Of a stretch of 64,000 bases of DNA, positions 1 to 64,000 are shown piece after piece. Both the position numbers and the translations under genes were made by a program. Below the pieces are notes generated by a model that did no database searches, was not told where the DNA came from, and worked only from the letters and a program-made list of their open reading frames with translations. Origin of the DNA: Planctomycetales bacterium (GTDB taxonomy: Bacteria > Planctomycetota > Planctomycetia > Pirellulales > Pirellulaceae); assembly GCA_020426845.1 (NCBI GenBank), contig JAGQPF010000083.1, positions 1 to 64,000 of the forward strand, in the 5' to 3' direction. Every line of letters begins with the position of its first letter. Positions within the stretch are counted from its first letter, which is position 1.

Positions 1-120
1 AGCGAGCTGCTGATTGCCGTTCAGTGCCTCGATGGCGACTTCGACGAGGTGGTCGAGCGACTCCGCGCGATCGACGAGCACACGCCTTCGTCCCAGGAGT
101 TCGCGTTCAGCGAGAGGTAG
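1..120 (+). CDS. C-terminal end of an unidentified protein (partial, enters from the left edge)
   Basis: Frame 1 is open from the first base and stops with TAG at 118-120, giving 39 residues that end in AFSER. The segment is acidic and looks helical (DFDEVVERLRAIDEHTP), compatible with the last helices of a TPR-like or regulatory protein, but it is too short to assign. Its 3' end overlaps the 3' end of the convergent minus-strand gene by 14 bases. No start lies inside the window, so the gene begins to the left. I infer it is real from the amphipathic composition and the tight tail-to-tail arrangement; it could still be a chance frame. Confidence 0.5.
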   Translation, partial: SELLIAVQCLDGDFDEVVERLRAIDEHTPSSQEFAFSER

Positions 121-1042
121 CCGGCTGGAGCTGACCAATGGCTGCGCGAATCTTCGTGGCGCGGTCGCCATCGATGTAGTCAAAGCAGGCCATGCCGTTG
201 CCGACAAGGTCGTACTGGTTGAATTGCCAGACGACCTTTTTTCGTCGATCCAGCTCAAACAACTGTGGATGGTCGGGACCGGCGTGGCAGTTGTCGACGA
301 GCAAGTGACCGTTGGGCAGCTCTTTCAAGCACGCGGTCCACTTCAACTCAATCGGCCGTGGCGATGCCGGAATCGTTTGCTTGGCCTCCCAGACCACCGA
401 GTGGTCGGGCGCGACTTCAACGATCGAGTTGCCCGAGCCCGAGGCGATCAATGTGTTGCCGTTGCGGAGCCGGATGGCGCCGTACACTCGCGTGCCGATG
501 GGATGCTCCCAGACGATCTTGCCGCTCGGCTCGTATTCGGTGACCGTCCCCGGCTGTTCGGCGCATACCAAAAAATTGCCGTTGTTGAGCACCTCGGCTT
601 GCCGAGTCTTGCCACGCCCGTCTTTGCCAAGCGGCGTCTCCTGAATCACCTTGCCCGCGGCATCGACCAGGATGATCCGCTCCTTGCCCGATTCGGCAAT
701 CATCGTATTCCCGTTCGGGAGCCGACTGAACGCATGGATGTTGTCGCCCACGAACTGCCAGACGACTTTGCCGTCCAGCTGCATCTCCTTCACTACCTTC
801 CAGTCGTCGTGGTAGAGGATATTGCCGTTGGCCAGCATCTGCACTTCATGGTGACCCGCATGTCCCTGCGCGGGACCGCCTGTCTTGTATTGCCACACCA
901 CGGCGCCGTCTCGTTCGCACAACGCGATCACATCCTTCTGATACGAAGCGCTGACCAGCAGCAACGGCTGAGCCTGGCAGAGAGTGCAAAGCGCGGTGAG
1001 CATTGCAAAAGCGGGCCAATGTGGGGAAGCAAGCGAGAGCAT
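107..1042 (-). CDS. secreted beta-propeller protein (PQQ-like / arylsulfotransferase-like repeats)
   Basis: The 311-residue product starts with a signal peptide (hydrophobic stretch to about residue 24, ending LCQAQ). The rest is built of repeated units of the form 'LxNGNxLI ... D..GKVVWQ', for example LPNGNTMIAESG, LNNGNFLVCAEQ, LRNGNTLIASGS and LPNGHLLVDNCH. This is the signature of PQQ-like or arylsulfotransferase-like beta-propellers, in which each unit is one blade. No catalytic residues are recognisable, so a binding or scaffold role outside the cytoplasm is the safe inference. The ATG at 1040-1042 places the signal peptide at the very N-terminus. It lies 123 bases downstream of the ceramidase-like gene on the same strand and may be co-transcribed with it. 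Confidence 0.8.
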   Translation of the reverse strand: MLSLASPHWPAFAMLTALCTLCQAQPLLLVSASYQKDVIALCERDGAVVWQYKTGGPAQGHAGHHEVQMLANGNILYHDDWKVVKEMQLDGKVVWQFVGDNIHAFSRLPNGNTMIAESGKERIILVDAAGKVIQETPLGKDGRGKTRQAEVLNNGNFLVCAEQPGTVTEYEPSGKIVWEHPIGTRVYGAIRLRNGNTLIASGSGNSIVEVAPDHSVVWEAKQTIPASPRPIELKWTACLKELPNGHLLVDNCHAGPDHPQLFELDRRKKVVWQFNQYDLVGNGMACFDYIDGDRATKIRAAIGQLQPATSR

Positions 1043-1165
1043 GTTGGTCGAATTCCGGTGGTGTGTGGTTATCGCTTATCTGGCTGTCGGGAGGACGTTG
1101 CCACCGACGAGCGGGTTTGTCGAACTGGCGAGCGATTGCGCAGCCAGGCGAGTGACGGTTGTCGG

Positions 1166-2638
1166 TTACTTCAGCGACTTGGCCATTTCCAGCAACTCGT
1201 TCAGCAGTTTGGTGGAGGCGTCTCGCTCTACACGGTTGGTGCCGAGCCAGGTCTCATAGCCGCCGAGCCGATGCTGTCGAGGCGTGGGCAAATATCCAAA
1301 GTAGCCGTGCGCCAGCTCAACCATAAAGCCATTGGGCAGCGGGCAGCGTTTTTTGAACTCCAGCCCGATCTCGCTGAACACTTCAAACGGCATGGTGCCG
1401 ATGCAGGTGTCGCCGATGCGCAACACATGCAATGGAGCGGTGGTGGTCTCGGGGTACTCCATCATCCGCGTGGCGCGCTCCGCGTAGATGTAGGACAGGT
1501 CACGCTCCGACTTGCGTCCGGCGGCGAGTGTCTCCTTGGCCCATTGTGTTTCCTCCTCGGTCAGCTTTCGCCAGGCGATGGTGGGCTCGCGATAGACGGT
1601 GGCCAGCGGCGCCTCGGCTGAGTATTTCACCGAAGATAGGGCGGCGTGCACCTTGGCGGCGACATCCTCGCCGACGTGTCGAATCTGCTCGTAGGCGGCC
1701 TTCCGAGGTTGGGGATGAAGGAAGTCGATGTTGTTGATGTCGCCGCTGGTGCCGTTGGCGATCATCGCCACAAACGGCGGCAGGTCTTTGTTGGCGGACT
1801 CAGCCGTCTGTGCCAGCGTAGCTTCCCGCGAGAGCAGCGACTTGAGTTGCTCGCTGAACACGGCGAAGTAGTCGGCCGACACATGGCCGCGGCCGACACC
1901 GCCGACGTAGTGCAACGAGTAGGCGGCATAGACCGCGATAGGCACCCCGTCACGATCGCGAACCGACAGGAACGAAACCGTTGGATCGGTGGGCCCGGCG
2001 GGCTCGACCAGGTTCTCGTTGCCGCGCGGCGGGTTCATCTTCACCATGTCGATGCCGCCGAACGGGTTGAGCGGCACTGTTCCCGGTTTCATGTGCCAGC
2101 GTCGATTGAAGACATGCTCGGGCGCCTCGGCCGTGCCGAAGCCGATCTCGGCCGGGCGCAGGTTTTGAATGGCGCGCCCCACGCCATCGGCGATCCGCTT
2201 GGCGACAAATCGCTGGTAGTCGTCCGCAGGCTGCTCGAGTTTGCGCGGGTGCTTGCCAAGGGCGCTGGTGGCCGAGTGCGTGTGAGTGGCGCTGATCAGC
2301 ACGTTCTCGCGCGGAAGCTGGTGCTGCTTGGCGATCTGCTCCCGCGCCAGCTCGCTGACCACGCGGTCGATGCCAAGCAAATCGCAAACCACCAACGCGA
2401 TGCGCGTTTTGCCGTCATCCAACACCAGCGTCCGCGCATGCAGATCGTCGTGAATGTGGACCGAGGGAAACGGCACGAAGCCGCCGATGATTTCCCCGCC
2501 AATGTCGGGGGTGATGTTGCTTGTCGCGGCGCCCGCCTGCAACTCGGCATGGGCGGCCGGAGCAAACGCTGCCGCAGCGAGCAGCGTCAAGACGACGGTG
2601 GCAATCGAGGCAAACGGCTGGCGGAGCAAACGGTCCAT
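1166..2638 (-). CDS. secreted neutral/alkaline ceramidase-like protein
   Basis: The product (490 residues from the ATG at 2638) begins MDRLLRQPF followed by an alanine-rich signal peptide ending AHAELQAG. A longer frame reaching 2728 exists, but it would bury the signal peptide 30 residues inside. The mature protein matches the N-terminal domain of neutral/alkaline non-lysosomal ceramidases: an early 'GAATSNITPDIGG' segment, a metal-site motif ISATHTHSATSALG, and a later 'NGTSGDINNIDF' segment. As I recall the family, the catalytic serine sits in a GDxSPN motif; here that position reads GDINN, so amide hydrolysis of ceramide is doubtful. Planctomycetes carry many such paralogues of unknown substrate. 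The gene is divergent from the ThuA-like gene across about 290 bases. Confidence 0.85.
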   Translation of the reverse strand: MDRLLRQPFASIATVVLTLLAAAAFAPAAHAELQAGAATSNITPDIGGEIIGGFVPFPSVHIHDDLHARTLVLDDGKTRIALVVCDLLGIDRVVSELAREQIAKQHQLPRENVLISATHTHSATSALGKHPRKLEQPADDYQRFVAKRIADGVGRAIQNLRPAEIGFGTAEAPEHVFNRRWHMKPGTVPLNPFGGIDMVKMNPPRGNENLVEPAGPTDPTVSFLSVRDRDGVPIAVYAAYSLHYVGGVGRGHVSADYFAVFSEQLKSLLSREATLAQTAESANKDLPPFVAMIANGTSGDINNIDFLHPQPRKAAYEQIRHVGEDVAAKVHAALSSVKYSAEAPLATVYREPTIAWRKLTEEETQWAKETLAAGRKSERDLSYIYAERATRMMEYPETTTAPLHVLRIGDTCIGTMPFEVFSEIGLEFKKRCPLPNGFMVELAHGYFGYLPTPRQHRLGGYETWLGTNRVERDASTKLLNELLEMAKSLK

Positions 2639-2927
2639 GGTGGCACTGGGGGCTAGGTAGGTGGGAAATCGAGCAGGGCCGCGCGGGGATGTCTGATCAC
2701 GTCGGCAGGCATGGGGCAGAAACGCCATCCTGCGCTCCGCCCATGTGGCGAACGTAGAGTGAGGCGGCGGCCGTGATTCGGATCGTAATCCAAATCAAAG
2801 CGTCTGTCACGTGTTGGCGGAACCCTCGCCATCGCTCGAGTGAAACTTTCCGGTCGCGGCCGCCTCACTTGTTGCTTACACTGCCGATGTTTATCTCGTG
2901 GCCACCATCGGCAAGTGGAGCAAATCC

Positions 2928-3800
2928 ATGCAATCAAACGCCACCATCGCGCGTCGTCGGCAACATTCCACGGTCTGGCTCGTGCTGTCGGTACTGACCC
3001 TGTGGACTGCCTCTCAGTCCGCCCGGGGGCAAGATGCCAGCGTGAAGCCTGCCGTCAAGGTGCTATTGATCGGCAAGCAGCCCGACCATCCCTTCGGCAC
3101 GCATATGTATCTCCACACGAGCCGCATGTTGTCGAAGTGTTTGGCACGCAACGGCGTTCAGGCGGTGGTCTCCGATGGCTGGCCGGCGGATGAGGAGAAG
3201 CTCAAGGATGTCGCTGCAATCGTCGTCTACTCCAGTCCGGCGGCCGAGTACCTACTGGATGGACCCGGAGCGGGATCGCTGGACAAAATGATGAGGTCGG
3301 GCGTTGGCTTGGTGACGATCCACTGGGCGTCTTCCGTTTACGAAAAGAACCTGGACCGGCTCGGCGATCGCTGGATCAGCTATCTCGGCGGCACCTGGGT
3401 TTCCAACTACGGGCTCAGCACGGGCACGTCGCCCCTTCGTCAACTGGAGGCTCGCCATCCGATTTGCCGCGGTTGGCAGAGCTACGAGCTGCACGACGAG
3501 TACTACCTAAAGCCGGTGATTCGCGGCGCCACTCCCCTGCTCCAGGTGCACACCAAGGGCGAGGACGTCGTGGTCGGTTGGTCTTATGAGCGGCCGGGCA
3601 ACGGCCGTTCCTACGCGACCACGCTCGGCCACTTCTATCGCAACTTTCAACGCGAGCCATTTCGGCGAATGGTCGTCAACGGCATCCTTTGGACCGCCCA
3701 TGTCGACGTGCCCGCCGAAGGCGCCGACGTAGCGCTGTCGGAGGACGAATTGCGACTGCCCGAGCAGCCCGAAAAACCCGCGAAACCCGCGAAGAAGTAG
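2928..3800 (+). CDS. secreted ThuA-like domain protein
   Basis: The 290-residue product has a basic N-terminus and signal peptide (MQSNATIARRR then a hydrophobic run ending SQSARGQ). The start is the ATG at 2928 because GGAG lies 8 bases upstream; a GTG at 2898 in frame is less likely. The body resembles the ThuA/trehalose-utilisation fold, a class I glutamine amidotransferase-like Rossmann domain: a first strand VKVLLIGKQPDHPFGTHMY, a central 'VAAIVVYSSPAAEYLLDG', then GVGLVTIHWAS and a late 'GRSYATTLGHFYRNF' segment typical of these proteins. The C-terminus is a low-complexity Pro/Lys/Glu tail. In planctomycetes such proteins often accompany sugar or glycoside degradation, but nothing here fixes a substrate. 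Confidence 0.8.
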   Translation: MQSNATIARRRQHSTVWLVLSVLTLWTASQSARGQDASVKPAVKVLLIGKQPDHPFGTHMYLHTSRMLSKCLARNGVQAVVSDGWPADEEKLKDVAAIVVYSSPAAEYLLDGPGAGSLDKMMRSGVGLVTIHWASSVYEKNLDRLGDRWISYLGGTWVSNYGLSTGTSPLRQLEARHPICRGWQSYELHDEYYLKPVIRGATPLLQVHTKGEDVVVGWSYERPGNGRSYATTLGHFYRNFQREPFRRMVVNGILWTAHVDVPAEGADVALSEDELRLPEQPEKPAKPAKK

Positions 3801-3855
3801 TACGCCGTCCTTGATGCCGGTGCAATGATGTTTCAATGGACACAAAGCCTATGAT

Positions 3856-4794
3856 TCACTCACCCGTCACCGCGTAGCGGTAAACTTCGTCGTCGTACAC
3901 TTCGACTTGGCGTTGGTCGTTGGCGATCAGGGGGAGGCCGGCGTTCTTAAGTTGCTCGACCATGTCGGCGGAGAGAAAGTTCTGGCTCAGGTCGAGTTCC
4001 TTGAGCTTTTTGAGGGGCTTTGCGTGGCTGAGCAACAGTTCGGCTTCTTCGTCGATCAACGTACTCATGGAAAGGTCAAGCCGCTGCAGTTTTTTGAGAA
4101 TCGGCGCAGTTAGAATTGCGGGCAGCAGTTCATATAGCTTCTCTTTGTTGCACAGCGCGAGCCGCTTGACCTTGGGGAAGCAGCCATCCAGAATCGGGGC
4201 CAAGTCGTCGGCGGTGGCGTTCCCCCAATATTGTTCGACCCCGAGCCACAGGTCGAGCGATTCGAGGTTCGGCATTTCGCAAGCGACAATCTGCCTGATG
4301 ATTTCGCTCGGCAATCCGCCTGCCTGAAATGTGAGACGCTTCATGTGCGGGAGTTTGAGCTGCCCTATTTGCAAGCCGCCGACGCCACGCAGTGCGAATT
4401 CTTCGAGTTGGTAGGCCGACAGCAGGGGCGAAATGTCGCGGTGCTGAATCCATGAGATTTCGGTGTCGCGATACACGATATCTCCGAAAAACATCGCCTT
4501 CACGCTGGCAAGTTTCGGAGCCGCGGCGACCAATAGCTCGATCGTTTCGGCCGACGAGGCGCTGTCGTAGACGATGCCGTCCCACGGGCCGACGACTAGC
4601 GTGGAAACTTCGCTGACTTTCGGGGCAGCGATCAACGGGGTCAGGCTTTCGATGAACGGTGTTTCCAATTCGCCGTAGTGGTACTCGGCAGCGACACGCC
4701 AGGCTTTGTTCGCGAGCGTGCTGTATCGCTTGCTGATCTCGTAGCGGGCGACGGGCCGCCCGGCGAAGGTTTTCAAATACTGCGAAATCGCCAT
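3856..4794 (-). CDS. STM4015-like leucine-rich-repeat protein
   Basis: The 312-residue cytoplasmic protein opens MAISQYLKTFAGRPVARYE, which resembles the start of the STM4015 family, and continues with degenerate leucine-rich repeats. Clear LRR units include LPHMKRLTFQAGGLP, MPNLESLDLWLG, FPKVKRLALCN, LKKLQRLDLSMST and LKKLKELDLSQNFLS. There is no signal peptide or membrane segment. It is divergent by 63 bases from the small TGHKH protein and lies next to a WGR-LRR-DUF6745 gene; LRR/WGR neighbours of this sort recur in bacteria, from memory. The role is unknown; a protein-binding scaffold is the simplest inference. The family call rests on the N-terminal pattern and the LRR architecture, without a search. 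Confidence 0.75.
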   Translation of the reverse strand: MAISQYLKTFAGRPVARYEISKRYSTLANKAWRVAAEYHYGELETPFIESLTPLIAAPKVSEVSTLVVGPWDGIVYDSASSAETIELLVAAAPKLASVKAMFFGDIVYRDTEISWIQHRDISPLLSAYQLEEFALRGVGGLQIGQLKLPHMKRLTFQAGGLPSEIIRQIVACEMPNLESLDLWLGVEQYWGNATADDLAPILDGCFPKVKRLALCNKEKLYELLPAILTAPILKKLQRLDLSMSTLIDEEAELLLSHAKPLKKLKELDLSQNFLSADMVEQLKNAGLPLIANDQRQVEVYDDEVYRYAVTGE

Positions 4795-4809
4795 CGCGTT
4801 TCCGACTGA

Positions 4810-4815
4810 TATAAT
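4810..4815 (+). promoter_or_regulatory. possible -10 box (TATAAT)
   Basis: A perfect TATAAT sits in the 63-base divergent gap, 42 bases upstream of the ATG of the small TGHKH gene. No good -35 hexamer is seen at 17 bases' spacing, so this may be an extended -10 or a coincidence. Confidence 0.35.
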
Positions 4816-4857
4816 GGTCGTGTTTCGATCTCCCGCATCCTACCAAACGAGTCGACC

Positions 4858-5154
4858 ATGTTTCGACACGGCGATGTATTTCTCGCGCCGGCGAAGACGC
4901 TTCCCAGAAAAGCGAAGCTCCTGCCCCACTGCATTTTGGCCGAGGGAGAGAAGACCGGCCACAAACATCGCATTCAAGAGCATGGTGTCGCTGAATTGTA
5001 CGAACATGGCGACGAACGGTTTCTTCGCGTAACCGCCGAGTCGGCGACGCTTGTTCACCCCGAGCATGCCGACATTCCGCTCACCAAAGGGCTCTATCGG
5101 GTTTGGTTTCAACGGGAATACACACCGCGAAGCATCCGCCGCATTCTCGACTGA
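4858..5154 (+). CDS. small conserved protein with GEKTGHKH motif, function unknown
   Basis: This 98-residue protein begins MFRHGDVFLAPAKTLPRKAK and contains LAEGEKTGHKHRI, followed by a short beta-rich region ending in an aromatic/basic segment (VWFQREYTPRSIRR). The pattern 'E-G-E-x-T-G-H-x-H' is one I recall in small uncharacterised bacterial proteins that neighbour DUF6745/LRR genes; the Glu and two His could bind a metal, but that is inference. There is no signal peptide. The coding region ends 121 bases before the WGR-LRR-DUF6745 gene on the same strand, which suggests co-expression. Length and start (ATG 4858) are consistent; the RBS is weak. Confidence 0.7.
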   Translation: MFRHGDVFLAPAKTLPRKAKLLPHCILAEGEKTGHKHRIQEHGVAELYEHGDERFLRVTAESATLVHPEHADIPLTKGLYRVWFQREYTPRSIRRILD

Positions 5155-5275
5155 AACGGGTTCACACTGCGGCCATTCAAGGTTGCTTCTTGTTTGGCGA
5201 AACATGACAAGGCGTAGTGCTCCGTCAAAGTTGAAAGCGGGCCCGAAGACACAATCCTCACGATCCGGTAGTTTC

Positions 5276-6607
5276 ATGGTGAAAAAAACGGCTCGTAAAA
5301 AGACAGCCCAAACCGGCGGCAAGTCGACCGCGCCAGCCTTTCGTGAATTCGAGTTCACCGACGGCAAGTCGAACAAATTCTGGAAGATCGCTGTTGTGGG
5401 CGCCGGCCACATCATCGTGTATGGGCGCATCGGAACCGATGGCCGAGAGGCGAAAAAGTCGTTTAAATCCGCCGCCGCCGCGCAGGCCGCAGCCGATAAG
5501 CTAATCGAGCAAAAGGTCGACAAGGGGTACATCGAGACCGCCAAGCCGTCCCCTGTCTCCCGGACGACGGTCGCTGGTTCAGCCCGACCAAAGGGGAAGC
5601 CGCGAGTCGTTCCCGCCGATGAAGCGCTCGCTATGATTCTTGACGGCGACTCACCGTCGAACATCCAGGTGAACGGTTCGCTTGACTTTTCGGGCATGAA
5701 GAAGAAGTTCATACTGCCTGACCACCTCTCACTTTGGCGACTGAACGTCTCGGACAACCCATGGCTGACGGAATTGCCGAACGGTTTGAAGTGCCTCGAC
5801 CTCGACGCCCATTCGACCGGAATCGAAGTGCTGCCACCTGATATTCAGGTTGAATTAAGGCTCAACCTTTCGGACTGTGCACGACTCACGTCGTTACCCG
5901 TCGGTCTGAAGGTGGGTTCGCTCTCGCTGGAGGGCTGCTCGGCCCTCACCTCGCTGCCCGAAGAATTGGAAGTGAACTACCTGAACATCAACCGGTGCAC
6001 GAACCTTAGCGCGCTGCCGAAGAAGGGAAGATTGAGGTTTGGGAGTTTGTTGGCACGCGATTGCGCCCGGCTCAAGAGATTGCCCGATTGGATCGAGAGT
6101 GTGGCCCAACTCGACCTCTCGGGTTGCAAGCAAATCAAGTCGCTTCCCCAAGGGATCAAGATTACGTCGTGGGTCGACGTCGCCGGCAGCGGTTTGAAGC
6201 GGTTTACCAAACAGCTCGACGGGGTCGAGCTGCGGTGGCGCGGTGCGTCCGTGACGAAGCGAGTTGCGTTTCAACCGCATACGCTTGCCAGTCGTGAAGT
6301 GCTGGCCGAAGAGAACGCCGAGGTCAGGCGAGCGATGCTCGACGCCATGGGTTTTGAACGCTTTCTCGAAGGCGCCGACGCCGAAGTAGTCGACTGCGAT
6401 GTCGACGCGCGCGGGGGCAAACGGGAACTGTTCAAGGTTGTTCTGGAAGGCGACGAGAATCTGGTTTGCGTCTCTGTCGTGTGCCCTTCCACTGGACGCA
6501 AGTATTTAATTCGCGTGCCGCCGGACATGAAGACTTGCCACCAAGCGGTCGCCTGGACGGCTGGATTCTCGAAGGCGGAGGCCTACGCCCCCGTGATGGA
6601 AACGTAA
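5276..6607 (+). CDS. WGR domain - leucine-rich repeat - DUF6745-like protein
   Basis: The product is 443 residues from the ATG at 5276; the upstream in-frame extension has no domain and overlaps the preceding gene. Residues about 18-90 form a WGR-type domain (REFEFTDGKSNKFWKI, then VYGRIGTDGREAKKSF), with the signature Trp replaced by Tyr (YGR). The N-terminal tail is Lys-rich. Residues about 130-310 are short LRR-like units spaced around 'LTSLP', 'LTELP', 'LKRLP' and 'LSALP'. The last 120 residues (MGFERFLEGADAEVVDCD, then YLIRVPPDMKTCHQAVAWT) match what I recall of DUF6745, often found at the C-terminus of LRR proteins. WGR domains bind nucleic acid in PARPs; here there is no PARP catalytic domain. 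Function unknown. Confidence 0.8.
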   Translation: MVKKTARKKTAQTGGKSTAPAFREFEFTDGKSNKFWKIAVVGAGHIIVYGRIGTDGREAKKSFKSAAAAQAAADKLIEQKVDKGYIETAKPSPVSRTTVAGSARPKGKPRVVPADEALAMILDGDSPSNIQVNGSLDFSGMKKKFILPDHLSLWRLNVSDNPWLTELPNGLKCLDLDAHSTGIEVLPPDIQVELRLNLSDCARLTSLPVGLKVGSLSLEGCSALTSLPEELEVNYLNINRCTNLSALPKKGRLRFGSLLARDCARLKRLPDWIESVAQLDLSGCKQIKSLPQGIKITSWVDVAGSGLKRFTKQLDGVELRWRGASVTKRVAFQPHTLASREVLAEENAEVRRAMLDAMGFERFLEGADAEVVDCDVDARGGKRELFKVVLEGDENLVCVSVVCPSTGRKYLIRVPPDMKTCHQAVAWTAGFSKAEAYAPVMET

Positions 6608-6683
6608 CGGCCGGGCTTCGAAACGACGGCCTCGGGGCAAGGCGTTGTGGTGAATAGAATTGGCGCCATCGCCTGCGTCGCGC

Positions 6684-6721
6684 AAAAAAAGAGACGCGAG
6701 CTGTTCCCAAGCTCGCGTCTC
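6684..6721 (-). terminator. Rho-independent terminator for the cadherin-like giant gene
   Basis: A perfect 12-bp inverted repeat (6691-6702 and 6710-6721, arms GAGACGCGAGCT / AGCTCGCGTCTC, 7-base loop) is flanked by seven A on the plus strand at 6684-6690, which read as a T-run on the minus strand. It lies 62 bases past the stop of the minus-strand gene ending at 6783. It could also stop plus-strand transcripts from the WGR gene, though without a U-tract in that direction. Confidence 0.85.
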
Positions 6722-6782
6722 CAAGTTGGCTGGAGGGTCAATCGTTCAGCCAAGCAATTTCCGGGGTTTCGTTTCGAGCTCC

Positions 6783-9700
6783 TTAGCCGAGCAGCGAGAA
6801 CACTTCGTCCACATCGCTGGCCGAGTGTCCGCGGGCGACGGTGTCGATGCTGTCTTCCAGCGACATCTCGCCTTCGGCCATCGGCGCCTCGCCTTCGGCG
6901 GCGGCGAACAGATCGGACACATTGCCTTCGATCCGGATCACATGGCCGCCTGTGCCGTCGCTGCCCATGACGCGGACACGCGTGGAGGTTTCCAGGTTGA
7001 TCGTCTGCACGCTGTCCGGCGAGCCGTTGCCGTGGTGGAGCGTCAGCTGCAGGGTCCGCATGTCGGTGGAGACCGAAGCGGAGACGCTGGCTTCGGCATC
7101 CATGCTGCCCCAGGAGCCGAGCAGCGAGAACCACAAGGCGTCGCCGTCCGCGTTGCAGCCAATCACCGAGCCGCTGCTGGGCAGCGAGGCCCGCAACTCG
7201 GCGATGCTGAAGTAAGTGGGGAGCAGTCCGAGTTCGGCAAAGTTGTTGTTCTCGCTGTTGACCCCGCCGGCGGAGCCAACCACGAAGCTGAACACGTCGT
7301 TGGCAGCCACCGTCGAGCCTGTGCCGGGAGTCTCGGCGCCGTCATTAAAGAAGGCGGGCTGTGACTGGGTGATGTTGTAGCTGCCCGGCGTCAGGTTGGC
7401 GAAGGAGTAGAACCCGTTGGAGTCGGTGGTGACGGTGAGCGGCGAGAGGACCGTCCCGTTGGAGGTCGTGCCGGTCAGCGTGATCTCGACTCCGCCCAAC
7501 ACTTGCTCGACGGCGTTCATCGTGCTGTCGACATTCGTGTCGACATACACAAAGCCGCTGAACGAACTGGGCAGGAAGTCGGCCACATGGATCGTCACCG
7601 TGCCGGTGTCCGTGCTGTTCTGCGACTGGCCATCGGAGAGCGTGTAGGTGAAGGTGTCATCGCCGCTGAAGCCGGGGTTCGGCGTGTAGACGAAATTTCC
7701 GTTGCCATCGAGCGTCACCGTGCCGTTGCCGGTCGGATTGTTCTGCACGGCAGTTACCGACAGCGGCTGCCCGGCCTCGTCGGTCGCCGTGTCCGGTCCC
7801 GGAGCGTCGTTGGTCAACAGCGCGGAAAGTGCAATCGTCAGCGGAGTGTCCTTCACGCCGTCGAACTCGTCATTCAGGCCGTCCTCGTTGGCGATCGGAG
7901 CGTCGTTGACCGCCGCGACCGAGATCGTCACGATCCCCGGCACCGAAATGTTGTTTTGGAGTTGTTGATCGTTGATCGTGTAAGTGAAGGTGTCGGTGCC
8001 GTTGAAGTCTTGCGGAGGCGAGTAGATCAGGTCGTCGCCGTTTTGGGTGATCGTGCCGCCGGCCGAGGTGGTGCCCGACACCAGTCCGTTGAAGACGACC
8101 GTCTGGCCCGCTTCATCGGATGCCGAAGCGGGGCCGGGATCGTCGTTGGTCAACAAGGCCGCGGCGCTGAAGGTGGCGTCGGTGTCCTCGGTGACCGTTT
8201 GGCCGTTGCGATCGGTCGTCAACGGCCCATCGTTGGTGGTCTCCGGAGCGTCGTTGACCGCGTTGATGTTGACCGTGACGGTCGCCGTCGCGGGGAGCGG
8301 ATTGGCAACGCCGTTGGTGGTGCCGTTGTCCGTGACGACATACTGGAACCGGAAGGGGCCGTTGATGTTGTTGTTGTAGTTGGCGTCGAGCGTCAGGGAG
8401 GTCAGCGTGACGGTGGCGCCAGCGTTGAGCGCGGTGACAGACGTGACATTGACCGACTGGCCCGCCTCGTCGGCGCCGCCGCCGGGGGTGGTGACCAGCG
8501 AGGCCAGCAGATTCGAGAAGTCGGCGGCCGAGATCACTTCATCCTCGTCGAAAGCGACCGTGAGGTCCGCTGCCGTCGGATTGTCATTGATTTCGGTGAC
8601 GTTGATCGACACCACGCCGGTCGAGGGTATGCCGCCCTGGTTGGGCGTCTCATCGATCACATAGGTGAACGAGTCCAGGCCGGCGAAGTCGTCATTGGGC
8701 CGGTAGATCAACAGGTCATCGGTCAGGTCGGCGGGGGTGTTGTTGGGGTCGGAGCGAGTGACCGTGCCGTTGGCGGGCTGAGTGAAGCTCTCCAGGGTGA
8801 CCGCGCTGATTTGCGGATCAGTGGGCAAGTCATTGAACAGCACATCGATCGTATGGTTGCCCGAGTCCTCGGCCACCGTCAGGGAGTCTCGCCGCGCCCG
8901 CGGCAGCACGCCTGCCTCGACCACCACATCAACGCTTTCGGCATCTGTGCCGGACTCGCCATCGTTGGCCGTCACGTCGATCGTGACGGTTCCCAAGAAC
9001 CCGGAAAGACCATCCGGCACGTAGCTCAGCGAGGCCAGGGCCGCGTTCACGGCGGCCAGCGCTCCCGAGATGGTGACCGACTCGCTGTTATTGCCGGTCA
9101 CGTTGGCGCCAGAGGCGTTGCCGATACTTAGCACGCCGATCTGACCCGAGGCGCCGGTCAAGCTGCTGAGTCCCAGCGTGATCGTCATTGTCGGCGAGTC
9201 GACGTCGGAGACCGAGATCGTGCCGGCAAACGCCAGCTGATCGTCGTCAGCGACGGTCTGGCCGCCCGGCACGGTCAGGACCGGGGCGTCGTTGACGTCG
9301 TTGACCGTGATCGAGATCGTGTCCGCTGTGGTTTGGGCGCCGCCGTCGCCGGTGTTGCCGTTGTCGTTGGTCGAGATGTCCAGCAGCTCGAGACCGACGA
9401 AGTTGAGATTGCCCGTGAACGTGAAGGTTGCCAGCGAGCTGTTGATCTGGGCGAGTGTGCCGTTGATCGTCACCGTGGACACGCCGGAAACCGGAGTGCC
9501 GTTGTTGTTGCCGGCCAAAGTGCCGTTGTGCGCGGTCAGCGTCGTGGTGAGCTGTCCGGTGCCTGCGTCGGTGTCGGAGACCGTGACGCCGGTCAGGGCG
9601 ATCGGCTGCTCTTCGTTGCCCGACAGTGCGGGAGTGGTGTGGGTCGGGGCATCGTTGTTGGAGCCGACCGAGACCGTCGCGGTGGCCTGAGCATTGCCGC

Positions 9701-11147
9701 CTTGGCCGTCATTGATGCTGTAGACGATCTCGACGGTGCCCGGCGCGGTGGCGGAAGGAGTGAATCGAATTTGGTCGCCCACCACGATGGCCGTGCCGGC
9801 GCCGGCCGTGACGCTGACCACCTGCAGTCCGCCGATGGCCACGTTGTTGACCGGCAGGGTCACCAGTTGGTCGCCGAAAATCTCGTCCGGCGTGATCTGC
9901 GACAAGTGATCTTCCTCGACGACGTTGGGCGTGCCGCCGCGGAAGAACGCCGTCTCCGAGCCAAGCGCCTCGGCCGTCCGACGCTCGACAAAAATTTCGC
10001 TCGTGACGCGATCGTTGGCCAGCACCGGAATGTCGACTGCCGTCAGTTCGTCGGTCTGAGCGACATCGTCGTTAGCCGTCAGGTCCGTGCCCGTGATCGT
10101 AAAATTGATCTCCAGGAAGTTGGTGCGGTTGTCTTGGTTTTGCGCTCGAGCGGCGCCGCCCAGGTCGTTGATTACCGTCTCATCGAGCGTGTAGGTCAAC
10201 AAAGACGTTCCGGTGGGGACCGGGTTGCTGACGGTCACGGTCGACGCGAGGGTGTTCACCGCAGTCACCTTGGTGCCGGCGGGCACGCCCGCGCCGCGAA
10301 CGGCGAATCCGGCGGTCAGGTTGGCGGGCACGTTGGCCAGCGTTAGCACTGCGGTGCCGTTGGAGGTCGATTCGATCTCGAACTCAGTGAAGACGTTGAC
10401 GACGGTCGGCTTCACCGCGTCCTTGTTGAAAGCGCTGAAGGATGTTAGTTGGGCGGCGCCGCCGACCAGCGGCTCGGCGTGGTGATTGTATTGATCGGTG
10501 GCAGTTGGCACGCCCGTCAAAAAGTCCGCGTTGGCGAGGAACTGATTCGGGGCGGCGGCGTTGATCAGGTTGCTGCTATGGGCGAAGTCGAAATAAGCCG
10601 AGAAGACGCCCATGTTGAGGACCGTCTGATTCAGCCCCGGGAACATGAGGGAGTTGTCCGGGTTTCGGGCTAACGGGTCCCGCGCGTCCTGAAAGTCGAC
10701 GTCGACGATGATCGTGTCGCCCACGTTCGCCGAGGTGATGATGTTGCCGTTGGTGTCCTTGAAGTCGATGAAGACCTCAAGTTGCATCGACGACTCGGAC
10801 TCGGCCGGGGGGCTGAGCGTGGCCAGCAACTGCCGCAGGTCGGCCATCGTCAGCATCCCGTCGGCGTTGATGTCGACATATTGGGTGCCGTTGGCGCCTT
10901 CGCCCTCACCTCCGGACGGCGCCAACGGCGCCAATGCGTGCGCGCCATTGACCGACAGGTCCGTGTAGAGGATCCGCAAGTCGTTCACCGTGGTTGCCCC
11001 GTCGGCATTCACGTCGCACGGCAAAGCTGCGTTATGGAACGGATTGGCCGCCAGCATTTGACGAGATTCCAACATCTCGCTCCGCAAACGACGCTGCATC
11101 TCACGCTTCGCTTGACGTTTGCGGCTGGATCGACGGGACTGGTTCAT
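6783..11147 (-). CDS. large exported protein: LEPR-XLL-type N-terminus, dockerin, cohesin-like, tandem cadherin-like repeats, SdrD-B-like domain
   Basis: The start is the ATG at 11147 (MNQSRRSSRKR), preceded by GAGGG at good spacing; 1454 residues. The Arg-rich N-terminus with LESRQMLA (about residues 26-33) is the planctomycete LEPR-XLL-type export motif. Residues about 45-109 hold two dockerin-like Ca-binding repeats (DVNADGATTVNDLRILY, DINADGMLTMADLRQLL). Next comes a region starting LEVFIDFKDTNG that resembles a cohesin-like domain. About seven cadherin-like/tandem-95 repeats follow, each linked by a VNDAP-like motif (NDAPTHT, NDAPVLT, INDNPTA, VNDAPET, VNDAPIA). Then an SdrD-B-like domain (SGFVYVDTNVDSTMNAVE) and a short unique C-terminus. 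The role is probably surface adhesion or matrix; there is no enzyme domain. A strong terminator follows. Confidence 0.9.
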   Translation of the reverse strand: MNQSRRSSRKRQAKREMQRRLRSEMLESRQMLAANPFHNAALPCDVNADGATTVNDLRILYTDLSVNGAHALAPLAPSGGEGEGANGTQYVDINADGMLTMADLRQLLATLSPPAESESSMQLEVFIDFKDTNGNIITSANVGDTIIVDVDFQDARDPLARNPDNSLMFPGLNQTVLNMGVFSAYFDFAHSSNLINAAAPNQFLANADFLTGVPTATDQYNHHAEPLVGGAAQLTSFSAFNKDAVKPTVVNVFTEFEIESTSNGTAVLTLANVPANLTAGFAVRGAGVPAGTKVTAVNTLASTVTVSNPVPTGTSLLTYTLDETVINDLGGAARAQNQDNRTNFLEINFTITGTDLTANDDVAQTDELTAVDIPVLANDRVTSEIFVERRTAEALGSETAFFRGGTPNVVEEDHLSQITPDEIFGDQLVTLPVNNVAIGGLQVVSVTAGAGTAIVVGDQIRFTPSATAPGTVEIVYSINDGQGGNAQATATVSVGSNNDAPTHTTPALSGNEEQPIALTGVTVSDTDAGTGQLTTTLTAHNGTLAGNNNGTPVSGVSTVTINGTLAQINSSLATFTFTGNLNFVGLELLDISTNDNGNTGDGGAQTTADTISITVNDVNDAPVLTVPGGQTVADDDQLAFAGTISVSDVDSPTMTITLGLSSLTGASGQIGVLSIGNASGANVTGNNSESVTISGALAAVNAALASLSYVPDGLSGFLGTVTIDVTANDGESGTDAESVDVVVEAGVLPRARRDSLTVAEDSGNHTIDVLFNDLPTDPQISAVTLESFTQPANGTVTRSDPNNTPADLTDDLLIYRPNDDFAGLDSFTYVIDETPNQGGIPSTGVVSINVTEINDNPTAADLTVAFDEDEVISAADFSNLLASLVTTPGGGADEAGQSVNVTSVTALNAGATVTLTSLTLDANYNNNINGPFRFQYVVTDNGTTNGVANPLPATATVTVNINAVNDAPETTNDGPLTTDRNGQTVTEDTDATFSAAALLTNDDPGPASASDEAGQTVVFNGLVSGTTSAGGTITQNGDDLIYSPPQDFNGTDTFTYTINDQQLQNNISVPGIVTISVAAVNDAPIANEDGLNDEFDGVKDTPLTIALSALLTNDAPGPDTATDEAGQPLSVTAVQNNPTGNGTVTLDGNGNFVYTPNPGFSGDDTFTYTLSDGQSQNSTDTGTVTIHVADFLPSSFSGFVYVDTNVDSTMNAVEQVLGGVEITLTGTTSNGTVLSPLTVTTDSNGFYSFANLTPGSYNITQSQPAFFNDGAETPGTGSTVAANDVFSFVVGSAGGVNSENNNFAELGLLPTYFSIAELRASLPSSGSVIGCNADGDALWFSLLGSWGSMDAEASVSASVSTDMRTLQLTLHHGNGSPDSVQTINLETSTRVRVMGSDGTGGHVIRIEGNVSDLFAAAEGEAPMAEGEMSLEDSIDTVARGHSASDVDEVFSLLG

Positions 11148-11395
11148 AAGGACCCTCTTCAGTGGGAATCGTCTGATTCCGTGCTGCTTGCTGTTCCGAT
11201 AAACCCGCAAATCGCGGGGATATCCATCTATGACCGGAAACGAAATGGGAACAAATTGGTGTCGGTTCGCGTTGCGGGAGGGCAGGATTTACCCGGAAAA
11301 GACGGCACGAAAGCGACGAAATCCAGACTAATTACGCCTGAAGATTCTTTCAACGAAATTGCTCGTTTGCGAAAGAAAACCGGGCGGACTATGGC

Positions 11396-14239
11396 TCATT
11401 GCTCAGGTGAATCCGCCTGCACTGGCCCTGCGTTCCTTGCGGCTTGAGAAGGTTCTTCCTCCCGATCGTTCTGCGCCGACGACCCCTCGTCGGTGTGGGA
11501 ACAGAGTAACTCCGCTAACAATTCGTCCAATTCCAACCGTTTGGACGCCAGCGGTTTTGACGAAGTTCCCCGTTTTGCCGAATTTTTTGTTTCGGTCTGC
11601 CGAAGGTCAACTGTTTCGAACGGTGGCGGGGTTTGAGGAGCGCGTGGGAGCGTGTTTGCGGCAAACGTCATCGTGGGCCGGGACAGCCAGCGTGGCTGAA
11701 ACAAGTCGCCCAACGCCGCGTCGTTGCCAAAAACGTCATCAACTGCTGCTTGGCTCGCGTTGGATGCCGCGGTGCGTCGAATCCAGCTCTCTTCCCGAAC
11801 CGGCTGTTGGGACGGCAGATCCCGAATTGGCGAAGTCGTAGCGTCTTCGGCGACGAACTCCGCGGACGGCGAGGCGAGCGTGACCTCGACGAATTCCGCC
11901 TCACCGCTGGCCGGGGCGGACAACGCCGTGACCAGCACTCGCAGATCGCTGATGGTGACGGTCAAGTCGTTGTTGACGTCGACATATCGCGTGGTCGCGT
12001 CGGTGATCGGGTCGAGCACCCTCGAGCCGAAAATCGTCAGGTCGTTGAGCAGGTCGCGAAGGTCGATGATCGTCACCAGACCGTCGTTGTTGACATCCAG
12101 CGGACGCGCGTCGTTGTACCACGGGTTGGCGTCGAGTGCCGGGATGTCCGCTCCCTGCACGGGCGCGCCGGACGAGGTCACCGAAAGCAGGTCTTCCGGC
12201 AATTGGCTGCCGACGTCGGCTTGCACGTAATACTGTCCCGCCGGCACTCCAGCCAGCAGGTATCCGCCGGCGGCGTCGGTCTGTGTTTCCACCTGGGCGC
12301 CGAATTGCAGGTTGTCCAGGCGAACGGCGGTTTCGGCAAAACCCGCTGCCTTGGCCCAGGCAATCTCCTCTCCACCGGCCACGATCTCCATCGTCTCGAA
12401 GGTGCCGTTGGCCATCGGGGCTGTTGTGTAGCGACCGATCAGCTGATTTTGGCTGTTGTAGATCTCCAAACGCCCGATATCGCCGTCGCTGTTGGCGATG
12501 GCGTCAATGGCCACTCGAGTCGTGGGGGATGCGAATGTCATCACCAATTCTCGAGACTCATCCATCCATTCGGCGGCAACGGTCGTCGGGCTGAGCAGGA
12601 ACGCAAACACCTGCGTGCCCGTGGTGGCATCGCTGCGCTGGCGAGAAAGCACGGCCGAACTGCTCACCGCCCAGCCGCCGGCAGAAAGGTGCACATCGGG
12701 CGAGCCATCGCTAATTTCGGCGCCATCGGAATAATCGTCCGGCTCAACCCCTTGGCTCGCGATCGGGGCGCCGTTCTCGTCCGTCAAGTGGACCGCGGCG
12801 CCATGGACTCCAATCTCTCCCGGATCGCGGATGCTGTCGGCGTTGGTGTCGCGGAACACGACTCCGGAGATGCCCGGCAACGCCGTCGTGTTGGCGCCAT
12901 TCACGCCGCCCATGAAGACATTGGAGGTGGTCACCAACTGGTCGGTGAGCGGGTCATAAGTGGCTGTGCGAAATTCAATCGTCGCGCCGCCGCTCATCGA
13001 AACCGTCGTGTCGAGCGACGTGGCGTAAGTGGCTTGGAAACTTTCGGCCACCTGCCAAACGCCGCCATCGATGCGGTATTCGAGCGTGTCGATTGTATTG
13101 ATCGTAATGTCGCTCTGGTTGCCCGAGGGATTGAGATTGGGCAGCGTCCCGACTTCCGCGTCGCCGATCAGCCGGAACGTATCCGATCCCGGGGCATAGT
13201 ATCCGGTCGCTTCCAGCCGGTGAGGGACATCCAAAACGTCAAAGACGCCATCGCTGTCCGAGTCCCGCCAGCCAATCATTTCCAGCGACGAAACCGAGGA
13301 GAAGTTGCCGTTGTAGGCGGTGGTCAGCAATGAGCCCGAAGCCATGATGCTTGCGGTCTGTACGCTGTTGGGGTTGTCGGCCGCGTTCAGGTTTTGCGAG
13401 TTGTAGTAGCCACGATGGTCCGTATAGCTGCCGCCGCCGAGGTATTCGTCGCGGGCCCAGAACATGTGCCCGGTCTCATGGGTGAACGTCGAGGCGGGGC
13501 GACTGGAGGGCGCCACGATGAATTGTCCGCCAGCGAACGCAAACGCCTGGCTGAACGTGCCTGACGCGAACCGCCCGTCGGCGTCTTCATCCGAGTCCAC
13601 GACAAAGATCGTGTATGCCCAGTCGGCATCGTAGGCTTGTCGCTGAGCGTTATTGAACGCGCGAACGTCGTCGTGGACGCCGAGGATCGTGTTGTAGCCG
13701 GACGCGGTCAGGAAGTCGTTGACCCACAGCGAGTAGCTGTCCGACGAGCCATCAATCGGCTCGTAGCCGGTCGCAACCGGGGTGTCGGCATACGTGTAAT
13801 CGAAGATGAATTCCAGCGAGTGCACGGCGGTCAGGTTGGCCAGTGTGGCTGACCACCAGGACACGCCTTCCTCAATTTTCGTCTTGGTTTCGGCAATCTG
13901 CGTCGTCGTCCAGTTTTGGCTCTGTGGCGCGTGGGAGCCGTCCGATTCGAGAAAAACCGGAGTCACCACGACTTTGCCCAGGAAGAACTCGCCTGTGTCA
14001 TCCGGCATCGCCCCATACGGCGTCGTCAGCAGCCGTCGCGCCTCAAGCGGCTCAAGGTGCAGACGCCGCAACGCGGAATAGCGTTTGGGGCGTTTTGGCT
14101 TTCGGAGTGATGTCGATCGAGATGCCACGGCGACTCGGCGATGCAAAGAAAAGAGGTGACTCCCTTCTTTGATACTAAACACCAGCGAAAGTTCCACAAT
14201 CGATGTGCAGGGCTGCCCCGGCAAATTGCCCCGCCGCAC
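11396..14239 (-). CDS. large exported zinc-metalloprotease-like protein with SdrD-B-like and dockerin domains
   Basis: Up to 947 residues. The N-terminus is basic and carries LEPLEARRLL (about residues 62-71), the LEPR-XLL-type export motif. A metalloprotease region follows with THETGHMFWARDEY near residue 252, i.e. HExxH followed by a third ligand Asp of the HExxHxxxxxDEY kind. Next are a beta-rich part, an SdrD-B-like domain (ISGVVFRDTNADSIRDPGE) and a paired dockerin (DVNNDGLVTIIDLRDLL, DVNNDLTVTISDLRVLV), then a disordered polar tail. The start is uncertain: the frame opens with GTG at 14239 without an obvious RBS, and a TTG at 14146, 13 bases after GGGAG, may be the real start. The gene lies between the two other LEPR-XLL-type genes on the same strand. 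The substrate is unknown. Confidence 0.85.
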   Translation of the reverse strand: MRRGNLPGQPCTSIVELSLVFSIKEGSHLFSLHRRVAVASRSTSLRKPKRPKRYSALRRLHLEPLEARRLLTTPYGAMPDDTGEFFLGKVVVTPVFLESDGSHAPQSQNWTTTQIAETKTKIEEGVSWWSATLANLTAVHSLEFIFDYTYADTPVATGYEPIDGSSDSYSLWVNDFLTASGYNTILGVHDDVRAFNNAQRQAYDADWAYTIFVVDSDEDADGRFASGTFSQAFAFAGGQFIVAPSSRPASTFTHETGHMFWARDEYLGGGSYTDHRGYYNSQNLNAADNPNSVQTASIMASGSLLTTAYNGNFSSVSSLEMIGWRDSDSDGVFDVLDVPHRLEATGYYAPGSDTFRLIGDAEVGTLPNLNPSGNQSDITINTIDTLEYRIDGGVWQVAESFQATYATSLDTTVSMSGGATIEFRTATYDPLTDQLVTTSNVFMGGVNGANTTALPGISGVVFRDTNADSIRDPGEIGVHGAAVHLTDENGAPIASQGVEPDDYSDGAEISDGSPDVHLSAGGWAVSSSAVLSRQRSDATTGTQVFAFLLSPTTVAAEWMDESRELVMTFASPTTRVAIDAIANSDGDIGRLEIYNSQNQLIGRYTTAPMANGTFETMEIVAGGEEIAWAKAAGFAETAVRLDNLQFGAQVETQTDAAGGYLLAGVPAGQYYVQADVGSQLPEDLLSVTSSGAPVQGADIPALDANPWYNDARPLDVNNDGLVTIIDLRDLLNDLTIFGSRVLDPITDATTRYVDVNNDLTVTISDLRVLVTALSAPASGEAEFVEVTLASPSAEFVAEDATTSPIRDLPSQQPVREESWIRRTAASNASQAAVDDVFGNDAALGDLFQPRWLSRPTMTFAANTLPRAPQTPPPFETVDLRQTETKNSAKRGTSSKPLASKRLELDELLAELLCSHTDEGSSAQNDREEEPSQAARNAGPVQADSPEQ

Positions 14240-14410
14240 CGCGGGACAATCCGAAAATTCGGCGCAAGTAGAATTGCGGCAGTGGTTTACCGATGTCGCG
14301 CCCTAGGTGGTGTACTTCGCCTACAAGTCCATGAGGAGTGACAGTCTGTCGCATAAGCTGTCAGGTGGAACGGATGCGTGCCGCCGAAATCGCTTCTCCC
14401 CAGCGCACGA

Positions 14411-14455
14411 GCCCCGCAAGGGCGACAGGCGGTTGCCATGGGCGCGAGCCCATGG
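14411..14455 (-). terminator. hairpins just past the 5320-codon gene, possible terminator
   Basis: Two inverted repeats lie 37 bases and more beyond the stop codon at 14492: CCATGGGC-GCGA-GCCCATGG (14436-14455, perfect 8-bp arms) and GCCC-CGCAA-GGGC (14411-14423). No T-run follows on the minus strand, so this would be a weak or factor-dependent terminator, or a 3'-end stabiliser. Confidence 0.35.
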
Positions 14456-14491
14456 AACCGCGCTTGTGAGCCCTGGAGCAGTGCGTTTTCG

Positions 14492-17400
14492 TTACTCCAA
14501 TTCGAACTGAGCGAAAAAGGCGTCCACGTCCTCGGACTCCTCCAGTTCGCGACGCGAGGCGATTTCACCGGCGACTTGGTCGACGATCGTGTCGATCGGC
14601 AAGCTATCCAGCAGCGACTCGGACTCCGCATCGACCTCCGGAGGCGGTGTCAGCAGGAATTCGATTTCGCGGACCGTCCCGGCGCCCAAGGTGGAACCGG
14701 AGTTGGTCAGCGGTGCTCCCAAGGCGTTGGCCGAGAGCGTGGTGGTGTCGAACTGCGTGCTGGCCATGGCCAAGCCTTCACCCTCGCCTTCGCCTTCGCC
14801 CTCACCGTCTGCCGCCATAAAGTTGAACAGCACGCGGAGATCGTTGATCGTGATCTGTCCGTCGCGAGTCACGTCGTAGTACGACGATGCGGGGGGCAGG
14901 TCGAAGACGGTGCTGCCGACCACGATCGGAGCGTTCTTCGGCGCCATCTGCGGTCCCTGGGTCTGCAGGAACACGAGCACCTTGAGCAAGTCGAACGGGG
15001 TGATCACGGAGTCGGGCACCACGTCGAATTGATTCGCCGGGTTGGTCCAGCCACTGGCAGTGACTTGGAATCGGTAATCCTCGACTTCGCCGTCGCTGGC
15101 GGGGCCACTGACTCCGAGTCCGCCCGTGCTGCTCAGTCGGAACCGCGCCAGCGAGTCGCCAAGCGTGACCGTCGCGGGGATCGGCATCGTGATCTGATTG
15201 GCGCCGTTGACCAGCGGCATGCTGTTGGCGATCTTCTCGTTGGGCTCCAGGACGCCATCGTGGTCGAAGTCGACCCAGGCGTCGAGGAAGCCCGGCCGCG
15301 TGGCAGTGATGCCGTTGGCCGTGATCGTGAAGGTCGTGGTGAAGCCCGGCACGATGCCGTCGTGGGTGACGCCATCTTCGTCGTCCCGGCTGTTCGTATC
15401 GTCGCCGTCGGCGGCGAACGTGGGCTGTCCATCGGGGTCCACGTCCACATCGGCGCCGAGCGAGTAGCCTGGCACCACCGTGTGGCGGGCGCCGTTGACT
15501 GCCTCGAGCGTCGGCAGTCCGGCGGCGTCGCCGAAGTCCTGGCCGTCGCCGAACAAGATCGTGAACTGAGTGGTGCCGTCACCCTGGTTGGCCTGCAGCA
15601 CGTTGCCCGCGTAATCGCGGATGCTTTCGACAAAGGCGTCCACGATGCCGGTGATTGTGCCGACATTCGAGACCAGCACATCGTCGCCACGCTGGGTGCC
15701 CACGCTGTTCAGGTCGCTGGCGTTGATCGCGTCGGCCACGGCAGCGGCCATGTCGATGGCGGTGAAGGTCACATCCGGGATGAACGGAATGGCTTCATTG
15801 CCCGCGACACCCGGCGTGCCGGTTTGCAGCAGCGGCGAGGTCAACGGGTTGAAGACATGGTTGATCGTGTCGTTGGTCAGCTCGATGAAGCCGCCGCCGA
15901 CGTTGATCGGGCTCAGTCCGATCCCGACCGCGCTGATTTGCGAGGCGATCTGGTTGGCCAGCTGATCGAGCGTCGTGTTGGCGTTGAAGGTGATCAGCGT
16001 GTTGCCGAGCACGAAGTCGCCGTCGTCGTCGAATTCGAACGTCACCGGCAGCGAGATGCCGTTGCCGACCTGGAACGTCATTTGATCGACAATGCCGTTG
16101 GGCTGGCCCGCGACCGACGGGATCTGAATCCCGAACTCGGAGAACACGCCGGGCTGACCCGACAGCGTCAGGTTGCTCGCCGATGCGTCGACCACCGTCA
16201 CGCGTGTGCCGCCGATGTGCACTCGGCCATTGGCAAGCTGCAGTGGCGTGAGCGTGGTGTCCGCCGTCAGGCGGTCGCCGATCAGCTGAGCCAGCTCGAT
16301 GTGAGTGAGGTTGTAGTTGAAGGCCAGCCGCGTGTTGGCGGTGTCGTTGAGCTGTCCGTCGTTGTCGAACTCGTACTGAGTCAGCACCGTGCCGTCATCG
16401 ACAATCAGCACATCGCCGTCGACAACTCCGCCCGCGGTCTGGGAGCCCGAGAGCGACAGGCTGGGGGCGAGCGTGATGTCGAAGGTGTGCACCGGCGAGG
16501 CGCCCAGGTGCACTTTCCCGTCGCCGATCAGCTTCGGCTGCAGGCCGACGTTGGCCGACTCCAGAGCGTCGACCAGTTGCTGGGCGACTTCGTCGTCGGT
16601 CATCACGGGAGTGAAGATCACCGGAATGGTGCCGCCCGAGGTGTTGCCGTTGTTGTCGAATTCGAAGACGAACGTCTGGGCGCCGTCGAAGACCGTGATC
16701 TGCTCGCGGTCCGTCACGCCGCCGAGCGTGCCGCCCTCCTCGGGGATCTGCAACGTCAGCGTCTCCTCCACCGTCAGCAGGTAGCCGCTGTCGTACTCGA
16801 AGGTGACGACGTTGCCGTCCTGGTCGGTGATGGTGAACGTGTCGCCGTCGTTGGTGGTGGCGCCGTCGGGGGCGGTCAGCACGAACTGGTCGCCGTTGGC
16901 CATGATGATCTTGTAGACGTGGTCGGTCTCCCACAAGCCCGCAGTGGGCGTGAGGCGAATCACGTCATTGAGCGAGTCATAGCCGAAGCGGTAGTCGACG
17001 CCGACGATCAATTCGACGCCGTCGCGGAGGATCGTGATCTGATCCGGTGACACGGCATTGTCATTCACACCCACGCCGTTGGCCGAGTCGACTGGCGCGA
17101 CGCCGTCCAGCAGTTGAATGGTGAAGTTGGACAGCGAGTTCTCGTTGGAGAGCTCGACAATCGTCACGGTGGGATCGCGGTCGACGCCCGACGAGTCGTT
17201 GTCGCGCGGCACGATCAGAATCGCCGTGGGGCCGGCGCCGTCCGCACGCTCGATGGCGCCGCGGTCGACAAACATGTCCTCGCCGGTGCTGCCGGGCGTG
17301 CCGGTGTTCGGGTCGTCCTTGCGGATTTGACCCAGCGCGTCGGTCAGAGGCGCCAGAATCGGCGAGTCGCCCAGGCCCAGCGGCATCTTGACCGTGGTCA

Positions 17401-20400
17401 TCACTCCTCGGTCATCCATTCGCGAGATCGAGCTGTCGATGGCCCGCGAGCCGGCGCCGAGATAGTAGACGCCATTGGCGCGGTCCAGGAACAGCGTCTC
17501 GGTGTCGGCCAGCACAATCGCGGACTCGCCCAGCGAGGGCGTCGTGCCCGAGAGGTTGGCGCCGTTGCCTTGGACCAGGTTGCCGCCAAGCACCGTTGTC
17601 TGGGAGTCGGCGGAGATGTCAACGCCCGTGGCGAAGTTGGCGATGATGTTGTTGGCGATCGTCGGGCTGGCGTTGTTCTCCACGAGGATGCCCGTGTCGT
17701 TGCCGCCCGCACTGTTGGGCAGCGTTCCGCCATTGCCCACCAGCGTGTTGTTGAAAATGCGTCCGAAGGGAACCGCGGCCGCCTGGCCCGGGTTGGCGTC
17801 GCCCGCGAACCGAATGCCGCCCAAATCGTTTTCGATCAGGACGTTGTTCATCAACACCGCGCCCGGAACCAGACGCTGCGTGTTCAGCTCGCGCAGGTTG
17901 CGGACGGCGCCTTGATGCGGAACATCCGTGTCCGGACCGGTCCGCGGAGCTGCGCCGACATCGATGCCGAAGTTCGCCGAGTTGCGGACGATCGTGCTCT
18001 CGATGATCAACTGTCCCTGGTCCCGCACGACGTTCTTGTCGCCGAACTGCACGTCGGTGTAGCGGATCACCTCAATGCCGCCCGACAGGATGTCGATCGT
18101 CAGCGAGTAATCTCCGGTGGTCGCGCCGTCGGCCGTGCCGCTCGGCGAAAGCTGCAGGTCGTAGTCCAGGTTGCCGATCAGAATCGGGTTGCCGAACATG
18201 TCGAACAGCGGCGTTCCCAGCGAGTCGGTGTCCTGGCTCACGCCGCTGACGCCGATGTAGTAGATGCCGGAGGCCGGCGCCACGAACTGCAGGTAGGAGT
18301 CGGTGGTGGCCAGCTCGTCGTCGGGAGCCCGCCCGCTGTAGTTCGCGGCCAGCTCGTTGCCGGTCAGATCGAACACCCGGATGTAGCTGTCCAGCGTGCT
18401 GCCCAGCTCCGCCGCATCCACATCGATCGTCACCACATCGCCGGTCGCCAGACGAACCCGGATCAGGTCGACGTCCAGCGGAGCGTCGAACCCGGTCTTG
18501 TTCGGGTTGTCGCCGATCGTGCCGGACGTGACGATCGTGGCCGCGATGCCGCCGGCGTTGCCGGAGTCAGTTGCGGTGACGTCGGTGTCGTTGCCCACGT
18601 TGACGACGGCGAACTCCGCCGCAATCGACATGTCAGGCGTCAGCAGCACCGGCACCGAGGCGCCGATGTCGACAAAGTCGCCAAACAGGTTGACCTGATT
18701 GCTGGTGCTGTTCTGATCCGCCGGAATGAACGGGTCGATGTTGTACACGCCGTCGGACAGCGCGGCCGTGACGTCCAGGATGCCCTGCACGGCGGGGCTG
18801 TTGACTGCCTGCACGATTCGCTGGGCAATCACGTAGCCCGGCTCGGGATCGATGATGCCGAGAGCGTTCACTCGCGAGGGGTCGAACGGAATCGGCGTGC
18901 GGCCCGGGGCGACGCCGTTGCCGATGTTGACATCCTCGAACTCGAAGATCGCGCTGGAGACCCCGTCGCTGATGACAAAGGTCTGCCCGTCGATCAGCTC
19001 GTTGGCGCCGGGCGCTTGCAGCGTGGCCGACTGGCCCTCGAAGCGGTCGTTGGTCTGGAACGTCGTGCCCTCGATCGGGGCGCCCAGGCGAATTTCCGCC
19101 TGGTACTCGCCCGTGGGCACGCCGCCGACGGCCAGCGGGTTCGGCACGAAGCTGTCATCCGGCGTGGTCAGCGTGGCCACTTCGCCACGCTCCGCAAAGC
19201 CGATGATGATGTCGTCGATGTAGACGCCTTCGATGTTGTTGTTCTGGAACCGCAGCTCGCCCTGCGGGAAGCTGTTCGGACCCGTGTCGAACACCGTCGA
19301 GCCGGCGCCGGCGTCGTGGCCGGGCAGCGAGCCGGTGATGCCGGGCATCGGGCCGGCGTCCACCAGCGTGTGGCCGATGATCTTGACGACTTGGTTGTAC
19401 CGCTTGATCGCGTTGGTCTGGCCGCCGGCGAAGGTGTCGGCAATCGCCTGCTGAATCACGACCGCGACCTCGTCGTCGGTCATGTCGCTGTGAATGTCCA
19501 CCATCACGTTGCCGGGCGACACGCCCGCCGCTCCGTCCGCCTCGACGGTCGACGTCAGTGGGTCGAACTTGACGCCGCCGTCCAGCTGGATGCGGTTGTC
19601 GAACGTTCGCGGCGTGATGCCGTTAAAGCCGTTGACGATCAAAGCCAGCGTGTACGCCCCGGTGTCGCCGTTGGTGGCGGTGGAGGGGCCGGTGATGTCG
19701 TAGGTCTCGTTGCCCTCGCCGCTCAAACCAACCACATAGGTGCCAGACACGGCGGCCGTGAAGGTGGCCGTGTTGCCGATCACCGGCACGCCGATCGGCA
19801 CGCCCGATTGGTCGAAGAAGCGGATCACCGGATTGAGCACGTTCGGGCCGGGGCTGCCGACCTGCACGTCCAGCACGTCGCCGATGTTCAGTTGCAGGCG
19901 AACCAGGTCGACGTCGGCGCCGCCCAGGTTGTCGCCAATCGTGCCGGTCGCCTCGAAGCGGTCGCCGCCGCCCAGCAGGCCGGTGTCGACCACGTCGGTC
20001 AGCTTGTCGTTGGGCGTCGAGTTGACCTCGGACAGATTGGCTCGATAGACGTAGTCCGCCGAGGCCAGCGCCTGCTCGATCACCAGCGCGACGGCGTCGG
20101 GCGAGAGGTCGTTGCTGACGTCGATCTCGACCACATTGTTCGACGGCACGCCGTTGCCGCTCTTGTCGAACTCGAACGTGACGTTGTGGATCTTGAACTG
20201 CTGGCCGTCCTGGATATTCGTGCCGGTGGGCGCGACCAGAGTCGGTCCGAACTCCAGCTCGAAGTTCGTGTTGTCGATTGTGAAGACCTCGCCGTCCCGC
20301 AGCTGGTCACCCGACAGGGCGCGAATTTCGAAACCGCCGATCCGAGGCGTGCCGAACTCGTAGGTGGCGCCGGTGTGGAACTCGAACCGCAGCGAGAGGT

Positions 20401-23400
20401 TCTTCATGCCCGCATAGGCGCTCAGGTCGACGCGTGCTTGGCGCCAGGAGTTCGGGGCGCCAGCGTCGCCAATGTCATAGGTGTTCTGCTGGGCGACATT
20501 CGTTGCGCTGTTGTTGTCGGCCAGCAGGTCCCAGTTGTCGCCGTCGTAGTTGATGTAGACGTTGAACGCGTCCCGCATTGCGATGGCGCTGTTGGCGTTC
20601 TCGGTCTCCAGGAAGTAGTTGAAGTAGAGCACGGGCTGGTCGAGCGACGAGTAGCCCTCGAGGCTGAAGTACTCGCTCTCCACAGCGCCAAAGGCGCCGC
20701 CCGGAGTGTTGATGCCGCCGCCGAACCGCATGGTCTGGGTGTTGGGGACACCCAGCCGGTCGGGCACCGGGGCGATGCCGTTGCCAGCGTCACCCGAGCG
20801 GATCGTCGTCTCCGACCACAAGTTGCGGTCGAGGCCGGCGAACACCAGGCCGTTGGCGCCGGTTAGGCCCGTCTGAATGCTGGTGGCGCCGTCCATGAAC
20901 ACCGGCTGCAGCACGCCGTTGTAGTCAAAGGCGTAGATCTCGCCCGAGGTGTCGATCGCGAACAACAAGTCGGCATAGCGGCCGCCCTCCACCGACCGCG
21001 GCCCAGTTGTCAGGCCCGCGAACTCGATGCCCGTCAGCTGCGTCGACGAGTTGACGTACACCGCCTGCGCGCCCAGCGGCGTGGTGGGGTTGATGATCTG
21101 ATACAAGCCGCCATTGCTGGAGACCGCGTACACACGCTGCTGACCGCCGGCGGGCGAAGCGATGGTGATGCCGGTGATCGAGCCGCCGGGAGCGTCGCCG
21201 GCTGTCTCGAGCGGGTCGTCCGCCGCGGTGAAAACGCCGCCGAGCACCAGCTCCACGTTGCCCGACCCGTCCAGCTGAGCGAACAGCGGGTCGGTCGGAT
21301 TCAGCACGTAGGTGTCATTCAACACATCCACGATTCGCTGAGCCAACTCCAACGCCGTGTCGTCGACACCGAAGGGAACCGGAATGGCGCCGGCCAGCGA
21401 CGGCGTGCCGTCGTGCATCAGGTCGACAATCGGAGAATTGACACCCGCCGTGGCGGCGCCGTTGAGAATTCCCGAGAAGTCGCCGGTCATCGCGCCGGGG
21501 AAGTTCACCCGGTCGCCCTCGGCCGAGGCCTCCGCGCCTGGAAGCGTCGAGAACACGTTGAGGATGCTGACGACGAAGTCCTGGTTATTGCTCGTCTCCT
21601 CGATCGGAATCACGATGTTGCCGGTGACCGAGCCTTGCTGACCTTCCACCACCAAGGCGGCGTTGGACGGCGTCAACTGCGTGGCGCTCACCGAGCGTGT
21701 GTCGATAAACGAGATCCGAGTGTTGAAGTTGGGGTTGGCCGTGTTCAGCAGTGCGGCGCTGAAGGTGAAGCCGCCCTGTGCATTGACGGTGTTGACCACT
21801 CGCTGCGCAACCTGGAACGCCGACAGCGCGGAGTTGATCGGCACCGCGATGGCGCCCGGGGTCTGCACGTTGTTGTTCTTGTCGAACTCGAACGTCTGCG
21901 AGGCGCCGTCCAGGTCGGTCAGCACGAACAGGTCGCCGTCCTCGATGAACCGCGCGTCCCGCTCAATCACCAGCACGCCGCCGGTGTCAATCTCGTAGTC
22001 GGTGCCGTCGATGTTGAAGATCCAGCCATCCATGAAGATGCTGGGAACTTCGGTCGTGCTCAAGGGATTCGGCGTGCCCGGCAGCATGGTCAGCTGAATC
22101 TCGGGGCCGCTCACCAACTGGAACACGTCGGACGGCGCGAGCGGGCCCGGATCGACCGTGAAGGTGACCTGCTCGTCGGCGATATTGATGATCGTGCCCG
22201 GATCCAAAATGGTCGGCTCGGCCGTGATCACCAGCTTGGTGTTGCTGGTGGCGCTGCCCAGCGAGGCGTCCGTGTTCAGGAAGCCACGCTCGACGATCTG
22301 CGTGCCGGCGCCCGAGACGAGGTTCGTGCTCGTGCGGTCAGGGGCGGGGGAGCTGAACGCGACGCCCGTCTGTGGGTCGAACTGGTACAGGATGTTGTAG
22401 TTGGTCGGAATGCCCGGCGGCCGGCGATAGTCGTCGGTGCTGTTGCACAGCCGGGTGACCGTGTCGATGCTGAAGCAGGGCCGATTGCCGACCGCCAGGC
22501 CGATCTCGCCCGCGTTGTTGAACGTGCCCACCTCGATCGCTTCGAAGTGGATGCCGTCGCCGATGCGGGCGTTGTTGAACAGGTTCGAGCGAACCGGGTT
22601 GGGCGGGCTGGTGAGATCCAGCTCAAAGGTCTGGATGCCGTCGTCCGCGACCAGCGTGCCCAGCGGATTGGCGGCGCCGGTGTCGTCGATCGTGAGGTAG
22701 TTGCCCGCCTCGGCGTCCTCGAAGATGACGTCGGTCAAGTCCTTCGTCAGCGCGACCAGCGTCTGGTCGTTGCGGAAGTCGATGTCCGCGATCTCGCGCC
22801 CGACGTTGCCGAGATTTACCAGCGTGGCGCCGGTGAACGGGTTGACCGTCAACACTTCGGCGTTGTCGACCGCCGGTGAAGCCTGGCTGACGTACAACAC
22901 GACGTCGCCCAGGAAGTAGGGCACGACACCTTGATTGCCGAGGAAGTCGGGGACAATCGGATCGGCGGCTGTTCCCAGCCCGCCGTCAATGTGCTCGTCG
23001 ACAATCCGGACCACCGAGATGTTCGGCTCGAGCCGCGCGAGCGGATTGTTGGGATTGGCTTGCGTGTATTGGCCATAGTTGGCCGAGGCGATGGTGTCGT
23101 TGTGAATGGCGAGGGTGTAAGTGCCTTCGCCCAGCAGGAACGGGCCGAGGAACGCATCGGCATCGCCCACCGAGCCTCGGCTGAGGTCGGTCAGGTCGAG
23201 GCCCTTGCCGGCTCGCGGCAGGTCGCCCCCGATGTTGCCGTCGCGGGTCGTGGCGACGAGCGCACCGGCCGCGTCGAAGATCGAGATCGTGGTGTTGGGA
23301 CGGCCCAAGCCGTCGGCGTAGTCGATGTCGATGACGACCGGCACCAAGCCTCCGGCCGTGCCGGGCTGGACGTCCTCGTAGTTCAACTGGAACTCGTACA

Positions 23401-26400
23401 TGTCCACGTCGGTGGTCGACGCGATGCGGCCGGCGATGCTGACAACCGCGCGGTCGCTGGCCAGCACGTTGCCGACTCGCTGAGCGGTGGCGACCGTGTC
23501 GTTGACCGTGTTGTCCTCGGCGATCTCACCCAACAGCGGCGAGTGAATGGGCTGGCCCTGCACCGAGATGCCCGTGCCGGCAAAACGAATGTCGGCGTTG
23601 CGAATGGTCGAGCCCGGGAACTCGTCCAGTGTGTCCAGCCGCAGTTGCAATTGATAGGCGCCCTTACCGCCCGCGCTGCTGACGCGAATGAAGTACGGCC
23701 CCTGCACTCCGGCGGCGCCGGGCAGGCGAATCGCGAAGCCCGCGTCGCGTGGATTGGTGGTGTAGCGATCGGGATCGGAGAACTCGGAGATCTGCAGCGG
23801 ATTGACCGTGCCGGGCAAAATGAACGACGCGGTCTGAATCAGCGTCGGGTCGTCGATCTCCGCGGTCGAGTTGTCGGACCGAGCGAGCACGGTGCCGTCG
23901 GCCGCGAGCAACTCGACGACCGTGTCCAAAGCGTGCGTCGTGCGATCGATGTCGATCACGACCGGCGTGCCGGCCTCGGCCTCAAACCGATAAATGTCGG
24001 CGTCCGCGCTGGAGCTAAGGATGCCGTTGACCTGCAGGCCCAGGCGCAGGTTCTCGTCCGAGGTCGCGAAGCTGGGGGACAGCTGGCCGATGTCCTCGGC
24101 CTTGTCGATCGTGCCGTTGGAGCCGGTGATTGCGTCTTGCGGCTCCAGTTCGTTCAGCACATCCACGTTGCGGTCGTGCGAAAACGCCTCGAGCACAACG
24201 CCTTGCCAGTCGCCAGGGGCGCCGAAGACCGGGCCGGTGTCGGGATCGCCGGGATCGCTGGGCAGCAGCTCGAGGAAGCTGGTCATGACCGCCGTGTTGG
24301 CATTCGGGTCCACCGACCAAGCGAATGCCGTCGTGACGTCGTTGGGGCCCCAAGAGTTGCCAAGCGTCGCGTCAACGAACAGCGGCAGATCGGTGAGATC
24401 GATGTTGCCGGGAATCGTATAGGTCGTGCCGGCGCCGCCGATGGCGCTGATCAGGTCGGCAAACCGATCCGCTGCCCAGCCGTCGTAGGTGGCGTTGACC
24501 AAGCCGGCCCCGGGCGTGACGATGCCGCCCTGGGCAAATCCGACGCGTTCCGGACCGTCCAGCGTATAGGCCCGGAAATCGTCGGCGCCAGGCGTGCCGG
24601 TGGTGGTCAGGAAGTCGTCCGAAACTCCGCCCAAGTCCTCGTCCAGGTAGTTGATGAATTGAATGGTGCCCAGCGGCTGTGCGCTGCTCAGGGTGACCTG
24701 ATTGGTGAGCCGCGTCTCGCCCGATTGGATGCTGGTGATGACTTCCCAGTTGACGATGTTGCCGTTGTTGCCAACCAGCGTGCCGGTGCTCTGCACCACG
24801 TCGGGAGCAATCAGCGTGGGCGCCTGCGTGATCGTCGTGGTGCTGAGGTCGATGGCATTGCCGTTGGCGCCGACGTCGATGTGGTTGGAGAAGTCGAAGA
24901 TGAAGTTGAAGTTGGTGATCAGGCCGCTGACGGCGCCTTGGAATGTGGCGCGGTCCGAGCCGAAGAAAATGTTGCCGCCGGGGCCGGGCTGGACGCCGAA
25001 CGAGCCCGGAATGGTGTTGGCCACGTCGTTGTCGATCGCCGTTCCCAGGTTTACCTCGGGGCCCGTCGGCAGCGTCGTTCCACCGCCGCCTCCGCCGCCG
25101 CCGGGCGGGTTGGCGAGGTCGATGTTCTCGGTGTTGACCTGCGGCAGGCCCTCGGGCGTGAAGCCGGCGCCGACGGAGTAGTCGGTCAGCGAAGTCAGCA
25201 CGACTGGCTTGCCGGGTTGACCGAGGATGTGCAGAGCGCCGCCGACGCGGTCGTCGATGTCCAGCTGCTGTCCGGCGGCGACGAAGCCGGCCGTGGCGCC
25301 GCTGAGTTTGACAACCAGGCTTTCGGTCGCGGAGCTCTCCAGCCGCAGTCCGCCGTAGGTGTGCAGATCGGGCACGGTGATCTGATCGAAGACGACGTGA
25401 ACAATGTCCGTGTCGTCCCAGACGCCGTCGCGCGTCAGCGTGCCGCCGCGGACCACGACGCCGTTGATGTCGTTGTTGTTCAGCAGGTTGCCGCGAATCA
25501 GCGCGCCTTGGTTGCCCAGCGCGCCGGTGAACGCGTCCGCCTCGCCCACGCTGCCGCCGTAGTCTTCGACGAGCTCGCCCGACATCGAGTTGACGTCGAT
25601 GGAGATCGCTTGCGCGACGTTGTCGCGGAAGATATTGTTCACGATGATCGGCTCGTTGCCGCGGACAAACACGGCGGCCGGCCCGTTGGCGCCGCGCCCG
25701 AACCGATCGTCGGCGATCGCCGCCTCGCCGGGAGCGCTGAGCTCAATCACCGAGTTGGCGAGACGGAACTGGGACTGATGGGCCTCGATCGCGCTGAAGC
25801 CGCGGAAGGCGCCCGATTGCCGCGTCGTGCCGCCGCCGTAGGCGACAACCGCGTGCTCCAGGCTCACGGTCGACTCGTGCCAGCCGAAGATGCCGGCCCA
25901 GTTGCCCGGCTGCGAGATGTCGTTGACACCGTCATCGTTGGTGTCGAAGGTGCCGCCGGCGCCGTAACGCTGATCGTGGATCGAGGTGAACACCACTTCC
26001 TCGCCGTCGCGCCCCTCGGCGATCAGCTGGGCGCCGACGCCAACGTCGATCACCGCATCGGAGATCTTGACGATCACCCGCGGGTCGACGGCCAGGCGGG
26101 CGTCCGTACGCGCCCGCAGCTCGGGAGTGAACTCGGCCAGGGCGCCGCCGATGGTCGTGCCGTCGTCGACGAACGTGGTGGTGAAGCTGTTGATCTGTCG
26201 GGCGAGCACAAAGGCGCCGCCGTCGATGCTGCGATAGATGCGGCGAGCCACGAAGCCGTTGGCGATCGGCACATTGGTCAGCGTGATCGACTGCGACGAG
26301 CCGCCGGCGATGGTGATTGGGGTGGTCGCATTGGACGGCGGACCCTCATTGCCCGCCGCGTCGACGAACACCACGCGATAGCGGTAGTCGCCGGCAGGCA

Positions 26401-29400
26401 GTGCTGCGCCGGTTGTCACGGGGTTGGCCGTCGAGACGACCAGATTCACCGGCGGGGCCGCGTCGGTGGTGGTCGGCCCGCCGGGGGTCGCCTGAATCAT
26501 GAGATTCTCGGCGAGCACGTGGGTGATGCTCGCGTCGTCGAAGCGGGCGGCGACGGTCAGCGGCAGGGCGCTGGCGCCGGCTGGCGTCCGAACCTGAATC
26601 TCCAGGCCGTTGACTGAGTTTCTCGCCAACCGGTTGTTGACGATGTCGGGACCAATGCGCGTGTAGTCCGAGGTGAACTCGCCGGGCAGCTGGTATTGCG
26701 TGCTATGGAAGTTCGTCTCCTCGAACGTGTCGGGCGTCGCCTTAATCGCGCTGCCCGCGTTGTCGTGGATCGAGTTGTAGCTGATCGTCGCGCGGGCCTC
26801 GTCCAGTTCGATCGGCGAGACCGCTCGGCTCTGAGCGTCGATCACGACGTCGCCGCCGGCGTACTGAATGTCGGCGTTGTTGATGTAGTTCAGGAAGATG
26901 CCCCGCGACTCGTAGTCCTTGCGGCTGGCATCCGCCTTGTCGACCCGGCGTCGGAAGATAATGCCGCCCCAGTCCGCCTCGGCTGGGTCGGGAGGATTGA
27001 AGTTGGGGTCGGTGTCGGTGCCGATCAGGTCGTCGTGGATCGAGGTGAAGTAGACGCTGCCCGGCAGCACGTTGCCCGAGCTGTCGCGGCGAACCTGGCC
27101 GCTGGCGTCGATCAATCGCGGCACGCCCAGCACCTGCAACGCGGCGCCGCTGCGGTCGACCACGGTGTCCGAACTGCCCACGCCGATGCGGGCGTGGCGG
27201 AGCTTGATGATCGCGCTGCTGTCAATCATCACCGTGCGGTCTTTGGGGATCTCCAGCGCCGTGCCGTCAGCCAACGCCACATTCAAGGCGCTGAAGCCGA
27301 TCTCATACGCCTTGTTGTCGGCGACGGTCGAGAGGTCGCCGTCGGCGCCGCCGTTGCCAACGATGCGGATGATGTCGCCGGCCACCGAGGCGCTGATCGC
27401 GTCCTTGATGTTGCGGAACAGCCGCGGAGTGCCATGCGCCGGGCCGGAATTGGCGATTGCGTCATTGGTGGCCGCCTTGTCGACGAACAGCAGATGGTTG
27501 TTCGACTGCGTGCGGAACCAGAAGTTGTAGGCGCCACCCGCGACGCCATCGCCGTCGCCATCCAGCGCGGTCGGCGTCAGGTCCGCGTCGACGATGCGAT
27601 TCGTGTCGCCCAGCCCGCGGAAATTCAGACGCAGCTCGTAGGCGCCCTCGGTGACGCCGCCAAAGCCCGAGTCGTCGACATCGGGATTGAACGCGTCGTT
27701 GCCGCTGGCGCTGACGGCCACAAAGTAGGTGCCCGGAGTCAGCTCGACCTGCAGCAGTGAGTCCTCGCTGTTGTAGTCGTCGTTGCGGGCCACCAGCTCG
27801 TGAGCGCCGGTCTCGGTCTCGCGGTAGAGCGTCAGCGTCGTGTCCAGCAAGCTGGTGTTGGCCAGCCGCTCGGCAAACGTCTCGGCGGTCAGCACGCCCG
27901 TCTCGTTGACGGCGAACTTGTAGACGTCGATGTCCTTGCTTTCCGGACGGTACAGGAACTGCCCGTGGATGATGTCGCTGTCGGCCGGGAAGATCGGCTC
28001 GGCCGCCACCGGGTTCAGCGTCGGGTCGCTGCCCATGATCGCCGGATCGGGCAGCTCGTAGTTGTGCCCCAGCCCGAGCAGGTGGCCGATTTCGTGCATG
28101 GCGGTTTGGAACCAGGGGCCGCCGAACACGTCGTCGCCCGAGTCGTCGAAGTCCTGGAGATCCATGATCGCCAGGCCTTCGAGCCCGCCGCCCGCGACGC
28201 CCAGCACGCCGCCCACTCCGTTGACTTCCATCAGCGGCGCCATGTCGCCCGTGACGATGGTCATGCCCGAGCTCGGCGTCTCGATGAACTGGATGCCGAG
28301 CAGGTCGCTGTAGATCTGGAAGATCTCGCGAGCGCGCTGCTTCTGCAAGTCGGTGATCGCGTTATGCAGCACTCCGCCCAGCGTGCCCACGCCGTAGACG
28401 TCCTGGAAGTTGTAGAAGGCGGTGGTGATGCCCTCCACCACGTCGGCGCCTTGCAACAGGTGCGTCTCGACGGGAATGTCGCGGTGGCCGATGTCGTCAA
28501 TGCCGCCGGGCAACGTGAAGCGGTAAGGCTGCCCCGTGTTGTCGATGGTGCCGCTGACGATGATGCCCTGCTTGGCCAGCTGGATGCCGGTCAGGTCGGG
28601 CGACAGCGAGATGCTCAGGTCCCCGTCGATCAGCAACGTGTTGCCGTTGGCCACGACATCCACGTCCAGGCCGGGAGCTGACAGAATCACGTCACGGATC
28701 TGCGCCACCATCTGGCTTTGCACGATCTGGGGCACAAACTGAATCTGGCGATTGTCGCCGTCGACTCCGTTCGCCTGGCTGCCCTCGAACTCGAACGTCA
28801 CGCTGGTGCCGTCGAGATCGGTGATGGTGAATCGCTGGCCATCGGCGAACACGTCGCCGCCGCCGAGCACCACCATCGCCGACCCGGTGTCGAATGTGGA
28901 GCTCAAGTCGAGCGCGCCCGCGAAGGTGTCGTCGGGGTCGACCGTCGGCGTCAACCGGTTCGGAGCGAGCGGCGTGCCCTCGTCGGTGCCGATCCGCAGC
29001 CGCCACGAGCCCGCGCCGCCGCCCGGCACCAGCTCGTCGATCGGGGAGGCAAAGGTCAGCGTGGCCAAGTCCTGGTCGGCGTTGTAGCTGACGCTGGTTG
29101 GCAGGAAGGTCAGGTCGTCGGTGTTGGTGACCGTGTCGTTGGAAAGCAGCAGCTTGTAGAAGCTGGGCGTCTCGGCCGAGGTGCGGTCGAGGTCGTCGTC
29201 GTTGAAGTACACCAGGATGGTGTCGCGCAACTGATGGAGCCGGCCCTGGCTGTCTCGCTCGATCGGCTGCGGGACCACCGAGATGATCTGCGCGCCCAGA
29301 TCCAGCTCGAAGGTCAGGCTCTCGTCAATGGCGCCGTTGTTGAGCAACACGCCTGACGGCGTTTGCAGCGGGTTGGCGCCCGTGCCCCGAACGGTCAATT

Positions 29401-30454
29401 GGTAGGTGTCGTCCGGCAGCGGCTCGGCGAACCGCATCACCACCTCGCTGGGCACGGTTCCCAGGCCGACAAAGCCCGGCACGATCGCCACGTCGTTGGC
29501 GCCGGTCAACGTCAGCGGCGCCGGAGGCGCGGTGTTGCCGATCACCGTCAACGGGCTGCCCGAGTTGATCGAGGCCCGGATCAACTGGTTCACGGTGGCA
29601 TTGTTGTTGACCGCCGTGATCAATCCCAACGCCGTGGTTTGATTGCCCGGGTTGCTGTTGACGACGATGTTGACCACGCGGTTGTTGACCGTGATCTGCG
29701 GCGGCGCCGCGCCGCCGAAATTGTTGACCGAGAAATTGACGACAATGCCGCTGCCCGCCGCGCCGGTCGCCACCGAGCGGAATTCGATCTCCAGCCCCAC
29801 CTTGTTGAAGTCGACCGTGCCTCGCGACGTGTTGGCGCCGGTCAGCGTCAGCGGCGAGTAGTTCACCGCGCGATTGCCGATCGTCGTAAACGCGTTGCCG
29901 CCCGTCACCGACGCCTGGACCAAGGAGGCCACCGCCGGATTCGCGTTCATCGTGTCGCGCAGATCAAAGGCCCGCGTCACCGCCGACGGGTTCGAATTGA
30001 GCTCGATGAAGATCGTGTTGCCCTGCACCGTCAACGCCGGGTCGCGATTCGTCGAGCTCAAGTCCGCCGTGCTGACGATCAACGTGACGCCGTTGCCGGG
30101 ATCCCCCGGCACCGCCGCGTCGAAACGCATCTGCACCGCGCCGTTGGTGTTGAAGTCGGAGCTGACGGTCGCCGAGGCAAACGCGCCGTCGCCGCCGGCT
30201 CGAATCAACTGGATCGCGTCCAACGTCGAGGGATCGACCGCTTGGTCGAAACGGAGTGTGATGTCCTGCGGCGCGACATTGCGGATGTCGCCGTTCTGCA
30301 TCAGCACGCCATCATTGGGCAGCACGCCCGCCAATGTCAGTCCCGCCAACAACTGGCGGTCCTCCAACTGCTCCAAACGCATCGCCGGCTTTTCGGGCCG
30401 AGCTGCGTGTTGGCGTTGGCGTTGATTGCGGGGGCGTCGAGAACGGATGACCAT
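14492..30454 (-). CDS. giant (5320-residue) exported multidomain protein with metzincin motif, PPC, beta-helix, GEVED and dockerin domains
   Basis: One uninterrupted 16-kb frame. The start ATG at 30454 is followed by a very basic tail and LEQLEDRQLLA (residues 28-38), the LEPR-XLL-type export motif. Domains in order, approximate residues: Ig-like/filamin-like segments (40-500); metzincin protease region with HEIGHLLGLGH (about 786-796), then a segment with IMGS as Met-turn candidate; a prepeptidase-C-like (PPC) domain (830-935); parallel beta-helix segments (about 1200-1700) rich in 'NNDINGVVVRGG'-type turns; further PPC-like domains (about 2100-2450, 3490-3600, 3990-4130); a second beta-helix (4140-4290); recurrent 'FEFD' repeats (see separate entry); a GEVED domain (about 5045-5130); dockerin repeats (about 5140-5220); a (GE)n run; and an acidic C-terminus. 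It is likely extracellular or cell-surface. The active-site motif is intact, so proteolysis is plausible; the target is unknown. Confidence 0.9.
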   Translation of the reverse strand: MVIRSRRPRNQRQRQHAARPEKPAMRLEQLEDRQLLAGLTLAGVLPNDGVLMQNGDIRNVAPQDITLRFDQAVDPSTLDAIQLIRAGGDGAFASATVSSDFNTNGAVQMRFDAAVPGDPGNGVTLIVSTADLSSTNRDPALTVQGNTIFIELNSNPSAVTRAFDLRDTMNANPAVASLVQASVTGGNAFTTIGNRAVNYSPLTLTGANTSRGTVDFNKVGLEIEFRSVATGAAGSGIVVNFSVNNFGGAAPPQITVNNRVVNIVVNSNPGNQTTALGLITAVNNNATVNQLIRASINSGSPLTVIGNTAPPAPLTLTGANDVAIVPGFVGLGTVPSEVVMRFAEPLPDDTYQLTVRGTGANPLQTPSGVLLNNGAIDESLTFELDLGAQIISVVPQPIERDSQGRLHQLRDTILVYFNDDDLDRTSAETPSFYKLLLSNDTVTNTDDLTFLPTSVSYNADQDLATLTFASPIDELVPGGGAGSWRLRIGTDEGTPLAPNRLTPTVDPDDTFAGALDLSSTFDTGSAMVVLGGGDVFADGQRFTITDLDGTSVTFEFEGSQANGVDGDNRQIQFVPQIVQSQMVAQIRDVILSAPGLDVDVVANGNTLLIDGDLSISLSPDLTGIQLAKQGIIVSGTIDNTGQPYRFTLPGGIDDIGHRDIPVETHLLQGADVVEGITTAFYNFQDVYGVGTLGGVLHNAITDLQKQRAREIFQIYSDLLGIQFIETPSSGMTIVTGDMAPLMEVNGVGGVLGVAGGGLEGLAIMDLQDFDDSGDDVFGGPWFQTAMHEIGHLLGLGHNYELPDPAIMGSDPTLNPVAAEPIFPADSDIIHGQFLYRPESKDIDVYKFAVNETGVLTAETFAERLANTSLLDTTLTLYRETETGAHELVARNDDYNSEDSLLQVELTPGTYFVAVSASGNDAFNPDVDDSGFGGVTEGAYELRLNFRGLGDTNRIVDADLTPTALDGDGDGVAGGAYNFWFRTQSNNHLLFVDKAATNDAIANSGPAHGTPRLFRNIKDAISASVAGDIIRIVGNGGADGDLSTVADNKAYEIGFSALNVALADGTALEIPKDRTVMIDSSAIIKLRHARIGVGSSDTVVDRSGAALQVLGVPRLIDASGQVRRDSSGNVLPGSVYFTSIHDDLIGTDTDPNFNPPDPAEADWGGIIFRRRVDKADASRKDYESRGIFLNYINNADIQYAGGDVVIDAQSRAVSPIELDEARATISYNSIHDNAGSAIKATPDTFEETNFHSTQYQLPGEFTSDYTRIGPDIVNNRLARNSVNGLEIQVRTPAGASALPLTVAARFDDASITHVLAENLMIQATPGGPTTTDAAPPVNLVVSTANPVTTGAALPAGDYRYRVVFVDAAGNEGPPSNATTPITIAGGSSQSITLTNVPIANGFVARRIYRSIDGGAFVLARQINSFTTTFVDDGTTIGGALAEFTPELRARTDARLAVDPRVIVKISDAVIDVGVGAQLIAEGRDGEEVVFTSIHDQRYGAGGTFDTNDDGVNDISQPGNWAGIFGWHESTVSLEHAVVAYGGGTTRQSGAFRGFSAIEAHQSQFRLANSVIELSAPGEAAIADDRFGRGANGPAAVFVRGNEPIIVNNIFRDNVAQAISIDVNSMSGELVEDYGGSVGEADAFTGALGNQGALIRGNLLNNNDINGVVVRGGTLTRDGVWDDTDIVHVVFDQITVPDLHTYGGLRLESSATESLVVKLSGATAGFVAAGQQLDIDDRVGGALHILGQPGKPVVLTSLTDYSVGAGFTPEGLPQVNTENIDLANPPGGGGGGGGTTLPTGPEVNLGTAIDNDVANTIPGSFGVQPGPGGNIFFGSDRATFQGAVSGLITNFNFIFDFSNHIDVGANGNAIDLSTTTITQAPTLIAPDVVQSTGTLVGNNGNIVNWEVITSIQSGETRLTNQVTLSSAQPLGTIQFINYLDEDLGGVSDDFLTTTGTPGADDFRAYTLDGPERVGFAQGGIVTPGAGLVNATYDGWAADRFADLISAIGGAGTTYTIPGNIDLTDLPLFVDATLGNSWGPNDVTTAFAWSVDPNANTAVMTSFLELLPSDPGDPDTGPVFGAPGDWQGVVLEAFSHDRNVDVLNELEPQDAITGSNGTIDKAEDIGQLSPSFATSDENLRLGLQVNGILSSSADADIYRFEAEAGTPVVIDIDRTTHALDTVVELLAADGTVLARSDNSTAEIDDPTLIQTASFILPGTVNPLQISEFSDPDRYTTNPRDAGFAIRLPGAAGVQGPYFIRVSSAGGKGAYQLQLRLDTLDEFPGSTIRNADIRFAGTGISVQGQPIHSPLLGEIAEDNTVNDTVATAQRVGNVLASDRAVVSIAGRIASTTDVDMYEFQLNYEDVQPGTAGGLVPVVIDIDYADGLGRPNTTISIFDAAGALVATTRDGNIGGDLPRAGKGLDLTDLSRGSVGDADAFLGPFLLGEGTYTLAIHNDTIASANYGQYTQANPNNPLARLEPNISVVRIVDEHIDGGLGTAADPIVPDFLGNQGVVPYFLGDVVLYVSQASPAVDNAEVLTVNPFTGATLVNLGNVGREIADIDFRNDQTLVALTKDLTDVIFEDAEAGNYLTIDDTGAANPLGTLVADDGIQTFELDLTSPPNPVRSNLFNNARIGDGIHFEAIEVGTFNNAGEIGLAVGNRPCFSIDTVTRLCNSTDDYRRPPGIPTNYNILYQFDPQTGVAFSSPAPDRTSTNLVSGAGTQIVERGFLNTDASLGSATSNTKLVITAEPTILDPGTIINIADEQVTFTVDPGPLAPSDVFQLVSGPEIQLTMLPGTPNPLSTTEVPSIFMDGWIFNIDGTDYEIDTGGVLVIERDARFIEDGDLFVLTDLDGASQTFEFDKNNNVQTPGAIAVPINSALSAFQVAQRVVNTVNAQGGFTFSAALLNTANPNFNTRISFIDTRSVSATQLTPSNAALVVEGQQGSVTGNIVIPIEETSNNQDFVVSILNVFSTLPGAEASAEGDRVNFPGAMTGDFSGILNGAATAGVNSPIVDLMHDGTPSLAGAIPVPFGVDDTALELAQRIVDVLNDTYVLNPTDPLFAQLDGSGNVELVLGGVFTAADDPLETAGDAPGGSITGITIASPAGGQQRVYAVSSNGGLYQIINPTTPLGAQAVYVNSSTQLTGIEFAGLTTGPRSVEGGRYADLLFAIDTSGEIYAFDYNGVLQPVFMDGATSIQTGLTGANGLVFAGLDRNLWSETTIRSGDAGNGIAPVPDRLGVPNTQTMRFGGGINTPGGAFGAVESEYFSLEGYSSLDQPVLYFNYFLETENANSAIAMRDAFNVYINYDGDNWDLLADNNSATNVAQQNTYDIGDAGAPNSWRQARVDLSAYAGMKNLSLRFEFHTGATYEFGTPRIGGFEIRALSGDQLRDGEVFTIDNTNFELEFGPTLVAPTGTNIQDGQQFKIHNVTFEFDKSGNGVPSNNVVEIDVSNDLSPDAVALVIEQALASADYVYRANLSEVNSTPNDKLTDVVDTGLLGGGDRFEATGTIGDNLGGADVDLVRLQLNIGDVLDVQVGSPGPNVLNPVIRFFDQSGVPIGVPVIGNTATFTAAVSGTYVVGLSGEGNETYDITGPSTATNGDTGAYTLALIVNGFNGITPRTFDNRIQLDGGVKFDPLTSTVEADGAAGVSPGNVMVDIHSDMTDDEVAVVIQQAIADTFAGGQTNAIKRYNQVVKIIGHTLVDAGPMPGITGSLPGHDAGAGSTVFDTGPNSFPQGELRFQNNNIEGVYIDDIIIGFAERGEVATLTTPDDSFVPNPLAVGGVPTGEYQAEIRLGAPIEGTTFQTNDRFEGQSATLQAPGANELIDGQTFVISDGVSSAIFEFEDVNIGNGVAPGRTPIPFDPSRVNALGIIDPEPGYVIAQRIVQAVNSPAVQGILDVTAALSDGVYNIDPFIPADQNSTSNQVNLFGDFVDIGASVPVLLTPDMSIAAEFAVVNVGNDTDVTATDSGNAGGIAATIVTSGTIGDNPNKTGFDAPLDVDLIRVRLATGDVVTIDVDAAELGSTLDSYIRVFDLTGNELAANYSGRAPDDELATTDSYLQFVAPASGIYYIGVSGVSQDTDSLGTPLFDMFGNPILIGNLDYDLQLSPSGTADGATTGDYSLTIDILSGGIEVIRYTDVQFGDKNVVRDQGQLIIESTIVRNSANFGIDVGAAPRTGPDTDVPHQGAVRNLRELNTQRLVPGAVLMNNVLIENDLGGIRFAGDANPGQAAAVPFGRIFNNTLVGNGGTLPNSAGGNDTGILVENNASPTIANNIIANFATGVDISADSQTTVLGGNLVQGNGANLSGTTPSLGESAIVLADTETLFLDRANGVYYLGAGSRAIDSSISRMDDRGVMTTVKMPLGLGDSPILAPLTDALGQIRKDDPNTGTPGSTGEDMFVDRGAIERADGAGPTAILIVPRDNDSSGVDRDPTVTIVELSNENSLSNFTIQLLDGVAPVDSANGVGVNDNAVSPDQITILRDGVELIVGVDYRFGYDSLNDVIRLTPTAGLWETDHVYKIIMANGDQFVLTAPDGATTNDGDTFTITDQDGNVVTFEYDSGYLLTVEETLTLQIPEEGGTLGGVTDREQITVFDGAQTFVFEFDNNGNTSGGTIPVIFTPVMTDDEVAQQLVDALESANVGLQPKLIGDGKVHLGASPVHTFDITLAPSLSLSGSQTAGGVVDGDVLIVDDGTVLTQYEFDNDGQLNDTANTRLAFNYNLTHIELAQLIGDRLTADTTLTPLQLANGRVHIGGTRVTVVDASASNLTLSGQPGVFSEFGIQIPSVAGQPNGIVDQMTFQVGNGISLPVTFEFDDDGDFVLGNTLITFNANTTLDQLANQIASQISAVGIGLSPINVGGGFIELTNDTINHVFNPLTSPLLQTGTPGVAGNEAIPFIPDVTFTAIDMAAAVADAINASDLNSVGTQRGDDVLVSNVGTITGIVDAFVESIRDYAGNVLQANQGDGTTQFTILFGDGQDFGDAAGLPTLEAVNGARHTVVPGYSLGADVDVDPDGQPTFAADGDDTNSRDDEDGVTHDGIVPGFTTTFTITANGITATRPGFLDAWVDFDHDGVLEPNEKIANSMPLVNGANQITMPIPATVTLGDSLARFRLSSTGGLGVSGPASDGEVEDYRFQVTASGWTNPANQFDVVPDSVITPFDLLKVLVFLQTQGPQMAPKNAPIVVGSTVFDLPPASSYYDVTRDGQITINDLRVLFNFMAADGEGEGEGEGEGLAMASTQFDTTTLSANALGAPLTNSGSTLGAGTVREIEFLLTPPPEVDAESESLLDSLPIDTIVDQVAGEIASRRELEESEDVDAFFAQFELE
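15730..16860 (-). repeat. four tandem 'FEFD' repeat units inside the giant protein
   Basis: Residues about 4530-4910 of the giant protein contain four successive units with the pattern DGDxFxIxD...TFEFDxDG...IxFxxxxTxxxxAxxIxxAI...G.VxLG. Examples of the core are VTFEYDSG, FVFEFDNNGN, TQYEFDNDGQ and VTFEFDDDGD. Single copies of the same unit appear elsewhere in this protein, near 28860-28640 (VTFEFEGSQ), 21990-21700 (QTFEFDKNN), 20310-20050 (VTFEFDKSGN) and 19020-18800 (AIFEFEDVN). This is a protein-level repeat with low DNA identity, so the expansion is old. Confidence 0.75.
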
Positions 30455-30482
30455 AGTGTAGCCTTAAACGTCCGAAGAAGGT

Positions 30483-30494
30483 CTTACGCGTAAG
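30483..30494. promoter_or_regulatory. perfect 12-bp palindrome, candidate operator for the giant gene
   Basis: CTTACGCGTAAG is a perfect palindrome centred about 34 bases upstream of the ATG at 30454. Its position near the expected start of transcription would suit a dimeric regulator, but no second copy was seen in the window. Confidence 0.35.
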
Positions 30495-30805
30495 TAGCGA
30501 TGAGACAAACTCTTGCGACTTCCAGCCGCCCCAAATTCGCCGGCTTGCGGTGATTTGGGGTATTTGGGTATTTTGGGTATCAGTTTTGGATTGTAATCGC
30601 ACAACCCCTGATTGCAATGAAAAAGCAAATCCCAATGGGCTAATGGGTTAGGTAAATTAACCGGCACCATCGACACAATCGGGGATACCCGTTGGATGCG
30701 CGCATCGTCTGCTTAGTTCCGTTCTTACGTTGGCAGATTCGGCAATTCTCCGGTGGCAAAGGAGTGTGGTTAAAGTGGGTGGTTCGCTGCCCCCTCACGT
30801 ATTCT

Positions 30806-30843
30806 CGCCTCGACGAGGAAGTCCCGCCTCGACGAGGAAGTCC
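30806..30843. repeat. 19-bp tandem duplication
   Basis: CGCCTCGACGAGGAAGTCC occurs twice in perfect head-to-tail copies (30806-30824 and 30825-30843) in non-coding DNA. Each copy itself contains the short palindrome CCTCGACGAGG. Confidence 0.85.
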
Positions 30844-30862
30844 AGCGGCAACGTCGCCACGA

Positions 30863-30887
30863 TCCCTCGCTTACGCTTCGGGTTTCC
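30863..30887 (-). repeat. dispersed repeat, copy A (core ACCCGAAGCGTAAGCGAGG)
   Basis: The 25-bp repeat reads on the minus strand and begins 3 bases past the stop codon of the small gene at 30891-31085. Other copies lie at 42797, 42874 and 51748. Confidence 0.8.
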
Positions 30888-30890
30888 TTG

Positions 30891-31085
30891 TCAGCCCTGA
30901 CTACTCCGAGTCAGCAGCTTTAACAGGGGGGCTGCCTTTCCTCGATCGAGGTAGATGCGGTGCTGGTCGTCAAAGTCGATGCGCACGCCGTCCTCGTCCG
31001 GATGGTCGTGGATCGCTCGAATGAGTTCAATGTTCAGGTACTGGATCCGATCGTTTTCAATCGCGATCGGGATAAACTTGGCCAT
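30891..31085 (-). CDS. small conserved-looking hypothetical protein (64 aa)
   Basis: The ATG at 31085 is preceded by GAGGAG at 9 bases, a strong ribosome-binding site, which argues for a real gene. The product MAKFIPIAIENDRIQYLN... is compact, with alternating strands and an acidic centre (HDHPDEDGVRIDFDDQHRIYL). There is no membrane segment or signal. It is the last member of the minus-strand run headed by the PspA-like gene, separated from the thioredoxin-like gene by 151 bases that contain a palindromic repeat. No function can be assigned. Confidence 0.7.
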   Translation of the reverse strand: MAKFIPIAIENDRIQYLNIELIRAIHDHPDEDGVRIDFDDQHRIYLDRGKAAPLLKLLTRSSQG

Positions 31086-31209
31086 CGGCGCTGCTCCTCG
31101 GGGTTAAGTGCCTGTCTGTTAGCCTATGTGTATATGTGGAAAGGTCTTAGGCTGGCGGCCCGGTCGTGGTGCAGGCTGCCCGACTGCAACCTGCGGCAAC
31201 CACAATCCT

Positions 31210-31228
31210 CACAGGCTGGCAGCCTGTG
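31210..31228. repeat. palindromic interspersed repeat, copy 1 (CACAGGCTG...CAGCCTGTG)
   Basis: Perfect 9-bp arms with a 1-base centre, followed by CTACG. A second copy with the same arms and a 10-base centre, followed by CCACG, lies at 59732-59759. Both are intergenic, as expected of REP-like elements. This copy overlaps no gene and lies 9 bases past the stop of the thioredoxin-like gene, so it could act as a transcript-end hairpin. Confidence 0.7.
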
Positions 31229-31236
31229 CTACGTTC

Positions 31237-31797
31237 TCAGTCGCCGTGCTTGCTCCTCAAACGGGGGGATAGCCGCAAAATCCAGTGGACGCGTTCAAAT
31301 TCCTCCAGCCAGTCCTGAATGACCGCCGCAGTCAGCTCGGCCGGCGGCAAACCGATGCCCGTCGGACAGGTGCCTCCCAGCTGCTCTCGCGACATCTGTC
31401 GATATTTGGATAACGTGCGGTCGCCATGTCGCGCCACGAATTCGCCCTCCTCATTGAGAAACAAAACTTGGGGAACGCGGGCGCCGCCGCAGATCGTCAG
31501 CGATTCTTTCCACGGCCCGCCGTCCCGATCGACATAGCGAATCCGGAGTCCCGGGCAGCTGGCGGCAAATCGCTCGAAAATCGGGATCTGCTGGATGCAA
31601 TCGCCGCACCAGGCGCCTGCCATGCAGAGCACGCGAATCTCCCGCGTCCAGCTGCCGAGCAGCTCAAGCTGCGGACCCGTCAGCTCGATGGCCGCCTCCA
31701 TCTGTCGCCAGAGGCCCATTTCGGCGTCGGAGGCGTACTGTGCCAGGAAGTCGCCATAGCCGATCCCGTGGTTCTCAAAGATCTCATTCCAGTCCAT
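31237..31797 (-). CDS. thioredoxin-like protein with CGDC motif
   Basis: The 186-residue protein has a thioredoxin fold: a helical N-terminal extension (1-50), strand REIRVLCMAGAW, redox motif WCGDC (Cys64/Cys67) followed by a helix, strand LRIRYVDRD, and the cis-proline loop RVPQVLFLNEEGEF. There is no signal peptide, so it is likely cytoplasmic. It resembles bacillithiol/thioredoxin-9-type proteins more than classic TrxA, which carries CGPC. The reductant and target are unknown. It ends a minus-strand run with 66 bases to the upstream gene. Start ATG 31797 follows a purine-rich stretch (AGAGAAG). Confidence 0.8.
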   Translation of the reverse strand: MDWNEIFENHGIGYGDFLAQYASDAEMGLWRQMEAAIELTGPQLELLGSWTREIRVLCMAGAWCGDCIQQIPIFERFAASCPGLRIRYVDRDGGPWKESLTICGGARVPQVLFLNEEGEFVARHGDRTLSKYRQMSREQLGGTCPTGIGLPPAELTAAVIQDWLEEFERVHWILRLSPRLRSKHGD

Positions 31798-31863
31798 GCG
31801 GTCGCTTCTCTTTCTCTCTCGGACTCGTAAAGTGTGTCGTAAAGTGTGCGATTCGGTGGAATC

Positions 31864-32481
31864 TTAGCTGTCGACGCGCGGGGTGCGCGCCGTGTGCGAG
31901 GCGTGCAGGGTCACGCCGATGCCGAGCGACTCGGCGAAGTAGCTCATGAATTCGGTGTACGCACGCCGCACATCGGCGGGGTCGGTGGCCTGCTCGCAAT
32001 CGCAAAAGCAAACATCCCACTCGCTTCGCCACTGCTCGCCGCGAGCTTCTTTGCGCTTTTCCAGCCGCGTTCGCAGCTGAGCGTCCTTGCCCCAGCCCGC
32101 GAAGGTCGAGTAGCAGGATTCCATGAACTGGTTGTAGTAGCGGATGAATTCGGGCGGGAACAGCGGGGCGTTGACATACGCGATCCGGTCGAGCTTCCGT
32201 TTAAGCCGCACCGCCTCGGGCGGCTCCAACTCCTTCCAGGCTCCGATGAACGTCATGTAGCAAAGCAGATCATTTAACATCGGCGCAAACGTATCAAACA
32301 CGTCGAGGCGTTTTTGGACCACCTGTTGGTTCGTCCACTGGCGATGCTCGAGGCTCTGGAGGCGCCGGTTGACGGCGAAGCCGAGAATCAAAATCGTCAG
32401 GGGACTCAGGGTGCCGATCACCAACTTGATCACCTCGAGGCTATTCCAGGGCGATTCGGCCAGCAGCAATGAAGCGTGCAT
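31864..32481 (-). CDS. hypothetical membrane-anchored protein
   Basis: The start is the ATG at 32481, with GGAG 5 bases upstream; a longer frame to 32547 adds a low-complexity basic stretch and is disfavoured. The 205-residue product has one strong N-terminal transmembrane segment (about residues 17-38, IKLVIGTLSPLTILILGFAV), then a long helical, charged region and a Cys-containing segment (WDVCFCDCEQ). The topology suggests a membrane anchor with a cytoplasmic helical domain. It follows the membrane protein at 32692 on the same strand after 210 bases. I do not recognise the family. Confidence 0.65.
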   Translation of the reverse strand: MHASLLLAESPWNSLEVIKLVIGTLSPLTILILGFAVNRRLQSLEHRQWTNQQVVQKRLDVFDTFAPMLNDLLCYMTFIGAWKELEPPEAVRLKRKLDRIAYVNAPLFPPEFIRYYNQFMESCYSTFAGWGKDAQLRTRLEKRKEARGEQWRSEWDVCFCDCEQATDPADVRRAYTEFMSYFAESLGIGVTLHASHTARTPRVDS

Positions 32482-32691
32482 CTTGGCTCCGGGACGAAAG
32501 GGGCTGCGAAGAAACGACGAGCTGTGCGGCGCCGCGATGGTTCCCACGCGCCGCGCCTCGTACGGGACCAGAACGGCAAAACGCTCATCGTACCGAATCG
32601 GGCGCCATTCATTCCTTGGACGATGCGAGTCACGCCCGCCACGGGTCGGTCGAAACCACGCGGCTCGGCCCGCGGCACGGCGTTGGAGCTT

Positions 32692-33204
32692 TCAGCTGGT
32701 GGGCGGGTCGTCGCTTCGACCGGGGCCGCCGGTGCCGCGGGGCTTTCCGTGCGGGCCTTGGGGCTTTTCGTCGGCGACTCCTTCGTCGGCGACTCCTTCG
32801 TCGGCGAAGTCGCGATACGATCGCAACATCAGTCCGGCGCCGGCCGCGAACATCACAATGACGCCGAGCAGGAAGGTGGTTTTGACGTTCATGTGGAAGC
32901 GAATGCGACTGAGAATCTCGATCACGATGACGGCCAAGCCGACCCACATTAAGACCCACGCCCACTTTTGGCTCGCGTCATAGAACAACGCCATGACGCC
33001 GAGAAAAAACGGGACGAACAACAATCCCGTCGAGGTCGTGTCCCACATCCCGCCGCCGCCACGACGGAGCATGCCGCCGAAGACGCCGTGCGCGTCGGTG
33101 GTGGCGTTGACGGAGTCAAAAAAGAAGTAGAGAGCCAGCACGGACAGACCAAAGCCCGCCCAAAACTGTCCGGCGCCGCCTTCCGTTCCCCCCGATCCAC
33201 GCAT
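32692..33204 (-). CDS. hypothetical multi-pass membrane protein with C-terminal ADEGV repeats
   Basis: The start is taken at the ATG 33204 (MRGSGGTEGGAG), because the upstream part of the longer frame overlaps the neighbouring gene and is low-complexity basic. The 170-residue product has about four hydrophobic segments (FWAGFGLSVLALYFFF, GLLFVPFFLGVMALFY, WVLMWVGLAVIVIEIL, TTFLLGVIVMFAAGAGLM) with a Gly-rich loop GGMLRRGGGGMW. The tail has a tandem ADEGV-ADEGV-ADE repeat, reflected in a 15-bp DNA repeat near 32775-32810, and ends in a polar Gly/Pro region. It sits in the PspA/AAA+ cluster; a part in membrane stress is inference from context only. Confidence 0.7.
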   Translation of the reverse strand: MRGSGGTEGGAGQFWAGFGLSVLALYFFFDSVNATTDAHGVFGGMLRRGGGGMWDTTSTGLLFVPFFLGVMALFYDASQKWAWVLMWVGLAVIVIEILSRIRFHMNVKTTFLLGVIVMFAAGAGLMLRSYRDFADEGVADEGVADEKPQGPHGKPRGTGGPGRSDDPPTS

Positions 33205-33283
33205 CGTGTCACTCGCTTTGGCGCGTTGGCCGACTTCGTTTTGCCGACTTCGTTCTTGCCGATCCGATGGCCTCGGTCCGGCC

Positions 33284-34183
33284 TCAGTCGGTGATGTAGA
33301 TGGTTTGACGCAGCAGCTCCGGCGCATGGTCTTCGGCGGGGCCCAGGTGGGTGATGAAGTCCAGCTCGCCGAGCGTGACTTCGGTCTCCAGCACACTTTC
33401 GGCCACCTCGTCGACACGGCTCGTGATCAGCGACGGCTCCTGGCGGTTGACGGCCATTTCCGCGAGCGTCTTGATCTTGTTCTCCAACCGATCCAGTTCG
33501 AGATCGATGTACTCGTGATTGGCCTCGGCCTTGCGGTAGTTATCCAGTCGCGACCGGGAGATCTCGAGATGGTCGACCAACGTGTCGCGGATCTTCTGCA
33601 GGTGCTCGACCTCGGACGGATGGGAGATGTCCGCTTGGTCGTGCAGCTCGAGCCGCTGCTCCAACCGGGCGATATCCTGGACGATTCTTTCCTCATCCGT
33701 GCGATCGAGGAATTTGGATAGCGAGCTCTGCGTGAATTGCAGCCGCAAGAATACCCACAGCAGTCGGTCGAGCGCCTCGAGCTGATTCTCCTCGAGACCG
33801 ACGCGTCCTTTGCGCTGGCCATCGTAGCGTTCCAGATCCTCGGCGATCTCGCGCAGATCGAGCAGCCAGGTGCGCAATCGTTTGAAGCGATCCTGTGACT
33901 CGGTGGGCAGCGAGTTGAGCAGCCTCGCGGCGAGATCGCGCGAGCTGCGTTTTCGCCGTCCGAGGTTTCGCGGCGCGGGGCTGGATTCGCGGTCGACCAA
34001 CGCGCGGAAACGGGGATGTCCGGTCGCGAAGCCAAGATACGCCGCTTCGGCGGCCAGCAGCGCGGTCAACGCCCACTGCGCATGTCCGCTGACCGACGCG
34101 AGCGCTGCGCCGCCGGCCACCGCCAGCAGGTTCCAGCGATTCAGCAACGCAGCGCGAAAATATTCCCCGAATTTCCAGGCCAT
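33284..34183 (-). CDS. membrane protein with long coiled-coil region, PspA/AAA+ cluster
   Basis: The 299-residue product (ATG 34183; a TTG at 34198 overlapping the previous stop is possible) has two short N-terminal hydrophobic segments (NLLAVAGGAALASVSG, WALTALLAAEAAYLGFA). After them comes a long acidic/basic helical region, about residues 90-270, with coiled-coil character (ERIVQDIARLEQRLELHD, EYIDLELDRLENKIKTLA). There is no enzyme motif. Because it is encoded directly after the AAA+ ATPase and the small acidic protein, it is a candidate membrane receptor or adaptor for that ATPase or for PspA. That role is inferred from gene order alone. Confidence 0.75.
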   Translation of the reverse strand: MAWKFGEYFRAALLNRWNLLAVAGGAALASVSGHAQWALTALLAAEAAYLGFATGHPRFRALVDRESSPAPRNLGRRKRSSRDLAARLLNSLPTESQDRFKRLRTWLLDLREIAEDLERYDGQRKGRVGLEENQLEALDRLLWVFLRLQFTQSSLSKFLDRTDEERIVQDIARLEQRLELHDQADISHPSEVEHLQKIRDTLVDHLEISRSRLDNYRKAEANHEYIDLELDRLENKIKTLAEMAVNRQEPSLITSRVDEVAESVLETEVTLGELDFITHLGPAEDHAPELLRQTIYITD

Positions 34184-34194
34184 CGCGCGAAGCG

Positions 34195-34494
34195 TCAACC
34201 CCGGAACTTGGTCGTGGACGCTGCCATGCGAGCTTCGTGCAACTCGTGCAGCACCTGCATTACGCTAAAGGCCGACAATTCGCAAAGCAGCTCCGTCACC
34301 TTGGCGTGCGCGGCGTCGTCCAGCATCGGCTCGACGGCTTGCATCGCTTCGATCACGCGTTTCTCCTGGGCTGCGACCTCTTGGTCATCGACGTGTCCGT
34401 CGGCCATCGCTTCGACAAACGAAGCGAGGTTTTTCGCCTTGTCATCAATGATGGTCGACTGCCCGTCTTCGGCAAGCCATGATTCACGTGCCAC
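34195..34494 (-). CDS. small acidic helical protein between the AAA+ ATPase and coiled-coil membrane protein
   Basis: GGAG lies 6 bases before a GTG at 34494, which I take as the start (99 residues); a TTG two codons earlier is also in frame. The product MARESWLAEDGQST... is helical, with the central acidic motif ADGHVDDQEVAAQEKRVIEAM and a short C-terminal helix rich in Leu/Ala. It has no membrane segment. Its 3' end abuts the coiled-coil membrane gene, so translation is probably coupled. The compact helical design resembles small adaptor proteins, but no family is recognised. Confidence 0.7.
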   Translation of the reverse strand: MARESWLAEDGQSTIIDDKAKNLASFVEAMADGHVDDQEVAAQEKRVIEAMQAVEPMLDDAAHAKVTELLCELSAFSVMQVLHELHEARMAASTTKFRG

Positions 34495-34578
34495 GGTCAA
34501 CTCCGGGGAATGAGGAAATCGTTCAAAGGAGACGGAAACCCTAACAGGTTATTCGGTCGTTGTGTGCTTCCACGGCCG

Positions 34579-36324
34579 TTACTCCTCGGCGTGGAGCATG
34601 CGTTTGATGCGCTGAGCTTCGCGCTGCAGCAGTGTGCGGCCGTCTTCGCGCTGCACTTCCTCTCGCCACGCGGGCGGCAGGAAGGACATGTCGGTGCATT
34701 CCAGCACGGCGCAAATCTCTTGGCGAGTTTTCTCGAGCCCTTGGGCGGAGGGGATAAAGCTGGCCAGGGCGGTCTCGAGGTGCTCTCGCGTGACGGTCGC
34801 GTCGCCGGCGGTCAGTGCGCTGCGTCGGGCGGCGAGCATGATGCTTTCGACGTCGGCGCCGCTCAGTTCGCGTTTGGCGCTCACTGCCGGAATCGCGTCG
34901 TCGGCCAGCGGCACCTTGTTCTTGCGCGCCATGACGCGGAACATCTGGGCCAGCTCGTCGTCCTCGTCCGGGTAAAACAGCGGAATGTGGACCTCCGCCC
35001 TGCCCTGTCGTTTCAGGTCGATCGGCAGCAGATCCGGTCGGCTCGTGAGCAACATCCAGATGATGCGTCCGCGGTACCGCGTGTTGCCCATCTGGCTGGC
35101 GATCATCGAGAACACTCGGCCGGAGGTGCCGGAATCGCCGCCCGATTGGCGATCGCCCAGTGCGGCGTCCGCCTCGTCGATAATCACCACCACGGGTCCC
35201 AGCGACCGCAGCACGTTCAGCACATGCTCGAGATTGCCCTCGGTCTCCCCGACGTACTTTGAACGGAAGTTCTTGAGCACCACGCAGGGGATGCCGATCG
35301 AGCCGGCGAAGCATTCGGCGAGAAACGTCTTGCCGGTGCCGACGGGTCCGCAGAGCAGGTAGCCCATCGGGGCCGCGTCGAGTCGTCCTTGCTCGATGAA
35401 CTTTCCGTCTTGCCGCAGCCGCGCTTTCGCGGCCGTATGTCCCACCACCATCTCGAGCGTGTGTTCGGGCTCCACAAACGTGACCAGCCCTCGGCACTGC
35501 CGCTCAATCATCGTCTTCTTGAGCTCGCCGAAGCGATCGGGGCCGAGCTTGTCGTCGCCGCCGCCCGAGAGGACCACGTTCAGGCTAACGAGGTTGAGCC
35601 CGTTGGAGAGCTGCGTGAGGCCCTCGACATCCAGGCCCTCCAATTTGCTTTCGGCCTGCTCGCCCAGCGATTTGCGGATGAAGACGCGGCGCGACTCGGC
35701 CGAAGGCAGCGGCACGTCGATCGTGGCCACGTGCGGGCTTTGCACCAGGCGATCGTTGATTTCGGGCAGGCTGTCGGCGATCAGAAAGAAGGCCGTGTTG
35801 ATCTTCTTGAAGTACGGGTTTTGGGCCCAGCCAAGCAGGCGGACCAGCCGCGACGCCCGACCGCCGCTCAGCGAGTTGAGGTCGCCGCTGGGCATCAGGA
35901 ACTGCGCGTAGGGGAAGACAAAGCACATCTGCTTGACCGACGCGTCCATCAGGTTGCGTTCGGCCAGCTGATCGACCACTGACAGAACCTTGTCCGGCTC
36001 CCGGGGCCAGTTGATCTGGGGCCCCATCTTCCCGGTCAGGTAGTTCATCATCTCGCGGTGGCGCGGCTGATCGCCACCCGTGATCGGCTTTAATCCTCGA
36101 GCCAAGTCGTAGCCGAGCACCAAGTCCCAGCCGCCGAAGAGTTGGGTGGCGAGGAAATCGGTCAGCGTGAGGAACTGGTCGGGCTGCTGGGGCGTGGGGC
36201 AATGCAGCAGGTCGTGGACGTTGCCGTGCAAGATGAAGGTGCAGGTCGTCCCGGATAAGTAGAGATCGACCAACTCCTGCGCCCATTCGGGAAAGACGAA
36301 GGAGTTGGGTAGTGCTTCGGCCAT
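34579..36324 (-). CDS. AAA+ ATPase with degenerate N-terminal AAA domain, paired with PspA
   Basis: The 581-residue protein has an intact C-terminal AAA+ module: Walker A GPVGTGKT (326-333), Walker B VVVIIDEAD (378-386), sensor LLTSRPD (425-431), arginine-finger region KRQGRAEVHIPL (438-449) and a helical lid to about 545. This is the CDC48/FtsH/Vps4-like type. The first 270 residues look like a second AAA-like domain without the P-loop: FILHGNVHDLL replaces Walker A and TAFFLIADSLPEINDRL stands at the Walker B position. There is no membrane segment. It is encoded 50 bases downstream of the PspA-like gene. By analogy with ESCRT-III/Vps4, it may remodel or disassemble PspA polymers; that is inference from the pairing. 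Confidence 0.85.
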   Translation of the reverse strand: MAEALPNSFVFPEWAQELVDLYLSGTTCTFILHGNVHDLLHCPTPQQPDQFLTLTDFLATQLFGGWDLVLGYDLARGLKPITGGDQPRHREMMNYLTGKMGPQINWPREPDKVLSVVDQLAERNLMDASVKQMCFVFPYAQFLMPSGDLNSLSGGRASRLVRLLGWAQNPYFKKINTAFFLIADSLPEINDRLVQSPHVATIDVPLPSAESRRVFIRKSLGEQAESKLEGLDVEGLTQLSNGLNLVSLNVVLSGGGDDKLGPDRFGELKKTMIERQCRGLVTFVEPEHTLEMVVGHTAAKARLRQDGKFIEQGRLDAAPMGYLLCGPVGTGKTFLAECFAGSIGIPCVVLKNFRSKYVGETEGNLEHVLNVLRSLGPVVVIIDEADAALGDRQSGGDSGTSGRVFSMIASQMGNTRYRGRIIWMLLTSRPDLLPIDLKRQGRAEVHIPLFYPDEDDELAQMFRVMARKNKVPLADDAIPAVSAKRELSGADVESIMLAARRSALTAGDATVTREHLETALASFIPSAQGLEKTRQEICAVLECTDMSFLPPAWREEVQREDGRTLLQREAQRIKRMLHAEE

Positions 36325-36374
36325 GCTCTAACCGCGGACTGGGAACGAGGGGAAAAGCCGTTTCCCGTCGCAGC

Positions 36375-37118
36375 TTATTCCGTTTCGGACTGCTTGGGGC
36401 CGAGCTGCTTCGGCGCCTGTTCAACCTCGGCCGTTTCGGGCGTGATCATGCCCGAGTCGATTTCGAATTGTCGCAGCGCGTCGTCCGCCAAGGACGCCTC
36501 CATCGCTTCTTCTCGCTCGATGTCGGCGATGCCTTCGGTGGAGAGGTCCGCCGAGACGCGCGCCTTGGCCCGATTCTGGCCGATGCGGTCCTGCAACACC
36601 TCTTCGATCTGGCCAAAGTCAGTGGTGATGTCGAAATTGAACGACTCGGCCAACTCGGCCATCTCGGCCTCGGCGCGGCTCATTTTCAGCTCGGCGTCGT
36701 ACTTCTGGATTTTTTCCTTGATGCGGTTCAGCTTCTCGCCGGCGTGCTTGATTTTGCGGACGTTGTTTTCGTACGCCTTTTCATGCATGTCGAGCTGCGA
36801 TTGGTTCTCGGCGAGATCGTCCTTCGCCTTTTGCAGCTCCAAGGCAAACTTGGCGGCCGTCTCGCGGTCTCCGGCCTTCAAGTACGCCTTCACCTTGGAC
36901 TCGAGGCTCTGGCAGTGCTTGGAGGACCGCTCGACCTGTCGAGTGACTCGCTCCACCAACGCGCGATACTGCTCCAGGCCCACGCGGCCTTGCTTCAGCT
37001 CCTCGACCGCCGTGTCGTACTCGAGCTGCATCTGGGCGATCGGATCAACCTTCCAGAAGAAGTTGGCCAGCTTATTAAACTGGGCCTTCATCGCCCGCCA
37101 GATTTTTCCGAAGATCAT
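36375..37118 (-). CDS. PspA/IM30 (Vipp1)-family protein
   Basis: The 247-residue product begins MIFGKIWRAMKAQFNKLANFFWKVDP, an N-terminal amphipathic helix typical of the family, and continues as an almost unbroken coiled coil: QLEYDTAVEELKQGRVGLEQYRALVERVTRQVE, then a long Lys/Glu/Gln hairpin. The C-terminal part has two further helices (FGQIEEVLQDRIGQNRAKARVSADL) and a disordered acidic tail. PspA proteins belong to the ESCRT-III superfamily and bind and repair stressed inner membranes. The start ATG at 37118 follows AAAGG at 5 bases. It is first in the minus-strand cluster, ahead of the AAA+ ATPase. No PspF, PspB or PspC gene is seen nearby. Confidence 0.85.
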   Translation of the reverse strand: MIFGKIWRAMKAQFNKLANFFWKVDPIAQMQLEYDTAVEELKQGRVGLEQYRALVERVTRQVERSSKHCQSLESKVKAYLKAGDRETAAKFALELQKAKDDLAENQSQLDMHEKAYENNVRKIKHAGEKLNRIKEKIQKYDAELKMSRAEAEMAELAESFNFDITTDFGQIEEVLQDRIGQNRAKARVSADLSTEGIADIEREEAMEASLADDALRQFEIDSGMITPETAEVEQAPKQLGPKQSETE

Positions 37119-37311
37119 GTTTGCCTTTCCGATGATTGAGCAGCCGAACGCTGGCAGGAAATGACGCTTGTTCCTCGTGCGTTTCTACCGAAGGCGTCTC
37201 GGACTGTCAATTAGCGATGGCGGAGGTGGCTGACGGAGAGACGCATCGCCGCGCCGGCCCGAGCGATTACGTGGAGCTTGGCAACATCCCGCCTCGCCCG
37301 CCGGCATTGGG

Positions 37312-37338
37312 CACCTATCGCACCTATCGCACCTATCG
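37312..37338. repeat. 9-bp tandem repeat, three copies (CACCTATCG)
   Basis: Three perfect head-to-tail copies (37312-37320, 37321-37329, 37330-37338), ending inside the stop region of the sialidase-like gene and within the upstream region of the PspA-like gene. The third copy encodes part of that protein's last residues (DKR-stop). Confidence 0.8.
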
Positions 37339-38493
37339 CTTGTCCGGCGTCGCGGCGGAGAGTCTTGTCAGCGGAATGCGCAGGAAGAATAGACCGGGGC
37401 CGCCGGGTTGGTTCTTGTCGATGTCGTAGAAGACGACTCCGATGGTTTCGTCATCGATCTGCACGGTGCGCGGGCAGGCTCGACCGTTGATGGCGCGGCC
37501 GGGATGGTAGTACTCGTAGCGGTCTTTCCAGGTCACTCCGTCGTCCCGCGAGATCACGTATCGAATCCGCTCGCCACCGAAGCCCGGGCCGAGAATTTCG
37601 GACGCCAATAGCCAGCCATTCGCAAGGCAGACCAGCTCGTGCCTCCAGCCTTGTGACTTGAGATCGGGGAAGGTGTCGATGGACTGCCACGTGCGTCCCT
37701 CGTCCGTCGAACGCAGTCCGGCGCCGCTGACGAAGGTCCCTTTGGGAGTGCGAACGATCGGCACCAAGCCGTGCAGGCGGCCGTCGCCGAAGGGGCGTCC
37801 TTGGCCTGTGCGAGGATCGAAGACAATCGTGGCGTCGTCCAGCGAACAGAGCCACTGGCCTGTGGTCAATTCGACCAAGGGATGGCGGATGACACTGCGA
37901 ACCGCCGGGTCGCGGCGCGGCAAAGGCTGGGGCTCGCCCCACGTTTGGCCGGCATCGTCCGAGACCGAATACAACACCGATCGCGGCTCCTTTTCGGTGG
38001 TCGGTGTGTCCCATCGATTCCAGGCGTGCACGATGGCGCCGCTTTGCAGTGTCGTCAGCGAACCCGGGTAGTAGGAGCGATCCACCGTGTGCGCGAACGG
38101 CGCCGGCTGGCTCCAGGTCCGGCCGCCATCGGTGGAGCGAGTGATCCGCAGATCGCGGTGATTGATGTGGCCGTAGGTCACGACCAAAACGTTGGAGGTG
38201 GCGCAGATGGACGGATGGATATGCCCGTTCACCGGCGCCGCAATGCGCAGCGGAGTCAGCCCCCACTCGCCCTTGCCGGCGCCTTCGGCGGCTTGGCCAT
38301 TTGCCTGCCCCACGGCGCACAGGGTGATAGCGAGGATCATGATCATTGTCAGACGTGCGACGTGTTCGTCTAGCCTCCCGGTGATCGCCTGAAGAGGGAG
38401 CCGAGGCGCCATAAGCGGTGCAACTACCAACGGCCGACGCCTGACCGGGACACGGTTCGGGCAGGGGGAAGTCGAGTTTTCGGGGGGCTTCAT
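37333..38493 (-). CDS. secreted sialidase-like (BNR/Asp-box) protein
   Basis: The start ATG at 38493 has GGAG 8 bases upstream; the 386-residue product has a basic leader and then a hydrophobic segment (MIMILAITLCAVGQANGQ) that looks like the actual export signal. A later ATG at 38346 would place that segment at the N-terminus, so the start is not certain. Four Asp-box-type motifs are visible: STDGGRTW, SDDAGQTW, STDEGRTW and SRDDGVTW. Together they define a six-bladed sialidase-type beta-propeller. The catalytic arginine triad of true sialidases cannot be confirmed by eye. In planctomycetes, such proteins are usually annotated as exo-alpha-sialidase or BNR-repeat glycosyl hydrolases. Confidence 0.8.
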   Translation of the reverse strand: MKPPENSTSPCPNRVPVRRRPLVVAPLMAPRLPLQAITGRLDEHVARLTMIMILAITLCAVGQANGQAAEGAGKGEWGLTPLRIAAPVNGHIHPSICATSNVLVVTYGHINHRDLRITRSTDGGRTWSQPAPFAHTVDRSYYPGSLTTLQSGAIVHAWNRWDTPTTEKEPRSVLYSVSDDAGQTWGEPQPLPRRDPAVRSVIRHPLVELTTGQWLCSLDDATIVFDPRTGQGRPFGDGRLHGLVPIVRTPKGTFVSGAGLRSTDEGRTWQSIDTFPDLKSQGWRHELVCLANGWLLASEILGPGFGGERIRYVISRDDGVTWKDRYEYYHPGRAINGRACPRTVQIDDETIGVVFYDIDKNQPGGPGLFFLRIPLTRLSAATPDKR

Positions 38494-38682
38494 CACGGGA
38501 TCTCCGGCGGGGCGGAAAAAAACCTTCTTTTGGGGGTTGAGGTCTGTAGATCCCGGGGCGAATTGGCGTTCCATGGATCATAGGCGGCAAACTTCGGGAG
38601 TTGCTGCGCGCATTTCTAACCTTTGACGGCGCAGACACCTCGGGGCGACCGAGCGACTGTTCGTGTTGCCAGATCTTTCTGC

Positions 38683-40335
38683 ATGTTACGCACCGCACAC
38701 GGGATTCAACATTGGACCGCAACGGCACTGTCGTTGGCGGCGCTGTGTTTTGCGGGGGCTCAGGTGAGCGCGTTTGTACGCGCCAAGAGCCTCACCTACG
38801 ACGAGACATTCTATCTGAATTGCACGCTGCAGTCGGTGGCTGACGGACACCTTGACCACCGGTTGGTCCAGGCGGGCACCGCTCCGCTCGGCGCCGTCGC
38901 CGCCAATTTGCCGGTGGCCCTGATGCGTGGCGGTCACCAGATTGCGGATCCCTGGCTGGGAGAGCCGGAGCATTTGACGCAAAATCCCATCAGCCGCGCG
39001 ATCAGCGCGCTGGTGGTGCTCACCTCGCTCGCGGTCATGGTGGGCTGGATCGTCGCCCGTCGGCAAGGCGCCGTGGCAGGCGCGCTGGGCGCCTGGCTGC
39101 TGCTCGCTTCGCCATCGATGTTGGGGCACGGATCGTTGGCAACCACCGATGCGCCGTTCGTGTTGGCGACGGTGTTGGCGCTGCTCGCCGTGGCGCAGTT
39201 CCGACATCGCGGCGGGTTGGCTTGGGGCGCCGCGGTGGCCGTCTCGTTGGCGATCGCCTTCTCGACCAAGTACACCGGGGCGTTTCTCGGCCCCGTGCTC
39301 GCTATCGCGTTGGTCTGGGATCAGGTGTCGGCCGCCGGCACGACGAGCGCGAAGTGGGCGGGCGCGGGACGCGCCATCGGCAAGTCGCTGGTGATCGGGA
39401 TTGGAGTGTTCTTCGTCGCTTGGGCGTTGCACGGATTCCAATGGGTGCCGTATGAGGGGCGGACGTTGGCCGAGACGCCCGCGCTTTGGCAACCGGCGCC
39501 GCTGCACGGGCTCGGCGTGCAGCTGGCACACAACCAGCGGGGGCACCAGGCCTACCTGATGGGCAATTTTTCGATGAGCGGCTGGTGGTACTACTATCCG
39601 GCGACCATGCTGCTGAAGAGCACGCCCGCCGAGTGGCTGCTGATGGTGCTGGCGGGATTCGGCGTCGCTCAACTCGTGCGCACCAAGACCGACGACCTGA
39701 CGCTCCACACCTTCGCGATTGCCGGCGTGGTCCTGATGGCGTTGGCGATGCGGTCCCGCATCTGTATTGGGCAACGGTATGTCTTGCCGGTTTATCCGCT
39801 GTTGATTGTTCTCGGGTGCTGTTGGAACGGGGGGTTGTCGCGACGAATGCACGCCTTGGCGCTGGGGCTGCTGGTGCTGGTGCAAGTCTTCTCGTCCACG
39901 GCGATTGCCCCGCACCAGCTGGCCTACTTTTCGCCGCTGATCGGGACGAGCGACCGTTCGGCCTTCTTGGTCGACTCCAATCTCGACTGGGGACAGGACC
40001 TGCCGGCACTGCGACAGCAACTGGAACGCCTCGAAGCGCAGAACACGATTCTGCAATACTTCGGCTCCGCCATTCCGGAACACTATGGGGTGCATGGCAC
40101 GCCGCTGATGGACATCCACCCGACCGAGTTGTCTCGCTACGACACGATTGCGGTGTCGGCCACCTTCCTGCAAGGCGGCTACAGTTTTGGCCGCGATCCG
40201 TTTCACGCGCTGCGTACGTGTCAACCCGCTGCGATGGCGGGGCATTCGATCTATATCTATAGCCTTCGGGATCCGGCGGTGGCCCGAGCGGTGGGAGTTG
40301 CCAAACGCCGCGAAGTGCCGATGCGAAATAAATAG
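38683..40335 (+). CDS. GT39/ArnT-like integral membrane glycosyltransferase
   Basis: The 550-residue product starts at ATG 38683; an in-frame TTG at 38623 is less likely. Hydrophobic segments occur throughout, about eleven, with a first lumenal/periplasmic loop holding LTYDETFYLN, the acidic pair expected of the catalytic Asp-Glu in PMT/ArnT-type GT-C transferases. Later loops include FQWVPYEGRTL and SWWYYYPATMLLKSTP-like sequence. The C-terminal periplasmic part has LVDSNLDWGQDLPALRQQL, which I recall from the PMT_2 family of planctomycetes. It probably transfers a sugar from a lipid-linked donor to an envelope acceptor. It is divergent from the sialidase-like gene across 189 bases. Confidence 0.8.
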   Translation: MLRTAHGIQHWTATALSLAALCFAGAQVSAFVRAKSLTYDETFYLNCTLQSVADGHLDHRLVQAGTAPLGAVAANLPVALMRGGHQIADPWLGEPEHLTQNPISRAISALVVLTSLAVMVGWIVARRQGAVAGALGAWLLLASPSMLGHGSLATTDAPFVLATVLALLAVAQFRHRGGLAWGAAVAVSLAIAFSTKYTGAFLGPVLAIALVWDQVSAAGTTSAKWAGAGRAIGKSLVIGIGVFFVAWALHGFQWVPYEGRTLAETPALWQPAPLHGLGVQLAHNQRGHQAYLMGNFSMSGWWYYYPATMLLKSTPAEWLLMVLAGFGVAQLVRTKTDDLTLHTFAIAGVVLMALAMRSRICIGQRYVLPVYPLLIVLGCCWNGGLSRRMHALALGLLVLVQVFSSTAIAPHQLAYFSPLIGTSDRSAFLVDSNLDWGQDLPALRQQLERLEAQNTILQYFGSAIPEHYGVHGTPLMDIHPTELSRYDTIAVSATFLQGGYSFGRDPFHALRTCQPAAMAGHSIYIYSLRDPAVARAVGVAKRREVPMRNK

Positions 40336-40368
40336 CCGCGCCCACCGTAGCCGCGCCATGGGCGTTGC

Positions 40369-41271
40369 TCAGCGAGATCGGCTTCCTCGCCATTGTCCGT
40401 CGCGCAGCTCGGCATGCACCTTGAGTCCACAGCCGGGACAGAGCGACGGTTGGTCTCGCGTGGTTAGCACCTCCTCGTCACAGGCGGGGCAAGGGACCAG
40501 CACGGCGCCTTGGTAGAGATCGGACGGGGCGCATCCCACCCGCTGTTGAATCTCGGCGAACTGGCGCCAATATTCGTTGTGGTCGAGCTGGCACTCGAGG
40601 TTTTCGACTCCGGCGGCGTCGACCGCGCGGAGGCCCGCCAGGGGCGTCCACAATGGAGCGATCCGCAGCACGAGATCGTGGCTGGAGTGGACGTTGATCA
40701 GCCGCTCGGCGCGCTGCTTGGCGGCCGTCCACGCGGCGACGTCTGCTTCGACAGCCGCGCCCATCAGCACGGCTTGCTGCACCGGCGGCGAGGGGATGTC
40801 ATTCGTCGCGCCGGCGGCCGCCCACCCCGGCGACTGCAGCGCGCTCAGTAGCAGCCGAGCGCCCAGCGAATGGCCCCAGAGCCTGAGGGAGGCTCGTTGG
40901 GGCAAGTTGTCCAATAAACGCGGCAGTTCCCTGCCGACTCGCTCCGCCTCGGCCGCATGGGACCAGAATCGCAGCGTCTCGGACGCTGCGGTTCCCAATC
41001 CGCGCAGCCAAGCCTGATGGTCGCCCGCATGGATTTGTCGGACGGCCGCATTGGCGGATTCCAGTAGCCGCTGCCAGGCGACTCGGTCATCGGGGCCATC
41101 GAGCCAGGCGCCCCAGCACAGCAGGTAGCAATCGCCGGACGGCCGAGCGCGGCCGATCAATCCGGCCAGTCGCCGCAGCTCGGCCGGCGTGCGGGCCGCT
41201 TCGTACCCGTGCACGAACACCTGAGTCAGCTCGGCGCCGTCGTCGTGCAGGGGCAGCAGCAGCGATTGCAT
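40369..41271 (-). CDS. alpha/beta hydrolase (DUF726-like) with C-terminal zinc ribbon
   Basis: The start is ATG 41271 with GGAG at 7 bases; an upstream TTG in the same frame has no such signal. The 300-residue product has strand TQVFVHGYEAART, strand DCYLLCWGAW and the nucleophile elbow LWGHSLGARLLLSAL, typical of alpha/beta hydrolases of the DUF726 kind. It then has a segment QRAERLINVHSSHDLVLR that probably brings the acidic and His residues. The last 40 residues hold CPAC...CPGC, a zinc-ribbon-like four-Cys motif that is unusual as a tail. There is no signal peptide. It converges on the glycosyltransferase gene with 33 bases between stops. Confidence 0.75.
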   Translation of the reverse strand: MQSLLLPLHDDGAELTQVFVHGYEAARTPAELRRLAGLIGRARPSGDCYLLCWGAWLDGPDDRVAWQRLLESANAAVRQIHAGDHQAWLRGLGTAASETLRFWSHAAEAERVGRELPRLLDNLPQRASLRLWGHSLGARLLLSALQSPGWAAAGATNDIPSPPVQQAVLMGAAVEADVAAWTAAKQRAERLINVHSSHDLVLRIAPLWTPLAGLRAVDAAGVENLECQLDHNEYWRQFAEIQQRVGCAPSDLYQGAVLVPCPACDEEVLTTRDQPSLCPGCGLKVHAELRDGQWRGSRSR

Positions 41272-41466
41272 CTCGCGGCTCCGGAATCCGAGGGACGCCG
41301 TTGAAAGCACCAGTTCCAAGGAAATGGTTGCCTCGTTGCGTCGGATGTTTTTCAACCGGCGGTTGGTCTAGAATGCCGCAGGTTGACTTCGCCAATTGTA
41401 CGGCCCTGCCGGGTCTGGCAGAATCGTACTCCCGCTCGCGAGTCTCCTGTTGTTGTCAAGTTTGCC

Positions 41467-42796
<1,330 letters not shown>

Positions 42797-42813
<17 letters not shown>

Positions 42814-42937
42814 GCGAGGGATCGGCAGTTCCATCCCCGCCTGAAGTAATCGACACCACGTTGGGAGCGGAAAGGAAACCCGAAGCGTAAGCGAGGGATC
42901 GGCAGCTCCATCCCCGCCTGAACCAATCGACACCACG
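42797..42937 (+). repeat. dispersed repeat, copies B and C in tandem, covering the phoR stop codon
   Basis: Two 64-bp copies at a 77-bp period (42797-42860 and 42874-42937) differ at only a few positions. Both begin with the ACCCGAAGCGTAAGCGAGG core and continue through CGGCAG(T/C)TCCATCCCCGCC to CGACACCACG. The TAA of phoR is inside copy B. Confidence 0.85.
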
Positions 42938-42959
42938 CATCTCCAGGCATTGTCGTCCG

Positions 42960-44369
42960 CTACTCCGCCTTCTCGGTCTCCAGGCAGTACACGGCGTTGC
43001 GCGTCCGCAAGAGCAACTGCTCGCCGACGGCCACGGGCGAGGCATCGACTCCCGCCGGCAATTCATTCACCGCCAGCACTTCAAGCGAAACGGCGTCGAG
43101 CACGACGGTCATGCCATCGCGATCGGCGATATAGAGCCTGCCATCGGCGACCAGCGGCGAGGCGTACACGGTGCCGAGCGACGGCAAACGTCGCGGCTCG
43201 TGCTGCACTTCGCCGGTTTCGGCGTTGAGCCCCGTGAGGATCGCGTCGTTCACCTTGGTGAAGAACAATGTCTGGCCAGCGAGCGATGGTGAAGGAACAT
43301 ACGGTGTGTCTTGGTCGTATCGCCACGCCAAACTGCTGCTGTTGGTCAAGTCTCCGCGAGCGTCGAGTGGCACGCAGACGGCGGTCTGGCCGCGATAGCC
43401 GCTCATGCAGACCACCGAATTGCCGACCTGCACCGGCGTGGGAATGGCGTTGACCGTTTGGCCGCCGCAGCGCCATAGCTCGGCGCCGGTCTCCAGGTCG
43501 TAGGCCCGCGCGGCACCGGTGCCGTTGACGATGATCACATCGCGCGGCTGGTCGCGATCGGCATCTGAGGCCGACGGATTGGCAGCCACGCACAACGGCG
43601 TGTTCCACGACGTCACTTCGCCCGGACGGTCCTTGCGCCACAGCGTGGCGCCGGTGGCGGCGTCCAACGCGTACAGGTACGAGTCGTCTTCGTGATCCCA
43701 GTTCACCACCACGCGTCCTTTGTGCAACGCGGGCGTGACCGCCTCGCCCCAGCCGCGCCGAGTGCGCAGCGGTCCGAGCCGCCGAGCCCACAGTGGATTG
43801 CCGTCGAGATCGAGTGCAAAGATCCCTTGCGATCCGAACGACACGATCAGTTGCTTGCCGTCGGTGCAAGGCGAGCCGCCGGCGTAGGTGTTGGTGGCGT
43901 GTCGGCCTTCACTTGGCGCTCGCGTTGCGAGCACTCGCCGCCAGCGCTCCTTGCCCGTGTCGCGGTCGAGACAGATTGCGACGTAGTCATACAACTCGCC
44001 GGGCGGCTCGGTCTGTTGGCGAGGGTCGAGGGGAGGACGAGGGACGGCCTGGCCGGTGGGCACTGCCGCGGCCACAAACACACGCTCGCCCCACACAATC
44101 GGCGTGGAGGCGCCCTCGCCCGGCAGGTCGACTTTCCACCGCACGTGTCGGCGAGCGTCCCACTTCACCGGCGGCTGCGCGTGCGGCGCAGAGCCATTTT
44201 GCAGGGGCCCACGCCAGTTGCCCCATTGTCTGGCCGGATCGAGTTCGGCGGGCTGAGCCGTCGCCGCTCGAGCGCAGGCGATCAACCACAACGTGGCGAA
44301 CAGGAGCGATCGTGAGTGGGGAGAAGGCGGGGACTTCAACGGGCGAAACCGTGGCCGCGACTGGTGCAT
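42960..44369 (-). CDS. secreted PQQ-type beta-propeller protein
   Basis: The 469-residue product (ATG 44369) has a basic N-terminus and a signal peptide (RSLLFATLWLIACARAATAQ). A 'W..WRGPLQNG' opening follows, typical of planctomycete PQQ-like propeller proteins. Several blades have the pattern 'AxDxxTGxxLW': CLDRDTGKERW, ALDAATGATLW, AYDLETGAELW, GLNAETGEVQH. No quinone-ligating or catalytic residues can be identified. It lies on the opposite strand between phoR and pstS, sharing the divergent upstream region with pstS, and has no clear functional link to phosphate uptake. A short upstream extension of the frame to 44435 lacks support. Confidence 0.8.
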   Translation of the reverse strand: MHQSRPRFRPLKSPPSPHSRSLLFATLWLIACARAATAQPAELDPARQWGNWRGPLQNGSAPHAQPPVKWDARRHVRWKVDLPGEGASTPIVWGERVFVAAAVPTGQAVPRPPLDPRQQTEPPGELYDYVAICLDRDTGKERWRRVLATRAPSEGRHATNTYAGGSPCTDGKQLIVSFGSQGIFALDLDGNPLWARRLGPLRTRRGWGEAVTPALHKGRVVVNWDHEDDSYLYALDAATGATLWRKDRPGEVTSWNTPLCVAANPSASDADRDQPRDVIIVNGTGAARAYDLETGAELWRCGGQTVNAIPTPVQVGNSVVCMSGYRGQTAVCVPLDARGDLTNSSSLAWRYDQDTPYVPSPSLAGQTLFFTKVNDAILTGLNAETGEVQHEPRRLPSLGTVYASPLVADGRLYIADRDGMTVVLDAVSLEVLAVNELPAGVDASPVAVGEQLLLRTRNAVYCLETEKAE

Positions 44370-44582
44370 GGATCTGGCTTTCGGGGTTGGTGCGTGCCGG
44401 TTGGAAAGTTTCCTGTTCCCCGGGCCGCGAATCAACCCGAAACTGACCTCCGCCGTTACTTGGTGAAAGAGGTCGGTAAGGGTGGGTTGTCACCCTTTGT
44501 TGTGGTTTTGCGGCGGTTCCGGCGACAACCGCCGACCTTCACGCCAACGAGATCTTGGCCGGCTCGCTTCGTGAACGAGGGG

Positions 44583-44615
44583 ATTCACCGTTTCTTCATC
44601 GTTTCTTCACATTTG
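44583..44615 (+). promoter_or_regulatory. Pho-box-like operator: three 11-bp direct repeats upstream of pstS
   Basis: Three consecutive 11-bp units (44583-44593 ATTCACCGTTT, 44594-44604 CTTCATCGTTT, 44605-44615 CTTCACATTTG) share NTTCAYNNTTT. PhoB/PhoP-type regulators bind 11-bp direct repeats, and the TTCA core agrees with published actinobacterial and enterobacterial Pho boxes. It ends 135 bases before the pstS start. PhoB and PhoR are encoded in the same region, so autoregulation of the pst-phoU-phoB operon is the natural reading. Confidence 0.75.
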
Positions 44616-44635
44616 CTCGGTAAGCTCCCCGCAGG

Positions 44636-44665
44636 ACCACCTCACACCACCTCACACCAGCTCAC
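44636..44665 (+). repeat. three 10-bp tandem repeats (ACCACCTCAC / ACCAGCTCAC)
   Basis: Units at 44636-44645, 44646-44655 and 44656-44665, the third with one change. They lie between the Pho-box-like repeats and pstS, probably in the 5' untranslated region. Their 10-bp spacing puts them on one face of the helix. Confidence 0.75.
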
Positions 44666-44750
44666 ACTTTCCGTCACGTCACGGTGTGGAACGAGTTGTC
44701 GATCCCGGGCGGACTTGGCGAATGCTGCACAACACAAGCGAGATTTTGCA

Positions 44751-45734
44751 ATGCGACAATTGAGTTCTCTGGCACTGGGATTGGCAGCGGCCATGTTGAT
44801 ATTGTCTGGCTGCGGCGGATCGGGCGACTCATCCGGCGGCACGGGCGGGCAGGCCTCCACCGAGTGGCCGGCGGAAGCCATCAAACTGTACGGGCCCGGC
44901 ACCGACTCGGGCACATTCGACTACTTCACCAAAGAGATTTGCGGCGAAGAAAAGGCGTCCCGCGCCGACTACACGGCGAGCGAGGATGACAATCAATTGG
45001 TGACGGGCGTGAAGAATGACAAGCACGCCCTGGCGTACTTCGGCTACGCCTACTACGAGGAGAACAAGGACACGCTGAAATTGTTGGGTGTGAAGACCGC
45101 CGATGGCCAGTGCATCAAGCCCTCGTCCGATACGGTTCGTGACGGCTCCTATACGCCGCTGTCCCGTCCGCTCTTCATCTACGTCAGCAAGAATTCGCTC
45201 TCCCGACCCGAAGTCGCGAAATTCGTCAAGTTCTATCTCGAGTCCTGTGGCGAATTGGCGGCCGACGTCGGCTACGTGCCCGTTTCGGACGATGTGGCGG
45301 CCAACAACACGAAGCTGCTGGACGAAGCGATTGCGGCCAAGGCGGAGGCCAAGGGCGATGCGGGCATTCGCATCGACGGCTCGAGCACCGTGTTCCCGAT
45401 CAGCGAGGCGGTGGCCGAGGAGTTCCTGAACGACAACCCCAACATTCATCCCACGGTCGGCTATTCCGGCACGGGTGGCGGTTTCAAAAAGTTTGCCGCG
45501 GGCGAGATCGACATCTGTGATGCTTCGCGAGCGATCAAGGATAGCGAGAAAAAGGCTTGTGCCGACGCGGGCATTGACTTCATCGAGTTGTCGGTCGCCT
45601 TCGACGGGATTGCGATTGTGGTCAATTCAGGCAACACTTGGTGCGATTGCTTGACGGTCGAGCAATTGAAGCAGTTGTGGGAGCCCGAGTCGAAAGTGAA
45701 GACCTGGGCCGACTTGAAGCCGACCGCGGAGTGA
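44751..45734 (+). CDS. pstS: phosphate-binding lipoprotein PstS, circularly permuted
   Basis: The 327-residue product has a lipoprotein signal with lipobox LSGC (Cys21). Residues 38-182 (EWPAEAIKLYGPGTDSGTF ... GYVPVSDD) match the usual C-terminal half of PstS, including the TDSGT phosphate loop and FGYAYYEEN. After a linker (about 183-205, rich in Ala/Lys/Glu) residues 206-327 match the usual N-terminal half: IRIDGSSTVFPISEAVAEEF, YSGTGGGFKKFAAGE, DASRAIKDSE, and the end VKTWADLKPTAE. In a normal PstS, 'KTWADLRP..WP..I KLYGPGTDSGT' is continuous, so this protein starts and ends at that point: a circular permutation. All phosphate-loop motifs are present, so binding may be retained. It is first in the pst operon, with a Pho-box-like repeat upstream. 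Confidence 0.85.
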   Translation: MRQLSSLALGLAAAMLILSGCGGSGDSSGGTGGQASTEWPAEAIKLYGPGTDSGTFDYFTKEICGEEKASRADYTASEDDNQLVTGVKNDKHALAYFGYAYYEENKDTLKLLGVKTADGQCIKPSSDTVRDGSYTPLSRPLFIYVSKNSLSRPEVAKFVKFYLESCGELAADVGYVPVSDDVAANNTKLLDEAIAAKAEAKGDAGIRIDGSSTVFPISEAVAEEFLNDNPNIHPTVGYSGTGGGFKKFAAGEIDICDASRAIKDSEKKACADAGIDFIELSVAFDGIAIVVNSGNTWCDCLTVEQLKQLWEPESKVKTWADLKPTAE

Positions 45735-45810
45735 GCCGGGTCGCTAGCGTCCGTTCGGTATCGGCGCAGGACGGTCTCGTTCTCCTCCGCTCAAATTGGC
45801 CGAGGCAATT

Positions 45811-46770
45811 GTGGCACACGACAGCGCGTCTTCATCCGCCGCCTCGGCGTCCATTGACGCGGCGTTGCGTTGGCGTTCCGGATCGCGAGGCATCCGAAAC
45901 GTCGTGGAGCAGGCGGTCCACTTTCTCTTGCTGTTGTGCGCCTTTGTGTCGGTGGGCACGACGGTTGGCATTGTGGCGGTGCTGCTGATCGAGTCGCTGC
46001 AGTTCTTTCAGGACGTCTCGCTGTGGGAGTTTCTCACCGGGACGCGTTGGACTCCTCTGCTGCGTCCCCAGCACTTCGGCATCTTGCCCCTGCTGTTCGG
46101 CACCACCTTGGTGGCGTGCGGTTCGGCGATTGTCGCTGTTCCCTTAGGGCTGTGCACCGCCATCTTTCTCAGCGAGTATGCTCCGGGCTGGGCTCGCGAG
46201 TTGATCAAGCCTGCGTTGGAGATCCTCGCGGGCGTGCCCTCGGTGGTATACGGTTATTTGGGCCTGATTATTGTCTCTCCGCTGGTGCGGCAAGTGTTTC
46301 CGTCCGCGGGAGTGTTCAATGCGGTCAACGCTTGCGTTGTGGTCGGCATTATGATTCTGCCGATGATCGTCTCGCTCAGCGAGGACGTCTTGCGGAGCGT
46401 GCCCCGTGGGCTTCGCGAGGCGGCCTATGCGTTGGGAGCGACCAAGTTTGATGTCGTGGTCCGAGTTGTCCTTCCCGCGGCGATGTCCGGCATCGTGGCG
46501 TCCATTTTGCTGGCCATTTCCCGTGCGGTGGGCGAGACCATGGCGGTCAGCATGTGTGGTGGCAACACGCCTCAGCTGACGCTGAATCCATTGGAGAGCG
46601 TGCAAACCATGACTGCCTTCATCGTGCAGGTCAGTCAAGGCGACACTCCCGCGGGCTCGCCCGAATATCGCGCCATTTTTGCGGTCGGGTTGTCGTTGTT
46701 CATGACGACCATGATGCTAAATCTCGTGTCGCAATTCATTCTGGCTCGGATGCGGGAGCAATACGAATGA
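45811..46770 (+). CDS. pstC: phosphate ABC transporter permease PstC
   Basis: The 319-residue inner-membrane protein has six hydrophobic segments, starting LLLLCAFVSVGTTVGIVAVLL. It contains the family motif near the start of the permease core (WTPLLRPQHFGILPLLFGTTL) and the EAA-like loop EAAYALGATKFDVVVRVVLPAAMSGIVA, which contacts PstB. GTG at 45811 follows GAGG at good spacing; a TTG at 45796 is an alternative. The stop overlaps the start of pstA (ATGA), so translation is coupled. With PstA it forms the channel that receives phosphate from PstS. Confidence 0.9.
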   Translation: MAHDSASSSAASASIDAALRWRSGSRGIRNVVEQAVHFLLLLCAFVSVGTTVGIVAVLLIESLQFFQDVSLWEFLTGTRWTPLLRPQHFGILPLLFGTTLVACGSAIVAVPLGLCTAIFLSEYAPGWARELIKPALEILAGVPSVVYGYLGLIIVSPLVRQVFPSAGVFNAVNACVVVGIMILPMIVSLSEDVLRSVPRGLREAAYALGATKFDVVVRVVLPAAMSGIVASILLAISRAVGETMAVSMCGGNTPQLTLNPLESVQTMTAFIVQVSQGDTPAGSPEYRAIFAVGLSLFMTTMMLNLVSQFILARMREQYE

Positions 46771-47639
46771 ACGCCACCGTGACGGCTCACAGTCGCAAGA
46801 TGAAGCGGTATTCTCGCTTCTTCGCCATCTTTTGCGCAAGCTCTGCGCTGATTTGCGTCGCCACCTTGATCGTGGTGATCGGGTCGGTGTTTTGGATGGG
46901 GGCATCCTGGCTCAGTTGGGACTTCCTGGCCCGGCTGCCGTCTCGGTTCCCCGCCAAGGCCGGCATCAAGACAGCATTGGTCGGTTCGCTCTGGCTGATG
47001 GTGTTCACGGCGTTGATCGCCGTGCCGGTGGGCGTGGGCTCGGCGTTGTATCTCGAGGAGTATGCGCCGGCCAGTCGGTGGAAGAAGTTGATCCAGTTGA
47101 ATATCTCCAACTTGGCGGCGGTGCCGTCGGTCGTGTACGGCATCCTCGGGTTGGGCTTGTTTGTCCGCACTCTGTCGCTGGGACGCAGCTTGCTGGCGGG
47201 ATCGTTGACGTTGTCGCTGGTCGTGCTGCCGATCATCATTCTGGCTTCGCAGGAGGCATTGCGGGCGGTGCCGGGTTCGATTCGACAGGGCTCGTACGCG
47301 TTGGGGGCGACGCGTTGGCAGACGGTTCGGCTCCAGGTGCTGCCTGCCGCCCTGCCGGGCATTTTGACGGGCGTCATCCTGGCGGTCTCCCGCGCGTTGG
47401 GCGAGGCCGCGCCGCTGTTGGCGATTGGAGCCGCGGCCTACGTGCCGTTCGTGCCGAAGTCGTTGACGGACCAGTTCACGGCCCTGCCGATTCAGATTTA
47501 CTCGTGGACGGGAAAGCCGAAGGTGGATTTCCACCACGTGGCGGCCGCCGGCATCATTGTGCTGCTGGTCGTGTTGGTGCTAATGAACACGGTGGCGGTG
47601 CTCTTGAGAAGAAAGTACAGCCGCCGGATTCGCTGGTGA
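46767..47639 (+). CDS. pstA: phosphate ABC transporter permease PstA
   Basis: The 290-residue product (ATG 46767, overlapping the pstC stop) has about six membrane segments (FFAIFCASSALICVATLIVVI; ALVGSLWLMVFTALIAVPVGVG). It has the PstA-type sequence LEEYAPASRWKKLIQLNISNLAAVPSVVYGILGL and the EAA loop RQGSYALGATRWQTVRLQVLPAALPGILTG. It is the partner of PstC. The stop lies 18 bases before the preferred pstB start. Confidence 0.9.
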   Translation: MNATVTAHSRKMKRYSRFFAIFCASSALICVATLIVVIGSVFWMGASWLSWDFLARLPSRFPAKAGIKTALVGSLWLMVFTALIAVPVGVGSALYLEEYAPASRWKKLIQLNISNLAAVPSVVYGILGLGLFVRTLSLGRSLLAGSLTLSLVVLPIIILASQEALRAVPGSIRQGSYALGATRWQTVRLQVLPAALPGILTGVILAVSRALGEAAPLLAIGAAAYVPFVPKSLTDQFTALPIQIYSWTGKPKVDFHHVAAAGIIVLLVVLVLMNTVAVLLRRKYSRRIRW

Positions 47640-47657
47640 GCGGTGAAGGACAACGAG

Positions 47658-48530
47658 ATGCAAGATTCTGAGCATGCCGCACCACTTTCCGGGGTTCGTC
47701 CCCGGGGGGAATCGCGGGCTCCAACTCCGGAGGTGAACGGGGCCAATCTGCGGTCGGCCGACGAGCTGCATCGCGCCAATGCGAAAGTGCAGGCCACGAG
47801 CGTCGACTTCTTCTATGGCGAGACGCAGGCGCTGTTCGACATCACGCTCCGCGTGCCCGAGCACTGTGTCACGGCGTTGATCGGCCCCTCCGGGTGTGGC
47901 AAGTCGACCTTCCTGCGATGCCTGAATCGCATGAACGACATGATCGACGACACGCATGTGCACGGCGAGATCCTGGTCGATGGCGAGGATATCTACGCTC
48001 CCAAGACCGACGTCGTGGAGCTGCGGAAACGCGTCGGAATGGTCTTCCAGAAGTCGAACCCATTCCCGAAATCGATCTATCAAAACGTTGCCTACGGCCC
48101 CCGCGTGTCCGGCATTCGCGACAGCTCGCGGCTGGACGAGATTGTCGAGCGCTCGCTCCGGCAAGCGGCGCTGTTCGACGAGGTGAAGGACCGGCTCGAG
48201 AGCTCGGCGCTTGCGCTTTCCGGCGGACAGCAGCAGCGGCTGTGCATCGCCCGGGCTTTGGCCACCAGTCCCGACGTGCTGTTGATGGATGAGCCGGCCT
48301 CGGCGCTGGATCCCGCCTCCACCCAGCGCATCGAGGATCTGATCTTTGAGCTCAAGGACCGTTACACGATTGTCATCGTCACTCACAACATGCAGCAGGC
48401 GGCGCGCGTCTCCGACCAGACCGCGTTCTTCTTGCGCGGGCGGCTTGAGGAGGTGAACCGCACCCAGGAGCTGTTCACCAACCCGTTGAAGAAGTCGACC
48501 GAGGATTACATCACAGGGAGGTTTGGCTAA
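47658..48530 (+). CDS. pstB: phosphate ABC transporter ATP-binding protein PstB
   Basis: The start is ATG 47658, with AAGGA at 8 bases; an in-frame GTG at 47643 would add five residues. The 290-residue product has a disordered N-terminal extension of about 45 residues that ordinary PstB (about 250-260 residues) lacks. Then come Walker [12 protein letters not shown]-loop [21 protein letters not shown], signature [15 protein letters not shown], Walker [14 protein letters not shown] and switch His [12 protein letters not shown]. The C-terminal [12 protein letters not shown] is the normal PstB ending. It powers phosphate import and, with PhoU, signals to PhoR. The last base overlaps the phoU ATG. 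Confidence 0.95.
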
Positions 48531-49213
48531 TGTCCAAGCATTTGATGCGCGATCTCGAGGCGCTCGAGCGGATGTTGTTGGAGCTATCCAGCCGCGTCGA
48601 GCAGATGGTCCAACAGGCGAGCCGTGCGCTCGTCCACCGGGATCCTGCGGCCATTGCGCCCGTGCTCGAGTCCGAGAATTGGGTCGACGTTCAGGAAGTG
48701 GTGATCGAGGAGGAGTGCCTCAAAATTCTCGCCCTGCACCAGCCGGTCGCCTCGGATCTGCGCCGCGTCACGACCTTGCTGAAGATCAACAATGAGCTGG
48801 AGCGAATCGCGGACTTGGCCGTGAACATCTGCGAACGCACTCGGCCTCTCGACGAGTGGCCTGACCTGCCGGTGCCTGCGGCGCTGCCACGCATGTTTGA
48901 CCGGTCGGTGCAGCTGGTGCGAGACGCATTGGATGCGTTCGTTCGCGCGGACGTCGCGGCCGCCCGGCGCGTGATGTCGGCCGACGAGGAAATTGACGCG
49001 ATGAATCGCGAAGTGATCGCCGAGCTGCAAGAAGTGATGCAGGAGCGGCACGATCTCGTGGCCGCTGCCCTGCACTGCTTCTCGGCCTCCCGGCATGTCG
49101 AGCGAATTGCCGACCACGCGACGAACATCGCCGAGGACATCATCTATTTGGTCGACGGCGAGATCGCTCGCCATCAGCATGAACCCGAACACGGACTGAA
49201 TGCCGCGTCATGA
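48530..49213 (+). CDS. phoU: phosphate signalling protein PhoU
   Basis: The 227-residue all-helical protein has the two PhoU repeats. The first includes VVIEEECLKILALHQPVASDLRRVTTLLKINNELERIADLAVNIC; the second includes HCFSASRHVERIADHATNIAEDIIYLVDGE. The E(R)IAD motifs that bind metal are intact in both. The start overlaps the pstB stop (TAATG), and its end overlaps phoB (ATGA), so it is translated within one operon. PhoU links PstB activity to PhoR and represses the regulon when phosphate is plentiful. Confidence 0.95.
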   Translation: MSKHLMRDLEALERMLLELSSRVEQMVQQASRALVHRDPAAIAPVLESENWVDVQEVVIEEECLKILALHQPVASDLRRVTTLLKINNELERIADLAVNICERTRPLDEWPDLPVPAALPRMFDRSVQLVRDALDAFVRADVAAARRVMSADEEIDAMNREVIAELQEVMQERHDLVAAALHCFSASRHVERIADHATNIAEDIIYLVDGEIARHQHEPEHGLNAAS

Positions 49214-49899
49214 GCAAGGCGAAAGTCTTGGTGGTCGAGGACGACCCCGCGCTGTTGGAGGTGATCGCCTACAACCTGCAGTTAACGGGCTTCCACGTCG
49301 TCACCGCTAAGGATGGCCACGAGGCGTTGCGGCAGTCGCGGCTCCAGTCGCCCGATCTCGTGCTGCTGGACATTATGCTGCCGGGCATCGACGGCCACGA
49401 TGTCTGCCGAGGCATCCGCGCCGACTCCAACACTCGCGACCAGCTGATCATCATGATGAGCGCCCGCGCCGAGGAGTCGGACCAGCTCGTTGGCTTCACC
49501 CTGGGCGCTGACGACTACGTCACCAAGCCGTTCAGCATCAAAGTGCTGCTAGAGCGAGTGAAGGCGTTGTTGCGACGTGTCGACGGGGGCGCCGACCGCA
49601 ATGTGGCCGTCAGCCAAGGAGTGATGATCGACCGCGAGCGGCATCGAGCGACGGCCGGCGACGAGAAGCTCGACCTCACCCCCACCGAGTTCGCGCTGCT
49701 GGAGACGATGCTCCGCCAGCCCGGCCGCGTCTTCAGCCGGCTCGATCTGATCGACGTTGCGCTTGGTGGCGAGTCGATGGTGCTGGAACGCACGATCGAC
49801 GTCCATATCCGCGCGCTGCGGAAGAAGCTGAAGAATCACGCCGCACTGATCGAGACGGTTCGCGGCGTTGGGTATCGCTTTCGCGACCCGCGCGGCTGA
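49210..49899 (+). CDS. phoB: phosphate regulon response regulator PhoB
   Basis: The 229-residue product has a receiver domain with acidic pocket EDD (residues 10-12), phosphoacceptor Asp54 (DLVLLDIMLPG), Ser/Ala-Arg at 84-86 and Lys106 (YVTKPFS). A winged-helix OmpR-type DNA-binding domain follows (LTPTEFALLETMLRQPGRVFSRLDLIDV, TIDVHIRALRKKL, ETVRGVGYRF). Its start overlaps phoU. Its order at the end of pst-phoU fits PhoB, the PhoR partner. Its stop is 2 bases from the stop of the convergent BBP7-like gene, with no visible terminator between them. Confidence 0.92.
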   Translation: MSKAKVLVVEDDPALLEVIAYNLQLTGFHVVTAKDGHEALRQSRLQSPDLVLLDIMLPGIDGHDVCRGIRADSNTRDQLIIMMSARAEESDQLVGFTLGADDYVTKPFSIKVLLERVKALLRRVDGGADRNVAVSQGVMIDRERHRATAGDEKLDLTPTEFALLETMLRQPGRVFSRLDLIDVALGGESMVLERTIDVHIRALRKKLKNHAALIETVRGVGYRFRDPRG

Positions 49900-49901
49900 G
49901 A

Positions 49902-51293
49902 CTACCAGTTGTAGCCGATGCCCGCGGTGATGCCCTGGATCCAGAGGCTGCCGTCCTTCATCTGAGCGGCCGGCCCGCCGGCGCCGAAGATGTCGACGAC
50001 TTGGTTGATGCTGTCGCCAGCCTGCGCGACGTTGGTCATGTACAGGACCATGTAACCGATGTTGACGTCGACCCGGTCGCTCAAGCGGTGCCCCAGCTGC
50101 AGCGACGCCTCGGGGATGAACGTCGTCTTGTCGCGGGCCTGCTGGCCGATCATCGAAGCCTGAGCGTACAGGCCGTTGTTGATGGTCACCGGCGCGATCG
50201 CGGGGTTCGGATCGGTGAAGGTCTGCTGGCCCGCAATGTTCAGCTGTTGATGCATGTTGCCGATGCTCATCTTCGCCATGCCATGCACCACCGTGCGGTT
50301 CTGCCGCAGCCGCAGCGACAGGCCGAACGAGCCGCCGTGGAACTGGTTCTCGGCGTTGAAGGCGTCGGTGATGTCAATCACCGTGCCGTTGGTGATCAGG
50401 TTGGTGTTGTCGATGTCGGTCGTCTGGGCGCGAAGCAGGACGTTGTCGTCGACGCGAATGTAGTGGTAGCCGCCCAGCAGCGAAAACCGAATTCCGCAGC
50501 TGTCGGCGATCTTGAAGCGGAACAAGGCCTCGCCCGAGATCGTCTCCAGGTCGTTGCTGATGTCAACGCTGCCGTTGGTGCCGACTTCCGGATGCGAAAG
50601 CAAAATCGCATCGTTGACGGCGCCGAGGTCGATGTAGGGCAGGCCAATGATCGGCGAGGTGCCGTTGGACGCGAGCGAGAAGCCGTCGCCCTCGCGTTGC
50701 ATGTAGAACAAGCGGCCACCGAAACCGACATGTCCGTCACCCAGCCAGCGGCCAAAGTCCAACTGCATGCCGGGCTCGGTCGAATTGCCCGAGCTGCCGG
50801 CGCCGTAGAGGATCGTCGCTCCGGGCAGGCGGCCAGCCAAAGCGCGAGCCGTGCCGTCCGGGCTGGTCGTGACCAGCGGTGGCAGCGAGCGAGATTTGGT
50901 GAACGTCTGCACATAGTTGCCCGAAAACCACATCCGCTGAGGCAGACACAACGGGCAGGCACAATTCGGCGGGCACTGACGACAGCCCGTCAGGCAGCCC
51001 ACGACTCCGTCCCCTTGGCATTCGCCTTGGCAGCGGCCAACACACCCGCAGCTCGAGTAAGCGCTGCCACCGGGCATCGGCGTTGGCCCATAGGGCAGTC
51101 CCGATGGCTCGGCCGCGGATAACGCTCCGGAGGCCGACTGGTCGACAATGGGCGCCAGCCCTCCATCGGCGGATACCGCCGGGGTGGGAACACCCGGCCC
51201 CGCGCCATAGGCGTCAATCGGTACGATCGGTGCCTGACCCCAGACGTTGGTGCTGAGTGCCAAGGTCGCAATGATCGTCAGGAGTCGTTTCAT
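49902..51293 (-). CDS. BBP7-family outer-membrane beta-barrel protein
   Basis: The 463-residue product starts at ATG 51293 with a clean signal peptide (MKRLLTIIATLALSTNVWGQ); the frame reaches 51386, but that extension has no signal. After a Pro/Gly-rich segment comes a Cys-rich stretch (CGCVGRCQGECQ, CLTGCRQCPPNCACPLC: about 12 Cys). The rest has alternating strands and the planctomycete BBP7-like features MWFSGNYVQTFTKSRSLPPLVTTSPDG, FGGRLFYMQREGDG, LLGGYHYIRVDDNVLL and a C-terminal aromatic (GYNW). It probably forms an outer-membrane barrel. It faces phoB tail-to-tail with 2 bases between stops. A phosphate role is possible but not shown. Confidence 0.85.
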   Translation of the reverse strand: MKRLLTIIATLALSTNVWGQAPIVPIDAYGAGPGVPTPAVSADGGLAPIVDQSASGALSAAEPSGLPYGPTPMPGGSAYSSCGCVGRCQGECQGDGVVGCLTGCRQCPPNCACPLCLPQRMWFSGNYVQTFTKSRSLPPLVTTSPDGTARALAGRLPGATILYGAGSSGNSTEPGMQLDFGRWLGDGHVGFGGRLFYMQREGDGFSLASNGTSPIIGLPYIDLGAVNDAILLSHPEVGTNGSVDISNDLETISGEALFRFKIADSCGIRFSLLGGYHYIRVDDNVLLRAQTTDIDNTNLITNGTVIDITDAFNAENQFHGGSFGLSLRLRQNRTVVHGMAKMSIGNMHQQLNIAGQQTFTDPNPAIAPVTINNGLYAQASMIGQQARDKTTFIPEASLQLGHRLSDRVDVNIGYMVLYMTNVAQAGDSINQVVDIFGAGGPAAQMKDGSLWIQGITAGIGYNW

Positions 51294-51913
51294 GATCACG
51301 ATCCGTCGTCTACGGAAATGGAGGTCTAGCTGCTGCGGATGCCGGTCAAGCTGGTGGCGGGGTCTGCACGGCGCGGGAAAATCCAACTAACCCGCTCCAC
51401 GCATAGAACCAATTCGACCCAATCAATCGGGAAATCCAGACCAAACGGTGTCCGTGGAAAAGTTCGCACAGGGCTCCCTTTCTTCCCGGATTCTCCAGTT
51501 TGTCCACAGGTCCCTTGGGCGAGGGGAAATTGAACGTGCTAACCGAACAAATCGTCGTATTCGATAACTAGTTTCGGTTGTGTCGACTTTGCCGGTTGAG
51601 AGAAATCTCGGGATTGCGGGAAGAATGACGGTTCTTGAGCACGCCAGCCGCCTCGCTTCGGTTGTCTCACGGCGACTGCGGGAATTGTCGAGCTAGACTT
51701 GGAAGCTCGTTGCCCCAACTCGGTGGTGACGTTGGTGGTTCGATCTGTCGCTTACGCTTCGGTTTCCTTCCGAATCGGATTTGGCCGATGGGTTCGGCCC
51801 GGCATCAAATCCGAAAGCCCGCCCAAATTTTGGCGAAGCGATATATTAAAAGGACGTCCCGTCGTTCTGACCGCGCTTGTTACTCGCCACTGACCGGAGT
51901 TGAAAGTCGAACC
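51294..51913. other. divergent intergenic region (620 bases) upstream of short secA and BBP7 genes
   Basis: No supported gene. It contains copy D of the dispersed ACCGAAGCGTAAGCGA-type repeat at 51748-51767 and otherwise no strong hairpin or operator. Reading frames on both strands here lack ribosome-binding sites and recognisable products. Confidence 0.6.
51748..51767 (-). repeat. dispersed repeat, copy D
   Basis: GGAAACCGAAGCGTAAGCGA on the minus strand, one C shorter than copies A-C and lacking the GGGA end. It is non-coding, 147 bases upstream of the short secA gene. Confidence 0.75.
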
Positions 51914-53884
51914 ATGAGTCAGCCGACGACGACGCGGCCGCCAGCGGGCGGCGCACTGGGAAAGGTGGCGGGGTGGCTGGGCTCGAGCCGTGGCCGGCTG
52001 GCCTCCTGGTCGGGAGTGCTCGACCAGGTCAATCAGCTGGAGTCATCGCTGCAGTCGATGACCGAGGCCGAGCTGAGAAAGCACAGTCTGTCCTTGCGAT
52101 TTCGGGCCAAGAGCGGCGAGCCGCTCGTCCGCTTTCTCCCCGATGCCTACGCGCTGGTTCGCGAGGCCGGGCGACGAACGCTGCAAATGCGCCACTTCGA
52201 CGTGCAGATCCTGGGCGGCATCGCGCTGTTCCACGGCTCGATCGCCGAGATGGAGACCGGCGAAGGCAAGACGTTGACGGCGACGCTGCCGATGTACATT
52301 CATGCCTTGATCGGACGGGGCGCCCATCTCGCCACGGTCAACGACTATCTTGCCGAACGCGACGCGGACATCATGCGTCCCCTGTACGAAATGCTGGGGC
52401 TGTCCGTCGGCGTCGTGCAGTCACAGGACACGCAAGACGCCCGCCGCAGGGCCTACGGTTGTGACATCACCTACGGCACGGCCAAGGAGTTCGGTTTCGA
52501 CTTCTTGCGCGACCGCCTGCTGTTGCGGCGGATGGGCCACCAGCAAACCGACTTCCTCGGCGCAGGCAGCAGCCATCGTTGGGAGCAAGGCGGCGACAAG
52601 CCCGTGCAGCGCGGCTCGCACTTCTCGCTGGTCGATGAGGCCGACAGCATCCTGATCGACGAGGCGCGGACGCCGCTGATCATTGGCTCACTGGGAGACA
52701 CCGTTCGCGACAAGATCGTCGCCGCTTATCGCTGGGCGTCGGAGCATGCTTCGGTGTTCGTGGAAGACGAGCACTATGAAGTGGACTATGAAACCAAGAA
52801 GGTGGAGTTGTTGTCGGCGGGCCGCATGAAGGTTCGCGGACTGCCGAGGACGGAGCTGCTGAGCGGCGTCGGACTCGTCGACATGTACGACTTCATCGAG
52901 CGGGCGATCAAAGTGCATCGCGACTATCACCGCGACCGCGAGTATGTCGTCCGCGACGGCGAGATCGTGATCGTGGACGAGTTCACGGGCCGTTTGGGCG
53001 AGGGCCGCAAGTGGCGAGACGGCATTCACCAGGCCGTCGAGGCGAAGGAGGGCGTCGAGGTGTCGGTGCCGACCGGGCAGGCGGCTCGCATCACGGTGCA
53101 GGACATGTTCATGCGGTACAAGCATCTGGCGGGCATGACTGGCACCGCCGTCACCTCGTCCCGCGAGTTCCGCAAAATCTACAAGATGCCCGTCGTGCGG
53201 ATTCCCACCAACCGCGAAGTCCAGCGTCGCCGGCTGCCGGTCCGGGTGTTCGGCACGGAGACGGAAAAGTGGCGGGCGATTGTCGAGGAGATTCGCGAGA
53301 TGTGGTCCAAGGGGCGCCCCGTGTTGGTCGGCACCCGGTCGATTTCCAAGTCGACGTTCCTGTCGCGGCTGCTCACGGACGTCGGCATCCCGCACGACGT
53401 GCTGAACGCCTACAACATTGCCGAGGAGGCGGAGATCGTCGAGCGGGCGGGGGAGCGTGGACGCGTCACGGTGGCGACCAACATGGCCGGCCGCGGCACC
53501 GACATCAAACTGGAGGATGAGGTCCGCGAACTGGGCGGTCTGCACGTGATTTGCACCGAATTTCACGACTCGGCGCGCATCGACCGGCAGCTCGCCGGCC
53601 GTTGCGGGCGTCAAGGCGATCCCGGCACGGTCAGCCAATTCCTCTCGTTGGACGACGAGATTCTGTTGACTGGCTATGGCCGCGAACGCGCCGACACGCT
53701 GAAGAAATCCGGACAATCGCTACAAGGGGAAGGACCGCAGTGGGTGGCCACGTTCCGCAAGGCCCAGGGCAAGGTGGAGAAGAAGCATTTTCAGGATCGT
53801 TCGGTCCTGCTGCACCACGAGAAGCAACGCAAGAAGATGCAGCGTGAAATGGGGCAGGACCCGTACCTGGACACGGCGGATTAG
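51914..53884 (+). CDS. short SecA paralogue (SecA2-like, lacking the C-terminal third)
   Basis: The 656-residue product (ATG 51914) has the SecA motor: Walker A METGEGKT (113-120), VDEADSILIDEARTPLIIG (about 240-258), VIVDEFTGRLGEGRKWRDGIHQAVEAKEG, LAGMTGTAVT, and in the second half VLVGTRSISKSTFLS, VTVATNMAGRGTDIKL and DRQLAGRCGRQGDPGTVSQFLS. Ordinary SecA continues for about 200-250 residues after this point. Here the chain stops soon after KVEKKHFQDRSVLLHHEKQRKKM, so most of the helical scaffold, the helical wing, the two-helix finger and the zinc tail are missing. A housekeeping SecA must therefore be elsewhere. It is followed on the same strand by HlyD and S2P-type genes, so a special export role is likely. 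Confidence 0.88.
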   Translation: MSQPTTTRPPAGGALGKVAGWLGSSRGRLASWSGVLDQVNQLESSLQSMTEAELRKHSLSLRFRAKSGEPLVRFLPDAYALVREAGRRTLQMRHFDVQILGGIALFHGSIAEMETGEGKTLTATLPMYIHALIGRGAHLATVNDYLAERDADIMRPLYEMLGLSVGVVQSQDTQDARRRAYGCDITYGTAKEFGFDFLRDRLLLRRMGHQQTDFLGAGSSHRWEQGGDKPVQRGSHFSLVDEADSILIDEARTPLIIGSLGDTVRDKIVAAYRWASEHASVFVEDEHYEVDYETKKVELLSAGRMKVRGLPRTELLSGVGLVDMYDFIERAIKVHRDYHRDREYVVRDGEIVIVDEFTGRLGEGRKWRDGIHQAVEAKEGVEVSVPTGQAARITVQDMFMRYKHLAGMTGTAVTSSREFRKIYKMPVVRIPTNREVQRRRLPVRVFGTETEKWRAIVEEIREMWSKGRPVLVGTRSISKSTFLSRLLTDVGIPHDVLNAYNIAEEAEIVERAGERGRVTVATNMAGRGTDIKLEDEVRELGGLHVICTEFHDSARIDRQLAGRCGRQGDPGTVSQFLSLDDEILLTGYGRERADTLKKSGQSLQGEGPQWVATFRKAQGKVEKKHFQDRSVLLHHEKQRKKMQREMGQDPYLDTAD

Positions 53885-54125
53885 AGAGACGGTCTTGGAA
53901 GGACGGGAAAGGCCCTAGGAGCGTTATCTTCGGAACAAAGGCTTCCGATTTGGAACTTGGCCGACCCCAGGGCAGTCGTATGTCGTAGAGTTGCTCCAAG
54001 CCCCGCCGATACATCGAAACAGCGCGCCGGGGTCCCAACCTGGAATTGCAGTCTGTTGAAAGCACCCAACCAACCCATCCGGCGCCGCCTGCGGCGTGCA
54101 GCAATGGGCTGTGTTGATTTCGGAA

Positions 54126-54142
54126 CCGTTGTTTTTCAACGG
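54126..54142 (+). other. small hairpin upstream of the GAF-HlyD gene
   Basis: CCGTTG-TTTTT-CAACGG, 6-bp perfect arms and a 5-T loop, 30 bases before the start at 54173. There is no T-run after it, so it is not a standard terminator. It may affect translation of the following gene. Confidence 0.35.
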
Positions 54143-54172
54143 CCTCATTGTCGTTAAATCTTGCGTAGGCCT

Positions 54173-56203
54173 ATGTCAGATCACATCGAACAGACCAAGC
54201 AGCAGATCCGGGCCCTGGTCAACGAGATTGCGCAGATTTCCAAGTCCGATTTGGGCGCGGATGACTACTATCCCCAGTTCCTCGACCGCGTCGTGCAGGC
54301 GCTGGCCGCGCTGGGCGGCGCCGTCTGGATGTTTGCCGACGGCCAGCAGCTGACGCTGAAGTACCAGATCAATGTCAGCGACTCGCTGCTGGACGACAAC
54401 GACGACAGCCGCAAACACCGCCGGCTCTTGGCCCAAGTGTCCAACGGCAACGAGGGGCACTTGATCCCGCCCCAATCCGGCACGGCCGAGGACGGCTCAG
54501 CCGGCAACCCCACCCCCATGCTGTTGGTCCTCGCGCCCGTGCTGAACGACGGCAAGTGCGAGGGCGTGGTGGAGATCTTTCAACGCCCCGACGCGCCTCC
54601 CTCGGCCCAACGCGGCTATCGCCGCTTTCTGGTCCAGATGTGCGAGCTGTTCAGCGAGTGGTGCAAGGGACGGAAGCTGAAGCAATTCGGCGATCGACAT
54701 ATCCTCTGGCAGCAAGCGGATCAATTTTCCCGTCAGATCCACACCACGCTCGACCTCCGCGAGACCTGCTACCTGGTGACCAATGAGGGCCGGCGCATGA
54801 TCGGCTGCGACCGGGTCAGCGTCGCGATCAAACGCGGTCCCCGCTGCCGCATCGAGGCGGTCAGCGGACAGGACACGATCGAAAACCGCTCCAACGTGAT
54901 TCGCCACCTCAGCGACCTGGCGTCCAAGGTCTGCGCGACCGGCGAGCCGTTGTGGTGGGACGGCGAGATGGACGATCTGCCGCCGCAGATCGAAGAGTCG
55001 CTCGACCCGTACGTCGACGAGTCCTACACCAAGATGATGGCGATCCTGCCGATCCGGCGCCCGAAGACCGAGGAGATGCGGGCCAATGACGGCATTCGCA
55101 GCGAGGCCAACCTGGAAAACAACGAGGCGAACCAGATCATCGGCGCCCTGATCGTCGAGCAGATCGAGTCCGACGTGAATCGCGACCTGCTCGAGAGCCG
55201 CGTCGACCTGGTCTACGAGCATAGCGCTCGGGCGCTGTCGAACTCGATGACGCACAACGAGCTGTTTCTGATGCCGGTCTGGCGCGCCATCGGCAAGTTG
55301 TCGGTGGTGACCAAGGCGCGCAACCTGCCCAAGACGCTGGCCGTCGCCGCGGCGCTGCTGCTGGTGATCGGCGCGTTGTTCTTCATGCGGACCGACTTCC
55401 GACTCAAGGCTGAAGGCGCGCTGCAGCCGATTGAGCGACGCGACGTGTTCGTGGAAGTGCCGGGCACGGTTGTCGAAGTGCTGGTGAAGGATCAGGATCC
55501 CGTTCAGGCCGGCGCTCCGCTGATTCGCTTGAGCAACCCCGAGCAGCAGCGGCTCTATCAGGACCTGTTGGGCAAGATCGAAACCGCGCGAGTCAACCGC
55601 GACAGCCTGGCGCGACGTTTGAAAATCGACATCGACAAGCTGGAGCCCGCCGATGTCGGCGCCTTCGAGACGCAGATCAACACGACGCGCGCCGAACTGG
55701 AGTCGTACTTGCGGCAGAAGAAGGACATGGAGGACAACATCGAGCGGCTGACGATTCGAGCGCCCATCAACGGCATCGTGCTGCTCTCTTGGAATATCGA
55801 AAAGTCGCTGATGGGACGGGTGGTCGAGCCGGGACAGGTGATGATGACCGTCGCCGATCCCACCGGGCCCTGGGAGCTCGACCTGTTCCTGTTGGAGAAG
55901 CGAGCCGGCTACGTGAAGCAGGCTCGGCACGAGATCAAGCCCGAGCTGAAGGTCGACTACTTTCTCGCGACCAATGCCGGCGAGGGTTACGAAGGGTGGG
56001 TCAAAAACGTCGATCAAGTCACGCGGATGCATGGCGAGGACGCTCAGCACGGTGTTCGCGTGCAGGTCGGCTTTGACGAGTCGAATCACGCCAATCCCCG
56101 TGTCGGCGCCCGGGTGACCGCGAAGATCCATTGCGGGCGCAGCTCGCTGGGCTTCGCCTGGTTCCACGAGGCGATCGAATGGGTGCAGGGAATGTTGTTC
56201 TAA
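54173..56203 (+). CDS. GAF-GAF-TM-HlyD fusion protein (membrane-fusion-type adaptor with cytoplasmic sensor)
   Basis: The start is ATG 54173. The 676-residue product has two GAF-like domains: one about residues 35-165 (FLDRVVQALAALGGAVWMF; GVVEIFQRP) and one about 185-370 (QIHTTLDLRETCYLVTNEGRRMIGCDRVSVAI; IIGALIVEQIES). One transmembrane segment (about 386-406, TLAVAAALLLVIGALFFM) follows, and then a periplasmic HlyD region. That region has a biotinyl-lipoyl half-motif (VFVEVPGTVVEVLVKDQDPVQAGAPLIRL), a coiled-coil hairpin (about 465-545), the second half (IERLTIRAPINGIVLL) and beta-barrel domains. HlyD adaptors span the periplasm in type I and tripartite exporters; GAF domains on the cytoplasmic side would sense a ligand. 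No ABC protein is adjacent. Confidence 0.82.
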   Translation: MSDHIEQTKQQIRALVNEIAQISKSDLGADDYYPQFLDRVVQALAALGGAVWMFADGQQLTLKYQINVSDSLLDDNDDSRKHRRLLAQVSNGNEGHLIPPQSGTAEDGSAGNPTPMLLVLAPVLNDGKCEGVVEIFQRPDAPPSAQRGYRRFLVQMCELFSEWCKGRKLKQFGDRHILWQQADQFSRQIHTTLDLRETCYLVTNEGRRMIGCDRVSVAIKRGPRCRIEAVSGQDTIENRSNVIRHLSDLASKVCATGEPLWWDGEMDDLPPQIEESLDPYVDESYTKMMAILPIRRPKTEEMRANDGIRSEANLENNEANQIIGALIVEQIESDVNRDLLESRVDLVYEHSARALSNSMTHNELFLMPVWRAIGKLSVVTKARNLPKTLAVAAALLLVIGALFFMRTDFRLKAEGALQPIERRDVFVEVPGTVVEVLVKDQDPVQAGAPLIRLSNPEQQRLYQDLLGKIETARVNRDSLARRLKIDIDKLEPADVGAFETQINTTRAELESYLRQKKDMEDNIERLTIRAPINGIVLLSWNIEKSLMGRVVEPGQVMMTVADPTGPWELDLFLLEKRAGYVKQARHEIKPELKVDYFLATNAGEGYEGWVKNVDQVTRMHGEDAQHGVRVQVGFDESNHANPRVGARVTAKIHCGRSSLGFAWFHEAIEWVQGMLF

Positions 56204-56301
56204 CCTGCGGCCAGCATGGACAGCGCCGGGAGTGCCGGCGCGACACGGGCAACGACGGACGCCGCCACTGAATCCAAATCGAGAATGGAAGAGGAACCGA
56301 G

Positions 56302-57342
56302 ATGTCAAATGCAGTGCTGATGGCCGTGCTGGTCATCTCCGGTCCGCAGGACTTGGGCCGGCAGTCGGATTGGATTGAAGTTGAGCAGGCGATCGTCAAG
56401 GCGAAGGATGACCGCTGGGTGCCGGCCCTGGACGCGGCCGTGATCTCCGAACTGCTGGTGCGCGAAGGCGTGTATGTCCAACAAGGCCAGCTGCTGGCCC
56501 GACAGGACGATCAAGACCTGCTCGCGCAGCGGGCAGCTCGCGTCGGCGAGCTCGACCTGGCGCGAGAACAAGCCAAGTCGGAGGCCGAGGAAAAGGCGGC
56601 GTGGGAGACGTACTTGACCTCGAAGATCGAGTACGAGGAGTCACTGACGATCAACAAGCAGGAGCCCGGCGCCGTGCCGGCGACCCAAGTTCGCCGCCAA
56701 GAGCTGCAGATGAACCGCGCGAAGTTGCAAGCGGTGGTCGCGCGCGAGCAGCGCCGGATTGCGATCATGCAGACATACGTGAAGGCCCGCGAGGTGGAGA
56801 TCGCCGATGTGGCGATCAAACACCGCCGCATCGTCTCGCCGATTGCCGGGGAGATCACGCAAATCTTGCTGCGTACGGGCGAGTGGGCGCAGCCGGGTGA
56901 GCGGCTGATGCGCGTGTTGCGGATGGATGTGCTGCGAGTCGAGGGCTCGGTGTACGCGGTGGACGCGGCGCCTTACGAAGTCAAGGGGCGACACGTCAAG
57001 GTCCTGGTCTCTACGCCCCAGGGCGATGTGGAGACGGAGGGCACGATCGTGTTTGCCGACCCGAACTACACGGGTGTGAAACAGAAGTTCCGCGTTGTCG
57101 CCGAGATCAACAACGTGGCTCACGGCTCGATTCCCAACACGTGGCTGATCAACTCGGGCATGCCGGCGACGCTGCGGATCTCCCGCACGCAGGCCGGGGC
57201 GCCGATGGATCCCGATCCGCTGCCGGCCGCTCCCGGACTGCCGCCCGTCGACCCGGGTGTGCCCGGTGTGCCGCCCGCTCCGGCCAACCCGTTGCTGGGG
57301 CAGCCGCCCTTGGACGTGCTGCCGGGACTCGGCGCACCATAA
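56302..57342 (+). CDS. HlyD-type periplasmic adaptor
   Basis: The 346-residue product starts at ATG 56302 with GAGGA 6 bases upstream. The first residues are mildly hydrophobic (MSNAVLMAVLVISG) and may be a short signal. Residues about 38-70 are the first lipoyl-like half (RWVPALDAAVISELLVREGVYVQQGQLLARQDDQDL). A coiled-coil hairpin (about 75-165) follows with a TQVRRQELQMNRAKLQ segment, then RIVSPIAGEITQILLRTGEWAQPGERLM and beta-barrel domains. The last 45 residues are Pro/Gly-rich and disordered. It lies between the GAF-HlyD and PqqD-S2P-HlyD genes (98 and 56 bases), so the three may assemble together. Confidence 0.82.
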   Translation: MSNAVLMAVLVISGPQDLGRQSDWIEVEQAIVKAKDDRWVPALDAAVISELLVREGVYVQQGQLLARQDDQDLLAQRAARVGELDLAREQAKSEAEEKAAWETYLTSKIEYEESLTINKQEPGAVPATQVRRQELQMNRAKLQAVVAREQRRIAIMQTYVKAREVEIADVAIKHRRIVSPIAGEITQILLRTGEWAQPGERLMRVLRMDVLRVEGSVYAVDAAPYEVKGRHVKVLVSTPQGDVETEGTIVFADPNYTGVKQKFRVVAEINNVAHGSIPNTWLINSGMPATLRISRTQAGAPMDPDPLPAAPGLPPVDPGVPGVPPAPANPLLGQPPLDVLPGLGAP

Positions 57343-57398
57343 ATGTGCTCGATGGAAAACATTCTCCCTAATTGTGTGGCCGCCGCCCGGAATTCTTG

Positions 57399-59642
57399 AT
57401 GGCGACTCTCTCCGAAAGCCTTGTCAGCAGCTCCTCACGCTCCGTGCGGCTGCGCATGCGTCCCGACTTGACGCAGCGACAGCATCGCTACCACGGCCAG
57501 ACTTACTGGGTGGTCAAGGAGCCGGTGGGGCTGAACTACTTTCGGTTCCACGAGGAGGAGTACGCGATCCTCTGCATGCTGGATGGACAGACCAGCCTGG
57601 AGGAGATCAAAGAACGCTTTGAGCAAGAGTTCGCGCCACAGAAGATCACCTTCCCCGATCTCCAGCAATTCGTGGGCATGTTGCACCGCAGCGGCCTGTT
57701 GATCGCGGAGAACCCCGGGCAGGGACACGAGCTGAAGCGGCGCCGAGACGAGAAGAAACGCAAGGAGTTGTGGGGGAAGTTCTCCAACGTGTTTGCCGTG
57801 CGCTTTCGGGGAATTGATCCCGATCGGCTGCTCAACTGGCTGCATCGCTACACCGGCTGGATGTTCGAGCCGCTGTTCATCTTGATGTTCGTCCTGTTCG
57901 GGCTCTCGGCCCTGACGCTGGTGTTTGTGCAGTTCGACGTCTTTCGCTCCAAGCTGCCGTCGTTTCACGAGTTCTTCGGGCCGGCCAACTGGATTTACCT
58001 GGGCGTCACGATGGGCGCCGTGAAGGTGATCCACGAGTTCGGGCACGGCCTGAGCTGCAAGCATTACGGCGGCGAGTGCCATGAGATGGGCGCGATGCTG
58101 CTGGTGTTCACGCCCTGTCTCTACTGCAACGTCTCCGACTCGTGGATGCTGCCCAACAAGTACCATCGGGCCTTCATCGGCGCGGCCGGGATGTACTTCG
58201 AGGTCATCATCGCCAGCGTTGCCACCTACCTGTGGTGGTTCAGCGAGCCCGGCTTGCTCAATCAGCTCGCCCTCAGCGTGATGTTCATCTGCTCGGTGAG
58301 CACGGTGCTGTTCAACGGCAATCCGCTCCTGCGGTTTGACGGCTATTACATCTTGATGGACCTCACTGAGATTCCGAACCTCCGCCAGAAGGCGACGGAG
58401 GTGCTGAAGCGATTCATGGTCTGGCTCTGCCTCGGCATCGAGCAGCCGGAGAACCCATTTCTGCCCCAGAAGAATCAGGCGGTGTTCGCGCTCTACACGA
58501 TCGCCGCCGTGGTGTATCGCTGGGTGGTGGTGTTCTCCATCATGTGGTTCCTGAACAAGATTCTGGAGCCCTACGGTCTGAAGGTCATCGGTCAGATGAT
58601 CGCAATCGCCGGCTTGTTCGGCTTGGTGGTCCAGCCGTTGATCCACCTGGCGAAGTTTTTTTACGTGCCCGGGAGAATGCACAAAGTGAAGAAGTACCGC
58701 GTTGTCTTGACGGTGCTGGTCGTCGCGGCCGCGGCCGCCTTCGTGATCTGGGTGCCGTTGCCGTTCCGAGTCAGCAGCGTCTTCACCCTCGAGCCTCGCG
58801 ATGCCGCGATGGTCTATCCGCCCAACGCAGGAATCGTTGTCCTCGAGCGGCTGGATGTGAAGGCGGGAGACGAAGTGCAGGCCGGACAGTCCTTGGCCCA
58901 GCTCCGCAGCGCCGACCTGTTGATGCAGCGTGAGGGGCTGATTGAGCAGCGGGACCGCGTGCAGGCGCGGCTGGCTGGCATGGTCCAAGAGGAGCTGTTG
59001 GATCCGAATTTCGACGACAGCGAGATGCCCGGGTTGGAGGAGCAGATCGCGGCGCTAGAGACGCAAATCAAGGAGAAGGATGCCGAGATCGGCCGGCTGC
59101 GCCTGACGGCGCCGATGGCGGGAACGATCTTGCCGCCGCCGGCGCGGAGCGAGGACGTGCCCGACGACGGGAGGCTGCCGAACATGACCGGCTCGCCGCT
59201 GGATCCCAAAAACGGCAGCGCCGTGCTCAGCCCCACCGAGCCGCTCTGTCGAATCGGCGATCCCCGGCGCCTCGAGGCGATCTTGATCATTGACCAATCC
59301 GACATCGACTTGGTACGGGAAGGCGCCGAAGTCGAGCTGCAGTTCGACGCGGAACGCGGGCGGATCTACACGGGAGTCATCAAACAGAAGTCCTACGAGC
59401 CGCTCAAAGGAGCGCCGCCCGCGCTGGCTGCGCAGGCGGGCGGCGGACTCGAGACCAAAACCGACGCCTCCGGCATGCCGGTGCCGATCAGCACTTCGTA
59501 TCCGGCAAAGGTCGACCTGGACGATCCCGATCAGTTGCTGGTGATCGGGATGCGCGGCAAGGCTCGCATCAAGGCGGAGCCGCGGTCGCTGGGCAGTCGT
59601 TGCTTCCGCTTCCTGTCACGCACCTTCCGTTTTGAGTTTTAA
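57399..59642 (+). CDS. PqqD-like / site-2 protease (M50) / HlyD fusion membrane protein
   Basis: The 747-residue product starts at ATG 57399. Residues about 10-115 are PqqD-like (RYHGQTYWVVKEPVGLNYFRFHEEEYAILCMLDG), the fold that in RiPP systems binds leader peptides. A multi-pass membrane region carries the S2P zinc motif HEFGH (His212, His216) and, near residues 307-314, NPLLRFDGYY with the third ligand Asp, as in M50 proteases. About six to eight membrane segments follow. The C-terminal part (about 470-735) is HlyD-like (VYPPNAGIVVLERLDVKAGDEVQAGQSLAQL; RLRLTAPMAGTIL). A single chain thus joins peptide recognition, intramembrane proteolysis and a periplasmic adaptor. The substrate is unknown; there is no small precursor gene nearby that I can see. 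Confidence 0.87.
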   Translation: MATLSESLVSSSSRSVRLRMRPDLTQRQHRYHGQTYWVVKEPVGLNYFRFHEEEYAILCMLDGQTSLEEIKERFEQEFAPQKITFPDLQQFVGMLHRSGLLIAENPGQGHELKRRRDEKKRKELWGKFSNVFAVRFRGIDPDRLLNWLHRYTGWMFEPLFILMFVLFGLSALTLVFVQFDVFRSKLPSFHEFFGPANWIYLGVTMGAVKVIHEFGHGLSCKHYGGECHEMGAMLLVFTPCLYCNVSDSWMLPNKYHRAFIGAAGMYFEVIIASVATYLWWFSEPGLLNQLALSVMFICSVSTVLFNGNPLLRFDGYYILMDLTEIPNLRQKATEVLKRFMVWLCLGIEQPENPFLPQKNQAVFALYTIAAVVYRWVVVFSIMWFLNKILEPYGLKVIGQMIAIAGLFGLVVQPLIHLAKFFYVPGRMHKVKKYRVVLTVLVVAAAAAFVIWVPLPFRVSSVFTLEPRDAAMVYPPNAGIVVLERLDVKAGDEVQAGQSLAQLRSADLLMQREGLIEQRDRVQARLAGMVQEELLDPNFDDSEMPGLEEQIAALETQIKEKDAEIGRLRLTAPMAGTILPPPARSEDVPDDGRLPNMTGSPLDPKNGSAVLSPTEPLCRIGDPRRLEAILIIDQSDIDLVREGAEVELQFDAERGRIYTGVIKQKSYEPLKGAPPALAAQAGGGLETKTDASGMPVPISTSYPAKVDLDDPDQLLVIGMRGKARIKAEPRSLGSRCFRFLSRTFRFEF

Positions 59643-59981
59643 AAACTTGCCGTGGTGTATGTGGCCAAAACGGGAATGACCAATCGTCACGGGCCTCACA
59701 AGGGTCGCCTGCGATGGTGGTCCGATCTCCCCACAGGCTGGCAGCGCTGGCAGCCTGTGCCACGTTGAGAAGAGCCGAATTGGCTTGCCTGTTTTCGCTA
59801 ACCGTCAAAGTTTATTCGCAATGGCGCCAAGTTCACCGGCGCGGGCAAAAAGGCGATAGAAATTGGCCCGGCAACGTCGACGAAACGGTCGTGCACGTTG
59901 CCGTTGATTGCTATAGTTCATTTCTTCGACGACGTGCCCCAGCGTGTGGCACACAATGTTTTTTGGATTGGGAGATGCATC
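59643..59981. other. intergenic region (339 bases) upstream of the DUF3467 gene
   Basis: No gene is supported. It holds a palindromic interspersed repeat (59732-59759). GGGAG 8 bases before the ATG at 59982 is the ribosome-binding site of the next gene. Confidence 0.6.
59732..59759. repeat. palindromic interspersed repeat, copy 2
   Basis: CACAGGCTG (59732-59740) and CAGCCTGTG (59751-59759) enclose GCAGCGCTGG. The arms match copy 1 at 31210-31228 exactly. It lies 90 bases past the S2P-HlyD gene and could form a transcript-end hairpin. Confidence 0.7.
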
Positions 59982-60341
59982 ATGGCAGATAATGAGAATA
60001 AAGAGGCGGAGGCCCCGGCAGAGAAGCCCGCAGCTCCGGCTCAACAGGCCCCGCCCCAAGTGCAAGTCAACGACGACGGGGTGAGCGCCCTGTACGCGAA
60101 CTTCTGTCGCGTCACCGGCTCCCCCGAGGAGTTGATCATCGACTTCGGGCTCAATCCGCAGCCGCACATGATGCCGAAGGACCCGATTCAAGTCTCGCAG
60201 CGCGTGATCGTCAACTTCTACACCGCCAAACGCCTCCTGGCTGCGCTGCAACTGTCCGTGGCTCGCCACGAGCAGATCTTCGGCGTGCTGGAGACCGATG
60301 TGCAGAAGCGACTCAAGCATCAGGCGCCCGGCGGCAAGTAA
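59982..60341 (+). CDS. DUF3467 domain protein
   Basis: The 119-residue product starts at ATG 59982 with GGGAG upstream. After an Ala/Pro/Glu-rich N-terminus (about 30 residues), the rest matches DUF3467: SALYANFCRVTGSPEELIIDFGLNPQP, then SQRVIVNFYTAKRLLAALQLSVARHEQIFG. The family is small and cytoplasmic, with no known activity. It is followed by a hairpin terminator. Its place behind the export-like genes is suggestive but the gap is 339 bases. Confidence 0.8.
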   Translation: MADNENKEAEAPAEKPAAPAQQAPPQVQVNDDGVSALYANFCRVTGSPEELIIDFGLNPQPHMMPKDPIQVSQRVIVNFYTAKRLLAALQLSVARHEQIFGVLETDVQKRLKHQAPGGK

Positions 60342-60476
60342 TCAGGCGCCGCGGCCTCGCATGCAATCGCGTGTTAATCGCAAGTTGAAATGCGATCGCC
60401 CCATCATTGCAGCACCAACTTTGCAGCCGTGGATGGCGCGACGCGGCGATGCGAGATGCTCCGCCAGACGATTAGG

Positions 60477-60506
60477 GAGAGCCGGCGTCAAGTGACGTCG
60501 GCTCTC
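60477..60506 (+). terminator. hairpin terminator after the DUF3467 gene
   Basis: GAGAGCCGGCGTC (60477-60489), loop AAGT, GACGTCGGCTCTC (60494-60506): 13-bp arms with one mismatch, followed by GTATTTTCG. It lies between the convergent DUF3467 and PilZ genes, 136 bases past the former, and could serve either strand. Confidence 0.7.
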
Positions 60507-60566
60507 GTATTTTCGTCGTCGGTGTTCCGTTGGCCGTTGAGCTCAGAGCATCAGAGCGTCAGAGCG

Positions 60567-60920
60567 TTAGCGGGCTTGGTTGATGAATCGCCAGCCCGAC
60601 AAGTACCATTCGGCGAACGGCACGCACCAACGTAGTTCGGCCATGAAGATCGGCCCGTCTCCACGCAACGAGCTGATCCGGAGCCTCGTCGTCAAACCTT
60701 CCGCCAACGCCTTCGGCGTGAGCAGCCCAACACCTTCGGGTGAGATGTTGCGCGTGCACCCGACGATCTCTTCTCCATCGGGCATCGTGATCACCGAGGG
60801 CCGCACGAGCGGAGTGCGGTGAGTCGATCGGCGATTCTGTGTGAACGCTTGATCTTCCTTGATCAATTGATCGATCAGTGGCTTGAGTGAGAGATTCTGC
60901 GGACTTGGCGTTCGTAGCAT
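60567..60920 (-). CDS. PilZ domain protein
   Basis: The 117-residue product (ATG 60920) has an N-terminal helix and linker and then a PilZ domain: a basic RRSTHRTPLVRPSVI segment, and CTRNISPEGVGLLTPKALAEG, which fits the D/NxSxxG motif of c-di-GMP binding as N-I-S-x-x-G. The second half of the domain (LRWCVPFAEWYLSGWRF) is short, so the domain is compact. It may be a c-di-GMP sensor; the basic pair of the RxxxR motif is approximate. It runs convergent to the DUF3467 gene. Short CAGAGCRT direct repeats (about 60544-60566) lie just beyond its stop. Confidence 0.75.
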   Translation of the reverse strand: MLRTPSPQNLSLKPLIDQLIKEDQAFTQNRRSTHRTPLVRPSVITMPDGEEIVGCTRNISPEGVGLLTPKALAEGLTTRLRISSLRGDGPIFMAELRWCVPFAEWYLSGWRFINQAR

Positions 60921-61437
60921 GGCGATGACTCCTGCAGCGGCTCGCCACTCGGCACGTCGCCGACGTGCTCAACGACGACAGGGCTCGGGGTCTATCGAGC
61001 ACCTTGGAGGGTCGTCGGAGGTCGTCGGCGTTTGTCGATTCGGGTGGTGGTCCGCCATGGGTCGACGGCGTTGCACCTTCCGCTCGCGGCGCGGTCGGTG
61101 CAAGCTGGTAAATTGCCCAACGAAAATGTAGCTTACTGCTGTGGGCAGGCCGGATATTTCCCCGAATTCCCCCACTTTTTTCTCGACGCAGCGGGGTGAA
61201 TTGGCGACCAACGGGTGTGTTGACCTGCGTCCCCCACGCCTCGCCCACAATCGCGTTAGACTAGTGGACCGTCAAGCCTTCGTTTTGGGGTTGGAGAACT
61301 CGCGAAGTCGTGTCGAGCCACGAGCTTGGTGCGGCGGCCGACCCGACGTTTGAGTGTTGACGGGGCAGCGACCTAATCAACGGAACAGCTCCGAGTGCTT
61401 TACTTGGACCTGATCCACCGCCACCCGAGGAACTCGC
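60921..61437. other. divergent intergenic region (517 bases) between PilZ and PhoD-like genes
   Basis: I see no supported gene. There are short GGTCGTCGG-type direct repeats near 61010-61035 and a GAGGA ribosome-binding site at 61426-61430 for the PhoD-like gene. No Pho-box-like TTCA repeat at 11-bp spacing is present. Confidence 0.55.
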
Positions 61438-64000
61438 ATGCCAGCTCGCTTGAACCGTCGCCGTTTCGTCCAGCACTCCACGATCTGCGCAGCGGGCGCG
61501 GGTGGCGCGGCAGCGGGCGCCTGCGCCAACGCGGCCCAGCCATCGTTGAACCGCGACGAAGCCAAGATCGAATGCCCCTGGACCAAACAGGCGGATCGAG
61601 ACTGGCTGGGGCCCGACGTGTGGGCCAACCCGATGCCCGATTGGCGCGTGTCCGGGCAAGAGGCCGAATGCATCAATGCGGCGCCGAATCGCAACGTGCA
61701 ATGGCTGAGCTGCGACCTGTCAGATCGCAACGAGCCGTTCGCCATGCAAGTTGATATCCGTCGCGTGAGCAAACAGCGATTGCCGGGGCCCGGGTCGGCG
61801 GGATTCACGATCGGCATCGCCGGTCCGCTCGACGACTTCCGTAACCGCTTGGTGTTTGGCAAAGGCTTGGCGGCCGGTTTGGCCATGAGCGGTCCGCAGC
61901 GAGGCGGCGCCCGCTTGTTCATCGGCGGACCGGCGGACGAGAGCGCCGTTGACGTGCCGCTAGGCGACCTGGCTGCTGTTCAACTGCAGCTGACCGGTGC
62001 GCCGGTTCCCGGCAGCCCGCAGCGCACGGCGCTGACATTGCGGGCGGTCAATCCGCTCAACCAGCGCCTGCTGGCCGAAACCACTCGGCAAGTGGACTCC
62101 CGGCAACTGCGGGGCAATATTGCCGTCACCGCCAACTACGGCGCCACCGGTCGGCGGGGCCGGGCCATCGCCGGCGTCGGGCAGTTCGCGTTTCGCAACT
62201 GGACCTTGACGGGCGCTCGGCTCGACCGCCATCCCGATCGCCAATTCGGTCCCGTGTTTTTCACGCAGTACACGGTCCACCGGGGCGTGCTCAAGCTGAC
62301 GGCGCAATTGCCGCCACTTGGCCCGACCGACTCGGCCCAGGCGACTCTCGAGTTGAAACAGGGTGACACATGGAAGTCAGTCGCTACGGCGACGATCGAC
62401 GCGCGAGCCCGCGTCGCCACATTTCGCGTCTCCGATTGGGATGCGACCCGCGCGGCGCCTTATCGCGTCGGCTACGACTGGGGCGGCGCACCGCGGTATT
62501 GGGAAGGGAGCATCCGCCAGGATCCGGTTGACGCGCCCGAGCTGGTGGTCGCGGACATCTCGTGCAACATCCACTCCGCGTTTCCCAACGCGGAGTACGC
62601 GGCCCGGTTGCTCAAAGTGGACCCTGACTTGATGGCATTCACGGGTGACCAGTTCTACGAATCGACGGGCGGATATGGCGTGGTCCGCGCACCGCTGGAT
62701 CGAGCGGTGCTCGACTATCTCCACAAGTGGCTGATTCACGGTTGGACGTGGCGGGAGTTGACGAAGAATCGCCCCAGTGTCGCGCTGCCCGACGATCACG
62801 ACGTGTATCAAGGGAACATTTGGGGCGAGGGCGGCGCCGCCAGGCAGGCCACTCAAGAGGCAGGTGGGTACACGATGCCGGCCGAATGGGTGAACGTCGT
62901 GCATCGCACGCAGACGTCCCACCACCCCGACTGTCCGGATCCTGCGCTGGTCCAACAAGGCATTGTCGCCTACTACGGGCCGTTGACGTATGGCGGCGTC
63001 AGCTTCGCCATTCTCGCCGATCGTATGTTCAAGACCGGTCCCGATGGCGTGGCGCCGCAAACCGGCGGACGCGCCGATCACGTCACGGATCCTGCTTTCA
63101 ATCCGGTCACGGCCGATGTGCCCGGCGCCGAGCTGCTGGGAACGCGGCAAATGAAGTTTCTCGCCGAGTGGGCCGAGGATTGGGACGGCGCCACACTCAA
63201 GGCGGTGCTCTCCCAGACGGTCTTCACTTCGATCGCGACCACCCATGGGGCCAATCGCCAGCGTCTGCGCGCCGACTACGACACCAATGCGTGGCCGCAA
63301 ACGGCGAGGAATGAGGCGGTGAAACTGATTCGCAAGACGGGCGCCGTGCATCTGGCCGGCGATCAGCATCTGCCGGCCGTCGTGCGCTACGGAGTCGAGC
63401 AATGCAATGACGCAACCGTCGCCTTTGCCGGACCCGCCGTGAATGTTGGCTACCCGCGCTGGTGGGAACCCGAGGTGGCAGGCCGCAATCGTCTCGAGTC
63501 ACAAGCGGAACGCAAAGAGTTGGGGGAATTCGAGGACGCGTTCGGGCATCCCATGACCATGTTGGCGGTGTTCAACCCCGCCGTTCAGCCCCGCGCCGAC
63601 AACGTGCTCCAGCAAATGCAGGAGAAGGGATCGGGATTTGGGATTGTTCGATTTCAAAAGCCGGCGCGGAAGGCGGTGATTGAGTGCTGGCCCTACCTGT
63701 CGGAACCCGCGACCGACCCGACCGGCCGACAGTTTCCGGGCTGGCCGATCGAAGTCAAGTTGGGCGTGCAGCAGGGAATGCCGATCGGCTTCCTGCCCAC
63801 GCTGCGTTGGCAGCCCCACGAGGCCCCGCTCGTGAAAGTCTTCCGCCGCGACGTGAGCTCGCCACATGAGGAGCTGATATACGCGCTGCGGCCCGCCGGC
63901 GTGGAGTTCGAACCGCCGGTCTTCACCGCAGGGATCTATCGCGTTCAATTCGAGCTGCCGGGACGCGTCGTCGAGTTGCGGGAGCTCAGCGCCGGCGAGC
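61438..64000 (+). CDS. Tat-exported PhoD-like metallophosphatase (partial, runs off the right edge)
   Basis: From ATG 61438 (GAGGA 7 bases upstream) the frame is open to the end of the window, 854 codons. The N-terminus MPARLNRRRFVQHSTIC has a twin-arginine motif (RRRF) and Ala-rich h-region, so it is exported folded. Residues about 45-380 are a beta-rich region of unclear type. The PhoD-like part begins about residue 380: PELVVADISCN, FTGDQFYES, ALPDDHDVYQGN and, later, AVHLAGDQHLP. These are the metal-binding Asp/His motifs of alkaline phosphatase D. The C-terminus is missing. It may be a phosphodiesterase or phosphatase; it lies 12 kb from phoB, but no Pho-box was seen upstream. Confidence 0.85.
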   Translation, partial: MPARLNRRRFVQHSTICAAGAGGAAAGACANAAQPSLNRDEAKIECPWTKQADRDWLGPDVWANPMPDWRVSGQEAECINAAPNRNVQWLSCDLSDRNEPFAMQVDIRRVSKQRLPGPGSAGFTIGIAGPLDDFRNRLVFGKGLAAGLAMSGPQRGGARLFIGGPADESAVDVPLGDLAAVQLQLTGAPVPGSPQRTALTLRAVNPLNQRLLAETTRQVDSRQLRGNIAVTANYGATGRRGRAIAGVGQFAFRNWTLTGARLDRHPDRQFGPVFFTQYTVHRGVLKLTAQLPPLGPTDSAQATLELKQGDTWKSVATATIDARARVATFRVSDWDATRAAPYRVGYDWGGAPRYWEGSIRQDPVDAPELVVADISCNIHSAFPNAEYAARLLKVDPDLMAFTGDQFYESTGGYGVVRAPLDRAVLDYLHKWLIHGWTWRELTKNRPSVALPDDHDVYQGNIWGEGGAARQATQEAGGYTMPAEWVNVVHRTQTSHHPDCPDPALVQQGIVAYYGPLTYGGVSFAILADRMFKTGPDGVAPQTGGRADHVTDPAFNPVTADVPGAELLGTRQMKFLAEWAEDWDGATLKAVLSQTVFTSIATTHGANRQRLRADYDTNAWPQTARNEAVKLIRKTGAVHLAGDQHLPAVVRYGVEQCNDATVAFAGPAVNVGYPRWWEPEVAGRNRLESQAERKELGEFEDAFGHPMTMLAVFNPAVQPRADNVLQQMQEKGSGFGIVRFQKPARKAVIECWPYLSEPATDPTGRQFPGWPIEVKLGVQQGMPIGFLPTLRWQPHEAPLVKVFRRDVSSPHEELIYALRPAGVEFEPPVFTAGIYRVQFELPGRVVELRELSAGE

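Follow-up and report, generated by a model that had tools for sequence, protein, structure and literature searches.

It is accepted that PspA and Vipp1 are related to ESCRT-III, and to our knowledge no ATPase is known to dismantle PspA/Vipp1 polymers. For the disassembly of PspA polymers, recent structural studies went no further than proposing chaperones or PspF (PMC11746142). Herein, a stretch of 64,000 nucleotides of planctomycetal DNA (the window) was analyzed, in which a PspA gene is followed by the gene of an AAA+ ATPase. The question is whether this ATPase could be the motor that takes the PspA polymer apart. With a little more confidence than doubt, the window is read from its sequence as a reduced member of a known, uncharacterised PspA–AAA+ membrane-remodelling system, in which the tandem-AAA ATPase would disassemble motif-docked PspA polymers. 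If this is true, ESCRT-like remodelling and AAA motors have been joined on more than one occasion. A five-residue motif in the PspA tail, which ties the conserved ATPase to PspA, makes the question of polymer disassembly experimentally tractable.

Gene organization of the cluster

All genes of the cluster are on the reverse strand. The PspA gene (36375..37118; 247 aa; PspA_IM30, ESCRT-III superfamily) was assigned by its PF04012 match and is separated by 50 bases from the ATPase gene (34579..36324; 581 aa), which was assigned by a PF00004 match. These are followed by SM, a small acidic protein of 99 aa with a GTG start (34195..34494), which in most relatives is also encoded beside the ATPase, and by CC, a coiled-coil transmembrane (TM) protein of 299 aa (33284..34183), also a conserved partner. 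The coordinates and the Pfam matches thus confirm the arrangement given in a preliminary description of this DNA, PspA and AAA+ 50 bases apart with SM and CC on the same strand. Four trailing genes (33204-32692, 32481-31864, 31797-31237 and 31085-30891) encode two TM proteins, a thioredoxin-like protein and a 64-aa protein.

PspA, AAA+, SM, and CC are genuine genes, because homologues of all four share a neighbourhood in other phyla. The two trailing TM proteins, which had been counted as further membrane partners, have no homologue in any related neighbourhood; of the four trailing genes, the homologue queries covered these two. The described interval, 30891-37118, thus takes in too much, and the conserved unit is 33284-37118. 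Promoters and terminators were not detected above chance. A phage-defence role was considered and rejected, as the comparison gave nothing beyond faint, generic AAA hits to IetA and noise from coiled coils.

Conservation of the neighbourhood

Neighbourhood conservation had been proposed as a check, and PspA, AAA+, SM, and CC were indeed found together in Planctomycetota and in other phyla. Related neighbourhoods are present in at least six phyla (Planctomycetota, Myxococcota, Acidobacteriota, Gemmatimonadota, Hydrogenedentota, and Elusimicrobiota). The pairing of PspA with AAA+ is genuine and conserved, and the core set common to the relatives consists of PspA, AAA+, an acidic SM of about 97 residues, and a coiled-coil CC with two TM segments. 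Of 33 named loci in which the ATPase is flanked on each side by 7 kb or more, 29 have PspA, and the full set with the transporter is present in 22. The gene order in these loci is fixed and of two kinds. PspA and AAA also co-occur across genomes where they are unlinked. In some planctomycetes, a second small protein of about 210 aa (c7) follows the ATPase; by profile it is unrelated to SM, PspA, or CC.

Most relatives carry a complete transporter set of three genes, which encode an ABC ATPase, a permease, and a fusion of an NMT1-type binding protein with OmpA. The window version is reduced, and these three genes are absent between SM and CC. The rest of the genome to which the window belongs gave no match to the binding protein either. 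Pst-type ABC genes at 44.8-48.5 kb were considered as the missing transporter and rejected, since they form a separate cluster on the forward strand. The gene order had been taken to suggest a complete machine; this is doubtful, because relatives usually carry transporter genes that the window lacks. In most relatives, the ABC importer with its peptidoglycan-binding (OmpA) binding protein is probably the source of an envelope or solute signal. Polymer recycling alone leaves the importer in most relatives unexplained.

The ATPase is modelled as a tandem AAA protein

The PF00004 match of the ATPase covers residues 322-448 (E 9e-24). A degenerate AAA domain (about residues 12-285) precedes an intact classical AAA domain (about residues 286-545). 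The intact domain carries the conserved Walker A GPVGTGKT (residues 326-333; 35326..35349, reverse strand), and also keeps the pore loop K356-Y357-V358-G359, the Walker B D383-E384, and the Arg fingers R439/R442. When 45 ATPases were compared, Walker A, Walker B, and both Arg fingers were invariant (45/45), the pore-loop position was Y or W in every sequence (45/45), and no Walker A was found in the N half.

Profile comparison gave no signal of homology between the two halves, so the structure model (pLDDT 91.7) decided that both are AAA folds; residues 12-285 were predicted as an AAA fold with high confidence. The model was aligned to p97 D1-D2 over 471 residues (Z 22.9) and to Pex1/Pex6 over 483 residues at 4.6 Å. 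The motor domain matched Metallosphaera Vps4 over 250 residues with a Z of 22.3, tied with p97 D2 at 22.5. As modelled, the ATPase has the tandem layout of p97/Cdc48: its first AAA domain is degenerate, whereas the second is intact and carries an aromatic pore loop. The N half may resemble Ycf46.

The ATPase had been proposed to be a Vps4-like motor. All catalytic residues of the motor domain and the aromatic pore loop are kept, which suits a Vps4-like pulling role, whereas the additional degenerate AAA domain, which recalls the p97/Cdc48 layout, and the absence of any MIT match in the ATPase do not fit Vps4. The score against cell_div_CdvC, the NCBIfam model of archaeal CdvC, was 32.5 bits, below the 650-bit cut-off.

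PspA carries a conserved motif in its C-terminal tail

The PF04012 match of PspA (51.4 bits against a curated cut-off of 33.9, E 1.5e-13) is the only one in the genome, and the family profile matches solved Vipp1/PspA across residues 3-211. The N-terminal helix is amphipathic with a moment of about 0.55, a value that other helices of PspA equal.

The C-terminal tail carries K-Q-L-G-P at residues 237-241 (36396..36410, reverse strand), the proposed ATPase docking motif. The AAA-linked PspAs have an isolated K-x-[LMI]-G-P in the tail, or K-x-[LMI] at the C-terminus, within an otherwise variable tail (K237 in 36/38, L/M/I239 in 37/38, G240 in 37/38, P241 in 34/38). The motif was defined post hoc from inspected tails, and it exists in these two forms. 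The relaxed motif was present in 58 of 59 ATPase-linked PspAs, compared with 5 expected from shuffled tails, and the strict motif in 9 of 10 very divergent ATPase-linked PspAs. Of 36 planctomycetal PspAs that have no ATPase beside them, none carries the strict motif. Among the Myxococcota, five ATPase-bearing genomes (G160, G197, G237, G246, G250) encode three PspAs each, and exactly one of the three carries the motif. In Myxococcota, a motif-bearing PspA is present in 28/30 genomes with the ATPase versus 2/56 without it, uncorrected for ancestry. The tree-based test of motif against ATPase held only 9 independent pairs (p 0.5) and had no power. Because of these two limits, the motif could represent a shared derived trait of a single PspA clade, and relatedness alone could explain the Myxococcota correlation. 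As a conserved tag at the end of the ESCRT-III-like PspA, the motif suggests how the ATPase may be recruited.

SM and CC

SM has a net charge of -10, and its gene directly follows the ATPase gene in most relatives. It has no Pfam or PDB relative and belongs to no known family; it may be TerB-like. CC is predicted to have a two-helix membrane hairpin (about residues 17-55) and long cytoplasmic helices, and it also belongs to no known family. CC was considered as a PspA/Snf7 relative, and no signal for this emerged: there was no profile match to PspA, no Snf7 Pfam match, and no Foldseek match below 0.001, and a Vipp1 row at Z 7.7 sits among unrelated coiled coils.

Comparison with known systems

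The preliminary description could not name this set of partners, but the PspA–tandem-AAA–transporter association is already in Ravi et al. 2024 (PMC11237479). Their main text describes PspA with a two-AAA protein whose N-terminal copy is inactive (published examples AEY64321.1 and OGG56892.1), some operons of this type adding an ABC ATPase, a permease, and a PBPB-OmpA protein. The window likewise has PspA beside a tandem AAA+ with an inactive N-terminal copy, while the ABC ATPase, permease, and NMT1+OmpA protein occur in its relatives. A Snf7 homologue with a TM segment is also mentioned there; CC, which has two TM segments and long helices and no Snf7 match, is at most a candidate for it. That main text names neither planctomycetes nor SM nor the tail motif of PspA. 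The PspA–AAA+ pairing is thus already known in outline, and the tail motif is a new finding.

Like ESCRT-III/Vps4 (CdvB/CdvC), the window pairs a polymer protein of the ESCRT-III superfamily with a classical AAA motor, and the proposed recruiting motif in the PspA tail is comparable to the MIM motifs. Unlike Vps4, the ATPase has tandem AAA domains instead of a single one and no MIT domain; unlike ESCRT-III, the motif is K-x-[LMI]-G-P and the protein is a bacterial PspA, not Snf7/CdvB. Two consecutive AAA domains are also found in p97/Cdc48, NVL/Rix7, AFG2, and Pex1/Pex6, and the ATPase superposes on D1-D2; Pex1/Pex6 likewise has one degenerate AAA domain. Unlike these tandems, the ATPase is bacterial and PspA-adjacent, its degenerate domain has no Walker A, and the N-terminal double-psi-barrel adaptor domain is absent, the protein opening with the AAA-like domain at about residue 12. 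The classical Psp systems (pspFABC, Vipp1/IM30) have PspA in common with the window, but no PspF-type activator lies in the cluster, and no PspC match (PF04024) was found in the window's genome (G000).

Proposed mechanism and alternative explanations

The amphipathic first helix of PspA would bind the inner membrane and PspA would polymerise, as is typical of the family. The free C-terminal tail would expose K-x-[LMI]-G-P and dock the polymer on the hexameric tandem-AAA ATPase, with the inactive first ring as the likelier docking platform. The active second ring would pull PspA through its aromatic pore loop, draw out subunits, and thereby recycle or reshape the polymer. The task of Vps4 on ESCRT-III would here be done by a p97-type motor. 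Judging from the gene order, CC probably keeps the machine bound to the membrane and SM is probably an ATPase cofactor; the earlier labels of adaptor and membrane anchor are guesses. A more far-reaching version is plausible at somewhat below an even chance: a dedicated bacterial disassembly machine of the ESCRT-III type on a chassis unlike that of Vps4, in which a p97-like tandem AAA whose first ring is dead is recruited to PspA polymers by K-x-[LMI]-G-P/K-x-[LMI]-COOH, the counterpart of MIM-MIT, with SM as a cofactor not recognised before. On their own, PspA rods hydrolyse ATP slowly (PMC11746142) and may therefore not require a dedicated motor.

Alternatively, the ATPase could work on membrane proteins (CC and the ABC transporter), either as a Cdc48-like extractor or as a chaperone of their assembly, with PspA a membrane-targeting or stress-sensing adaptor and not the substrate. 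This fits the p97-type tandem architecture and the linkage to CC and the transporter genes, which is fixed in most phyla, as well as one genome (G061) that keeps AAA, SM, and CC with PspA undetected and CC at the PspA position, a case that also weighs against the main reading. However, four loci (L101, L104, L111, L130) and the window keep PspA-AAA with no transporter genes nearby, genomes in which PspA and AAA lie apart still retain both, and the tail motif is located on PspA. This explanation is judged unlikely.

In enterobacteria, PspA controls the AAA+ protein PspF. By this precedent, and with PspC not found, PspA could sequester the ATPase, and membrane stress would release it to act on some other target; this is improbable, as the ATPase belongs to the classical threading type and has an aromatic pore loop, and neither a sigma-54-activator domain nor a DNA-binding domain was found in it.

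That PspA and the ATPase are mere neighbours in an incidental operon is hardly credible: only 30/149 planctomycetal genomes have the ATPase, but conservation comes close to refuting this explanation, as the adjacency recurs in many phyla with two gene orders, and the two genes co-occur even when unlinked.

Composition of the PspA-AAA cluster

The coherent unit in the window is 33284-37118, in which four genes lie on the minus strand at the positions reported in the preliminary description. PspA (37118-36375) is followed after 50 bases by the AAA+ ATPase (36324-34579), after a further 84 bases by a small acidic protein of 99 residues (SM, 34494-34195), and after 11 more by a coiled-coil membrane protein of 299 residues (CC, 34183-33284). 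PspA was the only PF04012 match in the 9.5-Mb genome, and PspC had no match there. The preliminary description also counted further membrane proteins as parts of the cluster. Two downstream ones (33204-32692 and 32481-31864) had no homologue across the related neighbourhoods examined and are thus not conserved partners; downstream of CC, the homologue queries covered these two genes, and the interval also holds a thioredoxin-like gene and a 64-aa gene.

In the CC model (pLDDT 87.6), long helices follow a pair of membrane-length helices, and profile, family, and structure comparisons linked the protein to no known fold or family. Similarly, SM matched nothing known in Pfam and PDB comparisons; it is conserved across phyla, with W6, D32, E39, Q43, and other residues invariant. 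From anatomy and gene order, we infer that CC is probably the anchor and SM probably a cofactor. Roughly half of the SM sequences terminate in a short stretch resembling F-[RQ]-G (...TTKFRG in the window, 34198-34215, minus strand), possibly a second short linear motif.

Conservation of the gene set

Among 149 genomes sampled from planctomycetes, 30 had a match for the ATPase, 21 for the window-type PspA, 14 for CC, and 4 for SM. PspA, the ATPase, and CC occurred together recurrently in the fetched planctomycetal neighbourhoods, which also hold an ABC ATPase, a permease (BPD_transp_1), and an NMT1/THI5-like plus OmpA binding protein (SBP). When the ATPase alignment was run against named genomes, 80 loci were found in Planctomycetota, Myxococcota, Acidobacteriota, Gemmatimonadota, Hydrogenedentota, Elusimicrobiota, and a few others. 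Gene content was counted in the 33 loci that have 7 kb or more on both sides of the ATPase. PspA was present in 29, and the pair is conserved within and beyond Planctomycetota; SM and the binding protein were present in 25 each and CC in 23. PspA, the three transporter genes, and CC were found jointly in 22 of the 33. Two gene orders are commonest. In 10 loci the genes run PspA-AAA-SM-SBP-permease-ABC-CC, an arrangement observed in planctomycetes; in 12 they run PspA-SBP-permease-ABC-CC-AAA, with SM optional. SM mostly stands directly after the ATPase, at a median spacing of about 80 bases.

The window cluster is a reduced version of this set. Its relatives carry the three transporter genes at the spot of the 11-base SM-CC gap, and the binding protein had no match in the window's genome, which is about 97% complete. 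The same query was positive in three positive controls and found a copy elsewhere in the genome for four loci without an ATPase-adjacent one (G149, G150, G153, G154); none was found in G061, G130 (same contig as L130), and several others. Single absences are weak because most genomes are drafts. The core can evidently exist without adjacent transporter genes.

In some planctomycetes and one Elusimicrobiota locus, a different family of about 210 aa, c7 (L055:6352-7014, L057:8221-8829, L059:8662-9270, L160:7694-8284), is the neighbour of the ATPase or of CC; where encoded directly after the ATPase, it replaces SM. Profile comparison found c7 unrelated to SM, PspA, and CC. In three loci (L079, L083, L084), the ATPase belongs to a divergent subfamily (28-31% identity) and its partner is a different coiled-coil protein, c11. 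This protein may be a very divergent PspA; it does not pass the PF04012 test and has no K-x-[LMI]-G-P tail motif of the kind described below.

Anatomy of the ATPase and relation to ESCRT-III/Vps4

The C-terminal half of the ATPase is a classical AAA domain, with Walker A and B, both arginine fingers, and the aromatic pore-loop residue kept in 45 of 45 aligned proteins. Within the same alignment, Walker A is missing from the N-terminal half, and the Walker-B-like stretch there is degenerate. The AlphaFold2 model (pLDDT 91.7, pTM 0.88) contains two AAA folds. Foldseek and VIA-align placed the whole chain onto p97, NVL, AFG2, and Pex1/Pex6, with up to 483 residues aligned; the isolated motor domain fitted Vps4 (Z 22.3) and p97 D2 (Z 22.5) equally. 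The two modelled folds, the N-terminal half without Walker A, and the whole-chain alignment to p97 and Pex1/Pex6 indicate that the protein, as modelled, is a tandem AAA ATPase whose first domain is dead. It is not a Vps4, which agrees with Makarova et al. 2024 (PMC11188069), who restrict genuine Vps4-containing ESCRT systems to archaea and eukaryotes.

PspA was reported to co-occur occasionally with a two-AAA+-domain protein whose N-terminal AAA+ is inactive; longer operons of this kind add an ABC ATPase, a permease, and a PBPB-OmpA protein, and ATP-dependent membrane remodelling was proposed for them (Ravi et al. 2024, PMC11237479). The window cluster belongs to this group, so the partner set, earlier regarded as one that could not be named, has a published precedent. 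The main text of that paper does not mention planctomycetes, the small acidic protein, or the tail motif. The present analysis defines which genes are conserved together and adds the variant without transporter genes, the anatomy of the tandem AAA protein, and a candidate motif for recruitment. The proposed ESCRT-III/Vps4-like module stands in part: the cluster plausibly works like ESCRT-III plus its ATPase, although its own ATPase lies outside the Vps4 family. The candidate motif makes this idea directly testable.

A conserved motif in the PspA tail

Past the last helix, K-x-[LMI]-G-P (KQLGP at residues 237-241 of the window PspA) is the one fixed element of a PspA tail that otherwise varies freely. 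The counts were made after the motif had been spotted by eye: the strict form is present in 44 of 59 PspAs of the named ATPase loci, and the relaxed form [KR]-x-[LMIV]-G in 58 of 59, with shuffled tails giving 5. Among planctomycetal PspAs, 9 of the 10 that adjoin the ATPase yet are otherwise very divergent have the strict form, against 0 of 36 without the ATPase nearby. In the tail of the G056 PspA (locus L055), the proposed docking motif occurs in two copies (KEMGP ... KEMGP).

A second form, K-x-[LMI] as the extreme C-terminus, occurs in Myxococcota, where the complete set of PF04012-detected PspAs was checked against an ATPase scan made independently. A motif-bearing PspA was present in 28 of 30 genomes with the ATPase versus 2 of 56 without (Fisher p 5e-18, which ignores ancestry). 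For 18 of 19 C-terminal-form PspAs lacking the ATPase in the fetched region, the genome encodes it elsewhere. Five ATPase-bearing Myxococcota genomes have three PspAs apiece, and exactly one in each carries the motif.

Since the Fisher test ignores ancestry and a tree-based test, with only nine independent pairs, had no power, the correlation may reflect a single PspA clade inherited together with its ATPase. The stronger argument for function is the conservation of the motif inside an otherwise variable tail.

Other observations in the window

A very large predicted extracellular protein of 5,320 aa is encoded at 14492-30454 (minus strand), with a LEQLEDRQLLAG segment at its N-terminus and a metalloprotease-like HEIGHLLGLGHN motif. 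On the opposite strand to the PspA cluster and about 4-13 kb from it, 41467-49899 (plus strand) holds genes whose sequences suggest a phosphate-uptake and phosphate-sensing cluster, comprising a predicted sensor kinase, a PstS/C/A/B-like ABC transporter, a PhoU-like protein, and a response regulator.
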